Source: a virus
Length of the DNA stretch: 36,633 nucleotides
Direction: 5' to 3' (one strand)
Virus record (IMG/VR): IMGVR_UViG_3300017964_002012
Coordinates: 1-36,633 of that record
Numbering within the stretch: position 1 is the stretch's first letter; every line of letters begins with the position of its first letter. The notes below the pieces were generated by a model. The model had not been told where the DNA came from, searched no databases, and saw only the letters and a program-made list of their open reading frames with translations. Below are positions 1 to 36,633 of this stretch, one piece after another. Made by a program: the position numbers and the translations under genes.

Positions 1-506
1 ATAGATGGAACGATCTAGAAAAAATACTAGATTTAAAAAACACAGATACTGTATTAGATATTGGATGTGCTGAAGGATTAATATCTATTGAAGTTGCTAA
101 AAAAGTTAAACACGTAGAAGCATTTGAATTAGAACTTCATAGAGTCAACGTGGCAAAAGAAAATGCTGAAAAAAACAAAGTAAAAAACATATTTTTTTCA
201 GTTGCATCATTTTTGAATTTTAACTATCAAACATATAATAAAGTACTATGTTTAGGAGTGTATCACAAGATACGACAAGCCAATGCAAGAATTCCCGCAT
301 TAGAAAGAATGTTTCGTTCTTGCACAGATCAATTTTATATCAGAGTACCGGTATTAGACGGAACTGTGCCTATTGATAGGGGTATAGAGGAAAAAGAAAT
401 AATAGACACTGCGTTTAGATCTGGGTTTGATCTAGTTGTTAAGACCAAGCAAAGACCGAATCACGGTTCTATTTTTAAATTTGCAAAACGAATAAATACA
501 GTATGA
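1..506 (+). CDS. SAM-dependent methyltransferase, C-terminal part (5' end outside window)
   Basis: The open frame runs in from the left edge (first full codon at base 3) and stops at 504-506. Bases 48-80 encode a class I methyltransferase motif I (VLDIGCAEG), followed about 20 residues later by an acidic strand end (EAFELE) that would bind the SAM ribose. The gtg at 150 is an internal codon, because motif I lies upstream of it. The rest has no motif that identifies the substrate. The stop overlaps the next start by 4 bases (ATGA), so the two genes are probably translationally coupled. The methyltransferase fold call is good; the target is unknown. Confidence 0.75.
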   Translation, partial: RWNDLEKILDLKNTDTVLDIGCAEGLISIEVAKKVKHVEAFELELHRVNVAKENAEKNKVKNIFFSVASFLNFNYQTYNKVLCLGVYHKIRQANARIPALERMFRSCTDQFYIRVPVLDGTVPIDRGIEEKEIIDTAFRSGFDLVVKTKQRPNHGSIFKFAKRINTV

Positions 507-2725
507 TTTCATCAAAAACATCAAACGACCTATTCAATAAGATTAGAAGTAAATTTTCTAACATACAGCTCGGTAATGCTAACGGAGAAGTTACAGCAGA
601 TACCAACGAAGCAGTGTTTTTTGACTTTGAATTTTCCGAAGATTCTGATAATTTTGGTAGAGTTTCAGTAAGCATCGCAGATGGAGAAAACATGAAAGTG
701 TTTTATAATAGAGAACTTATTGACAAAATTGACGAAACACAAAGAGACGAATGGTATGCATTTTTAAAAGAGTTAAAAGACTTTGCTGTACAGCATCAAA
801 TAACGTTTGATGTGCGAGATATTACCAAAAGTAACCTCACAAAGCAAGATTATAAGAATATAGCAGACACGACTCAAACGGTAAATACAGACGGTATGTC
901 AGAAGAACTAAACAGAATTACAAAATTAGCAGGAATAAGCGAAGGCTTAACAGGCACAAAAAAAAGCTCATTCGAAAATTTGGACAAAACAAGATTAATC
1001 ATCCGACACTCAAAAACAGTAGACGAGAACATACCCGGAGATAGAACAAGAAATATTAATAGTTTATACATTGAAAACGAAGACGGTGAAAGATTTAAGT
1101 ATCCAATCATACATTTAGCAGGTGCCAGAGCAATGGCACGTCATGTAGCCAACGGCGGAAAACCACATGACGACTTTGGACAACACATAGTGGGTGTAAG
1201 CGAACAAATAGCACAATTAAATTCATTTTCTAGATATACGGCAAACAAAGATCAATTGAACGATTCTGCAGGTGATATCATTGAAAAAGCAAAAATGAAA
1301 TTAGAAACTATGAGAAAATATATTAAAGGATTAGCAAAACAAAAAAATTATGAATCAGTAAAAGAAACTTTTCAACCTGCAGAAATATCAGAGTTAGACG
1401 ATGAAACCAAATCAGCATTAAGAGAAAAATTTACATTGAAACACATGGACGACAGAGTTGAATCTGCACTTCCATTAATTCACAGCATAATGAAAGAGTA
1501 CGATGACGAGATAGCAGACCCGGAAATGGACAAACCACTATCAGACAAAGATGCTGAAATTCCTGCACCAGTTGATGCGGCACCGATGGTACAACAATAT
1601 CTTGCTGATCCAGAAAATAAATTGGTATTAAGAAAAGATGATACTGCTGACGCTATGTTAAAAAGAACAAAATTTACAAATAAAAACACAATGTTAGGTT
1701 CTATCTTAAGTGACATTGCATCTAGAATGTTAACTAAAACACCAGAACAAGATAGAGTGGCAAACTTTGCATCACACGTTGCTGATGAAATTTCTCAGGA
1801 AGGTGAACCATTTTTTAAACCATCAAAAGACTATATAAGAAATAAAAAAATTGCATTCCAATTGGCAAAAAGATATGTTGACGATTACAAAAAAATGCAA
1901 GGTGATCCAGAATATCAAAATCAAGTCAGAATGGAACCAGCCGAATTTGGCAATCCAAAAAAAGATAGACAAGGTAAAGCAAAAGAAAACATTGAAGCAC
2001 AGTTTGAATCATGGGCAGATAATATAACAGAACAAAAACCATATGTCAGTATGTACTCGGGCGATGACGGAAAAATGGTTTATGATGTTCTAGACAAGGA
2101 CGGCGAATCTGCTTTTAAAAGTGCTGACTACGATTCCGCAAGAAAATATTTAAGTAGCAACTTTAATAAATTAGCAGGCAGAGCCGAAGAAGCAGTAAAC
2201 GAAAATGACGAACCAATGATCATAGACGGCAAAGAAGTTGATTCAGAAAGCATTGAATACGACATGCAAGATTACAGTGATGTTATTGCTCCGATCAATT
2301 CTGCTAAATTTATTGATGGCACAGATTTAACTGATGATCAAATGGCAGACTTAGAATCATCTAGTGCTTATATCAACTGGGTAAGACAAGACTACGATGA
2401 AAGAGCGATGTCCATGGCAGATGATGTCAACACTACAGAAGGCAACGAATTTGCTCTAGCAGTTCAAAAAGCCAAAGCGGCGGGCATGAAAGCAGGAGAT
2501 AAGTTTAAAGTAGGCGACAAAGAGTACACGTTAAAAGATGCTGTTGAATTGGCAGGATTAAAACTAGAAGAATTTTTTAACGAAGAAGAATTAGCAGAAG
2601 CAAAACCAGATTTCTTAGATCTGGACAAAGATGGTAACAAAACAGAGCCCATGAAGAAAGCGGCCTCTGATGCCAAAAAAGAATCCACAGAACTTGATAG
2701 TATTAAAAAATTAGCCGGTATCTAA
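503..2725 (+). CDS. Large phage protein, probable virion or head-associated protein
   Basis: This 740-residue, highly charged protein contains no enzyme motif that I recognise. Two near-copies of a short motif are present: LNRITKLAGI at about residues 136-145 and LDSIKKLAGI as the last ten residues. Just before the C-terminus there is a DxDxDG calcium-loop-like stretch (DLDKDGNKTEPM). Tails of this kind (DxDxDGNK..EPM plus ..KLAGI) are, to my knowledge, common in proteins of marine T4-like phages, where many are structural or assembly proteins, but I cannot assign a specific role. It overlaps the upstream methyltransferase by 4 bases and is followed by a 139-base promoter region for gp32. The coding call is strong; the function is an inference. 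Confidence 0.8.
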   Translation: MISSKTSNDLFNKIRSKFSNIQLGNANGEVTADTNEAVFFDFEFSEDSDNFGRVSVSIADGENMKVFYNRELIDKIDETQRDEWYAFLKELKDFAVQHQITFDVRDITKSNLTKQDYKNIADTTQTVNTDGMSEELNRITKLAGISEGLTGTKKSSFENLDKTRLIIRHSKTVDENIPGDRTRNINSLYIENEDGERFKYPIIHLAGARAMARHVANGGKPHDDFGQHIVGVSEQIAQLNSFSRYTANKDQLNDSAGDIIEKAKMKLETMRKYIKGLAKQKNYESVKETFQPAEISELDDETKSALREKFTLKHMDDRVESALPLIHSIMKEYDDEIADPEMDKPLSDKDAEIPAPVDAAPMVQQYLADPENKLVLRKDDTADAMLKRTKFTNKNTMLGSILSDIASRMLTKTPEQDRVANFASHVADEISQEGEPFFKPSKDYIRNKKIAFQLAKRYVDDYKKMQGDPEYQNQVRMEPAEFGNPKKDRQGKAKENIEAQFESWADNITEQKPYVSMYSGDDGKMVYDVLDKDGESAFKSADYDSARKYLSSNFNKLAGRAEEAVNENDEPMIIDGKEVDSESIEYDMQDYSDVIAPINSAKFIDGTDLTDDQMADLESSSAYINWVRQDYDERAMSMADDVNTTEGNEFALAVQKAKAAGMKAGDKFKVGDKEYTLKDAVELAGLKLEEFFNEEELAEAKPDFLDLDKDGNKTEPMKKAASDAKKESTELDSIKKLAGI

Positions 2726-2763
2726 ATTTTTTTAATTTACCAAATAATTTCTAAATAATTTTC

Positions 2764-2792
2764 TTGACTTTTCATAAATAACTGCGTATATT
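2764..2792 (+). promoter_or_regulatory. Sigma70-like promoter of gp32
   Basis: TTGACT (2764-2769) and TATATT (2787-2792) are separated by exactly 17 bases. The expected start is near 2799, giving a leader of about 65 bases before the gp32 ATG. A T4-late-like CATAAATA (2773-2780) lies in the spacer, so the site might be used both early and late. It is the only clear promoter in the 139-base gap between the two genes. Confidence 0.6.
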
Positions 2793-2864
2793 ATACGTTA
2801 AGTCTAATATACATTTAGGCAATATAAAAACAAACATAGGCAAACAACAAAGGAGGCTTATATT

Positions 2865-3854
2865 ATGGCAACACTAGCAGAAATAAGAGCGAAACTAAAA
2901 TCTCAAGAAGTTAATCGTTCTTCAACATCAACTGGCGGAGACAACGCCATTTACCCACACTGGAACATACAAGAAGGACAAGAATCGGTAGTAAGATTTT
3001 TACCAGATAAAGATCCAAACAACACTTTCTTTTGGAGTGAGAGAGCAATGATCAAATTGCCTTTCGCGGGTATCAAAGGACAGGCAGATTCTAGACCTGT
3101 ACAAGTACAAGTTCCGTGTATGGAAATGTACGGTAAAACTTGTCCGGTACTAACCGAAGTTAGACCATGGTTCAAAGACAAATCCATGGAAGACATGGGT
3201 AGAAAATACTGGAAGAAGAAAAGTTATATCTTCCAAGGTTTTGTAGTACAAAACCCATTGTCCGAAGATTCAACACCAGAAAATCCAATTAGAAGATTTA
3301 TAATTGGACCACAAATCTTTAATATCATAAAATCAGCATTGATGGATCCAGAAATGGAAGAATTACCAACTGATTCTGTGAGAGGAGTGGACTTTAGAAT
3401 AACTAAAACTTCTAAAGGTGGTTACGCTGATTACTCTACTTCTAAATGGTCAAGAAAAGAAAGAGCACTCGATGAAGCAGAAAGATCTGCAATTGAAAAT
3501 TTCGGGTTGCATAATCTTAATGACTTTAGACCAAAAGAGCCAACCGAAGCAGAAGTAAAAATAATTAAAGAATTATTTGAAAAATCTGTAGAAGGTGAGG
3601 CTTATGATCTGGAAAAATACGGACAATATTATAGACCTGCAGGCGTGGCATATACGGCTACATCAAATGGGTCTAGTCCAGTAACAGAAACTAAAACAGT
3701 AACAGAAAATGTTACTAGTACTGTTGAACCGGTTGAAAAACCAATAAGTGAAGAATCTACAACACCGAGTGTATCTACAACACCATCAAATGGTGATAGT
3801 GCCAAACGAGCTGAAGACATTCTAAAACTTATTAGATCAAGACAAGCAAAGTAA
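2865..3854 (+). CDS. gp32: Single-stranded DNA-binding protein gp32
   Basis: This 329-residue protein resembles T4/cyanophage gp32, which coats ssDNA during replication and recombination and cooperates with UvsX/UvsY. Visible family signatures are VVRFLP at residues 42-47, a Cys-containing loop (C85, C93), and the RKYWKKKSYIFQGFVVQNP segment at about 113-131. T4 gp32 uses three Cys and one His to bind zinc; only two Cys are seen here in that region. After residue 265 there is a Ser/Thr/Pro-rich linker and then a short basic amphipathic end (EDILKLIRSRQAK) instead of T4's acidic tail. The start is fixed by a strong AGGAGG at 2851-2856. It lies directly upstream of uvsX. Confidence 0.9.
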   Translation: MATLAEIRAKLKSQEVNRSSTSTGGDNAIYPHWNIQEGQESVVRFLPDKDPNNTFFWSERAMIKLPFAGIKGQADSRPVQVQVPCMEMYGKTCPVLTEVRPWFKDKSMEDMGRKYWKKKSYIFQGFVVQNPLSEDSTPENPIRRFIIGPQIFNIIKSALMDPEMEELPTDSVRGVDFRITKTSKGGYADYSTSKWSRKERALDEAERSAIENFGLHNLNDFRPKEPTEAEVKIIKELFEKSVEGEAYDLEKYGQYYRPAGVAYTATSNGSSPVTETKTVTENVTSTVEPVEKPISEESTTPSVSTTPSNGDSAKRAEDILKLIRSRQAK

Positions 3855-3862
3855 ACATAAAT

Positions 3863-3912
3863 TACCATTGGCTTCAGTTCAGTTATCGTATTGACACTGG
3901 AGCCGATCGGTA
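3863..3912 (+). other. Long hairpin after gp32 overlapping the next promoter
   Basis: GGCTTCAGT (3870-3878) pairs with ACTGGAGCC (3896-3904) with one G-U pair, and TACC (3863-3866) pairs with GGTA (3909-3912) outside it. No U-run follows on the plus strand, so it is not a classical terminator. The right arm overlaps the -35 box TTGACA (3891-3896). It may protect the gp32 mRNA 3' end or act as an operator. Confidence 0.4.
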
Positions 3913-3919
3913 GTAATAT
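3891..3919 (+). promoter_or_regulatory. Sigma70-like promoter upstream of microprotein and uvsX
   Basis: A perfect TTGACA (3891-3896) is followed 17 bases later by TAATAT (3914-3919); an alternative TATAAT lies at 3917-3922 with a 20-base spacer. The predicted start falls at or next to the ATG at 3926, so the first gene would be read from a leaderless mRNA. Confidence 0.6.
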
Positions 3920-3925
3920 AATACT

Positions 3926-4030
3926 ATGGATATAAAAAGAAAAATTAAAAAAGCAGTTGATTGGTTACTATATCAACAAATTCCTGCATGGATTGTTATA
4001 GTTGCTATCATTGTTTGGATAATATTATAG
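3926..4030 (+). CDS. 34-residue single-span membrane microprotein
   Basis: This short frame fills the gap between gp32 and uvsX. It encodes a basic amphipathic N-terminus (MDIKRKIKKAVDWLLYQQ) followed by one hydrophobic span (PAWIVIVAIIVWIIL) that ends the protein. Such a layout suggests an N-in inner-membrane peptide. No ribosome-binding site precedes it, but a TTGACA/TAATAT promoter ends 6 bases before its ATG. Its stop is 7 bases before the uvsX ATG, so translation of it may feed uvsX. The function is unknown. Coding is supported by position, promoter and the sharp polar/hydrophobic split, not by homology. Confidence 0.5.
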   Translation: MDIKRKIKKAVDWLLYQQIPAWIVIVAIIVWIIL

Positions 4031-4037
4031 GACACAC

Positions 4038-5132
4038 ATGACAAAACCATTTGATATAACAAAATTTAGAAAAAGTATAACAAAATCAATTCAGGGACTG
4101 GGTCTAGGATTTAGTGATCCAACAGATTGGATCTCAACAGGTAATTTTGCATTAAATTATCTTATATCCGGAGACTTCAATAAAGGTATACCGTTAGGAA
4201 AAGTGTCAGTATTGGCAGGTGAATCCGGAGCAGGTAAATCTTATATTGCATCTGGAAACATTATTAAAAATGCTCAGGAACAAGGTATCTTTGTTATACT
4301 GATTGATTCGGAGAATGCATTAGATGAGGCATGGCTTAAAGCACTCGGTGTAGATACTTCCGAAGAAAAATTATTAAAATTATCTTTATCTATGATCGAT
4401 GATGTGGCTAAAACTATATCAGAGTTCATGAAGGGATATAGAGAAGAACACGCAGACAATAAAGAAAATGCACCTAAGATTTTATTTGTAATTGATTCTT
4501 TAGGTATGTTATTAACACCAACAGATGTAAATCAGTTCGAAGCAGGTGAAATGAAAGGTGATCTTGGTAGAAAACCCAAGGCCCTCACAGCACTTGTTAG
4601 AAATACAGTTAATATGTTCGGAAGTTGGAACGTAGGACTGATTGCAACCAATCACACATATGCATCACAAGATATGTTTGATCCAGATGATAAGATATCA
4701 GGCGGACAAGGATTTATCTATGCGTCAAGTATTGTTGTTGCAATGAAGAAATTAAAACTCAAAGAAGATGAAGATGGCAATAAGGTGTCTGATGTTAGAG
4801 GTATAAGAGCGGCTTGTAAAGTTATGAAAACAAGATATGCCAAGCCATTTGAATCTGTACAAGTCAAAATTCCATACGACACAGGAATGGATCCGTATTC
4901 TGGTTTAGTAGATCTATTTGAGAAAAAAGGTTTATTGAAACAAACAGGAAATCGTTTGAAATACGTAGACTCCAACGGTAAGGAAATCATAGAGTTTAGA
5001 AAAAACTGGACTGGTGATAAATTAGATATAGTTATGAAAGATTTTCATAACATAATAGATAAAGAAACCGAAACCGAAACTAAAAAGGGTCTAAAAAAAG
5101 ATGGAAAATCAGATGACAGCAAATCAGATTGA
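4038..5132 (+). CDS. uvsX: UvsX RecA-like recombinase
   Basis: This 364-residue protein is the phage strand-exchange ATPase, which forms filaments on ssDNA and starts recombination-dependent replication. Walker A is GESGAGKS at residues 61-68, and Walker B is seen as ILFVIDSLG in the middle. The DNA-binding core continues through ATNHTYAS and a GGQGFIYASS segment, as in other T4-type UvsX proteins. The C-terminus is Lys/Glu/Asp-rich. It lies between gp32 and uvsY, as expected for a recombination operon. The 3' end overlaps the next gene by 32 bases. No strong Shine-Dalgarno is visible; translation may be coupled to the microprotein upstream. Confidence 0.93.
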   Translation: MTKPFDITKFRKSITKSIQGLGLGFSDPTDWISTGNFALNYLISGDFNKGIPLGKVSVLAGESGAGKSYIASGNIIKNAQEQGIFVILIDSENALDEAWLKALGVDTSEEKLLKLSLSMIDDVAKTISEFMKGYREEHADNKENAPKILFVIDSLGMLLTPTDVNQFEAGEMKGDLGRKPKALTALVRNTVNMFGSWNVGLIATNHTYASQDMFDPDDKISGGQGFIYASSIVVAMKKLKLKEDEDGNKVSDVRGIRAACKVMKTRYAKPFESVQVKIPYDTGMDPYSGLVDLFEKKGLLKQTGNRLKYVDSNGKEIIEFRKNWTGDKLDIVMKDFHNIIDKETETETKKGLKKDGKSDDSKSD

Positions 5133-5340
5133 AGAAATTTGGATAGCAATTAGTAATTACTTGCCTGAAAGAGTTAAATTAGATTGTGCTATCGATTATG
5201 TTAAAACATTAGTTGATATGGATATAGATTCTAAAGTCATTAAAGCCGCAGGTGAATATGATGAAAAATTGCAACAAGCAATAGAAACTGTGCTCGACGA
5301 AGAAATCGACGAAGAAGACAACTATTTTGAGGAAGAATGA
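5101..5340 (+). CDS. Small acidic protein between uvsX and uvsY
   Basis: This 79-residue protein starts inside the uvsX 3' end and overlaps uvsY by 4 bases (ATGA). The C-terminal 15 residues are almost all acidic (EEIDEEDNYFEEE). A second possible start is the ATG at 5113. I do not recognise a domain. Its location inside the uvsX-uvsY pair suggests a role in recombination or DNA mimicry, but that is inference. Coding is well supported by the continuous overlapping gene chain. Confidence 0.7.
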   Translation: MENQMTANQIEEIWIAISNYLPERVKLDCAIDYVKTLVDMDIDSKVIKAAGEYDEKLQQAIETVLDEEIDEEDNYFEEE

Positions 5341-5795
5341 GTTGGTATTCAAAAATAAGTCAAGATATTAGTAAAATACCCGAATGCATACTGTACTTTA
5401 ATAATGAATTAACTTTAGCAAAAAAAGAAATAGGTATATGGGGCAATCTTGAAAAAAATAGTGCCGCAATGCCGGGACAAGTTGAACACCGATTTAATCA
5501 ATTGCAGGAAATCGAGGCTATTCTAGAATATCTTAATATCGAAAAAAGAAGATTACGATCAACTGTATTTAAAAAATTCTTAGAAAACTATCAAAGAGCA
5601 TTATCATCTAGAGACGTAGAAAAGTATGTCGACGGAGAAGCAGATGTGGTCGACATGGAAAAAATTGTAAATGAATTTGCATTAATCAGAAACAAGTGGC
5701 TGGGTTTAGTTAAAGGTCTAGACCAAAAACAATGGCAACTTACTAACATTGTCAAACTTAGAGTCGCTGGTATGGAAGATGCATCAATCAAATAA
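5337..5795 (+). CDS. uvsY: UvsY recombination mediator
   Basis: This 152-residue helical protein matches the size and style of T4-type UvsY, which loads UvsX onto gp32-covered ssDNA. The conserved end of marine phage UvsY is visible: KWLGLVKGLDQKQWQLTNIV followed by KLRVAGMEDASIK, comparable with the helical C-terminal segment of T4 UvsY. The protein is rich in Lys and Glu with long predicted helices. It follows uvsX by one small gene and overlaps that gene by 4 bases and the next by 17 bases, consistent with one operon. Confidence 0.75.
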   Translation: MSWYSKISQDISKIPECILYFNNELTLAKKEIGIWGNLEKNSAAMPGQVEHRFNQLQEIEAILEYLNIEKRRLRSTVFKKFLENYQRALSSRDVEKYVDGEADVVDMEKIVNEFALIRNKWLGLVKGLDQKQWQLTNIVKLRVAGMEDASIK

Positions 5796-6366
5796 AATTA
5801 TATTAACCGATGTTGACGGTGTTCTTCTCGAATGGGAAAAACATTTTAGACAATGGATGATGTCCAGGGGATTCACACTAAGAAAAGGTGCTGAAAAAAA
5901 GTATTCCATGATTGAAAGATATGGAATAAAAAAAGAACTAAAGGAATCACTCATTGAAGAATTTAATAAATCTGCATGGATGTCAATACAAGAGCCCATG
6001 CCCGATTCACAAACTTGGGTAAAACTATTGCACGCCGAAGGTTGGACATTTATACCAATAACATCACAAACTACCGATATACCTGCACAAGAATTAAGGA
6101 AAAAAAGACTGAAAGAATTATTTGGCGGTACTGTGTTTGAAAATTTTATTATATTAGACACAGGGGCTCACAAAGATGCGGCCTTGGCCGAATTTCATGG
6201 AACGAATTTATGGTGGATAGAAGATAAATGGTCTAACGCAAAAAAAGGATTAGAATTTGGATTAAGACCGTTGATCTATAATCATACATATAATCAAAAA
6301 TTTTATGACAAAAAGATCACTAGAGTAAATAATTGGAAACACATTTATCAAATTATCAATAAATGA
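5779..6366 (+). CDS. HAD-superfamily phosphatase
   Basis: The N-terminus carries HAD motif I, DVDGV, at residues 11-15 (nucleophile D11, acid/base D13). A motif II-like Ser/Thr lies in PITSQTTD, and a motif IV-like acidic pair (WWIEDKWSNAKKG) is near residue 145. At 195 residues it is about the size of 5'(3')-nucleotidase-like HAD enzymes found in T4-like marine phages. The ATG at 5779 is chosen over the upstream one at 5749 because motif I then lies at the usual distance; this start overlaps uvsY by 17 bases. Substrate unknown; a nucleotide or end-processing role would fit the neighbours. Confidence 0.75.
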   Translation: MHQSNKIILTDVDGVLLEWEKHFRQWMMSRGFTLRKGAEKKYSMIERYGIKKELKESLIEEFNKSAWMSIQEPMPDSQTWVKLLHAEGWTFIPITSQTTDIPAQELRKKRLKELFGGTVFENFIILDTGAHKDAALAEFHGTNLWWIEDKWSNAKKGLEFGLRPLIYNHTYNQKFYDKKITRVNNWKHIYQIINK

Positions 6367-6384
6367 AAATAAACTCTAGTAATA

Positions 6385-7650
6385 ATGTTTGAAAAAGAAA
6401 AAAAATATTTCCCAATAAAAACAAAAACGGCTTGCCAACTCAAGTGGAATTGGTCTACAATTATTTTGACCGAAGGAACGACCAGTAGTTGTCACAGATG
6501 TCTCAAAGTACCTTTGGACAAAGACAATTTTGATAATTTTCATAACTTGCCACACAAGATAAAAGAACGCGAAATTATGTTACAAGGTAAATGGCCCACA
6601 AAAGAAAACGGTGGTTCGGGACATTGCACATACTGTAAAGATATTGAGGACTCCGGAGGGTTGAGTGATAGACAGCATCATTTAAACATACCTAACCAAG
6701 TTCCGGAAGAATTAGAAAATGATACCACACTTACCAAAATAACTCCAAAGGTTTTAGAAATTTTTCTAAATAAAACGTGTAATCTTAAATGCACTTATTG
6801 TAATACAAGAAACAGTACACAATGGAATATTGAATCAAAAAAATTTGGTCCACTTAAAGACACAAACGGAAATGAATTTTCTGGATATACTTTCAGTGAA
6901 AGTGTGCCCGAACATCGACAACTTTTTGAAAAATCCATGGATTGGATTAAAAGAAACGGTAGTAAATTAACTAGACTACATTTACTGGGTGGGGAAACTT
7001 TTTATCAATCAGAACTACAAGAAGTAATTGATACATTATCGTCACTGAAAAATCCAAACCTAGAACTTAATATTGTTTCTAATTTAATGGTTAAAGAAAA
7101 TACTTACAAAAACTATATAGAGCAAATCAAAAAACTTTGCATAGATAGAAACATTGGTAGATTTGATCTCACTGTCAGCATAGATGGTTGGGGCAAGGAA
7201 GCCGAGCTCGCTAGATTTGGTTTGAAGTTGGATCATTGGGAAAAACTATTCCAATATACGGTCAATCAAAAATGGATTTTTTTGAATACCAATCAAGTCA
7301 TTACTGCTTTAACCATGCGTACTATTCCGGATTTAATTAATATAATACAAAAATATAGAAAAATAAGAACTATAAATCAAGAAATTACATTTGTTGATGG
7401 AAGAGAATGGATGCATCCTAAAATTTTTGGGAAAAAATTTTGGGAAAACGATATCAAAAAAATATTAGATATCATGCCAGAAGATAATGAAAATAATAAA
7501 AATGCCAAAAAATATATGGCAGGTTGTTTAAACTCTTTACCAGATGAACAAAATAAAAAGTTAATACAAGAATTAAAATATTTTTTAGATCAATTAGATC
7601 GTAGAAGAAACACAAATTGGAAAGAAGTCTATCCTTATTTAGATATATAA
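6385..7650 (+). CDS. Radical SAM protein with N-terminal Cys cluster
   Basis: The radical SAM CxxxCxxC motif is CNLKCTYC (C132, C136, C139), followed by a GGE motif (LLGGETFYQ) for SAM binding and a VSIDGWG strand. Before it lies a Cys-rich region (C17, C36, C39, C81, C84) resembling an auxiliary iron-sulfur (SPASM/twitch-like) site placed N-terminally instead of C-terminally. 421 residues. It begins the glycan island just after the HAD gene. Relatives in marine phages are usually left without a reaction; modification of a peptide or sugar is possible. The family call is firm, the substrate unknown. Confidence 0.85.
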   Translation: MFEKEKKYFPIKTKTACQLKWNWSTIILTEGTTSSCHRCLKVPLDKDNFDNFHNLPHKIKEREIMLQGKWPTKENGGSGHCTYCKDIEDSGGLSDRQHHLNIPNQVPEELENDTTLTKITPKVLEIFLNKTCNLKCTYCNTRNSTQWNIESKKFGPLKDTNGNEFSGYTFSESVPEHRQLFEKSMDWIKRNGSKLTRLHLLGGETFYQSELQEVIDTLSSLKNPNLELNIVSNLMVKENTYKNYIEQIKKLCIDRNIGRFDLTVSIDGWGKEAELARFGLKLDHWEKLFQYTVNQKWIFLNTNQVITALTMRTIPDLINIIQKYRKIRTINQEITFVDGREWMHPKIFGKKFWENDIKKILDIMPEDNENNKNAKKYMAGCLNSLPDEQNKKLIQELKYFLDQLDRRRNTNWKEVYPYLDI

Positions 7651-7654
7651 TAGT

Positions 7655-8335
7655 ATGAGTTTAAAAGTATATGTGGGTTGGGATTCTCGAGAAGATATAG
7701 CATATCAGGTATGTGAGCATTCCATTAAAAGAAGAGATTCTTTGGCAGAAGTAATTCCTCTCAAACAAAATGAGATGAGAGCACAAGGAATTTACACCAG
7801 AGAAAAAGATAAACTTGCCTCTACAGAATTTACATTTACAAGATTTTTTGTACCTTACTTAAACGACTACAAGGGTTGGGCAGTATTTTGTGACTGTGAT
7901 TTTGTATGGCGTGTATCTACAAAAGAACTAGAACAATACTGCGATGATTCAAAAGCGGTAGTGTGCGTACAACACGATTACCAACCAAAAGAAACAACAA
8001 AAATGGATGGACAGTTACAAACAGTGTATCCTAGAAAAAATTGGAGTTCTATGGTATTATGGAATTGTGGTCATCCAAAAAATAAAATACTAACCACAGA
8101 TTTTTTAAACGAACAAACTCCAAAATTCTTACACAGATTTAGTTGGTTGGAAGATTCAGAAATAGGCTCTTTACCACATCATTACAACTGGTTAGTTGGT
8201 TGGTACAAAGAACCCGAAGACGGCAAACCAAAAATATTACATTACACAGAAGGCGGGCCATGGTTTGATGGTTATCGAGAATGTGAATATGCCGATGTAT
8301 GGAAGAAAGAAGTTATAAATCTTTTTTCAAATTAA
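7655..8335 (+). CDS. GT-A fold glycosyltransferase (GT8-like)
   Basis: This 226-residue protein starts with a nucleotide-binding strand (LKVYVGWDSRE) and has a DxD motif, DCD, at residues 80-82 (AVFCDCDFVW), typical of metal-dependent GT-A enzymes. A late LHYTEGGPW stretch resembles the C-terminal His metal-ligand region of GT8-type enzymes. It probably transfers a sugar from a nucleotide-sugar donor in the cytoplasm. It follows the radical SAM gene by 4 bases and overlaps the opposing gene tail to tail by 23 bases. Donor and acceptor are unknown. Confidence 0.75.
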   Translation: MSLKVYVGWDSREDIAYQVCEHSIKRRDSLAEVIPLKQNEMRAQGIYTREKDKLASTEFTFTRFFVPYLNDYKGWAVFCDCDFVWRVSTKELEQYCDDSKAVVCVQHDYQPKETTKMDGQLQTVYPRKNWSSMVLWNCGHPKNKILTTDFLNEQTPKFLHRFSWLEDSEIGSLPHHYNWLVGWYKEPEDGKPKILHYTEGGPWFDGYRECEYADVWKKEVINLFSN

Positions 8336-9041
8336 AATCTTCAATAAATTTTTGTAGAGCAATCACATCATTTTCTAGATGTCGTGATCTCACTTTTTCC
8401 CAAACATATTGATCTCTGTTGGATATATTGAAATTTTTTCTTATTTGCTGTCCTGCATTGTCATCCAATATTTTTTTTGCTTTGAATTCAACTGTCGGCA
8501 AATAGAGACATCTGTTTAACTTACGTGCAACTTTTTGAGTGTAGGAATCGACATGCCAATGCCAAAAATAAACAGGAGCAAGATACCCTAATGTGTTTGT
8601 CCAATTTTTATGAACAGCAAAATGTGCCGCTGGCAAAGGTTCGTCTCCCCATAATTGTGTTTCATTACTTAATTGTTTTGTTCCTTTATTCCTGCCATCG
8701 TTTGGTACGACCATTAAAATTTTATCATCAAAATTATTAAATTGTTCTATTATTAATTGATCCCAGTCTTTAGTTTTAACTTGTACATCGTCTCCCATGA
8801 GCATCACAATGTCGTTGGTTGCTTTTTCACACATCAAATTCCAACTGTAACACGTTGATTGGTTGGGACCTATCGTATAGTGTTTTTCATCAATGATATC
8901 ACGATAATGCTCTAACTTTTCATCATCATCATTTAAATAAAAAAGAAATTCAGTTTCGTTTTTTTGATTAGCCGTTGCTGTATCAATTAAACGTTTGGCT
9001 AATTCGGGTCTTCCTCTAGAAGGACAACAAAACGAAATCAT
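8313..9041 (-). CDS. GT2-like glycosyltransferase
   Basis: This 242-residue protein has an N-terminus (ISFCCPSRGRPELAKRLI) typical of family 2-like transferases, an acidic NDDDE patch at about residues 37-41 and a DxD-like GDDV at 83-86. A HWHVDSYT segment may supply late-domain residues. It is the last gene of a four-gene minus-strand operon (transferase, epimerase, FkbM methyltransferase, GT-B-like protein), overlapping the epimerase gene by 4 bases. Likely acts on a surface polysaccharide or glycolipid precursor. The GT-A call is moderate to good; specificity unknown. Confidence 0.7.
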   Translation of the reverse strand: MISFCCPSRGRPELAKRLIDTATANQKNETEFLFYLNDDDEKLEHYRDIIDEKHYTIGPNQSTCYSWNLMCEKATNDIVMLMGDDVQVKTKDWDQLIIEQFNNFDDKILMVVPNDGRNKGTKQLSNETQLWGDEPLPAAHFAVHKNWTNTLGYLAPVYFWHWHVDSYTQKVARKLNRCLYLPTVEFKAKKILDDNAGQQIRKNFNISNRDQYVWEKVRSRHLENDVIALQKFIEDFNLKKDL

Positions 9042-10042
9042 ATTAATTTATTTTTCCAAGTATCGGGTGTGTGTTCATTAATAATTTCTAAAGGTAAATG
9101 ATATTGAAATTTTTTTGTTCCTCTAGATCTGATATATTCTGCTGTTTTTTTAACAGACTGTCTCATATTTGTTGTTGTTTTATATCCTAGGAGTGTTCTA
9201 GCCTTGTCAGAAGAACACGTTGCTAATTTTACTTCTTTTGGTCTATCTTTATGATGTATAGGATTTAGATTTACACCTGTTTCATTGGCACACGCTTCTG
9301 CCAATTGATTTATGGTAACAGGTTCTTCGTCGGGTCCTATGTTAACTACTTCACCTACTACATTATCATTAAATGCCAATGCATTTAAACAATACAAACA
9401 ATCGTCGATATAACTAAAACATCTTTTCTGTTCGCCATCTCCGTATATGATCGGCTGTTTACCTTGCAACATCCTGTTCAACATTATACTCATTACATTT
9501 CTAAAAGGATCATCATATTTCTGTCGAGGTCCTACAATATTATGAGGCACAGCAATAACATATTCCACACCGTGTGTTTCACATAGATTTTTTAAAACGT
9601 CTTCACCGGCTTTTTTTGCAATACCATATGGATCTTGTGGTCGACATTCGTAAGTTTCTTTATAAGGTAATTCGTCATGATGTCCATATCTTGCCATACT
9701 CGAGCAATATACAATCCTTTTGACATTATTTCTAATAGCCGCAGTAATTGTAGTTACAGAGGCTTCAAAAATATTTCTAGTAACTAAAACTGGAGAAAAT
9801 ACCGATAGACCTTCGTATGCCGTGGCCGCTGTATGATAGACAATATCGCAGTCTTTCATTGCTTTAGTCAAATTTTCTAAATCGCAACAATCTATTTGAT
9901 GAAACTCCACATCTTGTGGTACATTATCAACATACCCACCAATCATGTTATCATTACCAGCAACAGTGTGTCCGTTTGATAACATCAGGTCTGCTAAATG
10001 AGATCCAAGGAATCCTGCAACTCCAGTTATAAAAATTTTCAT
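9038..10042 (-). CDS. NAD-dependent sugar epimerase/dehydratase (extended SDR)
   Basis: This 334-residue protein has the Rossmann GxxGxxG (G7, G10, G13 in TGVAGFLGSH), the catalytic YxxxK (Y139, K143) and a preceding Ser-rich strand (VYCSSMA), which together define extended short-chain dehydrogenases acting on nucleotide sugars. The length is normal for UDP-glucose 4-epimerase or dTDP-glucose dehydratase-type enzymes. It would make an activated sugar for the neighbouring transferases. It overlaps its neighbours on both sides by 4 bases, so one minus-strand operon is clear. The exact sugar cannot be read from the sequence. Confidence 0.9.
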   Translation of the reverse strand: MKIFITGVAGFLGSHLADLMLSNGHTVAGNDNMIGGYVDNVPQDVEFHQIDCCDLENLTKAMKDCDIVYHTAATAYEGLSVFSPVLVTRNIFEASVTTITAAIRNNVKRIVYCSSMARYGHHDELPYKETYECRPQDPYGIAKKAGEDVLKNLCETHGVEYVIAVPHNIVGPRQKYDDPFRNVMSIMLNRMLQGKQPIIYGDGEQKRCFSYIDDCLYCLNALAFNDNVVGEVVNIGPDEEPVTINQLAEACANETGVNLNPIHHKDRPKEVKLATCSSDKARTLLGYKTTTNMRQSVKKTAEYIRSRGTKKFQYHLPLEIINEHTPDTWKNKLI

Positions 10043-10677
10043 ATACGATTATTTACAAATACCTTATCCGGCCAAATATTAATTAGTGTTCTAAATCCTA
10101 GATCTTCTAGATATTTTTCAATCTCAATATTACTCGATTGATATTTTTTAGAATTATTATTCAATTCTATCATTAAAAATTTACATTTTTTTAAAGTTTT
10201 TTCACCACCTTTTAAAACTTTCATTTCAAAGCCTTCCACATCAATTTTGATCAAATCAACATTATCAAAATTAAAATCGTCAATTGTTTGTAGTTGTATA
10301 TTACCATTTTCGATTATTCTTTTGGCTTGTGTAAAATCATCATTAGATAGAGATACCATGTCATTACTATCACCTAACGCAATCATTTTTGGATCAACAT
10401 TTACATATGGAGCAACGTTTCTGGTCAAACAAGTAAAATGAGTTTTATCTGGTTCGAAAGCATGAACCCGCTGACTATATTTGGCTATTGCTATTGACCA
10501 CGTTCCACACCATGCTCCGATGTCTAACACAGTTCTAAAAGTTTGATGTTGAGACTTGCACCATTCAATAAAACTATTCAAACATTTATTTTGTGTGAAA
10601 GGTTGTCCGTTTTTCCATTGCTCGATATGTATATCATTAGATGGTACCCATAAATTATTAACTTTCTCTATCTTCAT
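10039..10677 (-). CDS. FkbM-family methyltransferase
   Basis: This 212-residue protein carries SAM motif I (LDIGAWCGTWS, residues 51-61), the acidic ribose-binding strand end (HAFEPD, 72-77) and the family-typical IKIDVEGFE followed by VLKGGEKTL. FkbM enzymes are O-methyltransferases often found in polysaccharide and glycan loci, where they methylate sugar hydroxyls. Gene order and 4-base overlaps on both sides put it in the same operon as the epimerase. It is therefore likely to cap or decorate a glycan, by inference. Confidence 0.88.
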   Translation of the reverse strand: MKIEKVNNLWVPSNDIHIEQWKNGQPFTQNKCLNSFIEWCKSQHQTFRTVLDIGAWCGTWSIAIAKYSQRVHAFEPDKTHFTCLTRNVAPYVNVDPKMIALGDSNDMVSLSNDDFTQAKRIIENGNIQLQTIDDFNFDNVDLIKIDVEGFEMKVLKGGEKTLKKCKFLMIELNNNSKKYQSSNIEIEKYLEDLGFRTLINIWPDKVFVNNRI

Positions 10678-11489
10678 AATATTTTAAGATCCTGTAAAAT
10701 CTTTACTGCAACACCATTGTCAAATTCTTCCGGAGTGAACTGTTGATAACAAAGACTGTTGAACCAGTCCGTAGGGTCTTGCCAGTTGGGATTTTCGATA
10801 TCTGCTAAATTCGTATTAGTAATCGGTGCCGCAAAACTACTAGGATGACAAAAAACCGGTATACCCATCGCTATTGCTTCAACGGCAACTGTGCTTACAC
10901 TAGTCACAACTGCCCAAGCATTTTTAAGATCCTCGGACAATGGCACATCTGCTTCACTCGGACCACTGGTTCCTCTACCTCTAGGTTTTTCTCTCCATTT
11001 AAGCGGACGGTCTGTATACTGACTAAGTTCGTGCATAGTATTAACATGCCAATTATTTTCACCAAAACAATTTTGCATATTATAACTGCTCGGACATATC
11101 AGTATGTGCTCGCCTTTTTTTCTAATGTCATTTATCTTAACGTCAAATTTTTTAAAACGATCCGAAGGACAACCTTCAATCAAAGGAACGTGTATTCCGT
11201 TTTTTGAAATCCTCCACCAATGATTATCTGGTTTTAAATTCTTATTATTAAATCTTCCAAAGTATGGTGCATCTGTATACCACCAATCTTGTTTGCCATA
11301 CATTTTTAGGTATTTGATCATGTCAAGATTATGATTTACCAATCCCCAAAACATACACGGAGTATCAGGAGATTGCTCGACGCTGTTATCGGCCACAAAT
11401 ACCTTTGTTGGCCATGTTTTTTTAACACCGTTAAAGACTTCCCACGCCTTACTCTTGGGATTACTAAACGGTGCGTAAATTGTTAACAT
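10674..11489 (-). CDS. GT-B-like capsule/LPS transferase family protein, paralog 1
   Basis: This 271-residue protein is one of four homologs in this island. The shared C-terminal block reads WAVVTSVSTVAVEAIAMGIP here: a strand, a Ser/Thr-rich turn, a helix with a central Glu, then GIPVF. It is followed by PI..T.LADIENP and a W..L.Y..FT..E...G tail. This resembles the donor-binding end of GT-B transferases of the capsule-synthesis/Kdo-transferase type. First gene of the minus-strand glycan operon, starting opposite the GT61 gene. Enzyme activity is inferred from fold-like motifs and context. Confidence 0.6.
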   Translation of the reverse strand: MLTIYAPFSNPKSKAWEVFNGVKKTWPTKVFVADNSVEQSPDTPCMFWGLVNHNLDMIKYLKMYGKQDWWYTDAPYFGRFNNKNLKPDNHWWRISKNGIHVPLIEGCPSDRFKKFDVKINDIRKKGEHILICPSSYNMQNCFGENNWHVNTMHELSQYTDRPLKWREKPRGRGTSGPSEADVPLSEDLKNAWAVVTSVSTVAVEAIAMGIPVFCHPSSFAAPITNTNLADIENPNWQDPTDWFNSLCYQQFTPEEFDNGVAVKILQDLKIL

Positions 11490-11518
11490 TAATTTAATCT
11501 TTTATTAAAAATATTATC

Positions 11519-11547
11519 TTGGACATTTGTATATTTTATAGTATAAT
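11519..11547 (+). promoter_or_regulatory. Sigma70-like promoter of the plus-strand glycan operon
   Basis: TTGGAC (11519-11524) and a perfect TATAAT (11542-11547) are separated by 17 bases. The predicted start is near 11554, only about 7 bases before the ATG at 11561, leaving no room for a normal ribosome-binding site. It lies in the 71-base divergent gap between the two glycan operons. Confidence 0.6.
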
Positions 11548-11560
11548 TAACAGAAATACA

Positions 11561-12640
11561 ATGATTTATAAAAATATTACCAGCATAAAGTATTTTGAAG
11601 AACGATTTCAAAAATACGACTCGGCAATAAGTTACTCGGTAAACTATCACGAACAAGCACCACAAACAGAGTTTGTTTCAAATCCAACATTTGTGGGGTC
11701 GTTCAATGACTGTGTTGTACATAGTTTGCCTTTTTTGATTACAAATGATAACCATCTGATCACAAATCATGTATGGCCTTTATTAGATAAAGTAAGGAAC
11801 AAACCAAATAAATCACATAATTTATGGACAAAATGGGGAGACAATGTTGATATAGATCTTCCGTCGGTCTCAAAAGTTTTTAACGAAGAGCAAACCTATG
11901 TGTGGTTGCCCATCGACGAACCCAGTTCAGAAAATCCATGGCACATCTGGATAGATGTTGTATCTAAATTTAGATTGGTGTTAAATGTTTGTAACAAACC
12001 CTTAAAAGATTTTGTTTTCATTTTAAGTAATGAAAGCAAGTATTTTAATCGTGTTGTAAAAGAAATTTTTCCCAATATAAAATATCATGTGATGCCTAAA
12101 CAATCAGTTTGGAAATTTAAACATTTGATAGTACCAACAATGAGCAATCACAAAGACGGCATACTTGTGCCCGACATGGCGACCTGGATTAGAAAAAATA
12201 TACAAATTAAAAGTGGTGCTAACAACAGAAAAATTTTTATATCGAGAGATGATGCAGTTATTAGAAAATTGACAAATTCCGAGGAGTTGTTCATGTTCTT
12301 GAAAGGATGGGAAATAGTGACCTTATCAAAATTAACTATCAAAGAACAGATGAAAGTATTCGCAGAGGCTTCACACGTAATGAGCACACACGGTGCCGGT
12401 TTGACAAATCTTTTATGGTGTCAACCCGGAACCAAAGTATACGAATTAAGTGTTCCAGAACAGATAACAAAAAAAGTTTATCCAGTATTAAGTTATTGCT
12501 TACATTTGAAGCATAAAGTAATATTAGGTGAATTAGTTAAACTTAATTTTGACAAAAAACCTTCTAATATAAAACGTTTGAGAAACGACGGAAATATTAG
12601 AATAAATGTAAAAGATGTGTTAGAAAAAATAAATCAATGA
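11561..12640 (+). CDS. GT61-family glycosyltransferase
   Basis: This 359-residue protein has the GT61 (DUF563) core: KIFISRDDA, then EEL and a GWEIV strand, then EQMKVFAEASHVMSTHGAG and TNLLWCQPGTKVYEL. The HGAGLTN motif is the family hallmark. GT61 members transfer xylose, GlcNAc and related sugars to glycans and polysaccharides. The ATG at 11561 is chosen because the upstream TTG at 11519 is the -35 box of the promoter. The 3' end overlaps the next gene by 4 bases. First gene of a six-gene plus-strand glycan run. Confidence 0.85.
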   Translation: MIYKNITSIKYFEERFQKYDSAISYSVNYHEQAPQTEFVSNPTFVGSFNDCVVHSLPFLITNDNHLITNHVWPLLDKVRNKPNKSHNLWTKWGDNVDIDLPSVSKVFNEEQTYVWLPIDEPSSENPWHIWIDVVSKFRLVLNVCNKPLKDFVFILSNESKYFNRVVKEIFPNIKYHVMPKQSVWKFKHLIVPTMSNHKDGILVPDMATWIRKNIQIKSGANNRKIFISRDDAVIRKLTNSEELFMFLKGWEIVTLSKLTIKEQMKVFAEASHVMSTHGAGLTNLLWCQPGTKVYELSVPEQITKKVYPVLSYCLHLKHKVILGELVKLNFDKKPSNIKRLRNDGNIRINVKDVLEKINQ

Positions 12641-13452
12641 TTTACTTGAGCAATACCAACCGGAAAGTTACTGAAAAGTATATTGAATTTTTTCATAAAG
12701 GAATAAAAGATTCCTTAATAATTCCAACCAACGAGATATCGTCAAAGAAAGATATCGACGCTATTTGTTTTTTTGGTATTTTAAGAGGAACAAATTTAAT
12801 TTGGGAATTTTGTAAAAAGAATAAAATCAATTTCTTTTACATGGATAGACCGTATTGGGGAGAAAGCAGAACATCACCTTACTGGCTAAGGATAGTAAAA
12901 AATAACCATGTTAAAAATATGTTAGAGCAAAGACCCGATGACCGTTTTAAACAATCGTATAAAGGAGATATAAAACCTTATCATAAAAGCGGTAAAAAAA
13001 TATTAGTTTGTCCGCCAACCGAATCAATTGGTATTTTTTTTAATTGTACGAACTGGCTAGATGATACGTTGAAAATTCTTAGACAGCATACCGATAGAGA
13101 AATTTTAATTAGAGATAAGCCGTACAACCCGTCAGCATTTTTAGGAAAAGACGGAATAATACACACAGGAAAAAATACCACTATGACAGACAAGGAAAAG
13201 ATCAACTGGAATGACATCCATGCTGTGGTAACTTTTAATAGTTCAATAACACTCAAGGCATTGGCTAATGGAGTTCCGGTATTTACAGATGAAAACAATT
13301 GTGCTTTTCCAATAGCAGAAAAAGACTTTTCAAAAATTGAAAAACCATTGTATCAAGATCCCAGGCCGTTGTTTTACAGTCTTGCTTATGGTCAGTTTAA
13401 TGCAAATGAAATGTCGGATGGAACAGCATGGAGAACATTAAATGGATGTTGA
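12637..13452 (+). CDS. GT-B-like capsule/LPS transferase family protein, paralog 2
   Basis: This 271-residue homolog of the proteins at 10674, 13442 and 16121 has a C-terminal block HAVVTFNSSITLKALANGVP followed by VF, and then PIAEKDFSKIEKP and FYSLAYGQF. An N-terminal half shares the FYMDRPYWGE / Y..R..K.N and RPDDRFK elements with paralog 1. It ends slightly earlier than paralogs 3 and 4, at AWRTLNGC, without the final basic helix. It overlaps GT61 by 4 bases and paralog 3 by 11 bases. Probably a cytoplasmic sugar transferase; activity unproven. Confidence 0.6.
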   Translation: MIYLSNTNRKVTEKYIEFFHKGIKDSLIIPTNEISSKKDIDAICFFGILRGTNLIWEFCKKNKINFFYMDRPYWGESRTSPYWLRIVKNNHVKNMLEQRPDDRFKQSYKGDIKPYHKSGKKILVCPPTESIGIFFNCTNWLDDTLKILRQHTDREILIRDKPYNPSAFLGKDGIIHTGKNTTMTDKEKINWNDIHAVVTFNSSITLKALANGVPVFTDENNCAFPIAEKDFSKIEKPLYQDPRPLFYSLAYGQFNANEMSDGTAWRTLNGC

Positions 13453-14425
13453 AATTTTTAGAAGAACAGTAAAAGATAGGAAAAGAGGAGCCAGTTGGAA
13501 ATTACTAGAAGACATGGCCGACGGAATTCGTGCTTGTGGAGATAATCCAATTATTATAAACAAAAATAAAGAAGGACCCACAGAACCGGGAGAAATGGTT
13601 CCAACCACAAAAATCTGTTGTATGTTTGGCTATGGTGGCACAAATCAAAAACATCACACAAAAGGAAGACGTCTCGAACTTGTTAATAATGCAAAATCTA
13701 AAGGATCTTATGTTATAACATTCGATGGAGGAATTCTTTCTAGTTTTGGAAATACTATAACACACCCCGAACATCATTGGCGAGTATCTTTATTCAGTCC
13801 AATGAATAATGGAAATTTTTTATCGGATAATTCACCAAAGGACAGATGGGAAAATATGTGTAAAATTTGGAATGTCAAATACGAACCATGGAGAAAATCT
13901 AATACAAACGATCCAATATTGTTTGTTCTTCAGCCACAAGACAACTGGTCGATGAACGAATTAGATCCTATTAAATGGCTTAATGACGTGTATAATAAAA
14001 TTAGACCGTTAACAAATCGACCGTTGATGGCTAGGCCACATCCAAATCATATGGCACAAATGATCAAAAGAAAAAACGAACTACCTAAAGATGTAGAACT
14101 ATTAAGTGGACCGACTAGTTGGTCTGGGGATAATAAAAAATATTATAGATTTAATTTTCAAGACGTAATTGCAAACTGTCATGCAGTAATAAGTCATAAC
14201 TCAACTGCAACTGTTGATAGTTGTATTAGAGGAATTCCAACATTCTGTACTTCGGATTTAGCATTATGTTGGCCTGTAGCAAATAAAGATCTAACAATGA
14301 TAGAAACCCCGGAACTCCCGGATCGAACGCAATGGGTATATGATATAGGCTATAAGATGTGGAGTACTGAAGAAATCAAAAGTGGAAAAGTTTTTAAAAG
14401 ATTCAAGGAAAAATTAGGATTATGA
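13442..14425 (+). CDS. GT-B-like capsule/LPS transferase family protein, paralog 3
   Basis: This 327-residue member is the longest of the four paralogs. It contains the RPLMARPHPNH strand-turn typical of the GT-B C-terminal domain and the family block HAVISHNSTATVDSCIRGIP, then PVANKDLTMIETPELPDR and a W..EEI.SGK tail. An additional N-terminal stretch of about 55 residues contains VPTTKICCMFGYGGTNQKH. It overlaps paralog 2 by 11 bases and the sulfotransferase gene by 4 bases. A transferase adding a sugar to a surface glycan is the likely role. Confidence 0.62.
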   Translation: MDVEIFRRTVKDRKRGASWKLLEDMADGIRACGDNPIIINKNKEGPTEPGEMVPTTKICCMFGYGGTNQKHHTKGRRLELVNNAKSKGSYVITFDGGILSSFGNTITHPEHHWRVSLFSPMNNGNFLSDNSPKDRWENMCKIWNVKYEPWRKSNTNDPILFVLQPQDNWSMNELDPIKWLNDVYNKIRPLTNRPLMARPHPNHMAQMIKRKNELPKDVELLSGPTSWSGDNKKYYRFNFQDVIANCHAVISHNSTATVDSCIRGIPTFCTSDLALCWPVANKDLTMIETPELPDRTQWVYDIGYKMWSTEEIKSGKVFKRFKEKLGL

Positions 14426-15201
14426 AATTTGCTAGATTCACTAGAATAGAACAGGAATTAGAAAGTTGTGCTTTCTTAATTTTAAGTTTTCCTCGTTGTG
14501 GAAGAACATGGATGAAACATTTACTTGGTTATTATATTGAAAAAAAATACGAAGTCCCTTTTACTAAATGGTTAGATAGACCTAGGAAAGGAATACCTCG
14601 TATTAGTTTTCGACACGATTTTATGAGCACCACAGGACATATCCCATGGGACGTGTATTTTGAAATACAAGATAATAAAAAATTTATTTTTACGGACAGC
14701 ATGAAACATAATAAAATTGTTTATCTTTTTAGAGATCCGTTGGATGTGTTATTCAGTTATTGGCCTTACTTGCAAAGTATTCCATATAAAAATTTTACAC
14801 CACCACAATATGAAAATATTTTAGACTTCGCACACGATAAAAAATGGGGTTTGAATATCATAATAAATTTTATGAATATGCAAGTTGAACACTATAAACA
14901 AAATACCAATAATAAACTTGTTATCAATTACGAAAATATGAAAAACAAAGACACCGAATGGGAAAAGTTAATCACTTTTATTTTTGGGGATTTTGATAAA
15001 AATATATTTCTCTATGCCAACGAACAAACGAAATTTTCTAAAATGCAAGAAAAAAATGATAAAAATAAGCCAGAAGATATAAGATTTTATAGACGCGGAG
15101 GTTCAAACTATATTAATGAATTACCAATATCACAACAAGAAATTTTAAAAAGTTGGCCGGGACTAAATCAAATTAAAAATAATATAAAAAATATAAGTTA
15201 A
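14422..15201 (+). CDS. PAPS-dependent sulfotransferase-like protein
   Basis: This 259-residue protein has the 5'-phosphosulfate loop as FPRCGRTWMKHLLG (residues 23-36; the usual form is PKSGTTW) and the 3'-phosphate motif as KIVYLFRDPLDVLFSYW (98-114), with R104 and S112 in the expected places. These are the two defining PAPS-binding motifs of the sulfotransferase fold. Within a glycan island it would add sulfate to a sugar or lipid. It overlaps paralog 3 by 4 bases. A phage-borne sulfotransferase is uncommon. Acceptor unknown; the family call is strong. Confidence 0.82.
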   Translation: MKFARFTRIEQELESCAFLILSFPRCGRTWMKHLLGYYIEKKYEVPFTKWLDRPRKGIPRISFRHDFMSTTGHIPWDVYFEIQDNKKFIFTDSMKHNKIVYLFRDPLDVLFSYWPYLQSIPYKNFTPPQYENILDFAHDKKWGLNIIINFMNMQVEHYKQNTNNKLVINYENMKNKDTEWEKLITFIFGDFDKNIFLYANEQTKFSKMQEKNDKNKPEDIRFYRRGGSNYINELPISQQEILKSWPGLNQIKNNIKNIS

Positions 15202-15215
15202 ATATAAAAATCATA

Positions 15216-16124
15216 ATGAAAATTAAAGTAATAACATCGTACAAACCGGGTACCTGGGAACAATATTCTCGTAAAGGAATTGAAAGTATGGCTCAGAATT
15301 TCCCGGCAGACGTTGATATAGTAGTATATGCAGAAGAACCAAAGCCTCAATGCAGTTATGAAAGAATAAAATGGATTGATTTAAACTCCGCTGAACCAGA
15401 ATTATTTAATTTTAAAAACAAACACAAACACGATCCTGTCGCCAACGGAGAACTTCAAGAGATACCAGACGGTGTAAGAAGACCAATTGAGCTGAAAGAC
15501 AAAGGTGGAAAAGATGCTACCAAAGGATCATTTTTATGGGCGGCTGTTCGATTTGCTAACAAAGTGTTCTGTGTTATTAACGGTGTAAGAAATTCTAAAG
15601 ATTACGATTATGTCATATGGGTCGATGCAGATACTTTCACATTTAGACCTGTACCAAAAAACTTTTTTGAATCTTTATTACCAGAAAACACCATGGTCAC
15701 TTACCTAGGAAGAGAAAATCCCAATTTAAAGGATGGCGGAAAATATCCGGAATGTGGTTTTGTTGGTTATAATTTAAAACATCATGAGATACAAAATTTC
15801 GTAAACGAATGGGAACAACTTTATGTGACCGACGAAGTATTTAAATTATTGGAATGGCATGATTCATATGTGTTTTGGCATCTTGTAAAAAAATATCAAA
15901 AAGAAAAACATATAGCAGTCAACGATATAGGATACTGGAAAGGCATAAAAGGTCATCATGTTTTTGTTAATAGCGAACTTGGACTTTACATGGATCACAT
16001 GAAAGGAAAAAGAAAAAAATTAGGGAGCAGTGCCAAAAATGATTTTAGACAACAAAAATTAACAGATGTAAAAAACTTAACAGAAATAGAATACTGGACA
16101 AAAGTTCCACCAACATTAAAATGA
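15216..16124 (+). CDS. GT-A fold glycosyltransferase with DAD motif
   Basis: This 302-residue protein starts MKIKVITSYKPGTW and has a DxD site, D137-A138-D139, in YVIWVDADTF. A GFVGYNL strand and a W.DSYVFW helix follow, as in small GT-A enzymes that use nucleotide sugars. The C-terminal GLYMDHMKG may carry a metal-binding His. It overlaps paralog 4 by 4 bases, so it belongs to the same transcript. Exact family not assignable by eye; the GT8-like protein at 7655 is only distantly similar. Confidence 0.7.
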   Translation: MKIKVITSYKPGTWEQYSRKGIESMAQNFPADVDIVVYAEEPKPQCSYERIKWIDLNSAEPELFNFKNKHKHDPVANGELQEIPDGVRRPIELKDKGGKDATKGSFLWAAVRFANKVFCVINGVRNSKDYDYVIWVDADTFTFRPVPKNFFESLLPENTMVTYLGRENPNLKDGGKYPECGFVGYNLKHHEIQNFVNEWEQLYVTDEVFKLLEWHDSYVFWHLVKKYQKEKHIAVNDIGYWKGIKGHHVFVNSELGLYMDHMKGKRKKLGSSAKNDFRQQKLTDVKNLTEIEYWTKVPPTLK

Positions 16125-16996
16125 AAATAGCAATCTTTCCAGAATACGGTAGTTTAAATTCAAAGCCTGTGTTTGAGGCATTCATAAAACATCTACAAGA
16201 AAAAAATGAAAAGATTATGATTAACAAGTACGATAACACTTGTGATATTGCTGTTATATGGAGTGTGCTTTGGCGGGGAAGAATGGAAAAAAATAAAGAA
16301 GTTTGGGATTTTTTTAAAAAACATAATAAGCCAATAGTAGTATTAGAAGTAGGTGGAATCAAAAGAAATGTCACATGGAAAATGGGAATAAACGGAATTA
16401 ATAGAGACGCCGATTTTGCCAATCATGTTTTTGATGACAAGAGATGGCCAAAATTTAATATAGAAATGAAACCATGGAACAAAACTGGAAATGTCATTGT
16501 AATATGTGGACAACACGATACTAGTAACCAATGGGTAGGGCAACCCAAAATGAATGTGTGGGTTGAACAACAAATAAAAGAAATAAGAAAATATACACAA
16601 CGCCCGATCTTGGTTAGACCACATCCTAGAAATCCTTTTGAATTAAAAAATAAAACATGGCCCGCTGTAAGAATCAAACGTCCTATAAGAGATTTATCAA
16701 CATACGACGATACAGATTTTAAAAAAACGTTGACATCCACGTGGGCAGTTATTAATCATTCTTCTAATCCTGCCATGGAATCTGTATTCAATGGTATACC
16801 TGTGTTTGTATCGGAATCTAGTTTATGTTATGACGTAGGAAATAGTTCAATCACAGATATAGAACATCCGGCTATGCCAAACAGACAACAATGGGCAAAT
16901 AAATTAGCATATACAGAATGGACAACTGACGAAATTAGAGACGGTATACCATGGAGAAGAATTAGAGAAAGGTTGTTAGAAAAATACATTAAATAA
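16121..16996 (+). CDS. GT-B-like capsule/LPS transferase family protein, paralog 4
   Basis: This 291-residue fourth paralog has QRPILVRPHPRNPF, corresponding to the RPLMARPHP stretch of paralog 3, and WAVINHSSNPAMESVFNGIP followed by VFVSESSLCYDVG. It then has ITDIEHPAMPNRQQW and a tail (WTTDEIRDG.PWRRI) that is shared with the others. Its N-terminus, MKIAIFPEYGSLNSKPVFEA, is a Rossmann-type strand-loop-helix. It overlaps the DAD transferase gene by 4 bases and is followed 4 bases later by the GT42-like gene. Same functional inference as its paralogs. Confidence 0.62.
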   Translation: MKIAIFPEYGSLNSKPVFEAFIKHLQEKNEKIMINKYDNTCDIAVIWSVLWRGRMEKNKEVWDFFKKHNKPIVVLEVGGIKRNVTWKMGINGINRDADFANHVFDDKRWPKFNIEMKPWNKTGNVIVICGQHDTSNQWVGQPKMNVWVEQQIKEIRKYTQRPILVRPHPRNPFELKNKTWPAVRIKRPIRDLSTYDDTDFKKTLTSTWAVINHSSNPAMESVFNGIPVFVSESSLCYDVGNSSITDIEHPAMPNRQQWANKLAYTEWTTDEIRDGIPWRRIRERLLEKYIK

Positions 16997-17000
16997 AATT

Positions 17001-17744
17001 ATGAAAATAGTACATGATAAAAGAAAAGGTGTTATTGATCCGATTGAATGGGAACCTTATACAGGTGAGACAGTTATTGTGAGGACCGTGATAAAAGGTG
17101 GAAAGAAAACTCAAGAAACTGCTTTTTTTGAGGACAAAGTCAAAGCGGTTCCAACGGGAAATGCTTATTGTATCGGTAACGGACCAAGTCGTAAAAATTT
17201 TGATTTAACCTTATTAAAATCTACTGGACAAACGTATGGGTGTAATGCATTATATAGAGATTTTACTCCAGACTATTTGTTTACAGTTGATAGACAAATG
17301 ACAAAAGAAATTGTAGAAAATGAAGTTGATAAAAAAACTGTGTGTTATGCTCCTAGTTTGGAAGTAAATGCATATCCAGAAGCAAAATTAAATCTTATCC
17401 CGTACAACCAACACTATACCAGTGGTAATCAAGCCATATGGACAGCGGCCATACACGGTCATAAAAATATCTACCTAATTGGATTTGATTTTAGAGAATA
17501 CGGTAAGGGAGAACTAAACAACATTTATCAAGATTCAAAAAACTATGGAGAAAGAAATAGTGATATGATCTTTACCGAATGGTACAGTACTTTTCGAAAA
17601 ATAATTAAACAACGACCTTATTGTAATTTTATAATTGTTCATGACAATCCTCCAAACTACTTGTACAATACTCAAACAGGAACAGATCTAGGCAATACTA
17701 AATTAATAACTTATAGAGAATTTACAGAGTCAATCCTAAATTAA
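17001..17744 (+). CDS. GT42/MAF-like (sialyltransferase-fold) glycosyltransferase
   Basis: This 247-residue protein has AYCIGNGPSRKNFD at residues 55-68, then YGCNALY, and later YTSGNQAIWTAAIHGHKNIY followed by LIGFDF. The order GNGPS ... CN..Y ... TSG ... G.K.IYL.G.DF matches the pattern of Campylobacter CstII-type GT42 sialyltransferases and of the related MAF/DUF115 flagellin glycosyltransferases. It could add a nonulosonic acid or similar sugar, but no CMP-sugar synthesis gene is in the window. It closes the plus-strand glycan run and overlaps the opposing SprT-like gene tail to tail by 23 bases. Confidence 0.7.
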   Translation: MKIVHDKRKGVIDPIEWEPYTGETVIVRTVIKGGKKTQETAFFEDKVKAVPTGNAYCIGNGPSRKNFDLTLLKSTGQTYGCNALYRDFTPDYLFTVDRQMTKEIVENEVDKKTVCYAPSLEVNAYPEAKLNLIPYNQHYTSGNQAIWTAAIHGHKNIYLIGFDFREYGKGELNNIYQDSKNYGERNSDMIFTEWYSTFRKIIKQRPYCNFIIVHDNPPNYLYNTQTGTDLGNTKLITYREFTESILN

Positions 17745-18198
17745 GTTTTTGTAGTTTGCTACGCCAACTGTAAAAGGATTTATTATGATTTGCTGTCTTG
17801 TCTTTTTTTATGGTCATTTGCCATAAATGAATCATTTCGTGTGCTAGTGTTTCAACAAAATCTTTCCAGGTAGGATACTTATAATTCATGTCTATATAAT
17901 ACTCGATAGAATGATGTTCTATATGAGGTATGTTTCCTTCCGGTACTTTTACTATCCGAGCGTCCCAGGCACAGATACACTGCCCCCAGCAATCCTTTAA
18001 TCTTCTTATGTAAAAAGGAGGCATTTTTAATGAGTTCTCAAATAGTCCTTTGTTTAATATATTGAACCAACTCTGACATTGTGCCACTGTTGGTCTATGA
18101 TCCGTTACTTTGGCTCTTTTTTCTAGAGCATTTTTTACCTGATATCGCACTTTTTTGAGTGCTAATTTTGATACTTTTTTTTGTTTTTTTAACTTCAT
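17722..18198 (-). CDS. SprT-like zinc metalloprotease
   Basis: The zinc-binding HExxH is seen as LAHEMIHLWQ, and a third ligand is likely in the HNKSFYSW segment about 14 residues on, as in SprT/SPRTN proteins. SPRTN proteases cut proteins cross-linked to DNA; phage members are poorly studied but would suit a replication neighbourhood. I use the ATG at 18198 (158 residues); an in-frame ATG at 18213 would add five residues. The N-terminus is very basic (KLKKQKKVSKLALKK). It is transcribed away from the 18270 gene. Confidence 0.8.
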   Translation of the reverse strand: MKLKKQKKVSKLALKKVRYQVKNALEKRAKVTDHRPTVAQCQSWFNILNKGLFENSLKMPPFYIRRLKDCWGQCICAWDARIVKVPEGNIPHIEHHSIEYYIDMNYKYPTWKDFVETLAHEMIHLWQMTIKKDKTANHNKSFYSWRSKLQKLNLGLTL

Positions 18199-18222
18199 AT
18201 AAAGTACGCACATAATGGGTGG

Positions 18223-18250
18223 TTGACTTTATTACCATATGTGCTATAAT
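18223..18250 (+). promoter_or_regulatory. Sigma70-like promoter of the uvsW-gp62 operon
   Basis: TTGACT (18223-18228) and TATAAT (18245-18250) are 16 bases apart. The expected start is near 18257, giving a leader of about 13 bases without a Shine-Dalgarno before the ATG at 18270. It lies between divergent genes and would drive the chain from the 441-residue gene through uvsW to the DnaE-like gene. Confidence 0.62.
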
Positions 18251-18269
18251 ATAATTATCAAAAATTACC

Positions 18270-19595
18270 ATGCGTAAAACAACTAACATTTCTATATCAA
18301 CAATTGAAGCCGCTATACGTGTTTTAGCGTATAATGAGTATTTTTGGGAAGGATTTCAACCTCATCATAAAGACAAAAAAACGGTGATAAGTTTAGCCGA
18401 CTCGCCTTATACTTGGACAGAGAAACAGGCAAAACTGGCTTTGGCAATACTAAAAAGATATCACACACTTTTTCAAAAATACCAAATTGACCTTTCTGAC
18501 TTATTAAACAATCCCATATACGAAAATCCTTTTAGAATAATTGACTTTGTTAAATCAGTTGATGTTTATGTCGATGAAGAATTAAAGAAAGAAATTATTG
18601 AATTAAAATTTCCGTACGATGAAAAGATTATTAGACTGATAAGGTGCTTAAAAAATCATAAAACAGAAAGTCTATTACCAATGAGTTACGACGGAGAATC
18701 AAAAAAATGGATCATACCTTACACCGAAGTTACTTGTTATTATGTAACATTGATAGCAGTGAGATACGACTTTAAAATTTTGAATACTGTTTTACTAGAC
18801 GATTACGAGGAAATAAAAAAAGAAAAAATTTTATATAAAACTCCTTGTATTAAATTTGAAAATAAAGAATTATCTATAGTAAACGGTAATGAAAATTTAG
18901 TAGACTGGTGGAATGAATATCAAAAGAAAAATATTTTACATCAATTTGACGTAATAAAAAACTTACAAATCGATTCCTTAATACCTAAAATTGATTTAAC
19001 CGATAACAAATTATCAGAAAAAATTGCTTTATCGATGAAAACAGATTTGTGGATAGATAGAACAAAATATTCAAAAGTAGATTTTTTAAAAGCATTAGAA
19101 GAATTAGATATGTTTCCAGCAATAGCACCCATGAGCGGACTTCTTGAAAATTTTAAACAAGTAACCGAATTTGAAGAATGGTATGAAGCATTTAATAAAA
19201 TGAACTATGATAGAAATGAAATAGCCTGGGGAGTAACACTAGAAGATCCGCCAGATGTTTATAATTCACAAAGAGAAAAAGATTTTGTGTATGCTGGAGA
19301 CCCAGATTACATTTATGGTAAAGATACATCATTGAGCGATAGAATGTCGATGCAGGATAGATGGTTTAATATAGTGTTAGAATCCAAGGCATCAAAATAC
19401 ATAGACAAAAATACCAAAATTATAATCATTCGAAACAGAATACCAAGAACACTAATCAAATCAAAAGTAAAAATAAAATGTAGTTTTGCTTTACAAGATA
19501 CCGTATTTTGGCCAACATCGTCGGAATCTATTAAGAGAATGGTTGATAACCTTCCAAAAAGATTGTATTATATTAGTACAAAACCAAGTTTTTAA
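18270..19595 (+). CDS. Conserved-looking protein of unknown function upstream of uvsW
   Basis: This 441-residue soluble protein has no motif I can name. The N-terminal 90 residues are helical (TEKQAKLALAILKRYHTLFQ); the middle includes WIIPYTEVTCYYVTLIAVRY, a strand-rich stretch that recalls domains fused to SNF2-type or SSL helicases; the C-terminus is mixed. It stands 18 bases before uvsW in the same direction and behind its own promoter, so a partner or accessory role in UvsW-type branch migration or replication is a reasonable inference, no more. No truncation is seen. Confidence 0.75.
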   Translation: MRKTTNISISTIEAAIRVLAYNEYFWEGFQPHHKDKKTVISLADSPYTWTEKQAKLALAILKRYHTLFQKYQIDLSDLLNNPIYENPFRIIDFVKSVDVYVDEELKKEIIELKFPYDEKIIRLIRCLKNHKTESLLPMSYDGESKKWIIPYTEVTCYYVTLIAVRYDFKILNTVLLDDYEEIKKEKILYKTPCIKFENKELSIVNGNENLVDWWNEYQKKNILHQFDVIKNLQIDSLIPKIDLTDNKLSEKIALSMKTDLWIDRTKYSKVDFLKALEELDMFPAIAPMSGLLENFKQVTEFEEWYEAFNKMNYDRNEIAWGVTLEDPPDVYNSQREKDFVYAGDPDYIYGKDTSLSDRMSMQDRWFNIVLESKASKYIDKNTKIIIIRNRIPRTLIKSKVKIKCSFALQDTVFWPTSSESIKRMVDNLPKRLYYISTKPSF

Positions 19596-19613
19596 AACTG
19601 ATATAAAACAATT

Positions 19614-21083
19614 ATGAGTTCATGTAAATTAGTAATTAAGGATGAAGTGAATGTTAAATTTGAAGATTTATCATTAGAGTTTCGTAAAAAATTACACAAT
19701 AAATTTAAATTTGAGATTCCGTATGCCCGTCATCTACCGGCAGTGAAATTAGGAAGATGGGATGGAAAAGTTAGTTTTTTTGGTTTGGGAGGTACCAGTT
19801 ATCTAGCATTAGTGCCTCAAATTTTACCAATACTTGAAGAACATAATGTTTATGTCGACCTTAACGACGAGCGTGAAAATCATAATTTTGAATTTAAACT
19901 GATAGACAAAAATTATTTAAGTGATATTACTTGGCCCACAAATCATCCGTGTGGAGGACAACCGATAGAATTACGAGACTATCAAGTCGAAATAATTAAT
20001 AAATTTTTAGAAAATCCTCAGTGTATACAAGAAGTTGCCACTGGTGCAGGTAAAACAATTATCACTGCCGCACTATGTAAACTAGTCGAAGATTACGGAA
20101 GAACATTAACAATAGTTCCAAATAAAAGTTTAGTAACACAAACCGAGGACGATTTTCTTGCTTGTAATTTGGATGTGGGAGTTTATTATGGAGATCGCAA
20201 AGAACTAGGAAGACAAAACACAATAGCCACTTGGCAATCTCTTAATGTGCTAGAAAAAAGAAGTAAAGACGATCACTCTACTGAATTTTTAGAAGCAATA
20301 CAAAATGTCAATACAATTATAGTTGATGAGGTACATATGGCCAAGGCCGATGTTTTAAAAAGAATGTTGACGGGACCATTTGCTCATTGTGGTATACGTT
20401 GGGGTCTCACAGGAACAGTGCCTAAAGCAGATTTTGAATTTTATGGATTAAAATGTTCAATTGGTGAAGTTGTAAATAAAATACCCGCCAAAGAATTACA
20501 AGATAAAGGAGTGTTAGCAAAATGTGATGTAAATATTTTACAAACACAAGATCATCCTGCATTTAAAAATTATCAAGAAGAATTAAAATGGCTGACAACA
20601 GACGAAACACGAATGGAATGGATTGCTAAAACTGTTGACAGTATAGCAAGTTCAGGTAATACATTAATTTTAGTTGATAGAATATCTGCTGGAGAGATTT
20701 TAGAAAAAAAATTGAAAGGATCAACTTTTATTTCGGGAGCAACAAAAAATATAGATAGAAAGGAACACTATGATGAAGTATCTACTGCAACAAATAAAAT
20801 TATTATTGCCACATATGGAGTTGCCAGCGTTGGCATTAATATCCCTCGTATTTTTAATTTGGTTCTTATAGAACCTGGTAAATCGTTTGTTAGAGTAATA
20901 CAATCGATAGGACGAGGAATAAGAAAAGCCGAAGATAAAGATTCAGTACAAATCTGGGATATAACCAGTTCGTGTAAATTTGCAAAAAGACATTTAACTG
21001 AAAGAAAAAAGTTTTACAAAGAGGCAAATTACCCTTATAATATAGATAAAATAAATTATGAAAATCCTTACATTAGAAAATAG
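19614..21083 (+). CDS. uvsW: UvsW-like DNA helicase (superfamily 2)
   Basis: This 489-residue protein has Walker A (ATGAGKT, residues 142-148) after a Q-motif-like region (ELRDYQVE), the DEVH box at 238-241, the GLTGT motif III region, and motif VI as QSIGRGIRKA. An N-terminal domain of about 110 residues with GRWDGKVSFF is typical of UvsW. In T4 the enzyme unwinds R-loops, branch-migrates recombination intermediates and helps switch replication from origin to recombination mode. Size and motif order match the family. It overlaps the next gene by 26 bases. Confidence 0.93.
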   Translation: MSSCKLVIKDEVNVKFEDLSLEFRKKLHNKFKFEIPYARHLPAVKLGRWDGKVSFFGLGGTSYLALVPQILPILEEHNVYVDLNDERENHNFEFKLIDKNYLSDITWPTNHPCGGQPIELRDYQVEIINKFLENPQCIQEVATGAGKTIITAALCKLVEDYGRTLTIVPNKSLVTQTEDDFLACNLDVGVYYGDRKELGRQNTIATWQSLNVLEKRSKDDHSTEFLEAIQNVNTIIVDEVHMAKADVLKRMLTGPFAHCGIRWGLTGTVPKADFEFYGLKCSIGEVVNKIPAKELQDKGVLAKCDVNILQTQDHPAFKNYQEELKWLTTDETRMEWIAKTVDSIASSGNTLILVDRISAGEILEKKLKGSTFISGATKNIDRKEHYDEVSTATNKIIIATYGVASVGINIPRIFNLVLIEPGKSFVRVIQSIGRGIRKAEDKDSVQIWDITSSCKFAKRHLTERKKFYKEANYPYNIDKINYENPYIRK

Positions 21084-21561
21084 AACATATACCTTAGAAA
21101 AAATACCAGAGTATGTTGACGATAATTTGAGATTTGCAGTTTTAGATAATAGCAATCCTGCTGATCCAGATTATTTTTATGTGCCTTTAATTTTTTTAGA
21201 ATCTTTTAATGCTCCGGCGGCTGTTTTGTCTATCGGAAACTACAAGATCAAAATGCCGTTAGATTGGAAAATGATTGTAGGTGATCCAGAGGAAGGCGAA
21301 TTATTTGTTATGCCTATCACTAGTTTAAATGATAGAGGCTTTGAAGCATTTGTGTTTAATCCCATGACTAGTGCCAAACCCGAGTTTATGCTAGTTGATA
21401 TAGAAGATATCTATCAAGAAGTAAAATGGTACTTTCCAAAGTTAAAATCAGGACAGATATTAGCAGTTCCGTTGGAGGACGGCAAGGATCCCAAGTGTGC
21501 TTATTTTGTTAAAGATATATCAAGACAGTCTGAACAACTGGATTATGGATCGGTATGGTAA
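21058..21561 (+). CDS. Unknown protein between uvsW and gp62
   Basis: This 167-residue, acidic, beta-rich protein has a PLDWKMIVGDPEEGELFVMP segment in the middle and ends LDYGSVW. I do not recognise a domain. It begins inside the last codons of uvsW (26-base overlap) and overlaps gp62 by 7 bases (ATGGTAA), so it is expressed with them. A role in replication or its regulation is inferred only from this position. Confidence 0.75.
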   Translation: MKILTLENRTYTLEKIPEYVDDNLRFAVLDNSNPADPDYFYVPLIFLESFNAPAAVLSIGNYKIKMPLDWKMIVGDPEEGELFVMPITSLNDRGFEAFVFNPMTSAKPEFMLVDIEDIYQEVKWYFPKLKSGQILAVPLEDGKDPKCAYFVKDISRQSEQLDYGSVW

Positions 21562-22007
21562 AAGAAAAAAATAGAAAATTTTTTGAGCTCAGGAATGGCA
21601 TGAAAGCCGTTGATTTTCGTAATAAGGATTATTATGATCGTATCGATGATAAAGAAAAAAGTTTATATTCTCCATATATGATCATGAGATATGCTAGTTC
21701 TGTATCCGGCGATAAATTTTATCAAGAACACTATGTTGAGATGATTAACGAGTGTGTTAACAAACATCTTTTTACGTTGTCCAGCAAACACAAAAAACTC
21801 TGCTGGATATTGACTGCCATGTGCGGTGGATTAAAACAACAGTTTCACCCATGGGTCAAACCAATGAAGAAGACAGTTAATAAAAGTATGCAACAACTAT
21901 TAGAAATATATCCTCATATGAAGGAAGACGATATTGAAACTCTTGACAAGATATTAACCGATGCCGAGCTCGAAGAAATATTAGAATCATATGGAAAACA
22001 ATCTTAA
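21555..22007 (+). CDS. gp62: Clamp-loader small subunit, gp62-like
   Basis: This 150-residue protein resembles gp62 of T4-type phages, which joins gp44 to load the gp45 sliding clamp. The likeness is a YSPYMIMRYASSVSG helix (compare the YSKFMVENALS region of T4 gp62), then ECVNKHLFTL and a small-residue-rich LTAMCGGLKQQFHPWVKP segment corresponding to the later T4 block. It is shorter than T4 gp62 (about 187 residues), as in marine relatives. gp44, gp45 and polymerase gp43 are not in the window. It overlaps its neighbours on both sides. The assignment is moderate. Confidence 0.6.
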   Translation: MVKEKNRKFFELRNGMKAVDFRNKDYYDRIDDKEKSLYSPYMIMRYASSVSGDKFYQEHYVEMINECVNKHLFTLSSKHKKLCWILTAMCGGLKQQFHPWVKPMKKTVNKSMQQLLEIYPHMKEDDIETLDKILTDAELEEILESYGKQS

Positions 22008-22677
22008 TACTTGTACATACTGTAATAAAACTTTTCAAAAAGAAAGAACATTACAAGTTCATGTATGCGAACCCAAAAGAAGACATTTACAAAAGGACGA
22101 AAAATGGGTTAAAAATGGATTCCTTGTTTTTCAAAAATTTTATGAAGTTCATCAAAATACCGGAAAGCCAAAAACATATAAACAATTTTGTGACTCGTCC
22201 TATTATAATGCATTTGTAAAATTTGGTAGATATCTTATGTACATCAATCCTTTATATCCAGACAAATATATAGATTTTATTGTAAGATCAAAAGTTAAAT
22301 TAGATCATTGGGCAAGAGATGAACTATATGAATCTTACTTGATTGAAACTTTAAAAACAGAACCTTTAGAATCTGCTCTACAAAGATCTATTAAAACAAT
22401 GATGGAATGGGCCGACGAACAAAAAGTACAATGGGCAGATTATTTTCGTTTAGTTAGTACCAATAGAGCAGTTTCACATATACAAAAAGGCAGTATATCT
22501 CCATGGTTGATCCTCGGATGTCCTGCGGGTAAAAAAATGTTGAAATCTTTTTCGGATGAACAATTACAAATGGTGCAACGATTTATAAATCCCGAATTTT
22601 GGTCTAACAAATTTAGATCAAATCCGGCCGATGCAATTTTTGTAAACGAAACAGCCAAGGAGGCAAGAATTGAGTAA
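21991..22677 (+). CDS. Zinc-finger protein of unknown function
   Basis: The first 25 residues form a C2HC-type finger (CTYCNKTF, then H, then C in LQVHVCEPK). The remaining roughly 200 residues are helical and aromatic, with EWADEQKVQWADYF and ISPWLILGCPAGKKML, and no known catalytic motif. It starts 17 bases inside the gp62 gene and is followed by a gene whose TTG start lies inside its own end. Likely binds nucleic acid or a replication protein. The product is unknown to me, but the gene is certain from the overlap chain. Confidence 0.75.
   Translation: MENNLNTCTYCNKTFQKERTLQVHVCEPKRRHLQKDEKWVKNGFLVFQKFYEVHQNTGKPKTYKQFCDSSYYNAFVKFGRYLMYINPLYPDKYIDFIVRSKVKLDHWARDELYESYLIETLKTEPLESALQRSIKTMMEWADEQKVQWADYFRLVSTNRAVSHIQKGSISPWLILGCPAGKKMLKSFSDEQLQMVQRFINPEFWSNKFRSNPADAIFVNETAKEARIE
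22657..22663 (+). promoter_or_regulatory. Strong ribosome-binding site that fixes a TTG start
   Basis: AAGGAGG lies 6 bases before the TTG at 22670. This near-perfect Shine-Dalgarno inside the zinc-finger gene's end decides the unusual TTG start of the next gene, since no ATG is nearby in that frame. Confidence 0.7.
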
Positions 22678-22894
22678 AGTAGATATTGCTATTGATGATC
22701 ATTTAGATATTGAAGCGGGCGACAGTGTTGTTGTAATAAAAGCCGACGGGTCGGTAGGCAAAGTAATTTTACCCGAAATGAATCAAGAAACTCAACACAG
22801 CAAAGGTTATAAAAAAATGTTACAAGTTTTAGATTTACTTAAACCCGGGATCAAAGAAAAGTTTAACGATTATAATAAAGGAAAATTACACTAA
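22670..22894 (+). CDS. 74-residue protein with TTG start, upstream of DnaE-like gene
   Basis: A small acidic protein beginning SKVDIAIDDHLDIEAGDSVV after a TTG start with a strong AAGGAGG. It has a short beta segment (VVVIKADGSVGKVILPEMN) and a helical end (KMLQVLDLLKPGIKEKFNDY). No domain recognised. It overlaps the zinc-finger gene by 8 bases and its stop shares one base with the ATG of the DnaE-like gene (TAATG), so the two may be translated as a pair and could form a complex. Confidence 0.7.
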   Translation: MSKVDIAIDDHLDIEAGDSVVVIKADGSVGKVILPEMNQETQHSKGYKKMLQVLDLLKPGIKEKFNDYNKGKLH

Positions 22895-23493
22895 TGCCTG
22901 ATGTAGATATAGATTTTTTTGATAGAGAAAATGCGTTGAAGTTATTCAAACACATTCCGGCTTCTATAATAAAAAAAGAAAATGCCGAGAAACATAAAAC
23001 GGGAATATATTTTCACGATGCTCCGGTTGACCCGTTGAGAGGTTTTTGTAGTTTAGATTATAAAAGAGCAGAAGATAGAAAATATTTTAAGATTGATTGT
23101 TTAAATGTTAGTGTTTACGAAAAAGTTAAATCCGAAGAACACTTAATTGAATTAATGTTGACAGAGCCCGACTGGAATATGTTATTAGATATAAATGTTG
23201 TAAATCAATTGTTCCATTTGAACGGACATTTTGACATTGTCTCAAAACTTGAGCCTAAAAATATTGAACAACTTGCGGCTGTATTGGCAATTATAAGACC
23301 AGCAAAAAGAGGATTGATGTATAAAGACTGGAACACGATATTAACCGAGGTCTGGACACGTCCAACAGACGGTAGTTATTTTTTTAAAAAATCTCATGCG
23401 ATTGCTTATGCTCAGTTGATAGTTGTGCAGATGAATTTAATTTCAACTGATAAATACATTTTTGATGCACCATCAGAAAAAGAAAAAACTTAA
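22894..23493 (+). CDS. Miniature DnaE-like protein (Pol III alpha palm and finger motifs)
   Basis: This 199-residue protein follows, in order, the conserved blocks of bacterial DNA polymerase III alpha. PDVDIDF at the N-terminus matches PDFDVDF (D5 and D7 = E. coli D401 and D403). TGIYFHDAPVDPL matches the GVVIS..PL block; YFKIDCLN matches KFDFLGL (D68 = D555). KPKNIEQLAAVLAIIRPAKR-like text (EPKN at 120-123) matches the P..FEDLIALVALYRPGP block; FFKKSHAIAYAQLIVVQM matches FNKSHAAAYALVSYQ. PHP, thumb, tau-binding and OB regions are missing, so the usual ~1,100 residues are reduced to a fifth. Whether it polymerises DNA or has a structural or regulatory role is unknown. Last large gene of the uvsW operon. 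Confidence 0.75.
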   Translation: MPDVDIDFFDRENALKLFKHIPASIIKKENAEKHKTGIYFHDAPVDPLRGFCSLDYKRAEDRKYFKIDCLNVSVYEKVKSEEHLIELMLTEPDWNMLLDINVVNQLFHLNGHFDIVSKLEPKNIEQLAAVLAIIRPAKRGLMYKDWNTILTEVWTRPTDGSYFFKKSHAIAYAQLIVVQMNLISTDKYIFDAPSEKEKT

Positions 23494-23602
23494 AAAATCA
23501 AAAAAAAGAAATCAACAAACATCGATAGAGTATAGTTCGTATCAGCCAAATAATCCACTGACTATATATTACTTGAAATACATTGAGAAAAAACCTAACT
23601 AG
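23465..23602 (+). CDS. Possible 45-residue basic protein
   Basis: A short frame starts inside the DnaE-like gene (29-base overlap) and ends 8 bases into the opposing gene's 3' end. The N-terminal third is almost all Lys, Arg and His (HHQKKKKLKKSKKRNQQ), and the rest is Tyr/Pro/Asn-rich. It fills an otherwise empty 101-base gap and continues the pattern of overlapping genes, but poly-A-rich DNA produces Lys frames easily and no ribosome-binding site is seen. Confidence 0.35.
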   Translation: MHHQKKKKLKKSKKRNQQTSIEYSSYQPNNPLTIYYLKYIEKKPN

Positions 23603-23969
23603 GTCTTCTCATTAATTGAATTGTTCTTCTTTTAATTCGTTTTTTAGATATCTCATCGAGCCTAAGCACAGGACCGTGTACAACTTCGATATCTTTAGTG
23701 GTAAGTGTTACCAGTGTAGATCTAAAGTATTGGAAATCTTTTTTTAAAAATATGTTAATAGGTATTTTTCTATTTGATTCCCACCACCATATTTCACCAT
23801 ATTTCAAAAAATCCATTTTATCTTCTGGAGACATGATTCTACCATAATCATAAAAACTGGTCACTTGATTATCTTGGTTTTGCACGATCCCCACAAACTC
23901 CATATCTCCCTTTCGTATAAGAGATAAAAATGGAAATTTCTTTCTTAATGTTTCAAAAATTTCATTCAT
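23595..23969 (-). CDS. Small protein of unknown function with WWWESNRKIPINIFL segment
   Basis: This 124-residue protein starts at the ATG at 23967-23969; a TTG three codons upstream (23976-23978) is a weaker choice. It contains a tryptophan-rich strand (GEIWWWESNRKIPINIFL) and an Arg-rich C-terminus (KKRIKRRTIQLMRRPS). To my knowledge similar small proteins occur in marine T4-like phages, but I cannot name a function. It is a lone minus-strand gene, diverging from the structural gene at 24001. Confidence 0.7.
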   Translation of the reverse strand: MNEIFETLRKKFPFLSLIRKGDMEFVGIVQNQDNQVTSFYDYGRIMSPEDKMDFLKYGEIWWWESNRKIPINIFLKKDFQYFRSTLVTLTTKDIEVVHGPVLRLDEISKKRIKRRTIQLMRRPS

Positions 23970-23976
23970 ATGTTTC

Positions 23977-23984
23977 AATAAATA
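23977..23984 (+). promoter_or_regulatory. T4-late-like promoter motif before the 24001 gene
   Basis: AATAAATA at 23977-23984, followed by CTG, is close to the T4 late consensus TATAAATA. With a start about six bases downstream, the leader of the structural gene at 24001 would be about 10 bases, with no Shine-Dalgarno seen. Late expression would fit a virion protein set among early replication genes. Confidence 0.45.
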
Positions 23985-24000
23985 CTGTTAAATATGTGTT

Positions 24001-24816
24001 ATGCAAACAGTTACAAGGTATTTAATAAACAATGTGGTAATAGCCTACATTAATGGTTATAATGGAAGGAACTCAAAAGTGTACGATAGACGTCTAAAAG
24101 TGTATAAAGGTGTATCAAATCCAATAACATTTGTATTCAAAAACGAAGATCAAGCAGTACAAAGCATTACGACCAAAGAATTTGAATTTGATCTGATCGA
24201 CACAAAAAACGACAGGTCAGTCATTAAAAAAACATTAACACTTGTAGACGACGGGTCAACTGTTAGCACGAGAGGAAAAGCAACAGTAACATTAACCGAC
24301 GGAGATTTATTAGATCTAGAGCCGGGATTTTACAATTACAGTATTAGAGAAATTGCAATAGGAGATGATTCTACTGTGACTTATACTGTGACCTATGCTA
24401 ATACCTCATATAATTCTGAAGGGACACTTGAGATACTAGACGGTGCATTTCCAAAATTTGTGCCTAGCAATGAAACAATTACATGGCCTGTAACAACAGG
24501 ACCATATTCAAAAACATCTGCTTACATCGACGGTAAGTCTAGTCAAAATGGTAATAACTCTTTGCACACGATCGCTGTTTATACCAACGGATTTACTGGA
24601 ACATTTAAGATACAAGGCACATTGGTCACAACAGCAGTACAAGACTCGGACTTCGCAGACATCACAGCAACTGATCAAACCAACCCAATTACATTTACCA
24701 ATTCAACTGGAGTCAAATACTTTAATTTCATTGGAGTTTGGGAAAACATCAGATTCAGTTGGCAAAACACCGGCAGTAACAACGGTGTGATTGACAAAAT
24801 CTTATATAGACAGTAA
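24001..24816 (+). CDS. Beta-rich probable virion structural protein
   Basis: This 271-residue protein consists of alternating beta strands and turns, with many Thr, Ser, Asn and Gly. The first ~140 residues look like an Ig-like or baseplate-type beta-sandwich (PITFVFKNED ... SVIKKTLTLVDDG ... FYNYSIREI). The second ~130 residues are another beta domain ending in WENIRFSWQNTGSNNGVIDK. There is no signal peptide, Cys or enzyme motif. A late-type promoter motif precedes it. A tail, baseplate or head-decoration protein is likely; the exact place is unknown. It interrupts the replication genes. Confidence 0.65.
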   Translation: MQTVTRYLINNVVIAYINGYNGRNSKVYDRRLKVYKGVSNPITFVFKNEDQAVQSITTKEFEFDLIDTKNDRSVIKKTLTLVDDGSTVSTRGKATVTLTDGDLLDLEPGFYNYSIREIAIGDDSTVTYTVTYANTSYNSEGTLEILDGAFPKFVPSNETITWPVTTGPYSKTSAYIDGKSSQNGNNSLHTIAVYTNGFTGTFKIQGTLVTTAVQDSDFADITATDQTNPITFTNSTGVKYFNFIGVWENIRFSWQNTGSNNGVIDKILYRQ

Positions 24817-24826
24817 AATGTAGAAT

Positions 24827-25843
24827 ATGAATTTAATTCAGTCTACTATTCTGAATTCGCTTCCTAGCGGAAAGAAAAAAACACCCTCTGGTTGGTTATC
24901 TTTTAATGCTCCGTGTTGTATACACAACGGCACAGGTGCTGATAAAAGAAAACGTGGAGGCATCATGACTTCTGCCGACGGTACTTTAAGTTATCATTGT
25001 TTTAATTGTGGTTATAAAACTTCGTATGTTGTTGGAAGAAAACTCAATGCGAAAACAAGACAACTCATGAGCTGGTTAGGAATTAGTGAAGAAACTATAA
25101 GAAAATTATCAATAGAGGCCATGCGTTATGAAGAATCCGGCAATACATTTGAAACAAAAAAAAATATAAATTTTGCTATCAAGACGTTGCCAAAAAATTC
25201 ACACACACTAGATTATTGGTTGGAAAAATATATTGCAAAAGATCTAACAGAAGTTCAATATAAAAAAATTGATCAATTATTGAACTACTTAAAAAAAAGA
25301 GGTATTTCTCCCGATTGGTATAAATTTTATTATAGTCCGGATCAAACAGGAGATTTCCATAGAAGAGTAATTGTGCCTTTTTATTGGAAAAATAATATAG
25401 TAGGACACACAGGAAGAATTTTTGATACAAGAAACAAGGAAGTTAAATATTGGACAGAAACACAACCGGGTTATGTGTTTAACATAGATGTCCAGGATTG
25501 GAAAAGAAAGTTTGTGATTGTAACCGAAGGTCCTTTTGATGCTATCACTGTTTCGGGTGTGAGCATTTTAGGTTCAGAGGTCAATGATACGCAGAAAGAT
25601 ATTATAAACAGTTTGAATAGACAGGTAATTGTAGTGCCGGATCAAGACAAAGCCGGAGAAAAACTAATAGACCAAGCAATAGAGTTTGGGTGGTCTGTAT
25701 CTTTTCCAGAATGGCAAAAAGGAGTTGATGATGTGGCCGAATCTGTGTTACAATATGGAAGATTATATACAATACAGTCGATACTAAAAGGAACAGAAAC
25801 TAATAAACTTAAGATCGATTTAAAAAGAAAAATAAATGGCTGA
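24827..25843 (+). CDS. gp61: DNA primase, gp61-like
   Basis: This 338-residue protein has an N-terminal zinc ribbon (C30/C31, H33, then C58 and C61 in YHCFNCGYK) and a TOPRIM domain: VTEGPFDAI with E234, then VVPDQDKAGE with D272 and D274. These are the metal-binding acidic residues for RNA primer synthesis. Length and layout match T4 gp61, which works with gp41 helicase at the fork. The 3' end overlaps gp41 by 8 bases, in keeping with a two-gene primosome unit. Confidence 0.9.
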   Translation: MNLIQSTILNSLPSGKKKTPSGWLSFNAPCCIHNGTGADKRKRGGIMTSADGTLSYHCFNCGYKTSYVVGRKLNAKTRQLMSWLGISEETIRKLSIEAMRYEESGNTFETKKNINFAIKTLPKNSHTLDYWLEKYIAKDLTEVQYKKIDQLLNYLKKRGISPDWYKFYYSPDQTGDFHRRVIVPFYWKNNIVGHTGRIFDTRNKEVKYWTETQPGYVFNIDVQDWKRKFVIVTEGPFDAITVSGVSILGSEVNDTQKDIINSLNRQVIVVPDQDKAGEKLIDQAIEFGWSVSFPEWQKGVDDVAESVLQYGRLYTIQSILKGTETNKLKIDLKRKING

Positions 25844-27266
25844 ATATACATTTGACGTACAAAAACTTTATTTAGAAATGCTAATGGCAGATGCTGAATC
25901 ATTTGCTAGGGCACAAAATATTTTTGAACCTGCAAATTTTGACAGGAAACTACAACCAATTGCAAAATTTGTTAAGGATTATGTCGATGAATATAAAGTC
26001 ATGCCCGACGTTGAACAAATTAATGCTGTACATGATACAAAATTAAAAACTGCAAAGGATCTAGATCCGGCACATTTTAATTGGCTACTAGATGAATTTG
26101 AAACATTTTCTAGGCACAAATCAATGGAGAGAGCAATATTGGAGTCTGCAGATTTGCTCGAAAAGGGAGATTATAATCCAGTAGAAGACAAGATCAAAGC
26201 GGCTGTTAGTATAAGTCTTACTAAAGATCTAGGAACAAACTATTTTGAAAACCCTAAAAGAAGATTAGAGGATCTTAAGAGTGCCAACGGACAGGTTAGC
26301 ACAGGATGGATAAACGTAGATAAAAAATTGTTTGGCGGATTTAATAAAGGAGAATTAAACATTTTTGCTGGAGGATCGGGTGCAGGTAAATCTATTTTCC
26401 TACAGAATCTTGCTGTGAATTGGGCAACTGCCGGGTTGAATACTTGCTATCTTTCATTTGAATTAAGTGAATCATTGGTGGCAATGAGACTCGATGCCAT
26501 GATGTCTGGCATAGCAACAAGAAGAATATTTCCAGAAATTGACAACGTGGAAATGAAAGTAAAAATGATTGAGAAAAAATCCGGTGCTTTACAGATAAAA
26601 TATCTACCAAGTGGCAGTAACGTAAATGACATTAAAGCGTATCTCAAAGAACTTGAATTGAAAAATAAAAAGAAATTTGATTGTATATTGATTGATTATT
26701 TGGATCTGATGATGCCTAAAAGTAAACGTATCAGTCCTGCAGATCTTTTTATAAAAGACAAATATGTATCGGAAGAACTTAGAAATTTCGCAACTGAATC
26801 TCAGATGATCATGGTAACGGCATCACAATTGAATAGAGCATCGGTTGAAGAAATCGAGTTTGACCATTCACATATTTCGGGCGGGTTGAGTAAGATTCAA
26901 ACAGCAGATAACGTGATTGGTATCTTTACAAGTCGTGCAATGAAAGAGCGTGGACGTTATCAAATACAGTTTATGAAAACAAGAAGTTCAAGCGGTGTGG
27001 GACAAAAAGTGGATTTAGAATTTGATTTAGATACTCTTAGAATAAAAGATTTACTCGAAGAGGAAGGCGATCATTCACAATTTAAAAAACCAGCAACAGC
27101 AATGTACGATTCTTTAAAACAAAAAAGTAAAATTATTAATGATAGTAACAAAAATATTACTATCGATCCTACAAAAGGAAACGATATAGGTAAAGTTAAA
27201 GCCACAGTTGAAGGGGCCAAATTGAGACAATTATTAAACGATTTACACTCAGATGAAGAGCAATAA
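25836..27266 (+). CDS. gp41: Replicative DNA helicase, gp41 (DnaB-like)
   Basis: This 476-residue hexameric-type helicase has an N-terminal helical domain (about residues 1-135), Walker A GGSGAGKS at 179-186, Walker B ILIDYLDLM with D287, and MVTASQLNRAS followed by HISGGLSKIQTAD for the later RecA-fold motifs. It unwinds the lagging strand ahead of the polymerase and recruits gp61. The final ~60 residues are a charged tail. It overlaps the primase gene by 8 bases. No loader gp59 is visible in the window. Confidence 0.93.
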   Translation: MAEYTFDVQKLYLEMLMADAESFARAQNIFEPANFDRKLQPIAKFVKDYVDEYKVMPDVEQINAVHDTKLKTAKDLDPAHFNWLLDEFETFSRHKSMERAILESADLLEKGDYNPVEDKIKAAVSISLTKDLGTNYFENPKRRLEDLKSANGQVSTGWINVDKKLFGGFNKGELNIFAGGSGAGKSIFLQNLAVNWATAGLNTCYLSFELSESLVAMRLDAMMSGIATRRIFPEIDNVEMKVKMIEKKSGALQIKYLPSGSNVNDIKAYLKELELKNKKKFDCILIDYLDLMMPKSKRISPADLFIKDKYVSEELRNFATESQMIMVTASQLNRASVEEIEFDHSHISGGLSKIQTADNVIGIFTSRAMKERGRYQIQFMKTRSSSGVGQKVDLEFDLDTLRIKDLLEEEGDHSQFKKPATAMYDSLKQKSKIINDSNKNITIDPTKGNDIGKVKATVEGAKLRQLLNDLHSDEEQ

Positions 27267-27281
27267 TAGACATAGTTTATG

Positions 27282-27288
27282 ATAAATA
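27282..27288 (+). promoter_or_regulatory. T4-late-like motif upstream of the porin
   Basis: ATAAATA (in GATAAATAGTG) lies about 130 bases before the porin ATG. If used, it gives a leader of roughly 120 bases holding a small stem-loop (27383-27396). No sigma70 pair is evident in this 151-base gap. Confidence 0.4.
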
Positions 27289-27382
27289 GTGTCTGTAAAA
27301 AAAATGAAAAAACAACATTTCATAAAAGTTACCATATAGAAAAAATCAATTAAAATTCCCAGAAGTTTAAAGAATTTGTGAA

Positions 27383-27396
27383 TGGCTTTACAGCCA
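27383..27396 (+). other. Small stem-loop in the porin leader
   Basis: TGGCT (27383-27387) pairs with AGCCA (27392-27396) across a TTAC tetraloop. It ends 10 bases before the ribosome-binding site AAGGAG (27407-27412). It may help keep that site open or stabilise the mRNA; it is too short to be a firm call. Confidence 0.3.
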
Positions 27397-27417
27397 CACA
27401 AAAATAAGGAGAAAACT

Positions 27418-28356
27418 ATGAAAATAACAAAGAAAAAAATAGGCCTAGGTGTAGCGATTATTATTGCACTTGGCATATTATGGTCGGTTTTAAAACCGGC
27501 TCCAGCAGAAGCGGCTGATATGAAAGTTTATGGTTCATTAAACTATATGCTTTCTAATAACGAGGACGCTAACGGCGTGGCAACATCGAAAGCGGAGAAC
27601 AACGGTTCTTCTATCGGTGTTGATTTCTCGAGCAACCTATCAGAAGGTATCGACGGCTTTGCCAAATTAGAAGTGGACATCGATGCAGATGATTCTGGTT
27701 CAACACCATTTGATTCAAAACTAGCATATGCTGGTGTTGACATGGGCGATGCAGGTATGCTGTCAGCAGGTAGACAAAACTCTGTATTCAAAGGTGCAGT
27801 AACATCTAAAACAGATGTGTTCCCAGAATATGGTAATAGTGCATCACAAAAACTGTTCAGTAGAGATTCACACACAGTAATCTACTCTAACACATTTGGT
27901 GCAATACAGTTAGATAACTTGATCAAAGTTGACGGAACAACTGGTAAATCAGGTGTTGATGTTTATGAAACTGCGGCTTCTATGGATGTAAGTGATAAAC
28001 TAAACGTAGGTATTGCTTACTCAGATGACAAAGTAAATTCGATCGAGTACAAAGGTGCGGGTTTAAATTTTGATTTAAACGATGCTGTTACACTTGGTTA
28101 CAATTATACAATTAAATCAGTCGAGTCAACATCATTAGACACTACTGCGAATGAACTAGTTGGTTCATACACAATTGGACAAACAACATTTTCAGCAGGT
28201 TACGGTGAGATCGAAGATGGTAACAAGTATCATACGTATGGTGCCGAGAAAAAAATTGGTAGCAACTTTAGTATGTACGCCGGTTACGAAATCACTGACG
28301 TACCATCAGGTACAGACACAAACGACATGGCAGTAGGAATGAAATTTACATTCTAA
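27418..28356 (+). CDS. Outer-membrane porin (Gram-negative trimeric porin type)
   Basis: This 312-residue protein starts with a Lys-rich signal peptide (MKITKKKIGLGVAIIIALGI) ending APAEA, with likely cleavage after residue 32 before ADMKVYGSLN. The mature part is acidic, low in Cys and consists of amphipathic strands. VKVYGSLNYM-like, FSSNLSEGIDGFAKLEVDID, LAYAGVDMGDAGMLSAGRQN and the final MAVGMKFTF are typical of general porins, and the terminal Phe is the BAM recognition residue. The ATG at 27418 is fixed by AAGGAG 5 bases upstream. A phage-borne porin could change host uptake or replace a host receptor. The porin family call is good; solute unknown. Confidence 0.85.
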   Translation: MKITKKKIGLGVAIIIALGILWSVLKPAPAEAADMKVYGSLNYMLSNNEDANGVATSKAENNGSSIGVDFSSNLSEGIDGFAKLEVDIDADDSGSTPFDSKLAYAGVDMGDAGMLSAGRQNSVFKGAVTSKTDVFPEYGNSASQKLFSRDSHTVIYSNTFGAIQLDNLIKVDGTTGKSGVDVYETAASMDVSDKLNVGIAYSDDKVNSIEYKGAGLNFDLNDAVTLGYNYTIKSVESTSLDTTANELVGSYTIGQTTFSAGYGEIEDGNKYHTYGAEKKIGSNFSMYAGYEITDVPSGTDTNDMAVGMKFTF

Positions 28357-28367
28357 TTGTTATTTTT

Positions 28368-28398
28368 TATGTTTGCCTGTGTAATGCAGGCAAACATA
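28368..28398. terminator. Bidirectional hairpin between convergent genes
   Basis: TATGTTTGCCTG (28368-28379) and CAGGCAAACATA (28387-28398) form a perfect 12-base stem around a 7-base loop. It lies exactly between the ends of the porin gene and the minus-strand radical SAM gene. U-runs on either side are weak, so termination is likely but not textbook. Confidence 0.65.
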
Positions 28399-29955
28399 TT
28401 ATAAGAATTTTTCTTTTACTTTCTTAATATAATCATCCAAAAAAACTTTTTTATAATTCTTATACTCATCTGACAGTAGATCTGTATGATATTTTGTCAA
28501 TGCTTCTTTATACGATATACCATAATTTAAAATCGAAGCCATACGCCAAGCATCTAATTTAGATTTATTATTTGTTCTAGCGTATTCGTTCCATTGTCTA
28601 CTTAACCTGTCTGTCATAAAACTGTCCCAGTGTTCGTTCTTCCAAGCATCTCCGTTTCTACCAGGCATATTATTTTCAAATACATCGTAACCGTAATCTT
28701 TGTAATTCCTATCAAACTCACTTGAAAAACTTCTGGACTTACCTCTGTTTCTGACTATGCTTAGGCTATGCCATGTATAACTGTCTAATCCTATTGTACC
28801 ATCCAACAATTCTTTATTATTTTGTTCAATGGTGTCTATTGTTTCATGAGGTAATCCCACAACAAAATTTCCGTGTAGGTGTATGTCATTGTGCCATTCT
28901 TTCTTCATGAGAGACAACGCTTTTATTGTTTTTTCTTTACCCAAACCTTTTCCGATTGCTTTAGATGAGGGATCGTTTAAACTTTCTATTCCAAAATTGG
29001 CGAAACGTAATCCAACCTTTTTTAACAACGGTATTTGTTTTTCTTGATGTGCATGAACTAGATCTAATCTAATATATGCAGTCAAATTTAATTCAAGTTT
29101 GAGATCGTCAACAACATCTGCAAGTGTTTGTAATTTTTCAGTTGTTTCATTAAAAGTATCACACAAGACAAAATAATTAGTAACTCCCCATGTGTCGTAA
29201 TTAAATTTAAGTTCTTCCTTAATACTATTTTTACTTCTTAGATATCTATGTTCTTTTGGATTTTTTCCTAACAGAGGATATGAACAAAATTTACATTTGA
29301 ATCTACAACCTCTGCTTAATTCTAAAGGTAATGTTTCGTTTGGAAGTATTACATCGTTTTTTGAAAACATGGGTGGACAATTATGAAAATCATATAATAA
29401 ACCTAAAGGATCTCCGGGTAATATTTTTTCAACAGGATTTGATTTATTTGATTTACAATTATTTAAAAATTGAATCATAGAACTTTCACCAAAACCTTTT
29501 ATCCAGTAATCAATAAAGTTAAAAGGCAAATTTCCAAAAATGTTATAAATGGCGACAGACCCGGAACTGTGTCCTCCTAACAATATTTTTAGATTTGGAT
29601 GATTTTTTTTGATGTATGTAAAAAGTTTATAAAAACAATTGAACCATTTGGCATCTGAATATTGTCCGGTACCTTCATATGTGATGCTATCATTTATTGT
29701 GACTTTTTTGTGATCAAAGTCTAAACTAGAAAACCAAGTTCCGCTAATTGCTAAAGCATAAGTTTCTTTGGTAATTTGCTTGGATAAGATATTGAAAAAA
29801 GATACCGGGTCTTTATCTACAAAATAACTGAAATGATCTAAAACATTTACAGAGTGTCCGTGCTGTCTGCAAGATGAGGCTATCCTATATGCACCAGCAG
29901 TTTTTGATGGTACATCGTAAGTTGGTAAATCATTTAAAATTATAAGATTTGTCAT
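28399..29955 (-). CDS. B12-binding-type radical SAM protein
   Basis: This 518-residue protein has the radical SAM CxxxCxxC as SRGCRFKCKFCSYPL (C217, C221, C224) after a ~200-residue N-terminal domain with the GAYRIASSCRQHGHSVNVLD pattern typical of B12-binding-fold radical SAM proteins, though no DxHxxG cobalamin ligand is seen. LRFANFGIESLND and HGNFVVGLPHET are characteristic later strands of the barrel. Such enzymes often do methylations, ring contractions or C-C chemistry; the substrate here is unknown. It is transcribed toward the porin terminator, divergent from the second radical SAM gene. Confidence 0.85.
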   Translation of the reverse strand: MTNLIILNDLPTYDVPSKTAGAYRIASSCRQHGHSVNVLDHFSYFVDKDPVSFFNILSKQITKETYALAISGTWFSSLDFDHKKVTINDSITYEGTGQYSDAKWFNCFYKLFTYIKKNHPNLKILLGGHSSGSVAIYNIFGNLPFNFIDYWIKGFGESSMIQFLNNCKSNKSNPVEKILPGDPLGLLYDFHNCPPMFSKNDVILPNETLPLELSRGCRFKCKFCSYPLLGKNPKEHRYLRSKNSIKEELKFNYDTWGVTNYFVLCDTFNETTEKLQTLADVVDDLKLELNLTAYIRLDLVHAHQEKQIPLLKKVGLRFANFGIESLNDPSSKAIGKGLGKEKTIKALSLMKKEWHNDIHLHGNFVVGLPHETIDTIEQNNKELLDGTIGLDSYTWHSLSIVRNRGKSRSFSSEFDRNYKDYGYDVFENNMPGRNGDAWKNEHWDSFMTDRLSRQWNEYARTNNKSKLDAWRMASILNYGISYKEALTKYHTDLLSDEYKNYKKVFLDDYIKKVKEKFL

Positions 29956-29975
29956 TGATTATCTTTTTACTTATT

Positions 29976-30029
29976 GCGTAAAATTTACAAAAAATTATTT
30001 TAGCGAAGCGTAAATTAGCGTAAGATTTA
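29976..30029. repeat. Three GCGTAA-containing repeats in a divergent promoter gap
   Basis: GCGTAAAATTTA (29976-29987), GCGTAAATTA (30008-30017) and GCGTAAGATTTA (30018-30029) occur in a 114-base gap between two divergent radical SAM genes, the last two directly joined. The clustering suggests binding sites for a regulator. The gap otherwise holds only a weak TTGACC at 30031-30036. Confidence 0.4.
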
Positions 30030-30069
30030 TTTGACCTTTATGTTTTTACCATTAAATATATCTATCAAG

Positions 30070-31356
30070 ATGAATCAAAATCAGCACAGACACGAACTAA
30101 ACATCTCTTCGAAGCCAGGAAAACTTTGCGAGTTGCCATGGTCGGGTCTCACGATCAACCCGGACGGAAATTTGGTTGTGTGCTGTTCTTCCGTAGATCC
30201 TATAATCAAACATATTAGCAAGGTCGACGACTTACAAAAGTTTTTTACTAACTCCATCGAGTATAATAGTATGAGACAGCAATTTAAAAACAACGTATTT
30301 CCTAAATATTGTTTCACATGTGAATTTAAAAAAAGTAGAGGACTTTCTGCACCCATTGATACCTGGACTGCGGACGTTGTTCCAAACAACAATCCTCCCA
30401 AAAACTTATCTAACAAAGATATGCCAATACTGTATTTAGATCTTTCGTTATCAAATGTTTGCAATCAAACTTGTATCATGTGTGGTCCTCTTTATAGTTC
30501 AAAATGGTATGATCTAGAAAAAAAGATACAAAAGGAACAAACAGGAATAGAAACTATAGAAGGCAGAGAAGGAAGACTGATCGAGGGAAAGAGATTGTTC
30601 ATGAACAAATTGTCCGAAGAAGATTTCCAAAAAATTTTAAAAGTGTTGCCTACTGTGGAAGTAATACAATTGAAAGGTGGAGAACCGTTGGTAGAAAAAA
30701 GAAACTTTATAGTGATGTCCGAAGCGGCCAGGCAAAAAAGACCACCTCGTATAGTCATGACCACAAACCTCAGTTTGATATCAAAGGATGCATGGAAAGC
30801 CGTTGAAGAATATCCTCGAGGAAAGTTAGGAATCAACATCAGCCTAGACGGTATAGGTAAGCAATATGAATGGATCAGGGGCGGTGATTATTCTAATACT
30901 ATGAAAAACATAGAAAGGTTGTGTAAGAGTGGACACAGTATATGTGTACGTACATCCTTGACGTTACACTCGTCTTTTAACGTTCCGGAACAGATACAAG
31001 TAATACATGACAACACAGACATAAGAGACATGGATATAGGACTTGTGACGTCGCCCATGTATACTTCTAATCGTTTGATACCTCAACCCATGTTAGAGGA
31101 ACAAAAATCTCGCACCGCGGATGCAGTAAATCATTATACCCAAAAAGGAATGAAGTTTCACGAATTGGAAAATTTTTACAACGTTAGATGTGTTAACACA
31201 CTGGCGGATGTACTTAAAATGACACAAGGAGAAACGGAAATTTTCTATCAACAAAAATTACACCAAGCCAAACTGTGGACTGATTTTTTTAACAAACAAC
31301 GTGGTATTGCAATACAAGATCATGTTCCGGAATTAAAACGGTTGTTTAATTATTAA
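30070..31356 (+). CDS. Radical SAM protein with N-terminal SPASM-like Cys cluster
   Basis: I start this 428-residue protein at the ATG at 30070; upstream TTG 30031 and ATG 30040 are in frame but fall in the control region. Residues 20-39 (CELPWSGLTINPDGNLVVCC) with C81 and C84 form a SPASM/twitch-like auxiliary-cluster half. The radical SAM motif CNQTCIMC follows at C131, C135, C138, with KGGEPL for SAM binding and INISLDGIG. In classical SPASM enzymes this Cys-rich half comes last, so the order is inverted. First gene of an enzyme run with the cupin gene. Substrate unknown, peptides being a possibility. Confidence 0.85.
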   Translation: MNQNQHRHELNISSKPGKLCELPWSGLTINPDGNLVVCCSSVDPIIKHISKVDDLQKFFTNSIEYNSMRQQFKNNVFPKYCFTCEFKKSRGLSAPIDTWTADVVPNNNPPKNLSNKDMPILYLDLSLSNVCNQTCIMCGPLYSSKWYDLEKKIQKEQTGIETIEGREGRLIEGKRLFMNKLSEEDFQKILKVLPTVEVIQLKGGEPLVEKRNFIVMSEAARQKRPPRIVMTTNLSLISKDAWKAVEEYPRGKLGINISLDGIGKQYEWIRGGDYSNTMKNIERLCKSGHSICVRTSLTLHSSFNVPEQIQVIHDNTDIRDMDIGLVTSPMYTSNRLIPQPMLEEQKSRTADAVNHYTQKGMKFHELENFYNVRCVNTLADVLKMTQGETEIFYQQKLHQAKLWTDFFNKQRGIAIQDHVPELKRLFNY

Positions 31357-31370
31357 AAATATTATATAAT
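31342..31370 (+). promoter_or_regulatory. Possible sigma70-like promoter abutting the cupin start
   Basis: A perfect TATAAT (31365-31370) lies 5 bases before the cupin ATG at 31376, with a poor -35 (TTGTTT, 31342-31347) at 17 bases. Used alone it would start transcription at or just inside the ATG. The -35 lies in the upstream gene's last codons. Confidence 0.4.
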
Positions 31371-31375
31371 GAATT

Positions 31376-31921
31376 ATGAAAACAATTAAAACATTTAAAA
31401 GAATAGTAACAGGAATCAACGAACAAGGCAAATCAACAGTAATGTCAAACGATATTGCCAAGGGAGTTTTAGATTTTGGTGACGACCGACCGTTCCATAC
31501 GCACACGTATCTCTGGAAAACCAAAAACGAAAAACAAGATTTCACAGGATTCAACGATCCAATTGATTCTAATTTCAAAACCTTTCCGGCACCGGGAGGT
31601 ACAACTTTTTTGGTTGTACAGTTTGATCCACAAGACGACGAAGTACTGAAAAAATTAAATCCCCAGGACGGTTTTAAAAAAATGAATGCCTTAGAAAATC
31701 TTAAGCCTAGCAAGAGACATCCTTATATGCACACAACACCAACTGTTGATTATGGATATGTTATTTCTGGAAAAATAAAACTACTGCTTGACGAAGGAGA
31801 CGAAGAGGTTGAATTATCACAGGGAGATGTTTTAGTACAGCGAGGAGCTCGCCATGCCTGGTATAATCCTTTTAATGAACCTTGTGTGATAGCATTCACA
31901 CTAGTCGACGGACAACAATAA
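31376..31921 (+). CDS. Cupin-domain protein
   Basis: This 181-residue protein has one cupin barrel in its C-terminal half: HTTPTVDYGYVISGKIKLLL, then ELSQGDVLVQRGARHAWYNP and ending AFTLVDG. These match cupin motifs 1 and 2, and the His and acidic residues can bind a metal such as Fe or Mn. The N-terminal ~80 residues contain FHTHTYLWKT and a beta-rich lead. Cupins of this pattern occur as dioxygenases, isomerases or sugar enzymes, so the reaction is open. It sits between two radical SAM genes and opposes the TauD-type gene. Confidence 0.82.
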   Translation: MKTIKTFKRIVTGINEQGKSTVMSNDIAKGVLDFGDDRPFHTHTYLWKTKNEKQDFTGFNDPIDSNFKTFPAPGGTTFLVVQFDPQDDEVLKKLNPQDGFKKMNALENLKPSKRHPYMHTTPTVDYGYVISGKIKLLLDEGDEEVELSQGDVLVQRGARHAWYNPFNEPCVIAFTLVDGQQ

Positions 31922-31925
31922 TTTT

Positions 31926-32750
31926 TTAGGCAAGTGTGTGTCTGGCATTCAAACGCCAGAGTAATCTTTCGTGTTTTGGGTCTAGGCTATCTACTGTTCC
32001 TCTAGCCGAATGTAGTAAAGAAATATTATCCCACATTAAAAAATCTTTTTCTTCCCAATGGTGCTCATAAACATAATTTTCGTTTATTGCGTGTTCTTGT
32101 AACGTCTTCATGAGTGCATCACTTTTGTCTTGTTCCATTCCCAATATTTTTCTAATATGACCAAACACAGAAAATAAACAATTTTCACCTGTCGTCCAGT
32201 GAGGCATAACCAGTGGATGATATACAGGTTCCCCTCCACCAATTCCTTTTAGTTCATCCGGGTCGGGTACAGCCGCTAGATGATAGTCAGTAGCGTGTTC
32301 GTGTACACAAACTTTTCCTGTAATTTTCTTTTTTAAATCTAGGGGAAGATCTCTATACACAGCCGATTGATCAGAGAACACAGTTGTTCCACCTTCCTGA
32401 GCCACTTTTAATGAATATAAAAAACTATGCGTAGGAGGATTTTGTAAAAATGATTGGTCGATGTGCCAAATCTCTGGACTCAATTGTCCTTTGGTTTTGT
32501 CATTTGTGAGCACATATATTTCTGGATGACTCTGCAATGCATTGGTTCTCCATTTTGCATGTCTGACTGGCTCACCTACTTTTTTTATAATCGATACCAG
32601 TTGATCTGCTGAAAGATCAATGTTCTTAAAAATAAGCAATTTATACTGATCTTGCAGTTGAACTATCTCGTCAAAGTTCTCGATCATCTCATCATATGAT
32701 GTTTTAATTTTTACACCGTAACTACTGTTTTCTAAATTTTCAATTTCCAT
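31926..32750 (-). CDS. TauD/TfdA-family Fe(II)/2-oxoglutarate dioxygenase
   Basis: This 274-residue protein has the facial triad HxD as IWHIDQSF (H96, D98) and the distal His in WDNISLLHSA (H247), followed by the Arg-containing ERLLWRLN (R262/R266) that binds 2-oxoglutarate. GGTTVFSDQ is also typical of TauD. These enzymes hydroxylate substrates such as taurine, sulfonates or other small molecules and need Fe(II). Whether the target is a sulfonate cannot be read from sequence. It ends 5 bases beyond the cupin gene and diverges from the next radical SAM gene. Confidence 0.9.
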   Translation of the reverse strand: MEIENLENSSYGVKIKTSYDEMIENFDEIVQLQDQYKLLIFKNIDLSADQLVSIIKKVGEPVRHAKWRTNALQSHPEIYVLTNDKTKGQLSPEIWHIDQSFLQNPPTHSFLYSLKVAQEGGTTVFSDQSAVYRDLPLDLKKKITGKVCVHEHATDYHLAAVPDPDELKGIGGGEPVYHPLVMPHWTTGENCLFSVFGHIRKILGMEQDKSDALMKTLQEHAINENYVYEHHWEEKDFLMWDNISLLHSARGTVDSLDPKHERLLWRLNARHTLA

Positions 32751-32801
32751 ACTCTTATTTAATTACAAAAATAAACGGCTATTAATTTTGTGACTAATTA
32801 A

Positions 32802-33806
32802 ATGTGCATCATGATAAATCAACGTTTATTTGACTGGTATAACATAGATACAAGCAAAGATCTTAAGTTTAACTCTTACTGTACTAGACCTTTTGATACT
32901 GTTTTAATTGATAAAAACGGTTCCTGTTATCTTTGCGAATGCCAGGCCTGGTTACCACAGAGTGTTGGTAATATACAAGTACAACCTTTGGAAAAAATTA
33001 TTACTTCAAACACAGCAAAAATACTTCAGGAATCTATTGCGGACGGATCGTACCGTTACTGCAATAATCATCAATGCACATTTTTGTTAAAAGACAGAGA
33101 CCTAGGATGGCCGGAAACAGTACCAAATGTGAAAATAAAAAATATTAGATTGGCCATCGATGAAAGTTGTAATTTATTTTGTCCAAGTTGTAGGAACAAA
33201 CAGATATTTTACAAATCCGGACCCGAACTCAAAAAAAGAATGTCTATCGCAGATAAGATTATAGATTATTTGAAAAAACAACAGACTAATACAAATGTAC
33301 ACATCGGTAGTGACGGCGATCCTTTCGCAAGTTTGGTCTATAGATATTTTATAAAAAACACCAAACACCTTGAGCATCTGAAATTTAGCCTTCAAACTAA
33401 CGGACTGCTTGTTAAAAAAATGTATATAAAAAACAAAGAGATGTTTGATAGATTGACTGTGCTAGGCATCAGCATCGATGGTGCCACTAAAAATACATAC
33501 GAAAAACTTCGACTGGGAGGCAACTTTGAAAAAATTCTAGAGAACCTCGAATTTATCAAGCACATCAAAGACAAATTTATTTTTAATTTGCACATGGTCG
33601 TACAGAAAGACAATTGGCATGAAATGCCTTTGATGTTAGATATCGCTCATAGATATGATGTTGATAAAGTTTATTTTAACAAAATACAAAACTGGAACAC
33701 CGCTCTAAATTTTTCTGAACAACAATTTACAGACATGGAAGAGTTTAAAAAAATATATTCTAAAATAAAGAAAGATACCAAAAGCCGTTTGTGGGCATTG
33801 ACCTAA
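32802..33806 (+). CDS. Radical SAM protein with N-terminal Cys cluster
   Basis: This 334-residue protein has CNLFCPSC (C123, C127, C130) as the radical SAM motif. It is preceded by a Cys-rich N-terminus (C27, C42, C45, C47, C87, C92) with the RPFDTVLIDKNGSCYLC pattern that resembles SPASM halves. LGISIDGATKNTYEKLR is the usual later barrel strand. The start could be the ATG at 32802 or 32811 (MINQRLF); neither has a clear ribosome-binding site. The architecture is the same inverted one as in the 6385 and 30070 proteins. Substrate unknown. Confidence 0.83.
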   Translation: MCIMINQRLFDWYNIDTSKDLKFNSYCTRPFDTVLIDKNGSCYLCECQAWLPQSVGNIQVQPLEKIITSNTAKILQESIADGSYRYCNNHQCTFLLKDRDLGWPETVPNVKIKNIRLAIDESCNLFCPSCRNKQIFYKSGPELKKRMSIADKIIDYLKKQQTNTNVHIGSDGDPFASLVYRYFIKNTKHLEHLKFSLQTNGLLVKKMYIKNKEMFDRLTVLGISIDGATKNTYEKLRLGGNFEKILENLEFIKHIKDKFIFNLHMVVQKDNWHEMPLMLDIAHRYDVDKVYFNKIQNWNTALNFSEQQFTDMEEFKKIYSKIKKDTKSRLWALT

Positions 33807-33808
33807 AA

Positions 33809-34522
33809 TTATTTTATTTTACTACTAAAACGATTATAGATATTTTCAGCAAATGTACGGTGATGTTTTGTGCCATAGTGTATTCCATCCCTGGCCAGAT
33901 CTGGTTTTTCTTCAATGGTTCTCCTAGCATCGGCACCATGGTGATTGTCCCACACAGGCCAACAAGATCTCAATGAAGTGTCGTCGAGGACATATCTAGT
34001 ATCGGGTATCATGTAGATATCTTGAGCAAAACAATGAAACACAACAGCATTATTATATTCGGCAAATTTCTCAACCTGAAACACACACTTTAAAAAATTG
34101 TTTTGATCTGTGACACTGGTTTCATATTTCAGGGAATTGTCATCGCTTGTTATAGAAATTGGATATATGTCTAAACGTTCTCTTCTGCTCCATGCTGGCC
34201 AACACACTATAATAATTTTAGGAAACAACACTTTTTCAGATGCATACAACATCCTTACACACATATCGGGAGATGCTCCGGGTTGTGCCAGATTCCAAAA
34301 TCTTAACCTTTTATTATTCAATAATTTTTCTAACTGTGAGATCCAAATTTCGGGTTGTTCCAGACCTTCGCCGAAAGTATGAGAACATCCTAGAACTGCT
34401 ATATTTTTTCCTCCGTCCGGCAGAGGAGAAAATTCTGGACATCTAAAACCGTGTGAATTTGTTTTGTAATCTTTGTGATTAAATGTCGGAAATTGATTAT
34501 CTGAATAATGTCCGTATTTCAT
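33809..34522 (-). CDS. SGNH/GDSL-type hydrolase
   Basis: This 237-residue protein has block I as VLGCSHTFGEG (nucleophile S47), block II Gly in QPGAS (G82), and block V as DGIHYGTKHH (D212, H215). Block III is altered to CWPAW, without the usual GxND Asn. SGNH enzymes are esterases or acyltransferases and are often found with glycan genes, where they add or remove acetyl groups. The start follows tRNA-Glu by only 15 bases in the same direction, so it is probably co-transcribed with the tRNAs and the iron permease. Its 3' end is 2 bases from the end of the opposing radical SAM gene. Confidence 0.8.
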   Translation of the reverse strand: MKYGHYSDNQFPTFNHKDYKTNSHGFRCPEFSPLPDGGKNIAVLGCSHTFGEGLEQPEIWISQLEKLLNNKRLRFWNLAQPGASPDMCVRMLYASEKVLFPKIIIVCWPAWSRRERLDIYPISITSDDNSLKYETSVTDQNNFLKCVFQVEKFAEYNNAVVFHCFAQDIYMIPDTRYVLDDTSLRSCWPVWDNHHGADARRTIEEKPDLARDGIHYGTKHHRTFAENIYNRFSSKIK

Positions 34523-34537
34523 GTTTGTATTTAATGT

Positions 34538-34612
34538 TGGCGGTCCCTAGGGGAATCGAACCCCTCTTTCGAGGATGAAAACCACGTGTCCTAACCGATA
34601 GACGAAGGGACC
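34538..34612 (-). tRNA. tRNA-Glu (anticodon UUC), CCA encoded
   Basis: On the minus strand, GGTCCCT pairs with AGGGACC in the acceptor stem, a G discriminator and encoded CCA (34538-34540) follow, the T-arm is AGGGG TTCGATT CCCCT, and the anticodon loop TTTTCAT gives UUC. The anticodon stem CGTGG/CCTCG has one U-U mismatch in the middle. Last of three tightly spaced tRNAs. Confidence 0.9.
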
Positions 34613-34615
34613 TTT

Positions 34616-34691
34616 TGGTGGAGGTAGAGGGATTCGAACCCACGACCCCTTGAATGCAAATCAAGTGCTCTCCCAACTGAGCTATACCCCC
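34616..34691 (-). tRNA. tRNA-Ala (anticodon UGC), CCA encoded
   Basis: The acceptor stem GGGGGTA pairs with TACCTCC (one G-U), with A discriminator and encoded CCA (34616-34618). The anticodon stem CTTGA/TCAAG holds loop TTTGCAT, anticodon UGC. It is 3 bases from tRNA-Glu and 9 from tRNA-Thr, so processing from one transcript is expected. Confidence 0.93.
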
Positions 34692-34700
34692 ACATCGATG

Positions 34701-34776
34701 TGGTGCCCCAAGTCCGATTCGAACAGACGACCTACTGATTACAAATCAGTTGCTCTACCAACTGAGCTATTGGGGC
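34701..34776 (-). tRNA. tRNA-Thr (anticodon UGU), CCA encoded
   Basis: The acceptor GCCCCAA/TTGGGGC, A discriminator and encoded CCA (34701-34703) are clear; the anticodon stem ACTGA/TCAGT holds loop TTTGTAA, anticodon UGU. Its first 10 bases overlap the end of the iron permease gene, whose TAG stop (34767-34769) is part of the tRNA. Confidence 0.93.
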
Positions 34777-35372
34777 CAAATACCGTATTCAATTATTTCT
34801 GAAATACCTGTATATAGAAAGTATACAGCAAGTATGCTAAAAATCCAACGACTAATTTTAAAAATATTTTTGATGGGTAATTTTGTTATTTGATTATACA
34901 TAATTTTTGATACAGTCACCAATATTACCAAACCAGCCAAAATACCCAAATATACCATTTGAATGTCCTGACTATCGATGATTATGCCTGTAAGGAATAT
35001 AACTACTTCGACTCCTTCTCGAAACATTATACCAAAAACAGCAAGTCCTAATAACAAAGAGTTTCCAAAAGGCAAGGCTTTAACGTGCTGGCTGGCACTA
35101 TGGCAGAACCATGCTACCCAGGCTAGTACAACACCTGTAATGACCCCTATAAACCCTTCAAATCGCTCTGTATTTGCGTGATTGCCTAATAACTGGGCAG
35201 TTGTAGTGCCCAAAGCAATAGTGGCCAAAATAGACCCTAAAACTGCCCATATAATGACTTTTATATGTTTGGGATTGTTGTTGGCCGCTGTGATGGCCAA
35301 CACCGCTATCAGCCATGCTTCAAGTCCTTCTCTGGCTATTACAAACGTGGTTGCTAGTAGAGTGGTAATCAT
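34767..35372 (-). CDS. FTR1/EfeU-family iron permease
   Basis: This 201-residue membrane protein has the two REXXE iron-binding motifs that define the family: REGLE at residues 14-18 in the first span and REGVE at 118-122 in a middle span. I see about seven hydrophobic spans, with the last ending LYTGISEIIEYGIWPQ. EfeU is usually about 280 residues, so this version is shorter, but both motifs and the full span pattern are present. It would import iron across the inner membrane, normally with partner proteins not seen here. A clear promoter precedes it. The last codons and stop form part of tRNA-Thr. Confidence 0.85.
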   Translation of the reverse strand: MITTLLATTFVIAREGLEAWLIAVLAITAANNNPKHIKVIIWAVLGSILATIALGTTTAQLLGNHANTERFEGFIGVITGVVLAWVAWFCHSASQHVKALPFGNSLLLGLAVFGIMFREGVEVVIFLTGIIIDSQDIQMVYLGILAGLVILVTVSKIMYNQITKLPIKNIFKISRWIFSILAVYFLYTGISEIIEYGIWPQ

Positions 35373-35419
35373 AATTTTATTAGTTGCGAATAGTTATTAT
35401 TTGCATTTACTTATAGCAC

Positions 35420-35448
35420 ACTATACACTATCAAACAAATTCGGTCAA
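35420..35448 (-). promoter_or_regulatory. Sigma70-like promoter of the permease-tRNA operon
   Basis: On the minus strand TTGACC (35443-35448) and TATAGT (35420-35425) are 17 bases apart. The start is near 35413, leaving a leader of about 40 bases before the permease ATG at 35372. The -35 box lies 8 bases from that of the opposing plus-strand promoter. Confidence 0.6.
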
Positions 35449-35456
35449 CGATCAAC

Positions 35457-35485
35457 TTGACTTTTTTTGTTTTGGGTTGTAATAT
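35457..35485 (+). promoter_or_regulatory. Sigma70-like promoter of the 35602 gene
   Basis: TTGACT (35457-35462) and TAATAT (35480-35485) are 17 bases apart. The start would be near 35492, giving a leader of about 110 bases that contains a late-type motif and a tandem repeat. It is back to back with the permease promoter. Confidence 0.58.
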
Positions 35486-35512
35486 AAACATAGGTGATAT
35501 GTGCTATTTGCA

Positions 35513-35520
35513 TATAAATA
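35513..35520 (+). promoter_or_regulatory. T4-late consensus motif TATAAATA
   Basis: A perfect TATAAATA followed by CTG lies 28 bases after the sigma70 -10 box. It is identical to the T4 late promoter core and would start RNA near 35526, just before or at the 24-base tandem repeat. It suggests early and late expression of the small gene at 35602. Confidence 0.55.
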
Positions 35521-35527
35521 CTGAACC

Positions 35528-35575
35528 ATCCACATGGACATAAAGTGGCTGATCCACATCAGTTAAAAGTGGCCA
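35528..35575 (+). repeat. Tandem 24-base repeat in the leader of the 35602 gene
   Basis: Two adjacent 24-base units (35528-35551 and 35552-35575) share ATCCACAT at the left and AAAGTGGC toward the right, with variable bases between and at the end. Each can pair CCAC with GTGG, and CTGAT(35550-35554)/ATCAG makes a further hairpin across the junction. Possible protein- or RNA-binding site controlling translation. Confidence 0.55.
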
Positions 35576-35601
35576 ACTTAAAGAAAAAAAGGAGGTTACT
35601 T

Positions 35602-35802
35602 ATGTACACCAAAGATAGACACACTTATATGATGTCCTCATATTACAAAAAGAAAGACATCGAGCACAAAGAGAACGCTATGAAAAGAGCAGTTCAATCC
35701 GTTGACACATACGGAAACGGAACAACTGGCTACATGATCAAGCATGGATCAAATGCTGGCAAAATATTAAAACACATCAAAGTAGATCCGTCCAACATCT
35801 AA
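35602..35802 (+). CDS. 66-residue basic protein, probably highly expressed
   Basis: A strong GGAGG (35591-35595) precedes the ATG at 35602; an in-frame ATG at 35545 lies in the repeat leader and is rejected. The protein (YTKDRHTYMMSSYYKKKDIE at the start) is rich in Lys, Tyr and His, with no domain I recognise. It has two promoters (sigma70 and late), a structured leader and a hairpin behind it, which suggests an abundant product, perhaps DNA-binding or internal to the virion. Function unknown. Confidence 0.72.
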   Translation: MYTKDRHTYMMSSYYKKKDIEHKENAMKRAVQSVDTYGNGTTGYMIKHGSNAGKILKHIKVDPSNI

Positions 35803-35818
35803 ATTATTTGTGTATGGT

Positions 35819-35850
35819 AAAAAACCGGTGAGCAGATTTGTTCACCGGTT
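35819..35850 (-). terminator. Intrinsic terminator-like hairpin
   Basis: AACCGGTGA (35823-35831) pairs perfectly with TCACCGGTT (35842-35850). On the minus strand the stem is followed by six T, a textbook intrinsic terminator for transcripts from the lipoprotein gene at 36155-36355. On the plus strand it stands 20 bases after the 35602 gene but lacks a U-run, so it may only stabilise that mRNA. Confidence 0.65.
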
Positions 35851-35859
35851 GAAATTGTA

Positions 35860-35890
35860 TTGACATGTCGATATCAATCTATTATAAATA
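35860..35890 (+). promoter_or_regulatory. Combined sigma70 and late-type promoter of lipoprotein gene
   Basis: A perfect TTGACA (35860-35865) and TATAAA (35883-35888) are 17 bases apart, and the -10 is part of a perfect T4-late TATAAATA (35883-35890). The start would be near 35895, about 6 bases before the ATG at 35901. Confidence 0.65.
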
Positions 35891-35900
35891 TGGCGTAATT

Positions 35901-36149
35901 ATGAAATTTTTAAAAATTCAAAAAATATTGATATTATTTTTATTCGCCATTCTTTTGACAAGTTGTGCGTCTAAAAACAAAGACGTAGCAAGTAACAAAG
36001 AGCCGAACATATATGACGGATCTATTGGATTGGTCCTAGGTTGTATGTTCAACCCGGCTGAATGTAACAAATTCAAGCAACAGGTTGAACAAGACGAGAT
36101 AACCAAAGATTTTGAAGAAGTTGACAAAGCAACAAGCTCATCAAAATAA
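35901..36149 (+). CDS. Small lipoprotein, 82 residues
   Basis: The ATG at 35901 gives a Lys-rich start and hydrophobic core (LILFLFAILLTSCASK) ending in a lipobox LTSC, so lipidation at C19 by the host pathway is likely. An in-frame ATG at 35865 is part of the promoter. The mature 60 residues have a second Cys pair (GCMFNPAEC) and an acidic helical tail (KQQVEQDEITKDFEEVDK). The role is unknown; superinfection exclusion or an outer-membrane spanin component are possibilities I cannot test. Confidence 0.75.
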   Translation: MKFLKIQKILILFLFAILLTSCASKNKDVASNKEPNIYDGSIGLVLGCMFNPAECNKFKQQVEQDEITKDFEEVDKATSSSK

Positions 36150-36154
36150 TAGTA

Positions 36155-36355
36155 TTACTTCTTTTTTTCTATCAATTTACAATCTTCGGTGTTGGCCGGC
36201 AAACCAGAATTTTTGTCATATATCCATACATATGAATACGTGACCTTATCTGTAGACGCCAAACATTTTTTACCAAAAGAAACTTTTGGTGAAGTCGGTA
36301 TAGCCGTGCATGACACGAGCATTACCGCGGTTGCTATCATTATCAAATGTTTCAT
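36155..36355 (-). CDS. Small lipoprotein, 66 residues, minus strand
   Basis: The N-terminus MKHLIMIATAVMLVSCTAIP is a lipoprotein signal with lipobox LVSC, so lipidation at C16. The mature ~50 residues have two more Cys (C31 and C59 by count) that could form a disulfide, and end in KKK. An AGGAAA lies about 9 bases before the ATG. It faces the other lipoprotein gene with 5 bases between the two stops, and its transcript would meet the terminator at 35819-35850. Function unknown. Confidence 0.68.
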   Translation of the reverse strand: MKHLIMIATAVMLVSCTAIPTSPKVSFGKKCLASTDKVTYSYVWIYDKNSGLPANTEDCKLIEKKK

Positions 36356-36369
36356 GTAAATACTTTCCT

Positions 36370-36633
36370 ATGCGTTATTTTTTTGTTATTATTATAACTG
36401 CTATTATATATATGTCGATCGGACACACCGATCATAAAAAATTCGAATTAGAATTTGAGGAGTTTCTGGCACGAGAGGAGCTCATGACTTTTCAAATAAA
36501 CTTGTGGGAATTATTACAACAACTGGAATACACACACGGAGAACAACGTTCAGTTGTGAAGGATGAAATAACTGTGATGCGAGAAAATATTAATAAACAA
36601 ATTATCAAGATATTAGAATTAGATTTTAAACAT
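36370..36633 (+). CDS. Membrane-anchored helical protein (3' end outside window)
   Basis: An open frame runs from the ATG at 36370 to the window edge, 88 codons so far. It starts with a hydrophobic segment (RYFFVIIITAIIYMSIG), which is an N-terminal anchor or signal peptide, then a charged, helical stretch with regular hydrophobic spacing (FELEFEEFLAREELM, then LLQQLEY and MRENINKQIIKILELDF), compatible with a coiled coil. It starts 14 bases from the divergent lipoprotein gene. An inner-membrane spanin-like role is conceivable next to small lipoproteins but is only a guess. Confidence 0.55.
   Translation, partial: MRYFFVIIITAIIYMSIGHTDHKKFELEFEEFLAREELMTFQINLWELLQQLEYTHGEQRSVVKDEITVMRENINKQIIKILELDFKH

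Follow-up and report, generated by a model that had tools for sequence, protein, structure and literature searches.

The window, that is, the whole stretch of DNA analyzed here, is a 36.6-kb virus record given as one strand. It carries a short open reading frame between genes for two recombination proteins, and the features of this locus are as follows.

2865 to 3854, + strand: gp32-like single-strand DNA binding protein (Pfam PF08804, E 1.5e-07; phrog_1192, E 4.3e-69)
3861 to 3914, + strand: inverted repeat or RNA hairpin directly 3' of the gp32 stop codon, with 23 pairs in the predicted fold
3891 to 3896, + strand: -35 hexamer TTGACA, near the apex of the hairpin (in the loop by a simple stem search; in the loop-proximal strand of the minimum-energy fold)
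3914 to 3919, + strand: -10 hexamer TAATAT, 17 nt after the -35 hexamer and 6 nt from the ATG
3926 to 4030, + strand: microprotein gene of 34 aa with an ATG start and a TAG stop (4028 to 4030), marked by conservation and protein-level purifying selection
4029 to 4032, + strand: AGGA, the likely Shine-Dalgarno sequence of uvsX, which shares bases with the microprotein stop codon
4038 to 5132, + strand: UvsX/RecA-like recombinase (Pfam PF00154, E 5e-15; phrog_97, E 1.6e-65)
5337 to 5795, + strand: UvsY-like recombination mediator (phrog_231, E 2.1e-14)

An acidic ORF of 79 aa (5101 to 5340) overlaps the end of uvsX, and similar frames occupy the same place in loci L284 and L285.

A conserved short gene between gp32 and uvsX

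The translation of ORF 3926-4030 is MDIKRKIKKAVDWLLYQQIPAWIVIVAIIVWIIL. As the initial annotation had claimed, this 34-residue frame is contained entirely in the gap between the end of gp32 (3854) and the start of uvsX (4038), and it encodes a basic N-terminus (net charge +3) and a single hydrophobic span, which runs to the stop codon. The accompanying claim that the N-terminus is amphipathic was not supported, as its hydrophobic moment of 0.37 was reached by 19% of shuffled sequences and the moment is 0.03 in a divergent form of the protein (see below). The basic segment is followed by the motif W-x-L-Y-x-Q-x-P-A-W and then by the C-terminal span. From the proline on there are 15 hydrophobic residues with a mean KD value of 2.91, a short stretch for crossing the membrane fully unless neighboring residues contribute, and inspection of the span revealed no polar face. 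AlphaFold predicted one helix (residues 3-33; pLDDT 85.9, pTM 0.37), and this single modeled helix is uninformative on function.

Related loci were collected by searching IMG/VR with uvsX and with gp32, and the best 80 loci from each search gave a combined set of 159 distinct loci. By motif search, 21 of them, in addition to the window, carried the frame on the + strand; it lay beside uvsX in all 21 except L111, where it is 946 nt from uvsX. Nineteen members aligned without internal gaps, with 10 of the 34 columns invariant, including W13, Y16, Q18, P20, A21, W22 and W31. Profile scans with the microprotein added further loci (the best 80 of 154 and the best 80 of 143 stretches). All counts refer to loci or to distinct sequences; some contigs were fetched twice, and many loci were fetched via the microprotein itself. 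A microprotein match (E<1e-5) was present in 142 of the 285 loci collected, the window's own locus (L240) included; 131 of these matches had both gp32 and uvsX within 1.5 kb, eight lay beside uvsX with gp32 not found on the retrieved stretch, and three were elsewhere.

Coding potential was assessed in a set of 142 sequences, from which the truncated match of L012 had been removed and to which the window had been added, and of which 76 were distinct when the upstream 45 nt were included. Gene lengths across the 142 sequences were only 93, 96, 99 or 102 nt. The pooled pN/pS for 69 distinct 30-codon genes was 0.24 (pS 0.60, pN 0.144), and the same test gave 0.80 and 2.80 in the shifted frames. 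While pN was less than pS in 2343 of the 2346 pairs, these pairs are non-independent; the contrast between frames is strong. Mean entropy at codon positions 1, 2 and 3 was 0.58, 0.14 and 1.01, respectively. The initial annotation had named a lack of conservation of the frame in relatives as evidence against its claim; our results showed that ORF 3926-4030 is a genuine, conserved gene under protein-level selection.

No model of Pfam, NCBIfam, PHROGs or PADLOC reached its cut-off for the microprotein family. The sub-cut-off matches that we rejected were SecE (TIGR00964, NCBIfam; best E 0.025, in 2 of 19 members) and spanin2 (NF037952, NCBIfam; best E 0.084, in 10 of 19 members), and the other lowest were phrog_22320 (E 0.11), Pfam PF11587 (E 0.13) and PF15013 (E 0.24). 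A PDB search with the microprotein gave no match at E 10. With three queries (the window protein, a consensus-like sequence and the divergent form), tblastn likewise found nothing at that threshold among 50,697 named phage records, a negative that is weak because the low-complexity filter was on and the query is short and hydrophobic. Nothing in the available parts of the literature searched, including PMC11323111, was recognized as the microprotein gene. Small membrane proteins of phages are an already known kind; this family appears to be undescribed in the databases and in those parts of the literature.

A promoter within a hairpin

The hairpin downstream of gp32 has a predicted energy of -28.5 kcal/mol, versus -10.1 +/- 2.6 kcal/mol for shuffled sequences (z -7.1), and 0 of 200 shuffles were as good. 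The position of TTGAC relative to the best stem was determined in 117 near relatives: it is in the loop or where the loop meets the 3' arm in 102, in the 5' arm in one, and not found there in 14, of which 13 have other cargo. Because a MAFFT alignment of the hairpin misplaced several 5' arms, we relied on an arm-swap test. A hairpin's own arms paired at 9 of 9 positions in all but two of 59 distinct cases (57 of 59), and arms exchanged between dissimilar relatives did so in 625 of 2576 (24%). Judged by these pairings, the arms covary across relatives. A search for known RNA families gave one chance-level match only, located inside uvsX. The hairpin may end or protect the gp32 mRNA while carrying the -35 hexamer of the downstream promoter.

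The TTGACA/TAATAT promoter reported next to the ATG is indeed present, although its match alone is at chance level: 12 promoter-like sites were observed between positions 2500 and 5600, versus 12.0 +/- 3.1 in shuffled sequences. We therefore rejected promoter significance based on the window alone, and the match carries weight because of its conservation in relatives rather than window statistics. The distance from the -10 box to the ATG was exactly 6 nt in 55 of the 76 distinct genes, 5 nt in five, 9 nt in eight, and 0, 2, 8 and 12 nt in one each; four genes were without such a promoter. When 75 sequences were retested, TANNNT was found at that place in 55, followed by 23 different 6-nt spacers. 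When the -10 position was slid along these 75 sequences, 54 matched at 6 nt, and TA-rich repeats produced further matches, 29 of them at 3 nt and 22 at 9 nt. The 6-nt distance is tied to the choice of a 17-nt spacer, because alternative -10 readings shifted by 3 nt in either direction are also frequent; in the window, the alternative is TATAAT at 3917-3922, with a spacer of 20 nt.

A different TTGACA/TATAAT promoter precedes the microprotein gene in L119, L169, L176 and L203, in the first of these after a 272-aa cargo ORF. In 21 listed relatives without the microprotein, uvsX starts after the same promoter as that of the window; its start is 6 nt after the -10 box in two of them (L001 and L007, both close relatives) and 8 to 23 nt after that -10 position in the remaining 19.

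Transcription begins approximately 6-7 nt downstream of a -10 box. With the -10 box 6 nt from the ATG, the transcript is predicted to start on the A of the ATG or on a neighboring nucleotide, which would make the microprotein mRNA leaderless. It is the sigma-70-like character of the promoter that suggests early expression.

Distribution and genomic neighborhoods

Presence and absence of the gene were scored in 111 distinct loci containing gp32 and uvsX that were fetched only through gp32 or uvsX. Of the 42 loci with a uvsX identity of 81% or more, 14 had the microprotein, as did 2 of the 69 loci below this value. A quick uvsX tree of 117 near genes, which is enriched for carriers since many were fetched by the microprotein, contained 89 carriers and 28 non-carriers; the minimum was 16 changes of state, of which well supported branches enforce 12, compared to a mean of 25 for shuffled states. 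Thus, the microprotein is inherited over short distances yet often gained or lost, and these changes, together with its patchy presence in close relatives, mark it as an accessory gene. Gene order also varies, with L111 having the microprotein followed by an epimerase-like ORF (identified by eye) and then uvsX.

Other cargo occupies the gp32-uvsX gap in several relatives, namely an ORF of ~270 aa (MLYEIDG.PAFRI...), e.g. at 2183-2992 of L022, for which neither PHROGs nor Pfam gave a convincing assignment (best phrog_31031, E 0.0073). To look for cellular homologues, genome_contigs was scanned once with one short pattern. The two loci obtained are both on phage-like contigs with gp32, the microprotein and uvsX; these contigs belong to MAGs labeled Pelagibacter and Rickettsiales, and binning is no proof of host. 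In a scan of 18 related records for second copies, 10 had one match each at E<=1, and eight of these were the known copies. A weak match in the 209-kb record behind L141 looked like chance upon inspection, and the record behind L066 had one weak match (E 0.13).

Among named phages, the window gp32 resembles those of jumbo myophages (46.8% identity over 99% of the protein for the PA5oct group, 57.9% over 79% for Sinorhizobium phage Phosso and 51.0% over 80% for Atu_ph07). As in the window, gp32 is followed by a UvsX/RecA-like gene in the jumbo phages Phosso, Atu_ph07, Vibrio 2.275.O, Ettore and 121Q; Ettore has two other genes in between, and in four of the five the two genes are adjacent, with a hairpin-like inverted repeat, seen by eye, after gp32. 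Unlike the window, these five phages have no microprotein annotated or matched, and TTGAC is absent from the gap in the four with adjacent genes. Since an inverted repeat is present in four named jumbo phages without TTGAC, the hairpin looks older than the promoter.

Close homologues were also found away from gp32 and uvsX, on the contig represented by both L236 and L246 and in L262, where neither gene was found on the retrieved stretch. In both places the microprotein gene overlaps a 64-aa ORF (phrog_1811 in L262) at the latter's end and directly precedes an FmdB-like gene, approximately 0.9 kb upstream of an M15 endolysin gene. The homologue in this FmdB slot also lies downstream of a second endolysin-like gene. 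Among named phages, the FmdB-like gene is closest to those of the Kyanoviridae pelagimyophages Mosig EXVC030M and HTVC008M, in which the FmdB-like region corresponds to this second context of the family and no microprotein match was found. The best 80 of 229 loci from an FmdB-like protein search included four with the microprotein family. Two of these (L286 and L302) are the same two contigs as L236/L246 and L262, and the other two (L301 and L303) carry the divergent form, MIEPIDTKKVKEWF...PNWVLVVIV.IWILA (E 4.7e-6 and 2.6e-6), which lies in the FmdB slot of L301 and 565 nt upstream of the FmdB-like gene of L303. Unrelated single-span ORFs of 31, 41 or 62 aa occupy this slot elsewhere (L287, L304, L318 and others), and there was no gap before the FmdB-like gene in 33 of the 80 loci.

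Scanning with the divergent form yielded 22 loci and a third context. In L380, the locus of this set that was inspected in detail, the divergent form overlaps the end of a phage-borne gene for ribosomal protein bL12 (3642-4004) and is followed by a PAAR-like gene (just under cut-off) and by gp25 and gp6 baseplate genes. The upstream stretches of 14 further divergent-form loci resemble that of L380, that of L382 least. The wider family is built on short hydrophobic alignments, and low complexity could contribute to the scores of the divergent form.

Possible functions of the microprotein

From these results, the part of the initial interpretation that describes a membrane microprotein with its own promoter is well supported comparatively, and the part that has it tethering recombination proteins to the membrane is disfavored. 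The other option named there, an action on the host membrane, is plausible, and the microprotein probably acts there rather than in recombination. Protein-level selection, the invariant motif, an exchangeable apolar core, accessory spread and varied neighborhoods together fit a stand-alone small membrane protein with a host partner, and the same features argue against both a recombination tether and a leader peptide.

The reading that we favor, with confidence that falls a little short of even, is that of a mobile, C-terminally anchored accessory microprotein that docks on a host inner-membrane protein and changes its activity. We infer membrane insertion, topology, transcription start, host partner and timing. 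The protein of 31-34 residues would have a basic N-terminus, probably cytoplasmic, and one C-terminal transmembrane helix, with the W-x-L-Y-x-Q-x-P-A-W motif, which is kept throughout the main family, at the junction of the helix and the cytoplasmic face, and with a membrane core free to swap I, V, L, A and M. It would most likely dock on a host membrane protein and shift its activity to the benefit of the phage, by analogy to CydX, KdpF and AcrZ with their partners. In the window, its gene would be the first one expressed from a sigma-70-like promoter with a -35 box embedded in the hairpin after gp32, and the leaderless transcript, starting at or next to the ATG, would continue into uvsX.

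CydX, KdpF, AcrZ and MgtR are small single-span regulators of bacterial membrane complexes, of approximately 30-50 residues. The microprotein is like them in its size and its one putative transmembrane helix; it differs in being phage-borne, and it has no match near cut-off to this type in Pfam or NCBIfam and none in the PDB at E 10. TisB and Ldr (type I toxin peptides) and pinholins are also short, with a basic end and one hydrophobic span, features that the microprotein shares. Unlike them, it reaches the cut-off of no model, shows no polar face on inspection and is not found regularly in a lysis or toxin-antitoxin setting.

The strongest rival, owing to the second context near an endolysin gene, is a peptide that times lysis or damages the membrane (holin-, antiholin- or type I toxin-like) and that weakens or guards the inner membrane. 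Its size and single span fit, and on two pelagimyophage-like contigs the homologue sits upstream of FmdB-like and M15 endolysin genes and downstream of another endolysin-like gene, in a slot that is interchangeable with unrelated small membrane ORFs. However, the identified neighbors at gp32-uvsX, where part of the window ORFs are annotated, are recombination and not lysis genes, the third context consists of baseplate genes, and the span shows by inspection no polar face for a pore. Furthermore, no holin, spanin, toxin or lysis model reached its cut-off (best spanin2_3, E 0.084), and the early expression suggested by the sigma-70-like promoter is unsuited to a holin. We consider this function unlikely.

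Alternatively, the frame might be a leader peptide whose translation sets that of uvsX by coupling, the protein itself being incidental. Consistent with such coupling, the microprotein stop codon overlaps the AGGA of uvsX, and 56 of 71 distinct sequences have an SD-like tetramer downstream of this codon. Selection acts on the amino acids of an intact frame, however, some copies are not adjacent to uvsX, and the 21 relatives noted above start uvsX after the same promoter without a microprotein, which together leave this explanation improbable.

A tether that holds UvsX or gp32, with the replication machinery, at the membrane is less probable still, and we regard it as very doubtful. It is favored by the proximity of both genes in 131 of the 142 matches and of uvsX alone in eight more, many of them fetched with gp32 or uvsX, but adjacency says little because gene position tends to be inherited. 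Homologues reside in other contexts (L236/L246, L262 and the divergent form), 28 of the 42 close relatives fetched with gp32 or uvsX are without the microprotein, the gene order is changed in L111, and the five named jumbo phages have none annotated or matched. The presence of members beside unrelated genes in pelagimyophage-like contigs likewise argues against it.

Finally, a frame open by chance in AT-rich intergenic DNA, where short frames are common and the promoter match by itself does not exceed chance, is ruled out for practical purposes by the selection test, along with recurrence and invariant columns in relatives.

A broader proposal, which we consider possible but decidedly uncertain, is that a hitherto undescribed family of mobile microproteins with a C-terminal anchor is common to two marine T4-like lineages (a jumbo-phage relative and a pelagimyophage-like one) and acts on one conserved host membrane complex, and that in the jumbo lineage its mRNA is leaderless and comes from a promoter hidden in the hairpin after gp32. 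Proteins of less than 40 residues are easily missed in phage annotation, and searches of the libraries gave no counterpart for this one. With a motif that is fixed and an occurrence in several neighborhoods, it would be well suited as bait to find a host membrane target in marine bacteria, and the hairpin-embedded promoter with an ATG at the predicted transcript start offers a testable leaderless case in a marine phage lineage.

Elsewhere in the window, a TTGACA/TAAAAT promoter-like site (24780-24829) lies 7 nt before the ATG (24827) of a 338-aa ORF, which may also have a leaderless start.

Follow-up and report, generated by a model that had tools for sequence, protein, structure and literature searches.

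The 12 genes between positions 7655 and 17744 of a marine myovirus fragment probably constitute a phage glycan-assembly cassette located at a uvsY-uvsW hotspot, with the chemistry set out below and leaving its acceptor aside. The window, meaning the whole 36,633-nucleotide stretch of DNA that was analysed (IMG/VR record IMGVR_UViG_3300017964_002012), is a fragment of a virus related to the jumbo phages Atu_ph07, Phosso and CBB. Its island comprises nine glycosyltransferase (GT)-like genes together with an epimerase, an FkbM methyltransferase and a PF00685 sulfotransferase (Table 1; genes are referred to by their first listed coordinate). The first gene lies on the plus strand, the next four (8313 to 11489) on the minus strand, and the last seven (from about 11561) on the plus strand. 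The original prediction had delimited this same block, and its coordinates were borne out, as were the epimerase, FkbM and sulfotransferase assignments, each by profile matches; its count of eleven genes was one too low, and the eight transferases that it listed became nine GT-like proteins. Membership of the moraphages, whose hosts are predicted to be mostly Bacteroidota, was considered for this lineage and set aside: the searched text of PMC12619734 names neither Atu_ph07 nor Phosso.

Table 1. Genes of the island and its surroundings in the window.
Feature	Coordinates	Strand	Basis and remarks
UvsY homologue	5337..5795	+	left hotspot anchor; about 50% to Vibrio phage 2.275.O_006 protein annotated PF11056 recombination protein
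Radical SAM protein	6385..7650	+	left island edge; PF04055 E 6e-6, phrog_1802 E 4e-12
GT-A-like glycosyltransferase, core module gene	7655..8335	+	invariant D80xD82; phrog_28018 E 4e-57 (function unknown)
GT family 2-like glycosyltransferase	8313..9041	-	PF00535 weak, E 0.003; phrog_14945 glycosyltransferase E 9e-27
NAD-dependent sugar-nucleotide epimerase/dehydratase, GalE/LegB-like SDR	9038..10042	-	PF01370 E 3e-48
FkbM-family methyltransferase	10039..10677	-	PF05050 E 1e-18; TIGR01444 E 6e-23
KpsC-fold GT paralogue 1 (RxKP)	10674..11489	-	blastp to other paralogues E 7e-10 to 2e-30; profile; motif table
GT61 family glycosyltransferase	11561..12640	+	PF04577 E 1e-21, 78 bits vs cut-off 27
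KpsC-fold GT paralogue 2 (RxKP)	12637..13452	+	blastp among paralogues; profile; motif table; Mosig homologue 32%
KpsC-fold GT paralogue 3 (RPHP)	13442..14425	+	AlphaFold2 and Foldseek; overlaps sulfotransferase gene by 4 bases
PAPS-type sulfotransferase	14422..15201	+	PF00685 E 3e-11; PRCGRTW, R104..S112, H65, RxG at 224-226
GT-A fold glycosyltransferase, closest fold GT6 (alpha-1,3-Gal/GalNAc transferases)	15216..16124	+	invariant D137xD139; Mosig homologue 31%
KpsC-fold GT paralogue 4 (RPHP)	16121..16996	+	blastp among paralogues; profile; motif table
Sialyltransferase (CST-I/GT42)- or MptE-like protein	17001..17744	+	GNGPS, CNxxY motifs; phrog_4603 alpha-2,3-sialyltransferase E 2e-6; weak PF06002/PF01973
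SprT-like metalloprotease-like protein	17722..18213	-	right edge; PF10263 E 4e-10
UvsW-like helicase	19614..21083	+	right hotspot anchor; PF04851/PF00271; 54% to Phosso DNA helicase

Conservation in relatives and dN/dS indicate that the open reading frames of the island are genes rather than chance occurrences. Most are found at full length in about 15 to more than 20 related viral contigs, and for the eight genes tested the median dN/dS was 0.03-0.09 (gene pairs with measurable dS). Gene order and strand are retained across more than 20 contigs at about 50-95% identity, genes within the island overlap, and four of its GTs are paralogues. Together with purifying selection and a core common to other phages, these features argue against a loose set of unrelated accessory genes gathered at a recombination hotspot and serving no single pathway; we consider that explanation improbable, although order and content vary strongly among distant relatives and some genes are missing in some of them.

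Across relatives, the interval between uvsY and uvsW measures 1.3-1.7 kb (nearly empty) in some and 7-15 kb in others. Unrelated content in close relatives had been named at the outset as grounds for abandoning the proposal; close relatives keep the core, whereas more distant ones are rearranged or almost empty. The radical SAM slot at the left edge holds a 55% or 76% homologue, a different radical SAM protein or none, and its membership of the island is uncertain; the SprT-like gene at the right edge probably lies outside the glycan module. Within the island, core GTs are conserved and decorating enzymes vary in fixed slots among relatives (sulfotransferase, an extra FkbM protein, an amidotransferase, an SGNH-like protein and a 2OG oxygenase), so that related viruses would be expected to show chemically different glycans.

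The 14422 protein scores 43.7 bits against PF00685 (cut-off 22) over residues 18-243, and its profile matches both eukaryotic and bacterial sulfotransferase structures (E 5e-5). Both motifs highlighted in the original prediction are present: FPRCGRTW is invariant in all 18 aligned homologues, and within RDPLDVLFS the invariant residues of the 18-sequence alignment are R104, P106 and DVLFS. Alignment to sulfotransferase structures places PRCGRTW at the 5'-phosphosulfate loop and R104..S112 at the 3'-phosphate site; relative to loops of the PKSGTTW type, the usual Lys is Arg in 18 of 18 sequences. The gene is under purifying selection, and its identity as a genuine PAPS-type sulfotransferase is, as judged from sequence, well supported.

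This gene is in place at 25 loci, while in L038, L047 and L053 it is missing and the flanking genes stand 9-12 bases apart, a presence/absence pattern that a single change on the tree explains (support 97/96). When the sulfotransferase profile was run against a wider set of viral sequences, the same 27 contigs came back; a pattern scan of bacterial genomes yielded no homologue, and tblastn against 50,697 INPHARED phages found no PF00685 homologue. The expectation that sulfation would be new for this phage type thus holds narrowly, for PF00685, and fails more broadly, other sulfotransferase families being annotated in marine phages. Sulfotransfer_3 (PF13469) genes from OM43-phage contigs and a Synechococcus phage resemble the present gene in their marine phage origin and in a function that is called unclear, and differ in family and in that the relevant passages of the source give no glycan-island context (PMC10580990). 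Among the relatives of our virus, one carries a PF03567 sulfotransferase (L039) and another a weak sulfotransferase match (L060). The sulfate-adding enzyme thus differs from one carrier of the core to the next, Pelagibacter phage Mosig included, and some relatives have none; sulfation therefore appears to be a decoration that can be swapped while the core stays. Sulfotransferases are already known in phages; what is new is that one core module repeatedly captures different ones.

Cultured phages share this core. Genes 00183-00191 of Mosig EXVC030M (MT647606) form a tightly packed block with homologues of 7655 (45%) and 15216 (31%), and two KpsC-fold paralogues (E 1e-46 and 3e-44); it also encodes two FkbM-like methyltransferases and a sulfotransferase. 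The latter, however, belongs to PF03567, which is unrelated to PF00685, and is wedged between two KpsC-fold GTs; no epimerase, GT61 or 17001 homologue was seen in the block, which occupies another position in a smaller, 141 kb genome of the Kyanoviridae. In Caulobacter phage CcrColossus, the adjacent genes gp126-gp129 encode a sialyltransferase-like protein, two KpsC-fold proteins and one 7655-like protein (the similarity of gp126 is weak); that genome gave no match to PF00685 or PF03567.

The AlphaFold2 model of the 13442 protein (pLDDT 84.9) had KpsC, KrkA and WbbB as all of its top Foldseek matches (E down to 2e-8, with TM-scores of only 0.37-0.56), and the predicted fold of the four paralogues is closest to these CMP-Kdo transferases. 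The CMP-binding motif (K/R)xHP of KpsC (GT107), WbbB (GT99) and KrkA (GT140) (PMC12887879) gave a split picture: it is exact, as RPHP, in 27/27 members of the 13442 and 16121 groups, and the 10674 and 12637 groups have RxKP (16/16). Sequence similarity to these enzymes is negligible, and PF05159 is not matched. None of the four paralogues has, at the equivalent position, the QXXXD motif that provides retaining Kdo transferases with their Asp nucleophile. For this reason we rejected their assignment as retaining beta-Kdo transferases (GT99/GT107/GT140); they may instead use other CMP-sugars, or sugars not carried on CMP. Gene neighbourhoods fit a CMP-Kdo donor: a KdsB homologue adjoins a KpsC-fold paralogue in one relative (L049), and in Synechococcus phage S-SCSM2R the 7655 homologue is followed, three to four genes further downstream, by KdsB and KdsA. 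Genes 262-263 of S-SCSM2R, tested as KpsC-like candidates, gave no match.

The remaining enzymes could be placed with varying precision. Homologues of 7655 (79-88% identical in relatives) are annotated as glycosyltransferase in Mosig and S-SCSM2R (46%), and as sugar transferase in CcrColossus. The epimerase, 89-95% identical in relatives and missing from some, has a UDP-glucose 4-epimerase as its best solved relative (E 1e-40); no NCBIfam equivalog scored at cut-off level, and the substrate is not assignable. FkbM scores are above threshold (PF05050, 68 vs 22.7 bits; TIGR01444, 82 vs 37.7 bits). The 15216 protein matched no sequence family, and its model (pLDDT 68) gave fold matches to GT6 (E 2e-7). 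The 17001 protein matched alpha-2,3/8-sialyltransferase structures (E 0.004), and its PF06002 score of 18.1 bits falls below the GT42 profile cut-off of 25.

In the mechanism that we propose, soluble GTs would link activated sugars supplied by the host to give a short acidic glycan. CMP-activated ulosonic acids, for example host CMP-Kdo, are the most likely donors for the sialyltransferase-like protein and for all four KpsC-fold paralogues; the epimerase would adjust one sugar nucleotide, FkbM would add an O-methyl group, and the sulfotransferase would transfer sulfate from PAPS. A decoration set, as originally predicted, is well supported, but to call it near-complete is too strong: there is a single sugar-nucleotide enzyme, the window-lineage fragments searched hold no PAPS-synthesis gene, and no flippase or transporter, polymerase, ligase, oligosaccharyltransferase or multi-TM protein was recognised among the 12 proteins, which do not make up a complete surface-polysaccharide locus of the Wzx/Wzy or ABC type. 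APS kinase was likewise not found in Mosig or in 9 of 10 fragments of related viruses. SAR11 bacteria are said to lack sulfate assimilation, so PAPS supply is a difficulty for this mechanism.

The acceptor is the least certain element. Virion (tail or head) proteins are slightly favoured, host LPS is a serious candidate, DNA a distant one, and a small remainder falls to other acceptors. Mycobacteriophage capsid and tail tube proteins carry glycans (Freeman et al. 2023, as cited in PMC12619734); those phages are unrelated to the present one, and sulfation is not mentioned in the available sections of that source. If LPS were the target, cytoplasmic GTs would lengthen or terminate the Kdo/lipid A-core, and the receptor would be hidden by methylation and sulfation, so that superinfection is prevented or progeny are not lost by binding to debris. 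Enzymes of the KpsC type use acceptors that contain Kdo (PMC10148158), and an island with neither flippase nor polymerase fits extension of an existing core. The same viruses also encode a conserved outer-membrane porin (27382-28356), which adjoins FkbM-like and KpsC-like genes in relatives and suggests remodelling of the host outer-membrane surface and a SAR11-like host; a porin search of genomes did not fix the bacterial host. Surface conversion is, however, best known from temperate phages, and no lysogeny gene was noticed within the window. We rate modification of LPS as plausible, at somewhat less than an even chance.

Genome position bears on all three acceptors. In CcrColossus, the core directly follows the tail genes and precedes the lysis genes, a hint of virion acceptors that counts against both LPS and DNA. 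In the present lineage, the island's neighbours are replication and recombination genes (uvsX, uvsY, uvsW, helicase), not structural genes, which speaks against virion acceptors and would suit glycosylation of phage DNA bases as protection from nucleases, with the decorations hypermodifying the DNA glycan. The jumbo phage YerA41, which encodes several GTs, bears an oligosaccharide-like modification of about 1 kDa on each thymidine (PMC9023294). FkbM methylation, sulfation and KpsC/sialyltransferase-like enzymes are nevertheless typical of surface glycans, and no base hydroxymethylase was noticed in an unsystematic reading of the window; we give DNA modification little credence.

Returning to the cassette as a whole, we tentatively suggest that phages of abundant marine alphaproteobacteria may share a glycan module founded on a new GT family that has the KpsC fold and lacks the nucleophile, that sulfotransferases of different families were added to this module repeatedly and independently, and that sulfated acidic glycans might have become, by convergence, a general trait of virions or infected-cell surfaces in the ocean. 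Eukaryotes and algae are familiar sources of sulfated glycans, but a limited literature search found no report of any on, or made by, a phage. If true, this would also leave a GT family with chemistry still to be defined and raise the matter of PAPS supply in hosts thought to be without sulfate assimilation. The question is directly testable, since the same core occurs in a cultured pair, Mosig on HTCC1062.

A scan for T4 late-promoter boxes (TATAAATA) found no enrichment and none near the island, so timing cannot be inferred from them, and terminator predictions were at chance level. A promoter-like box (TGGACA-16-TATAAT) does occur at 11520-11547. The GT61 gene was initially called from TTG 11519; given this box and homologue ORFs of about 360 codons, which fit ATG 11561, the TTG start is probably wrong and ATG 11561 is preferred.

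The gene block at 7655-17744 (the island; genes are named by their start coordinate) is a real, conserved, modular phage glycan cassette; its gene content, conservation, selection, slot variation and shared core are observed. The original prediction of an eleven-gene glycan island was right about the block and off in its count: 12 genes are present, arranged as one leading gene and two divergent, tightly packed groups (see table), with 4-base overlaps between many adjoining genes (e.g., 14422/14425). Six of the 12 proteins could be placed by family searches: an NAD-dependent epimerase/dehydratase, an FkbM methyltransferase, a GT61 and a weak GT2-like protein (GT, glycosyltransferase), a PF00685 sulfotransferase and a sialyltransferase/MptE-like protein; the other six have no significant Pfam family. 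The GT-A fold predicted for 15216 (moderate model quality) resembles GT6, and its DxD motif is invariant.

Features of the island, the uvsY-uvsW hotspot, the rest of the window and related viral contigs (L-numbers denote loci on the latter)
Feature	Position or locus	Strand	Remarks
Island, leading gene	7655	+	
Island, minus-strand group	8313, 9038, 10039, 10674	-	
Island, plus-strand group	11561 (called 11519), 12637, 13442, 14422, 15216, 16121, 17001	+	
Hotspot slot, SGNH-like protein			recurring; largest unmatched cluster, 30 ORFs; SGNH assigned by eye, Pfam only sub-threshold DUF6071
Hotspot slot, AsnB-type amidotransferase	L020-L023		
Hotspot slot, 2OG oxygenase	L024		sub-threshold match
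Hotspot slot, second FkbM-like gene	L013		
Hotspot, cytidylyltransferase-like domain (PF01467) fused to mannose-6-phosphate isomerase-type cupin (PF01050)	L076:12401-13174		with relatives, 17 ORFs
5'-deoxyribonucleotidase-like protein	5749-6366	+	adjoins UvsY; PF06941 E 3e-6
Gram-negative porin	27382-28356	+	PF13609 E 1.5e-19; hydrophobic N-terminus
Radical SAM protein	6385-7650	+	
Radical SAM protein	28399-29955	-	
Radical SAM protein	30031-31356	+	
Radical SAM protein	32802-33806	+	
TauD-family dioxygenase	31926-32750	-	E 6e-45; possible metabolic gene
FTR1-type iron permease	34767-35372	-	E 1.5e-11; possible metabolic gene
Three tandem tRNA genes (Glu, Ala, Thr)	34538-34776	-	
APS kinase match	G007:C1:163441-163686 (L141)		PF01583 E 3e-7

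The uvsY-uvsW interval is a hotspot. In UvsX, the window is 70% identical to Atu_ph07, a jumbo phage of Agrobacterium, and 69% identical to Sinorhizobium phage Phosso. Both phages have uvsX, uvsY and uvsW in the same order as the window; the examined stretch of each holds no island homologue. Among marine relatives, the interval spans 1.3-1.7 kb in L109 and L090, 7-8 kb in L080, L098 and L100, and 12-15 kb in the window lineage. Its filling is mostly GT genes of changing order, and extra genes sit in recurring slots.

Four island proteins (10674, 12637, 13442 and 16121) are paralogues, with pairwise E values between 3e-6 and 2e-30. For a model built from a 43-sequence alignment (pLDDT 84.9), every best solved-structure match (E from 2e-8, TM ~0.4-0.56) is a retaining Kdo transferase: KpsC, KrkA or WbbB. 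These enzymes have two named motifs, QXXXD (nucleophile) and (K/R)xHP (CMP binding) (PMC12887879, PMC10148158). RPHP is exact in all members of two paralogue groups and RxKP occurs in all members of the other two; QXXXD is absent at the corresponding position. Because of their modelled KpsC/KrkA/WbbB-like fold and (K/R)xHP-type motif, the paralogues appear to resemble CMP-ulosonate transferases; we rejected membership in that class since its defining QXXXD is missing. That a GT family with the KpsC fold should lack the known nucleophile is itself of note. Gene context supports CMP-Kdo as a putative donor: a KdsB homologue adjoins a paralogue in L049, and in Synechococcus phage S-SCSM2R a 7655 homologue is followed by two unassigned genes, then KdsB and KdsA.

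A profile from 18 homologues of 14422 matches solved eukaryotic and bacterial sulfotransferases. Invariant among the homologues are the loop and R..S sites, which we take to bind the 5'-phosphosulfate and 3'-phosphate, respectively, H65, a candidate catalytic His, and a C-terminal RxG; in all, Arg replaces the usual loop Lys. The dN/dS is ~0.09 for pairs with measurable dS, and tblastn found no match to this sulfotransferase in INPHARED phages. Sulfotransferases of marine or environmental phages are already described in the literature (PMC10580990, PMC12285232, PMC8290583). The 202,913-base record behind L086, a relative (G007), contains a weak APS kinase match that may be a PAPS-supply gene.

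This sulfotransferase is an optional part of the cassette. Among loci having both neighbours, 13442 and 15216, 25 of 28 carry a PF00685 sulfotransferase, a ratio that is no frequency because the 25 were found through the sulfotransferase itself; in L038, L047 and L053 the neighbours lie 9-12 bases apart with nothing between. A single branch (97/96) of the 13442 tree separates loci with and without it, giving no direction (gain versus loss). The hotspot also holds a PF03567 sulfotransferase in L039 and a weak sulfotransferase-like gene in L060. Cultured Pelagibacter phage Mosig EXVC030M (MT647606) shares the core genes, but its sulfotransferase belongs to PF03567, rather than PF00685, and lies between two paralogues; its genome announcement mentions neither core nor sulfotransferase genes. 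That one core has repeatedly captured different sulfotransferases is notable.

The encoded glycan would be assembled from host-supplied donors, and would be O-methylated and sulfated. Since the island encodes no export proteins, the glycan probably goes to a cytoplasmic acceptor, which could be a virion protein, the lipid A-core or DNA. Caulobacter phage CcrColossus, like the island, has sialyltransferase-like, two KpsC-fold and 7655-like genes, located between tail and lysis genes; this context favours the virion, which we tentatively prefer as acceptor. The phage porin, 71-81% identical in ~20 related viral contigs, several of which also carry the island, favours the host envelope, and LPS is a possible, somewhat less probable acceptor. 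Modification of DNA is unlikely, as, equally, is any acceptor beyond these three.

The core common to Mosig, the sole INPHARED homologue of the porin (in Pelagibacter phage HTVC008M, 40.6%) and a window G+C of ~33% hint at a SAR11-like host. SAR11 genomes contain genes annotated as sulfotransferases, one inside a hypervariable region (PMC2217521). Next to the porin gene, related contigs have either KpsC-fold GTs or FkbM-like genes (L121:5220 and L139:2999; FkbM-like genes in L120, L122, L124, L128, L133, L135 and L138); this neighbourhood may be a second glycan or surface hotspot. The 36 kb fragment also encodes four radical SAM proteins, two with SPASM domains.
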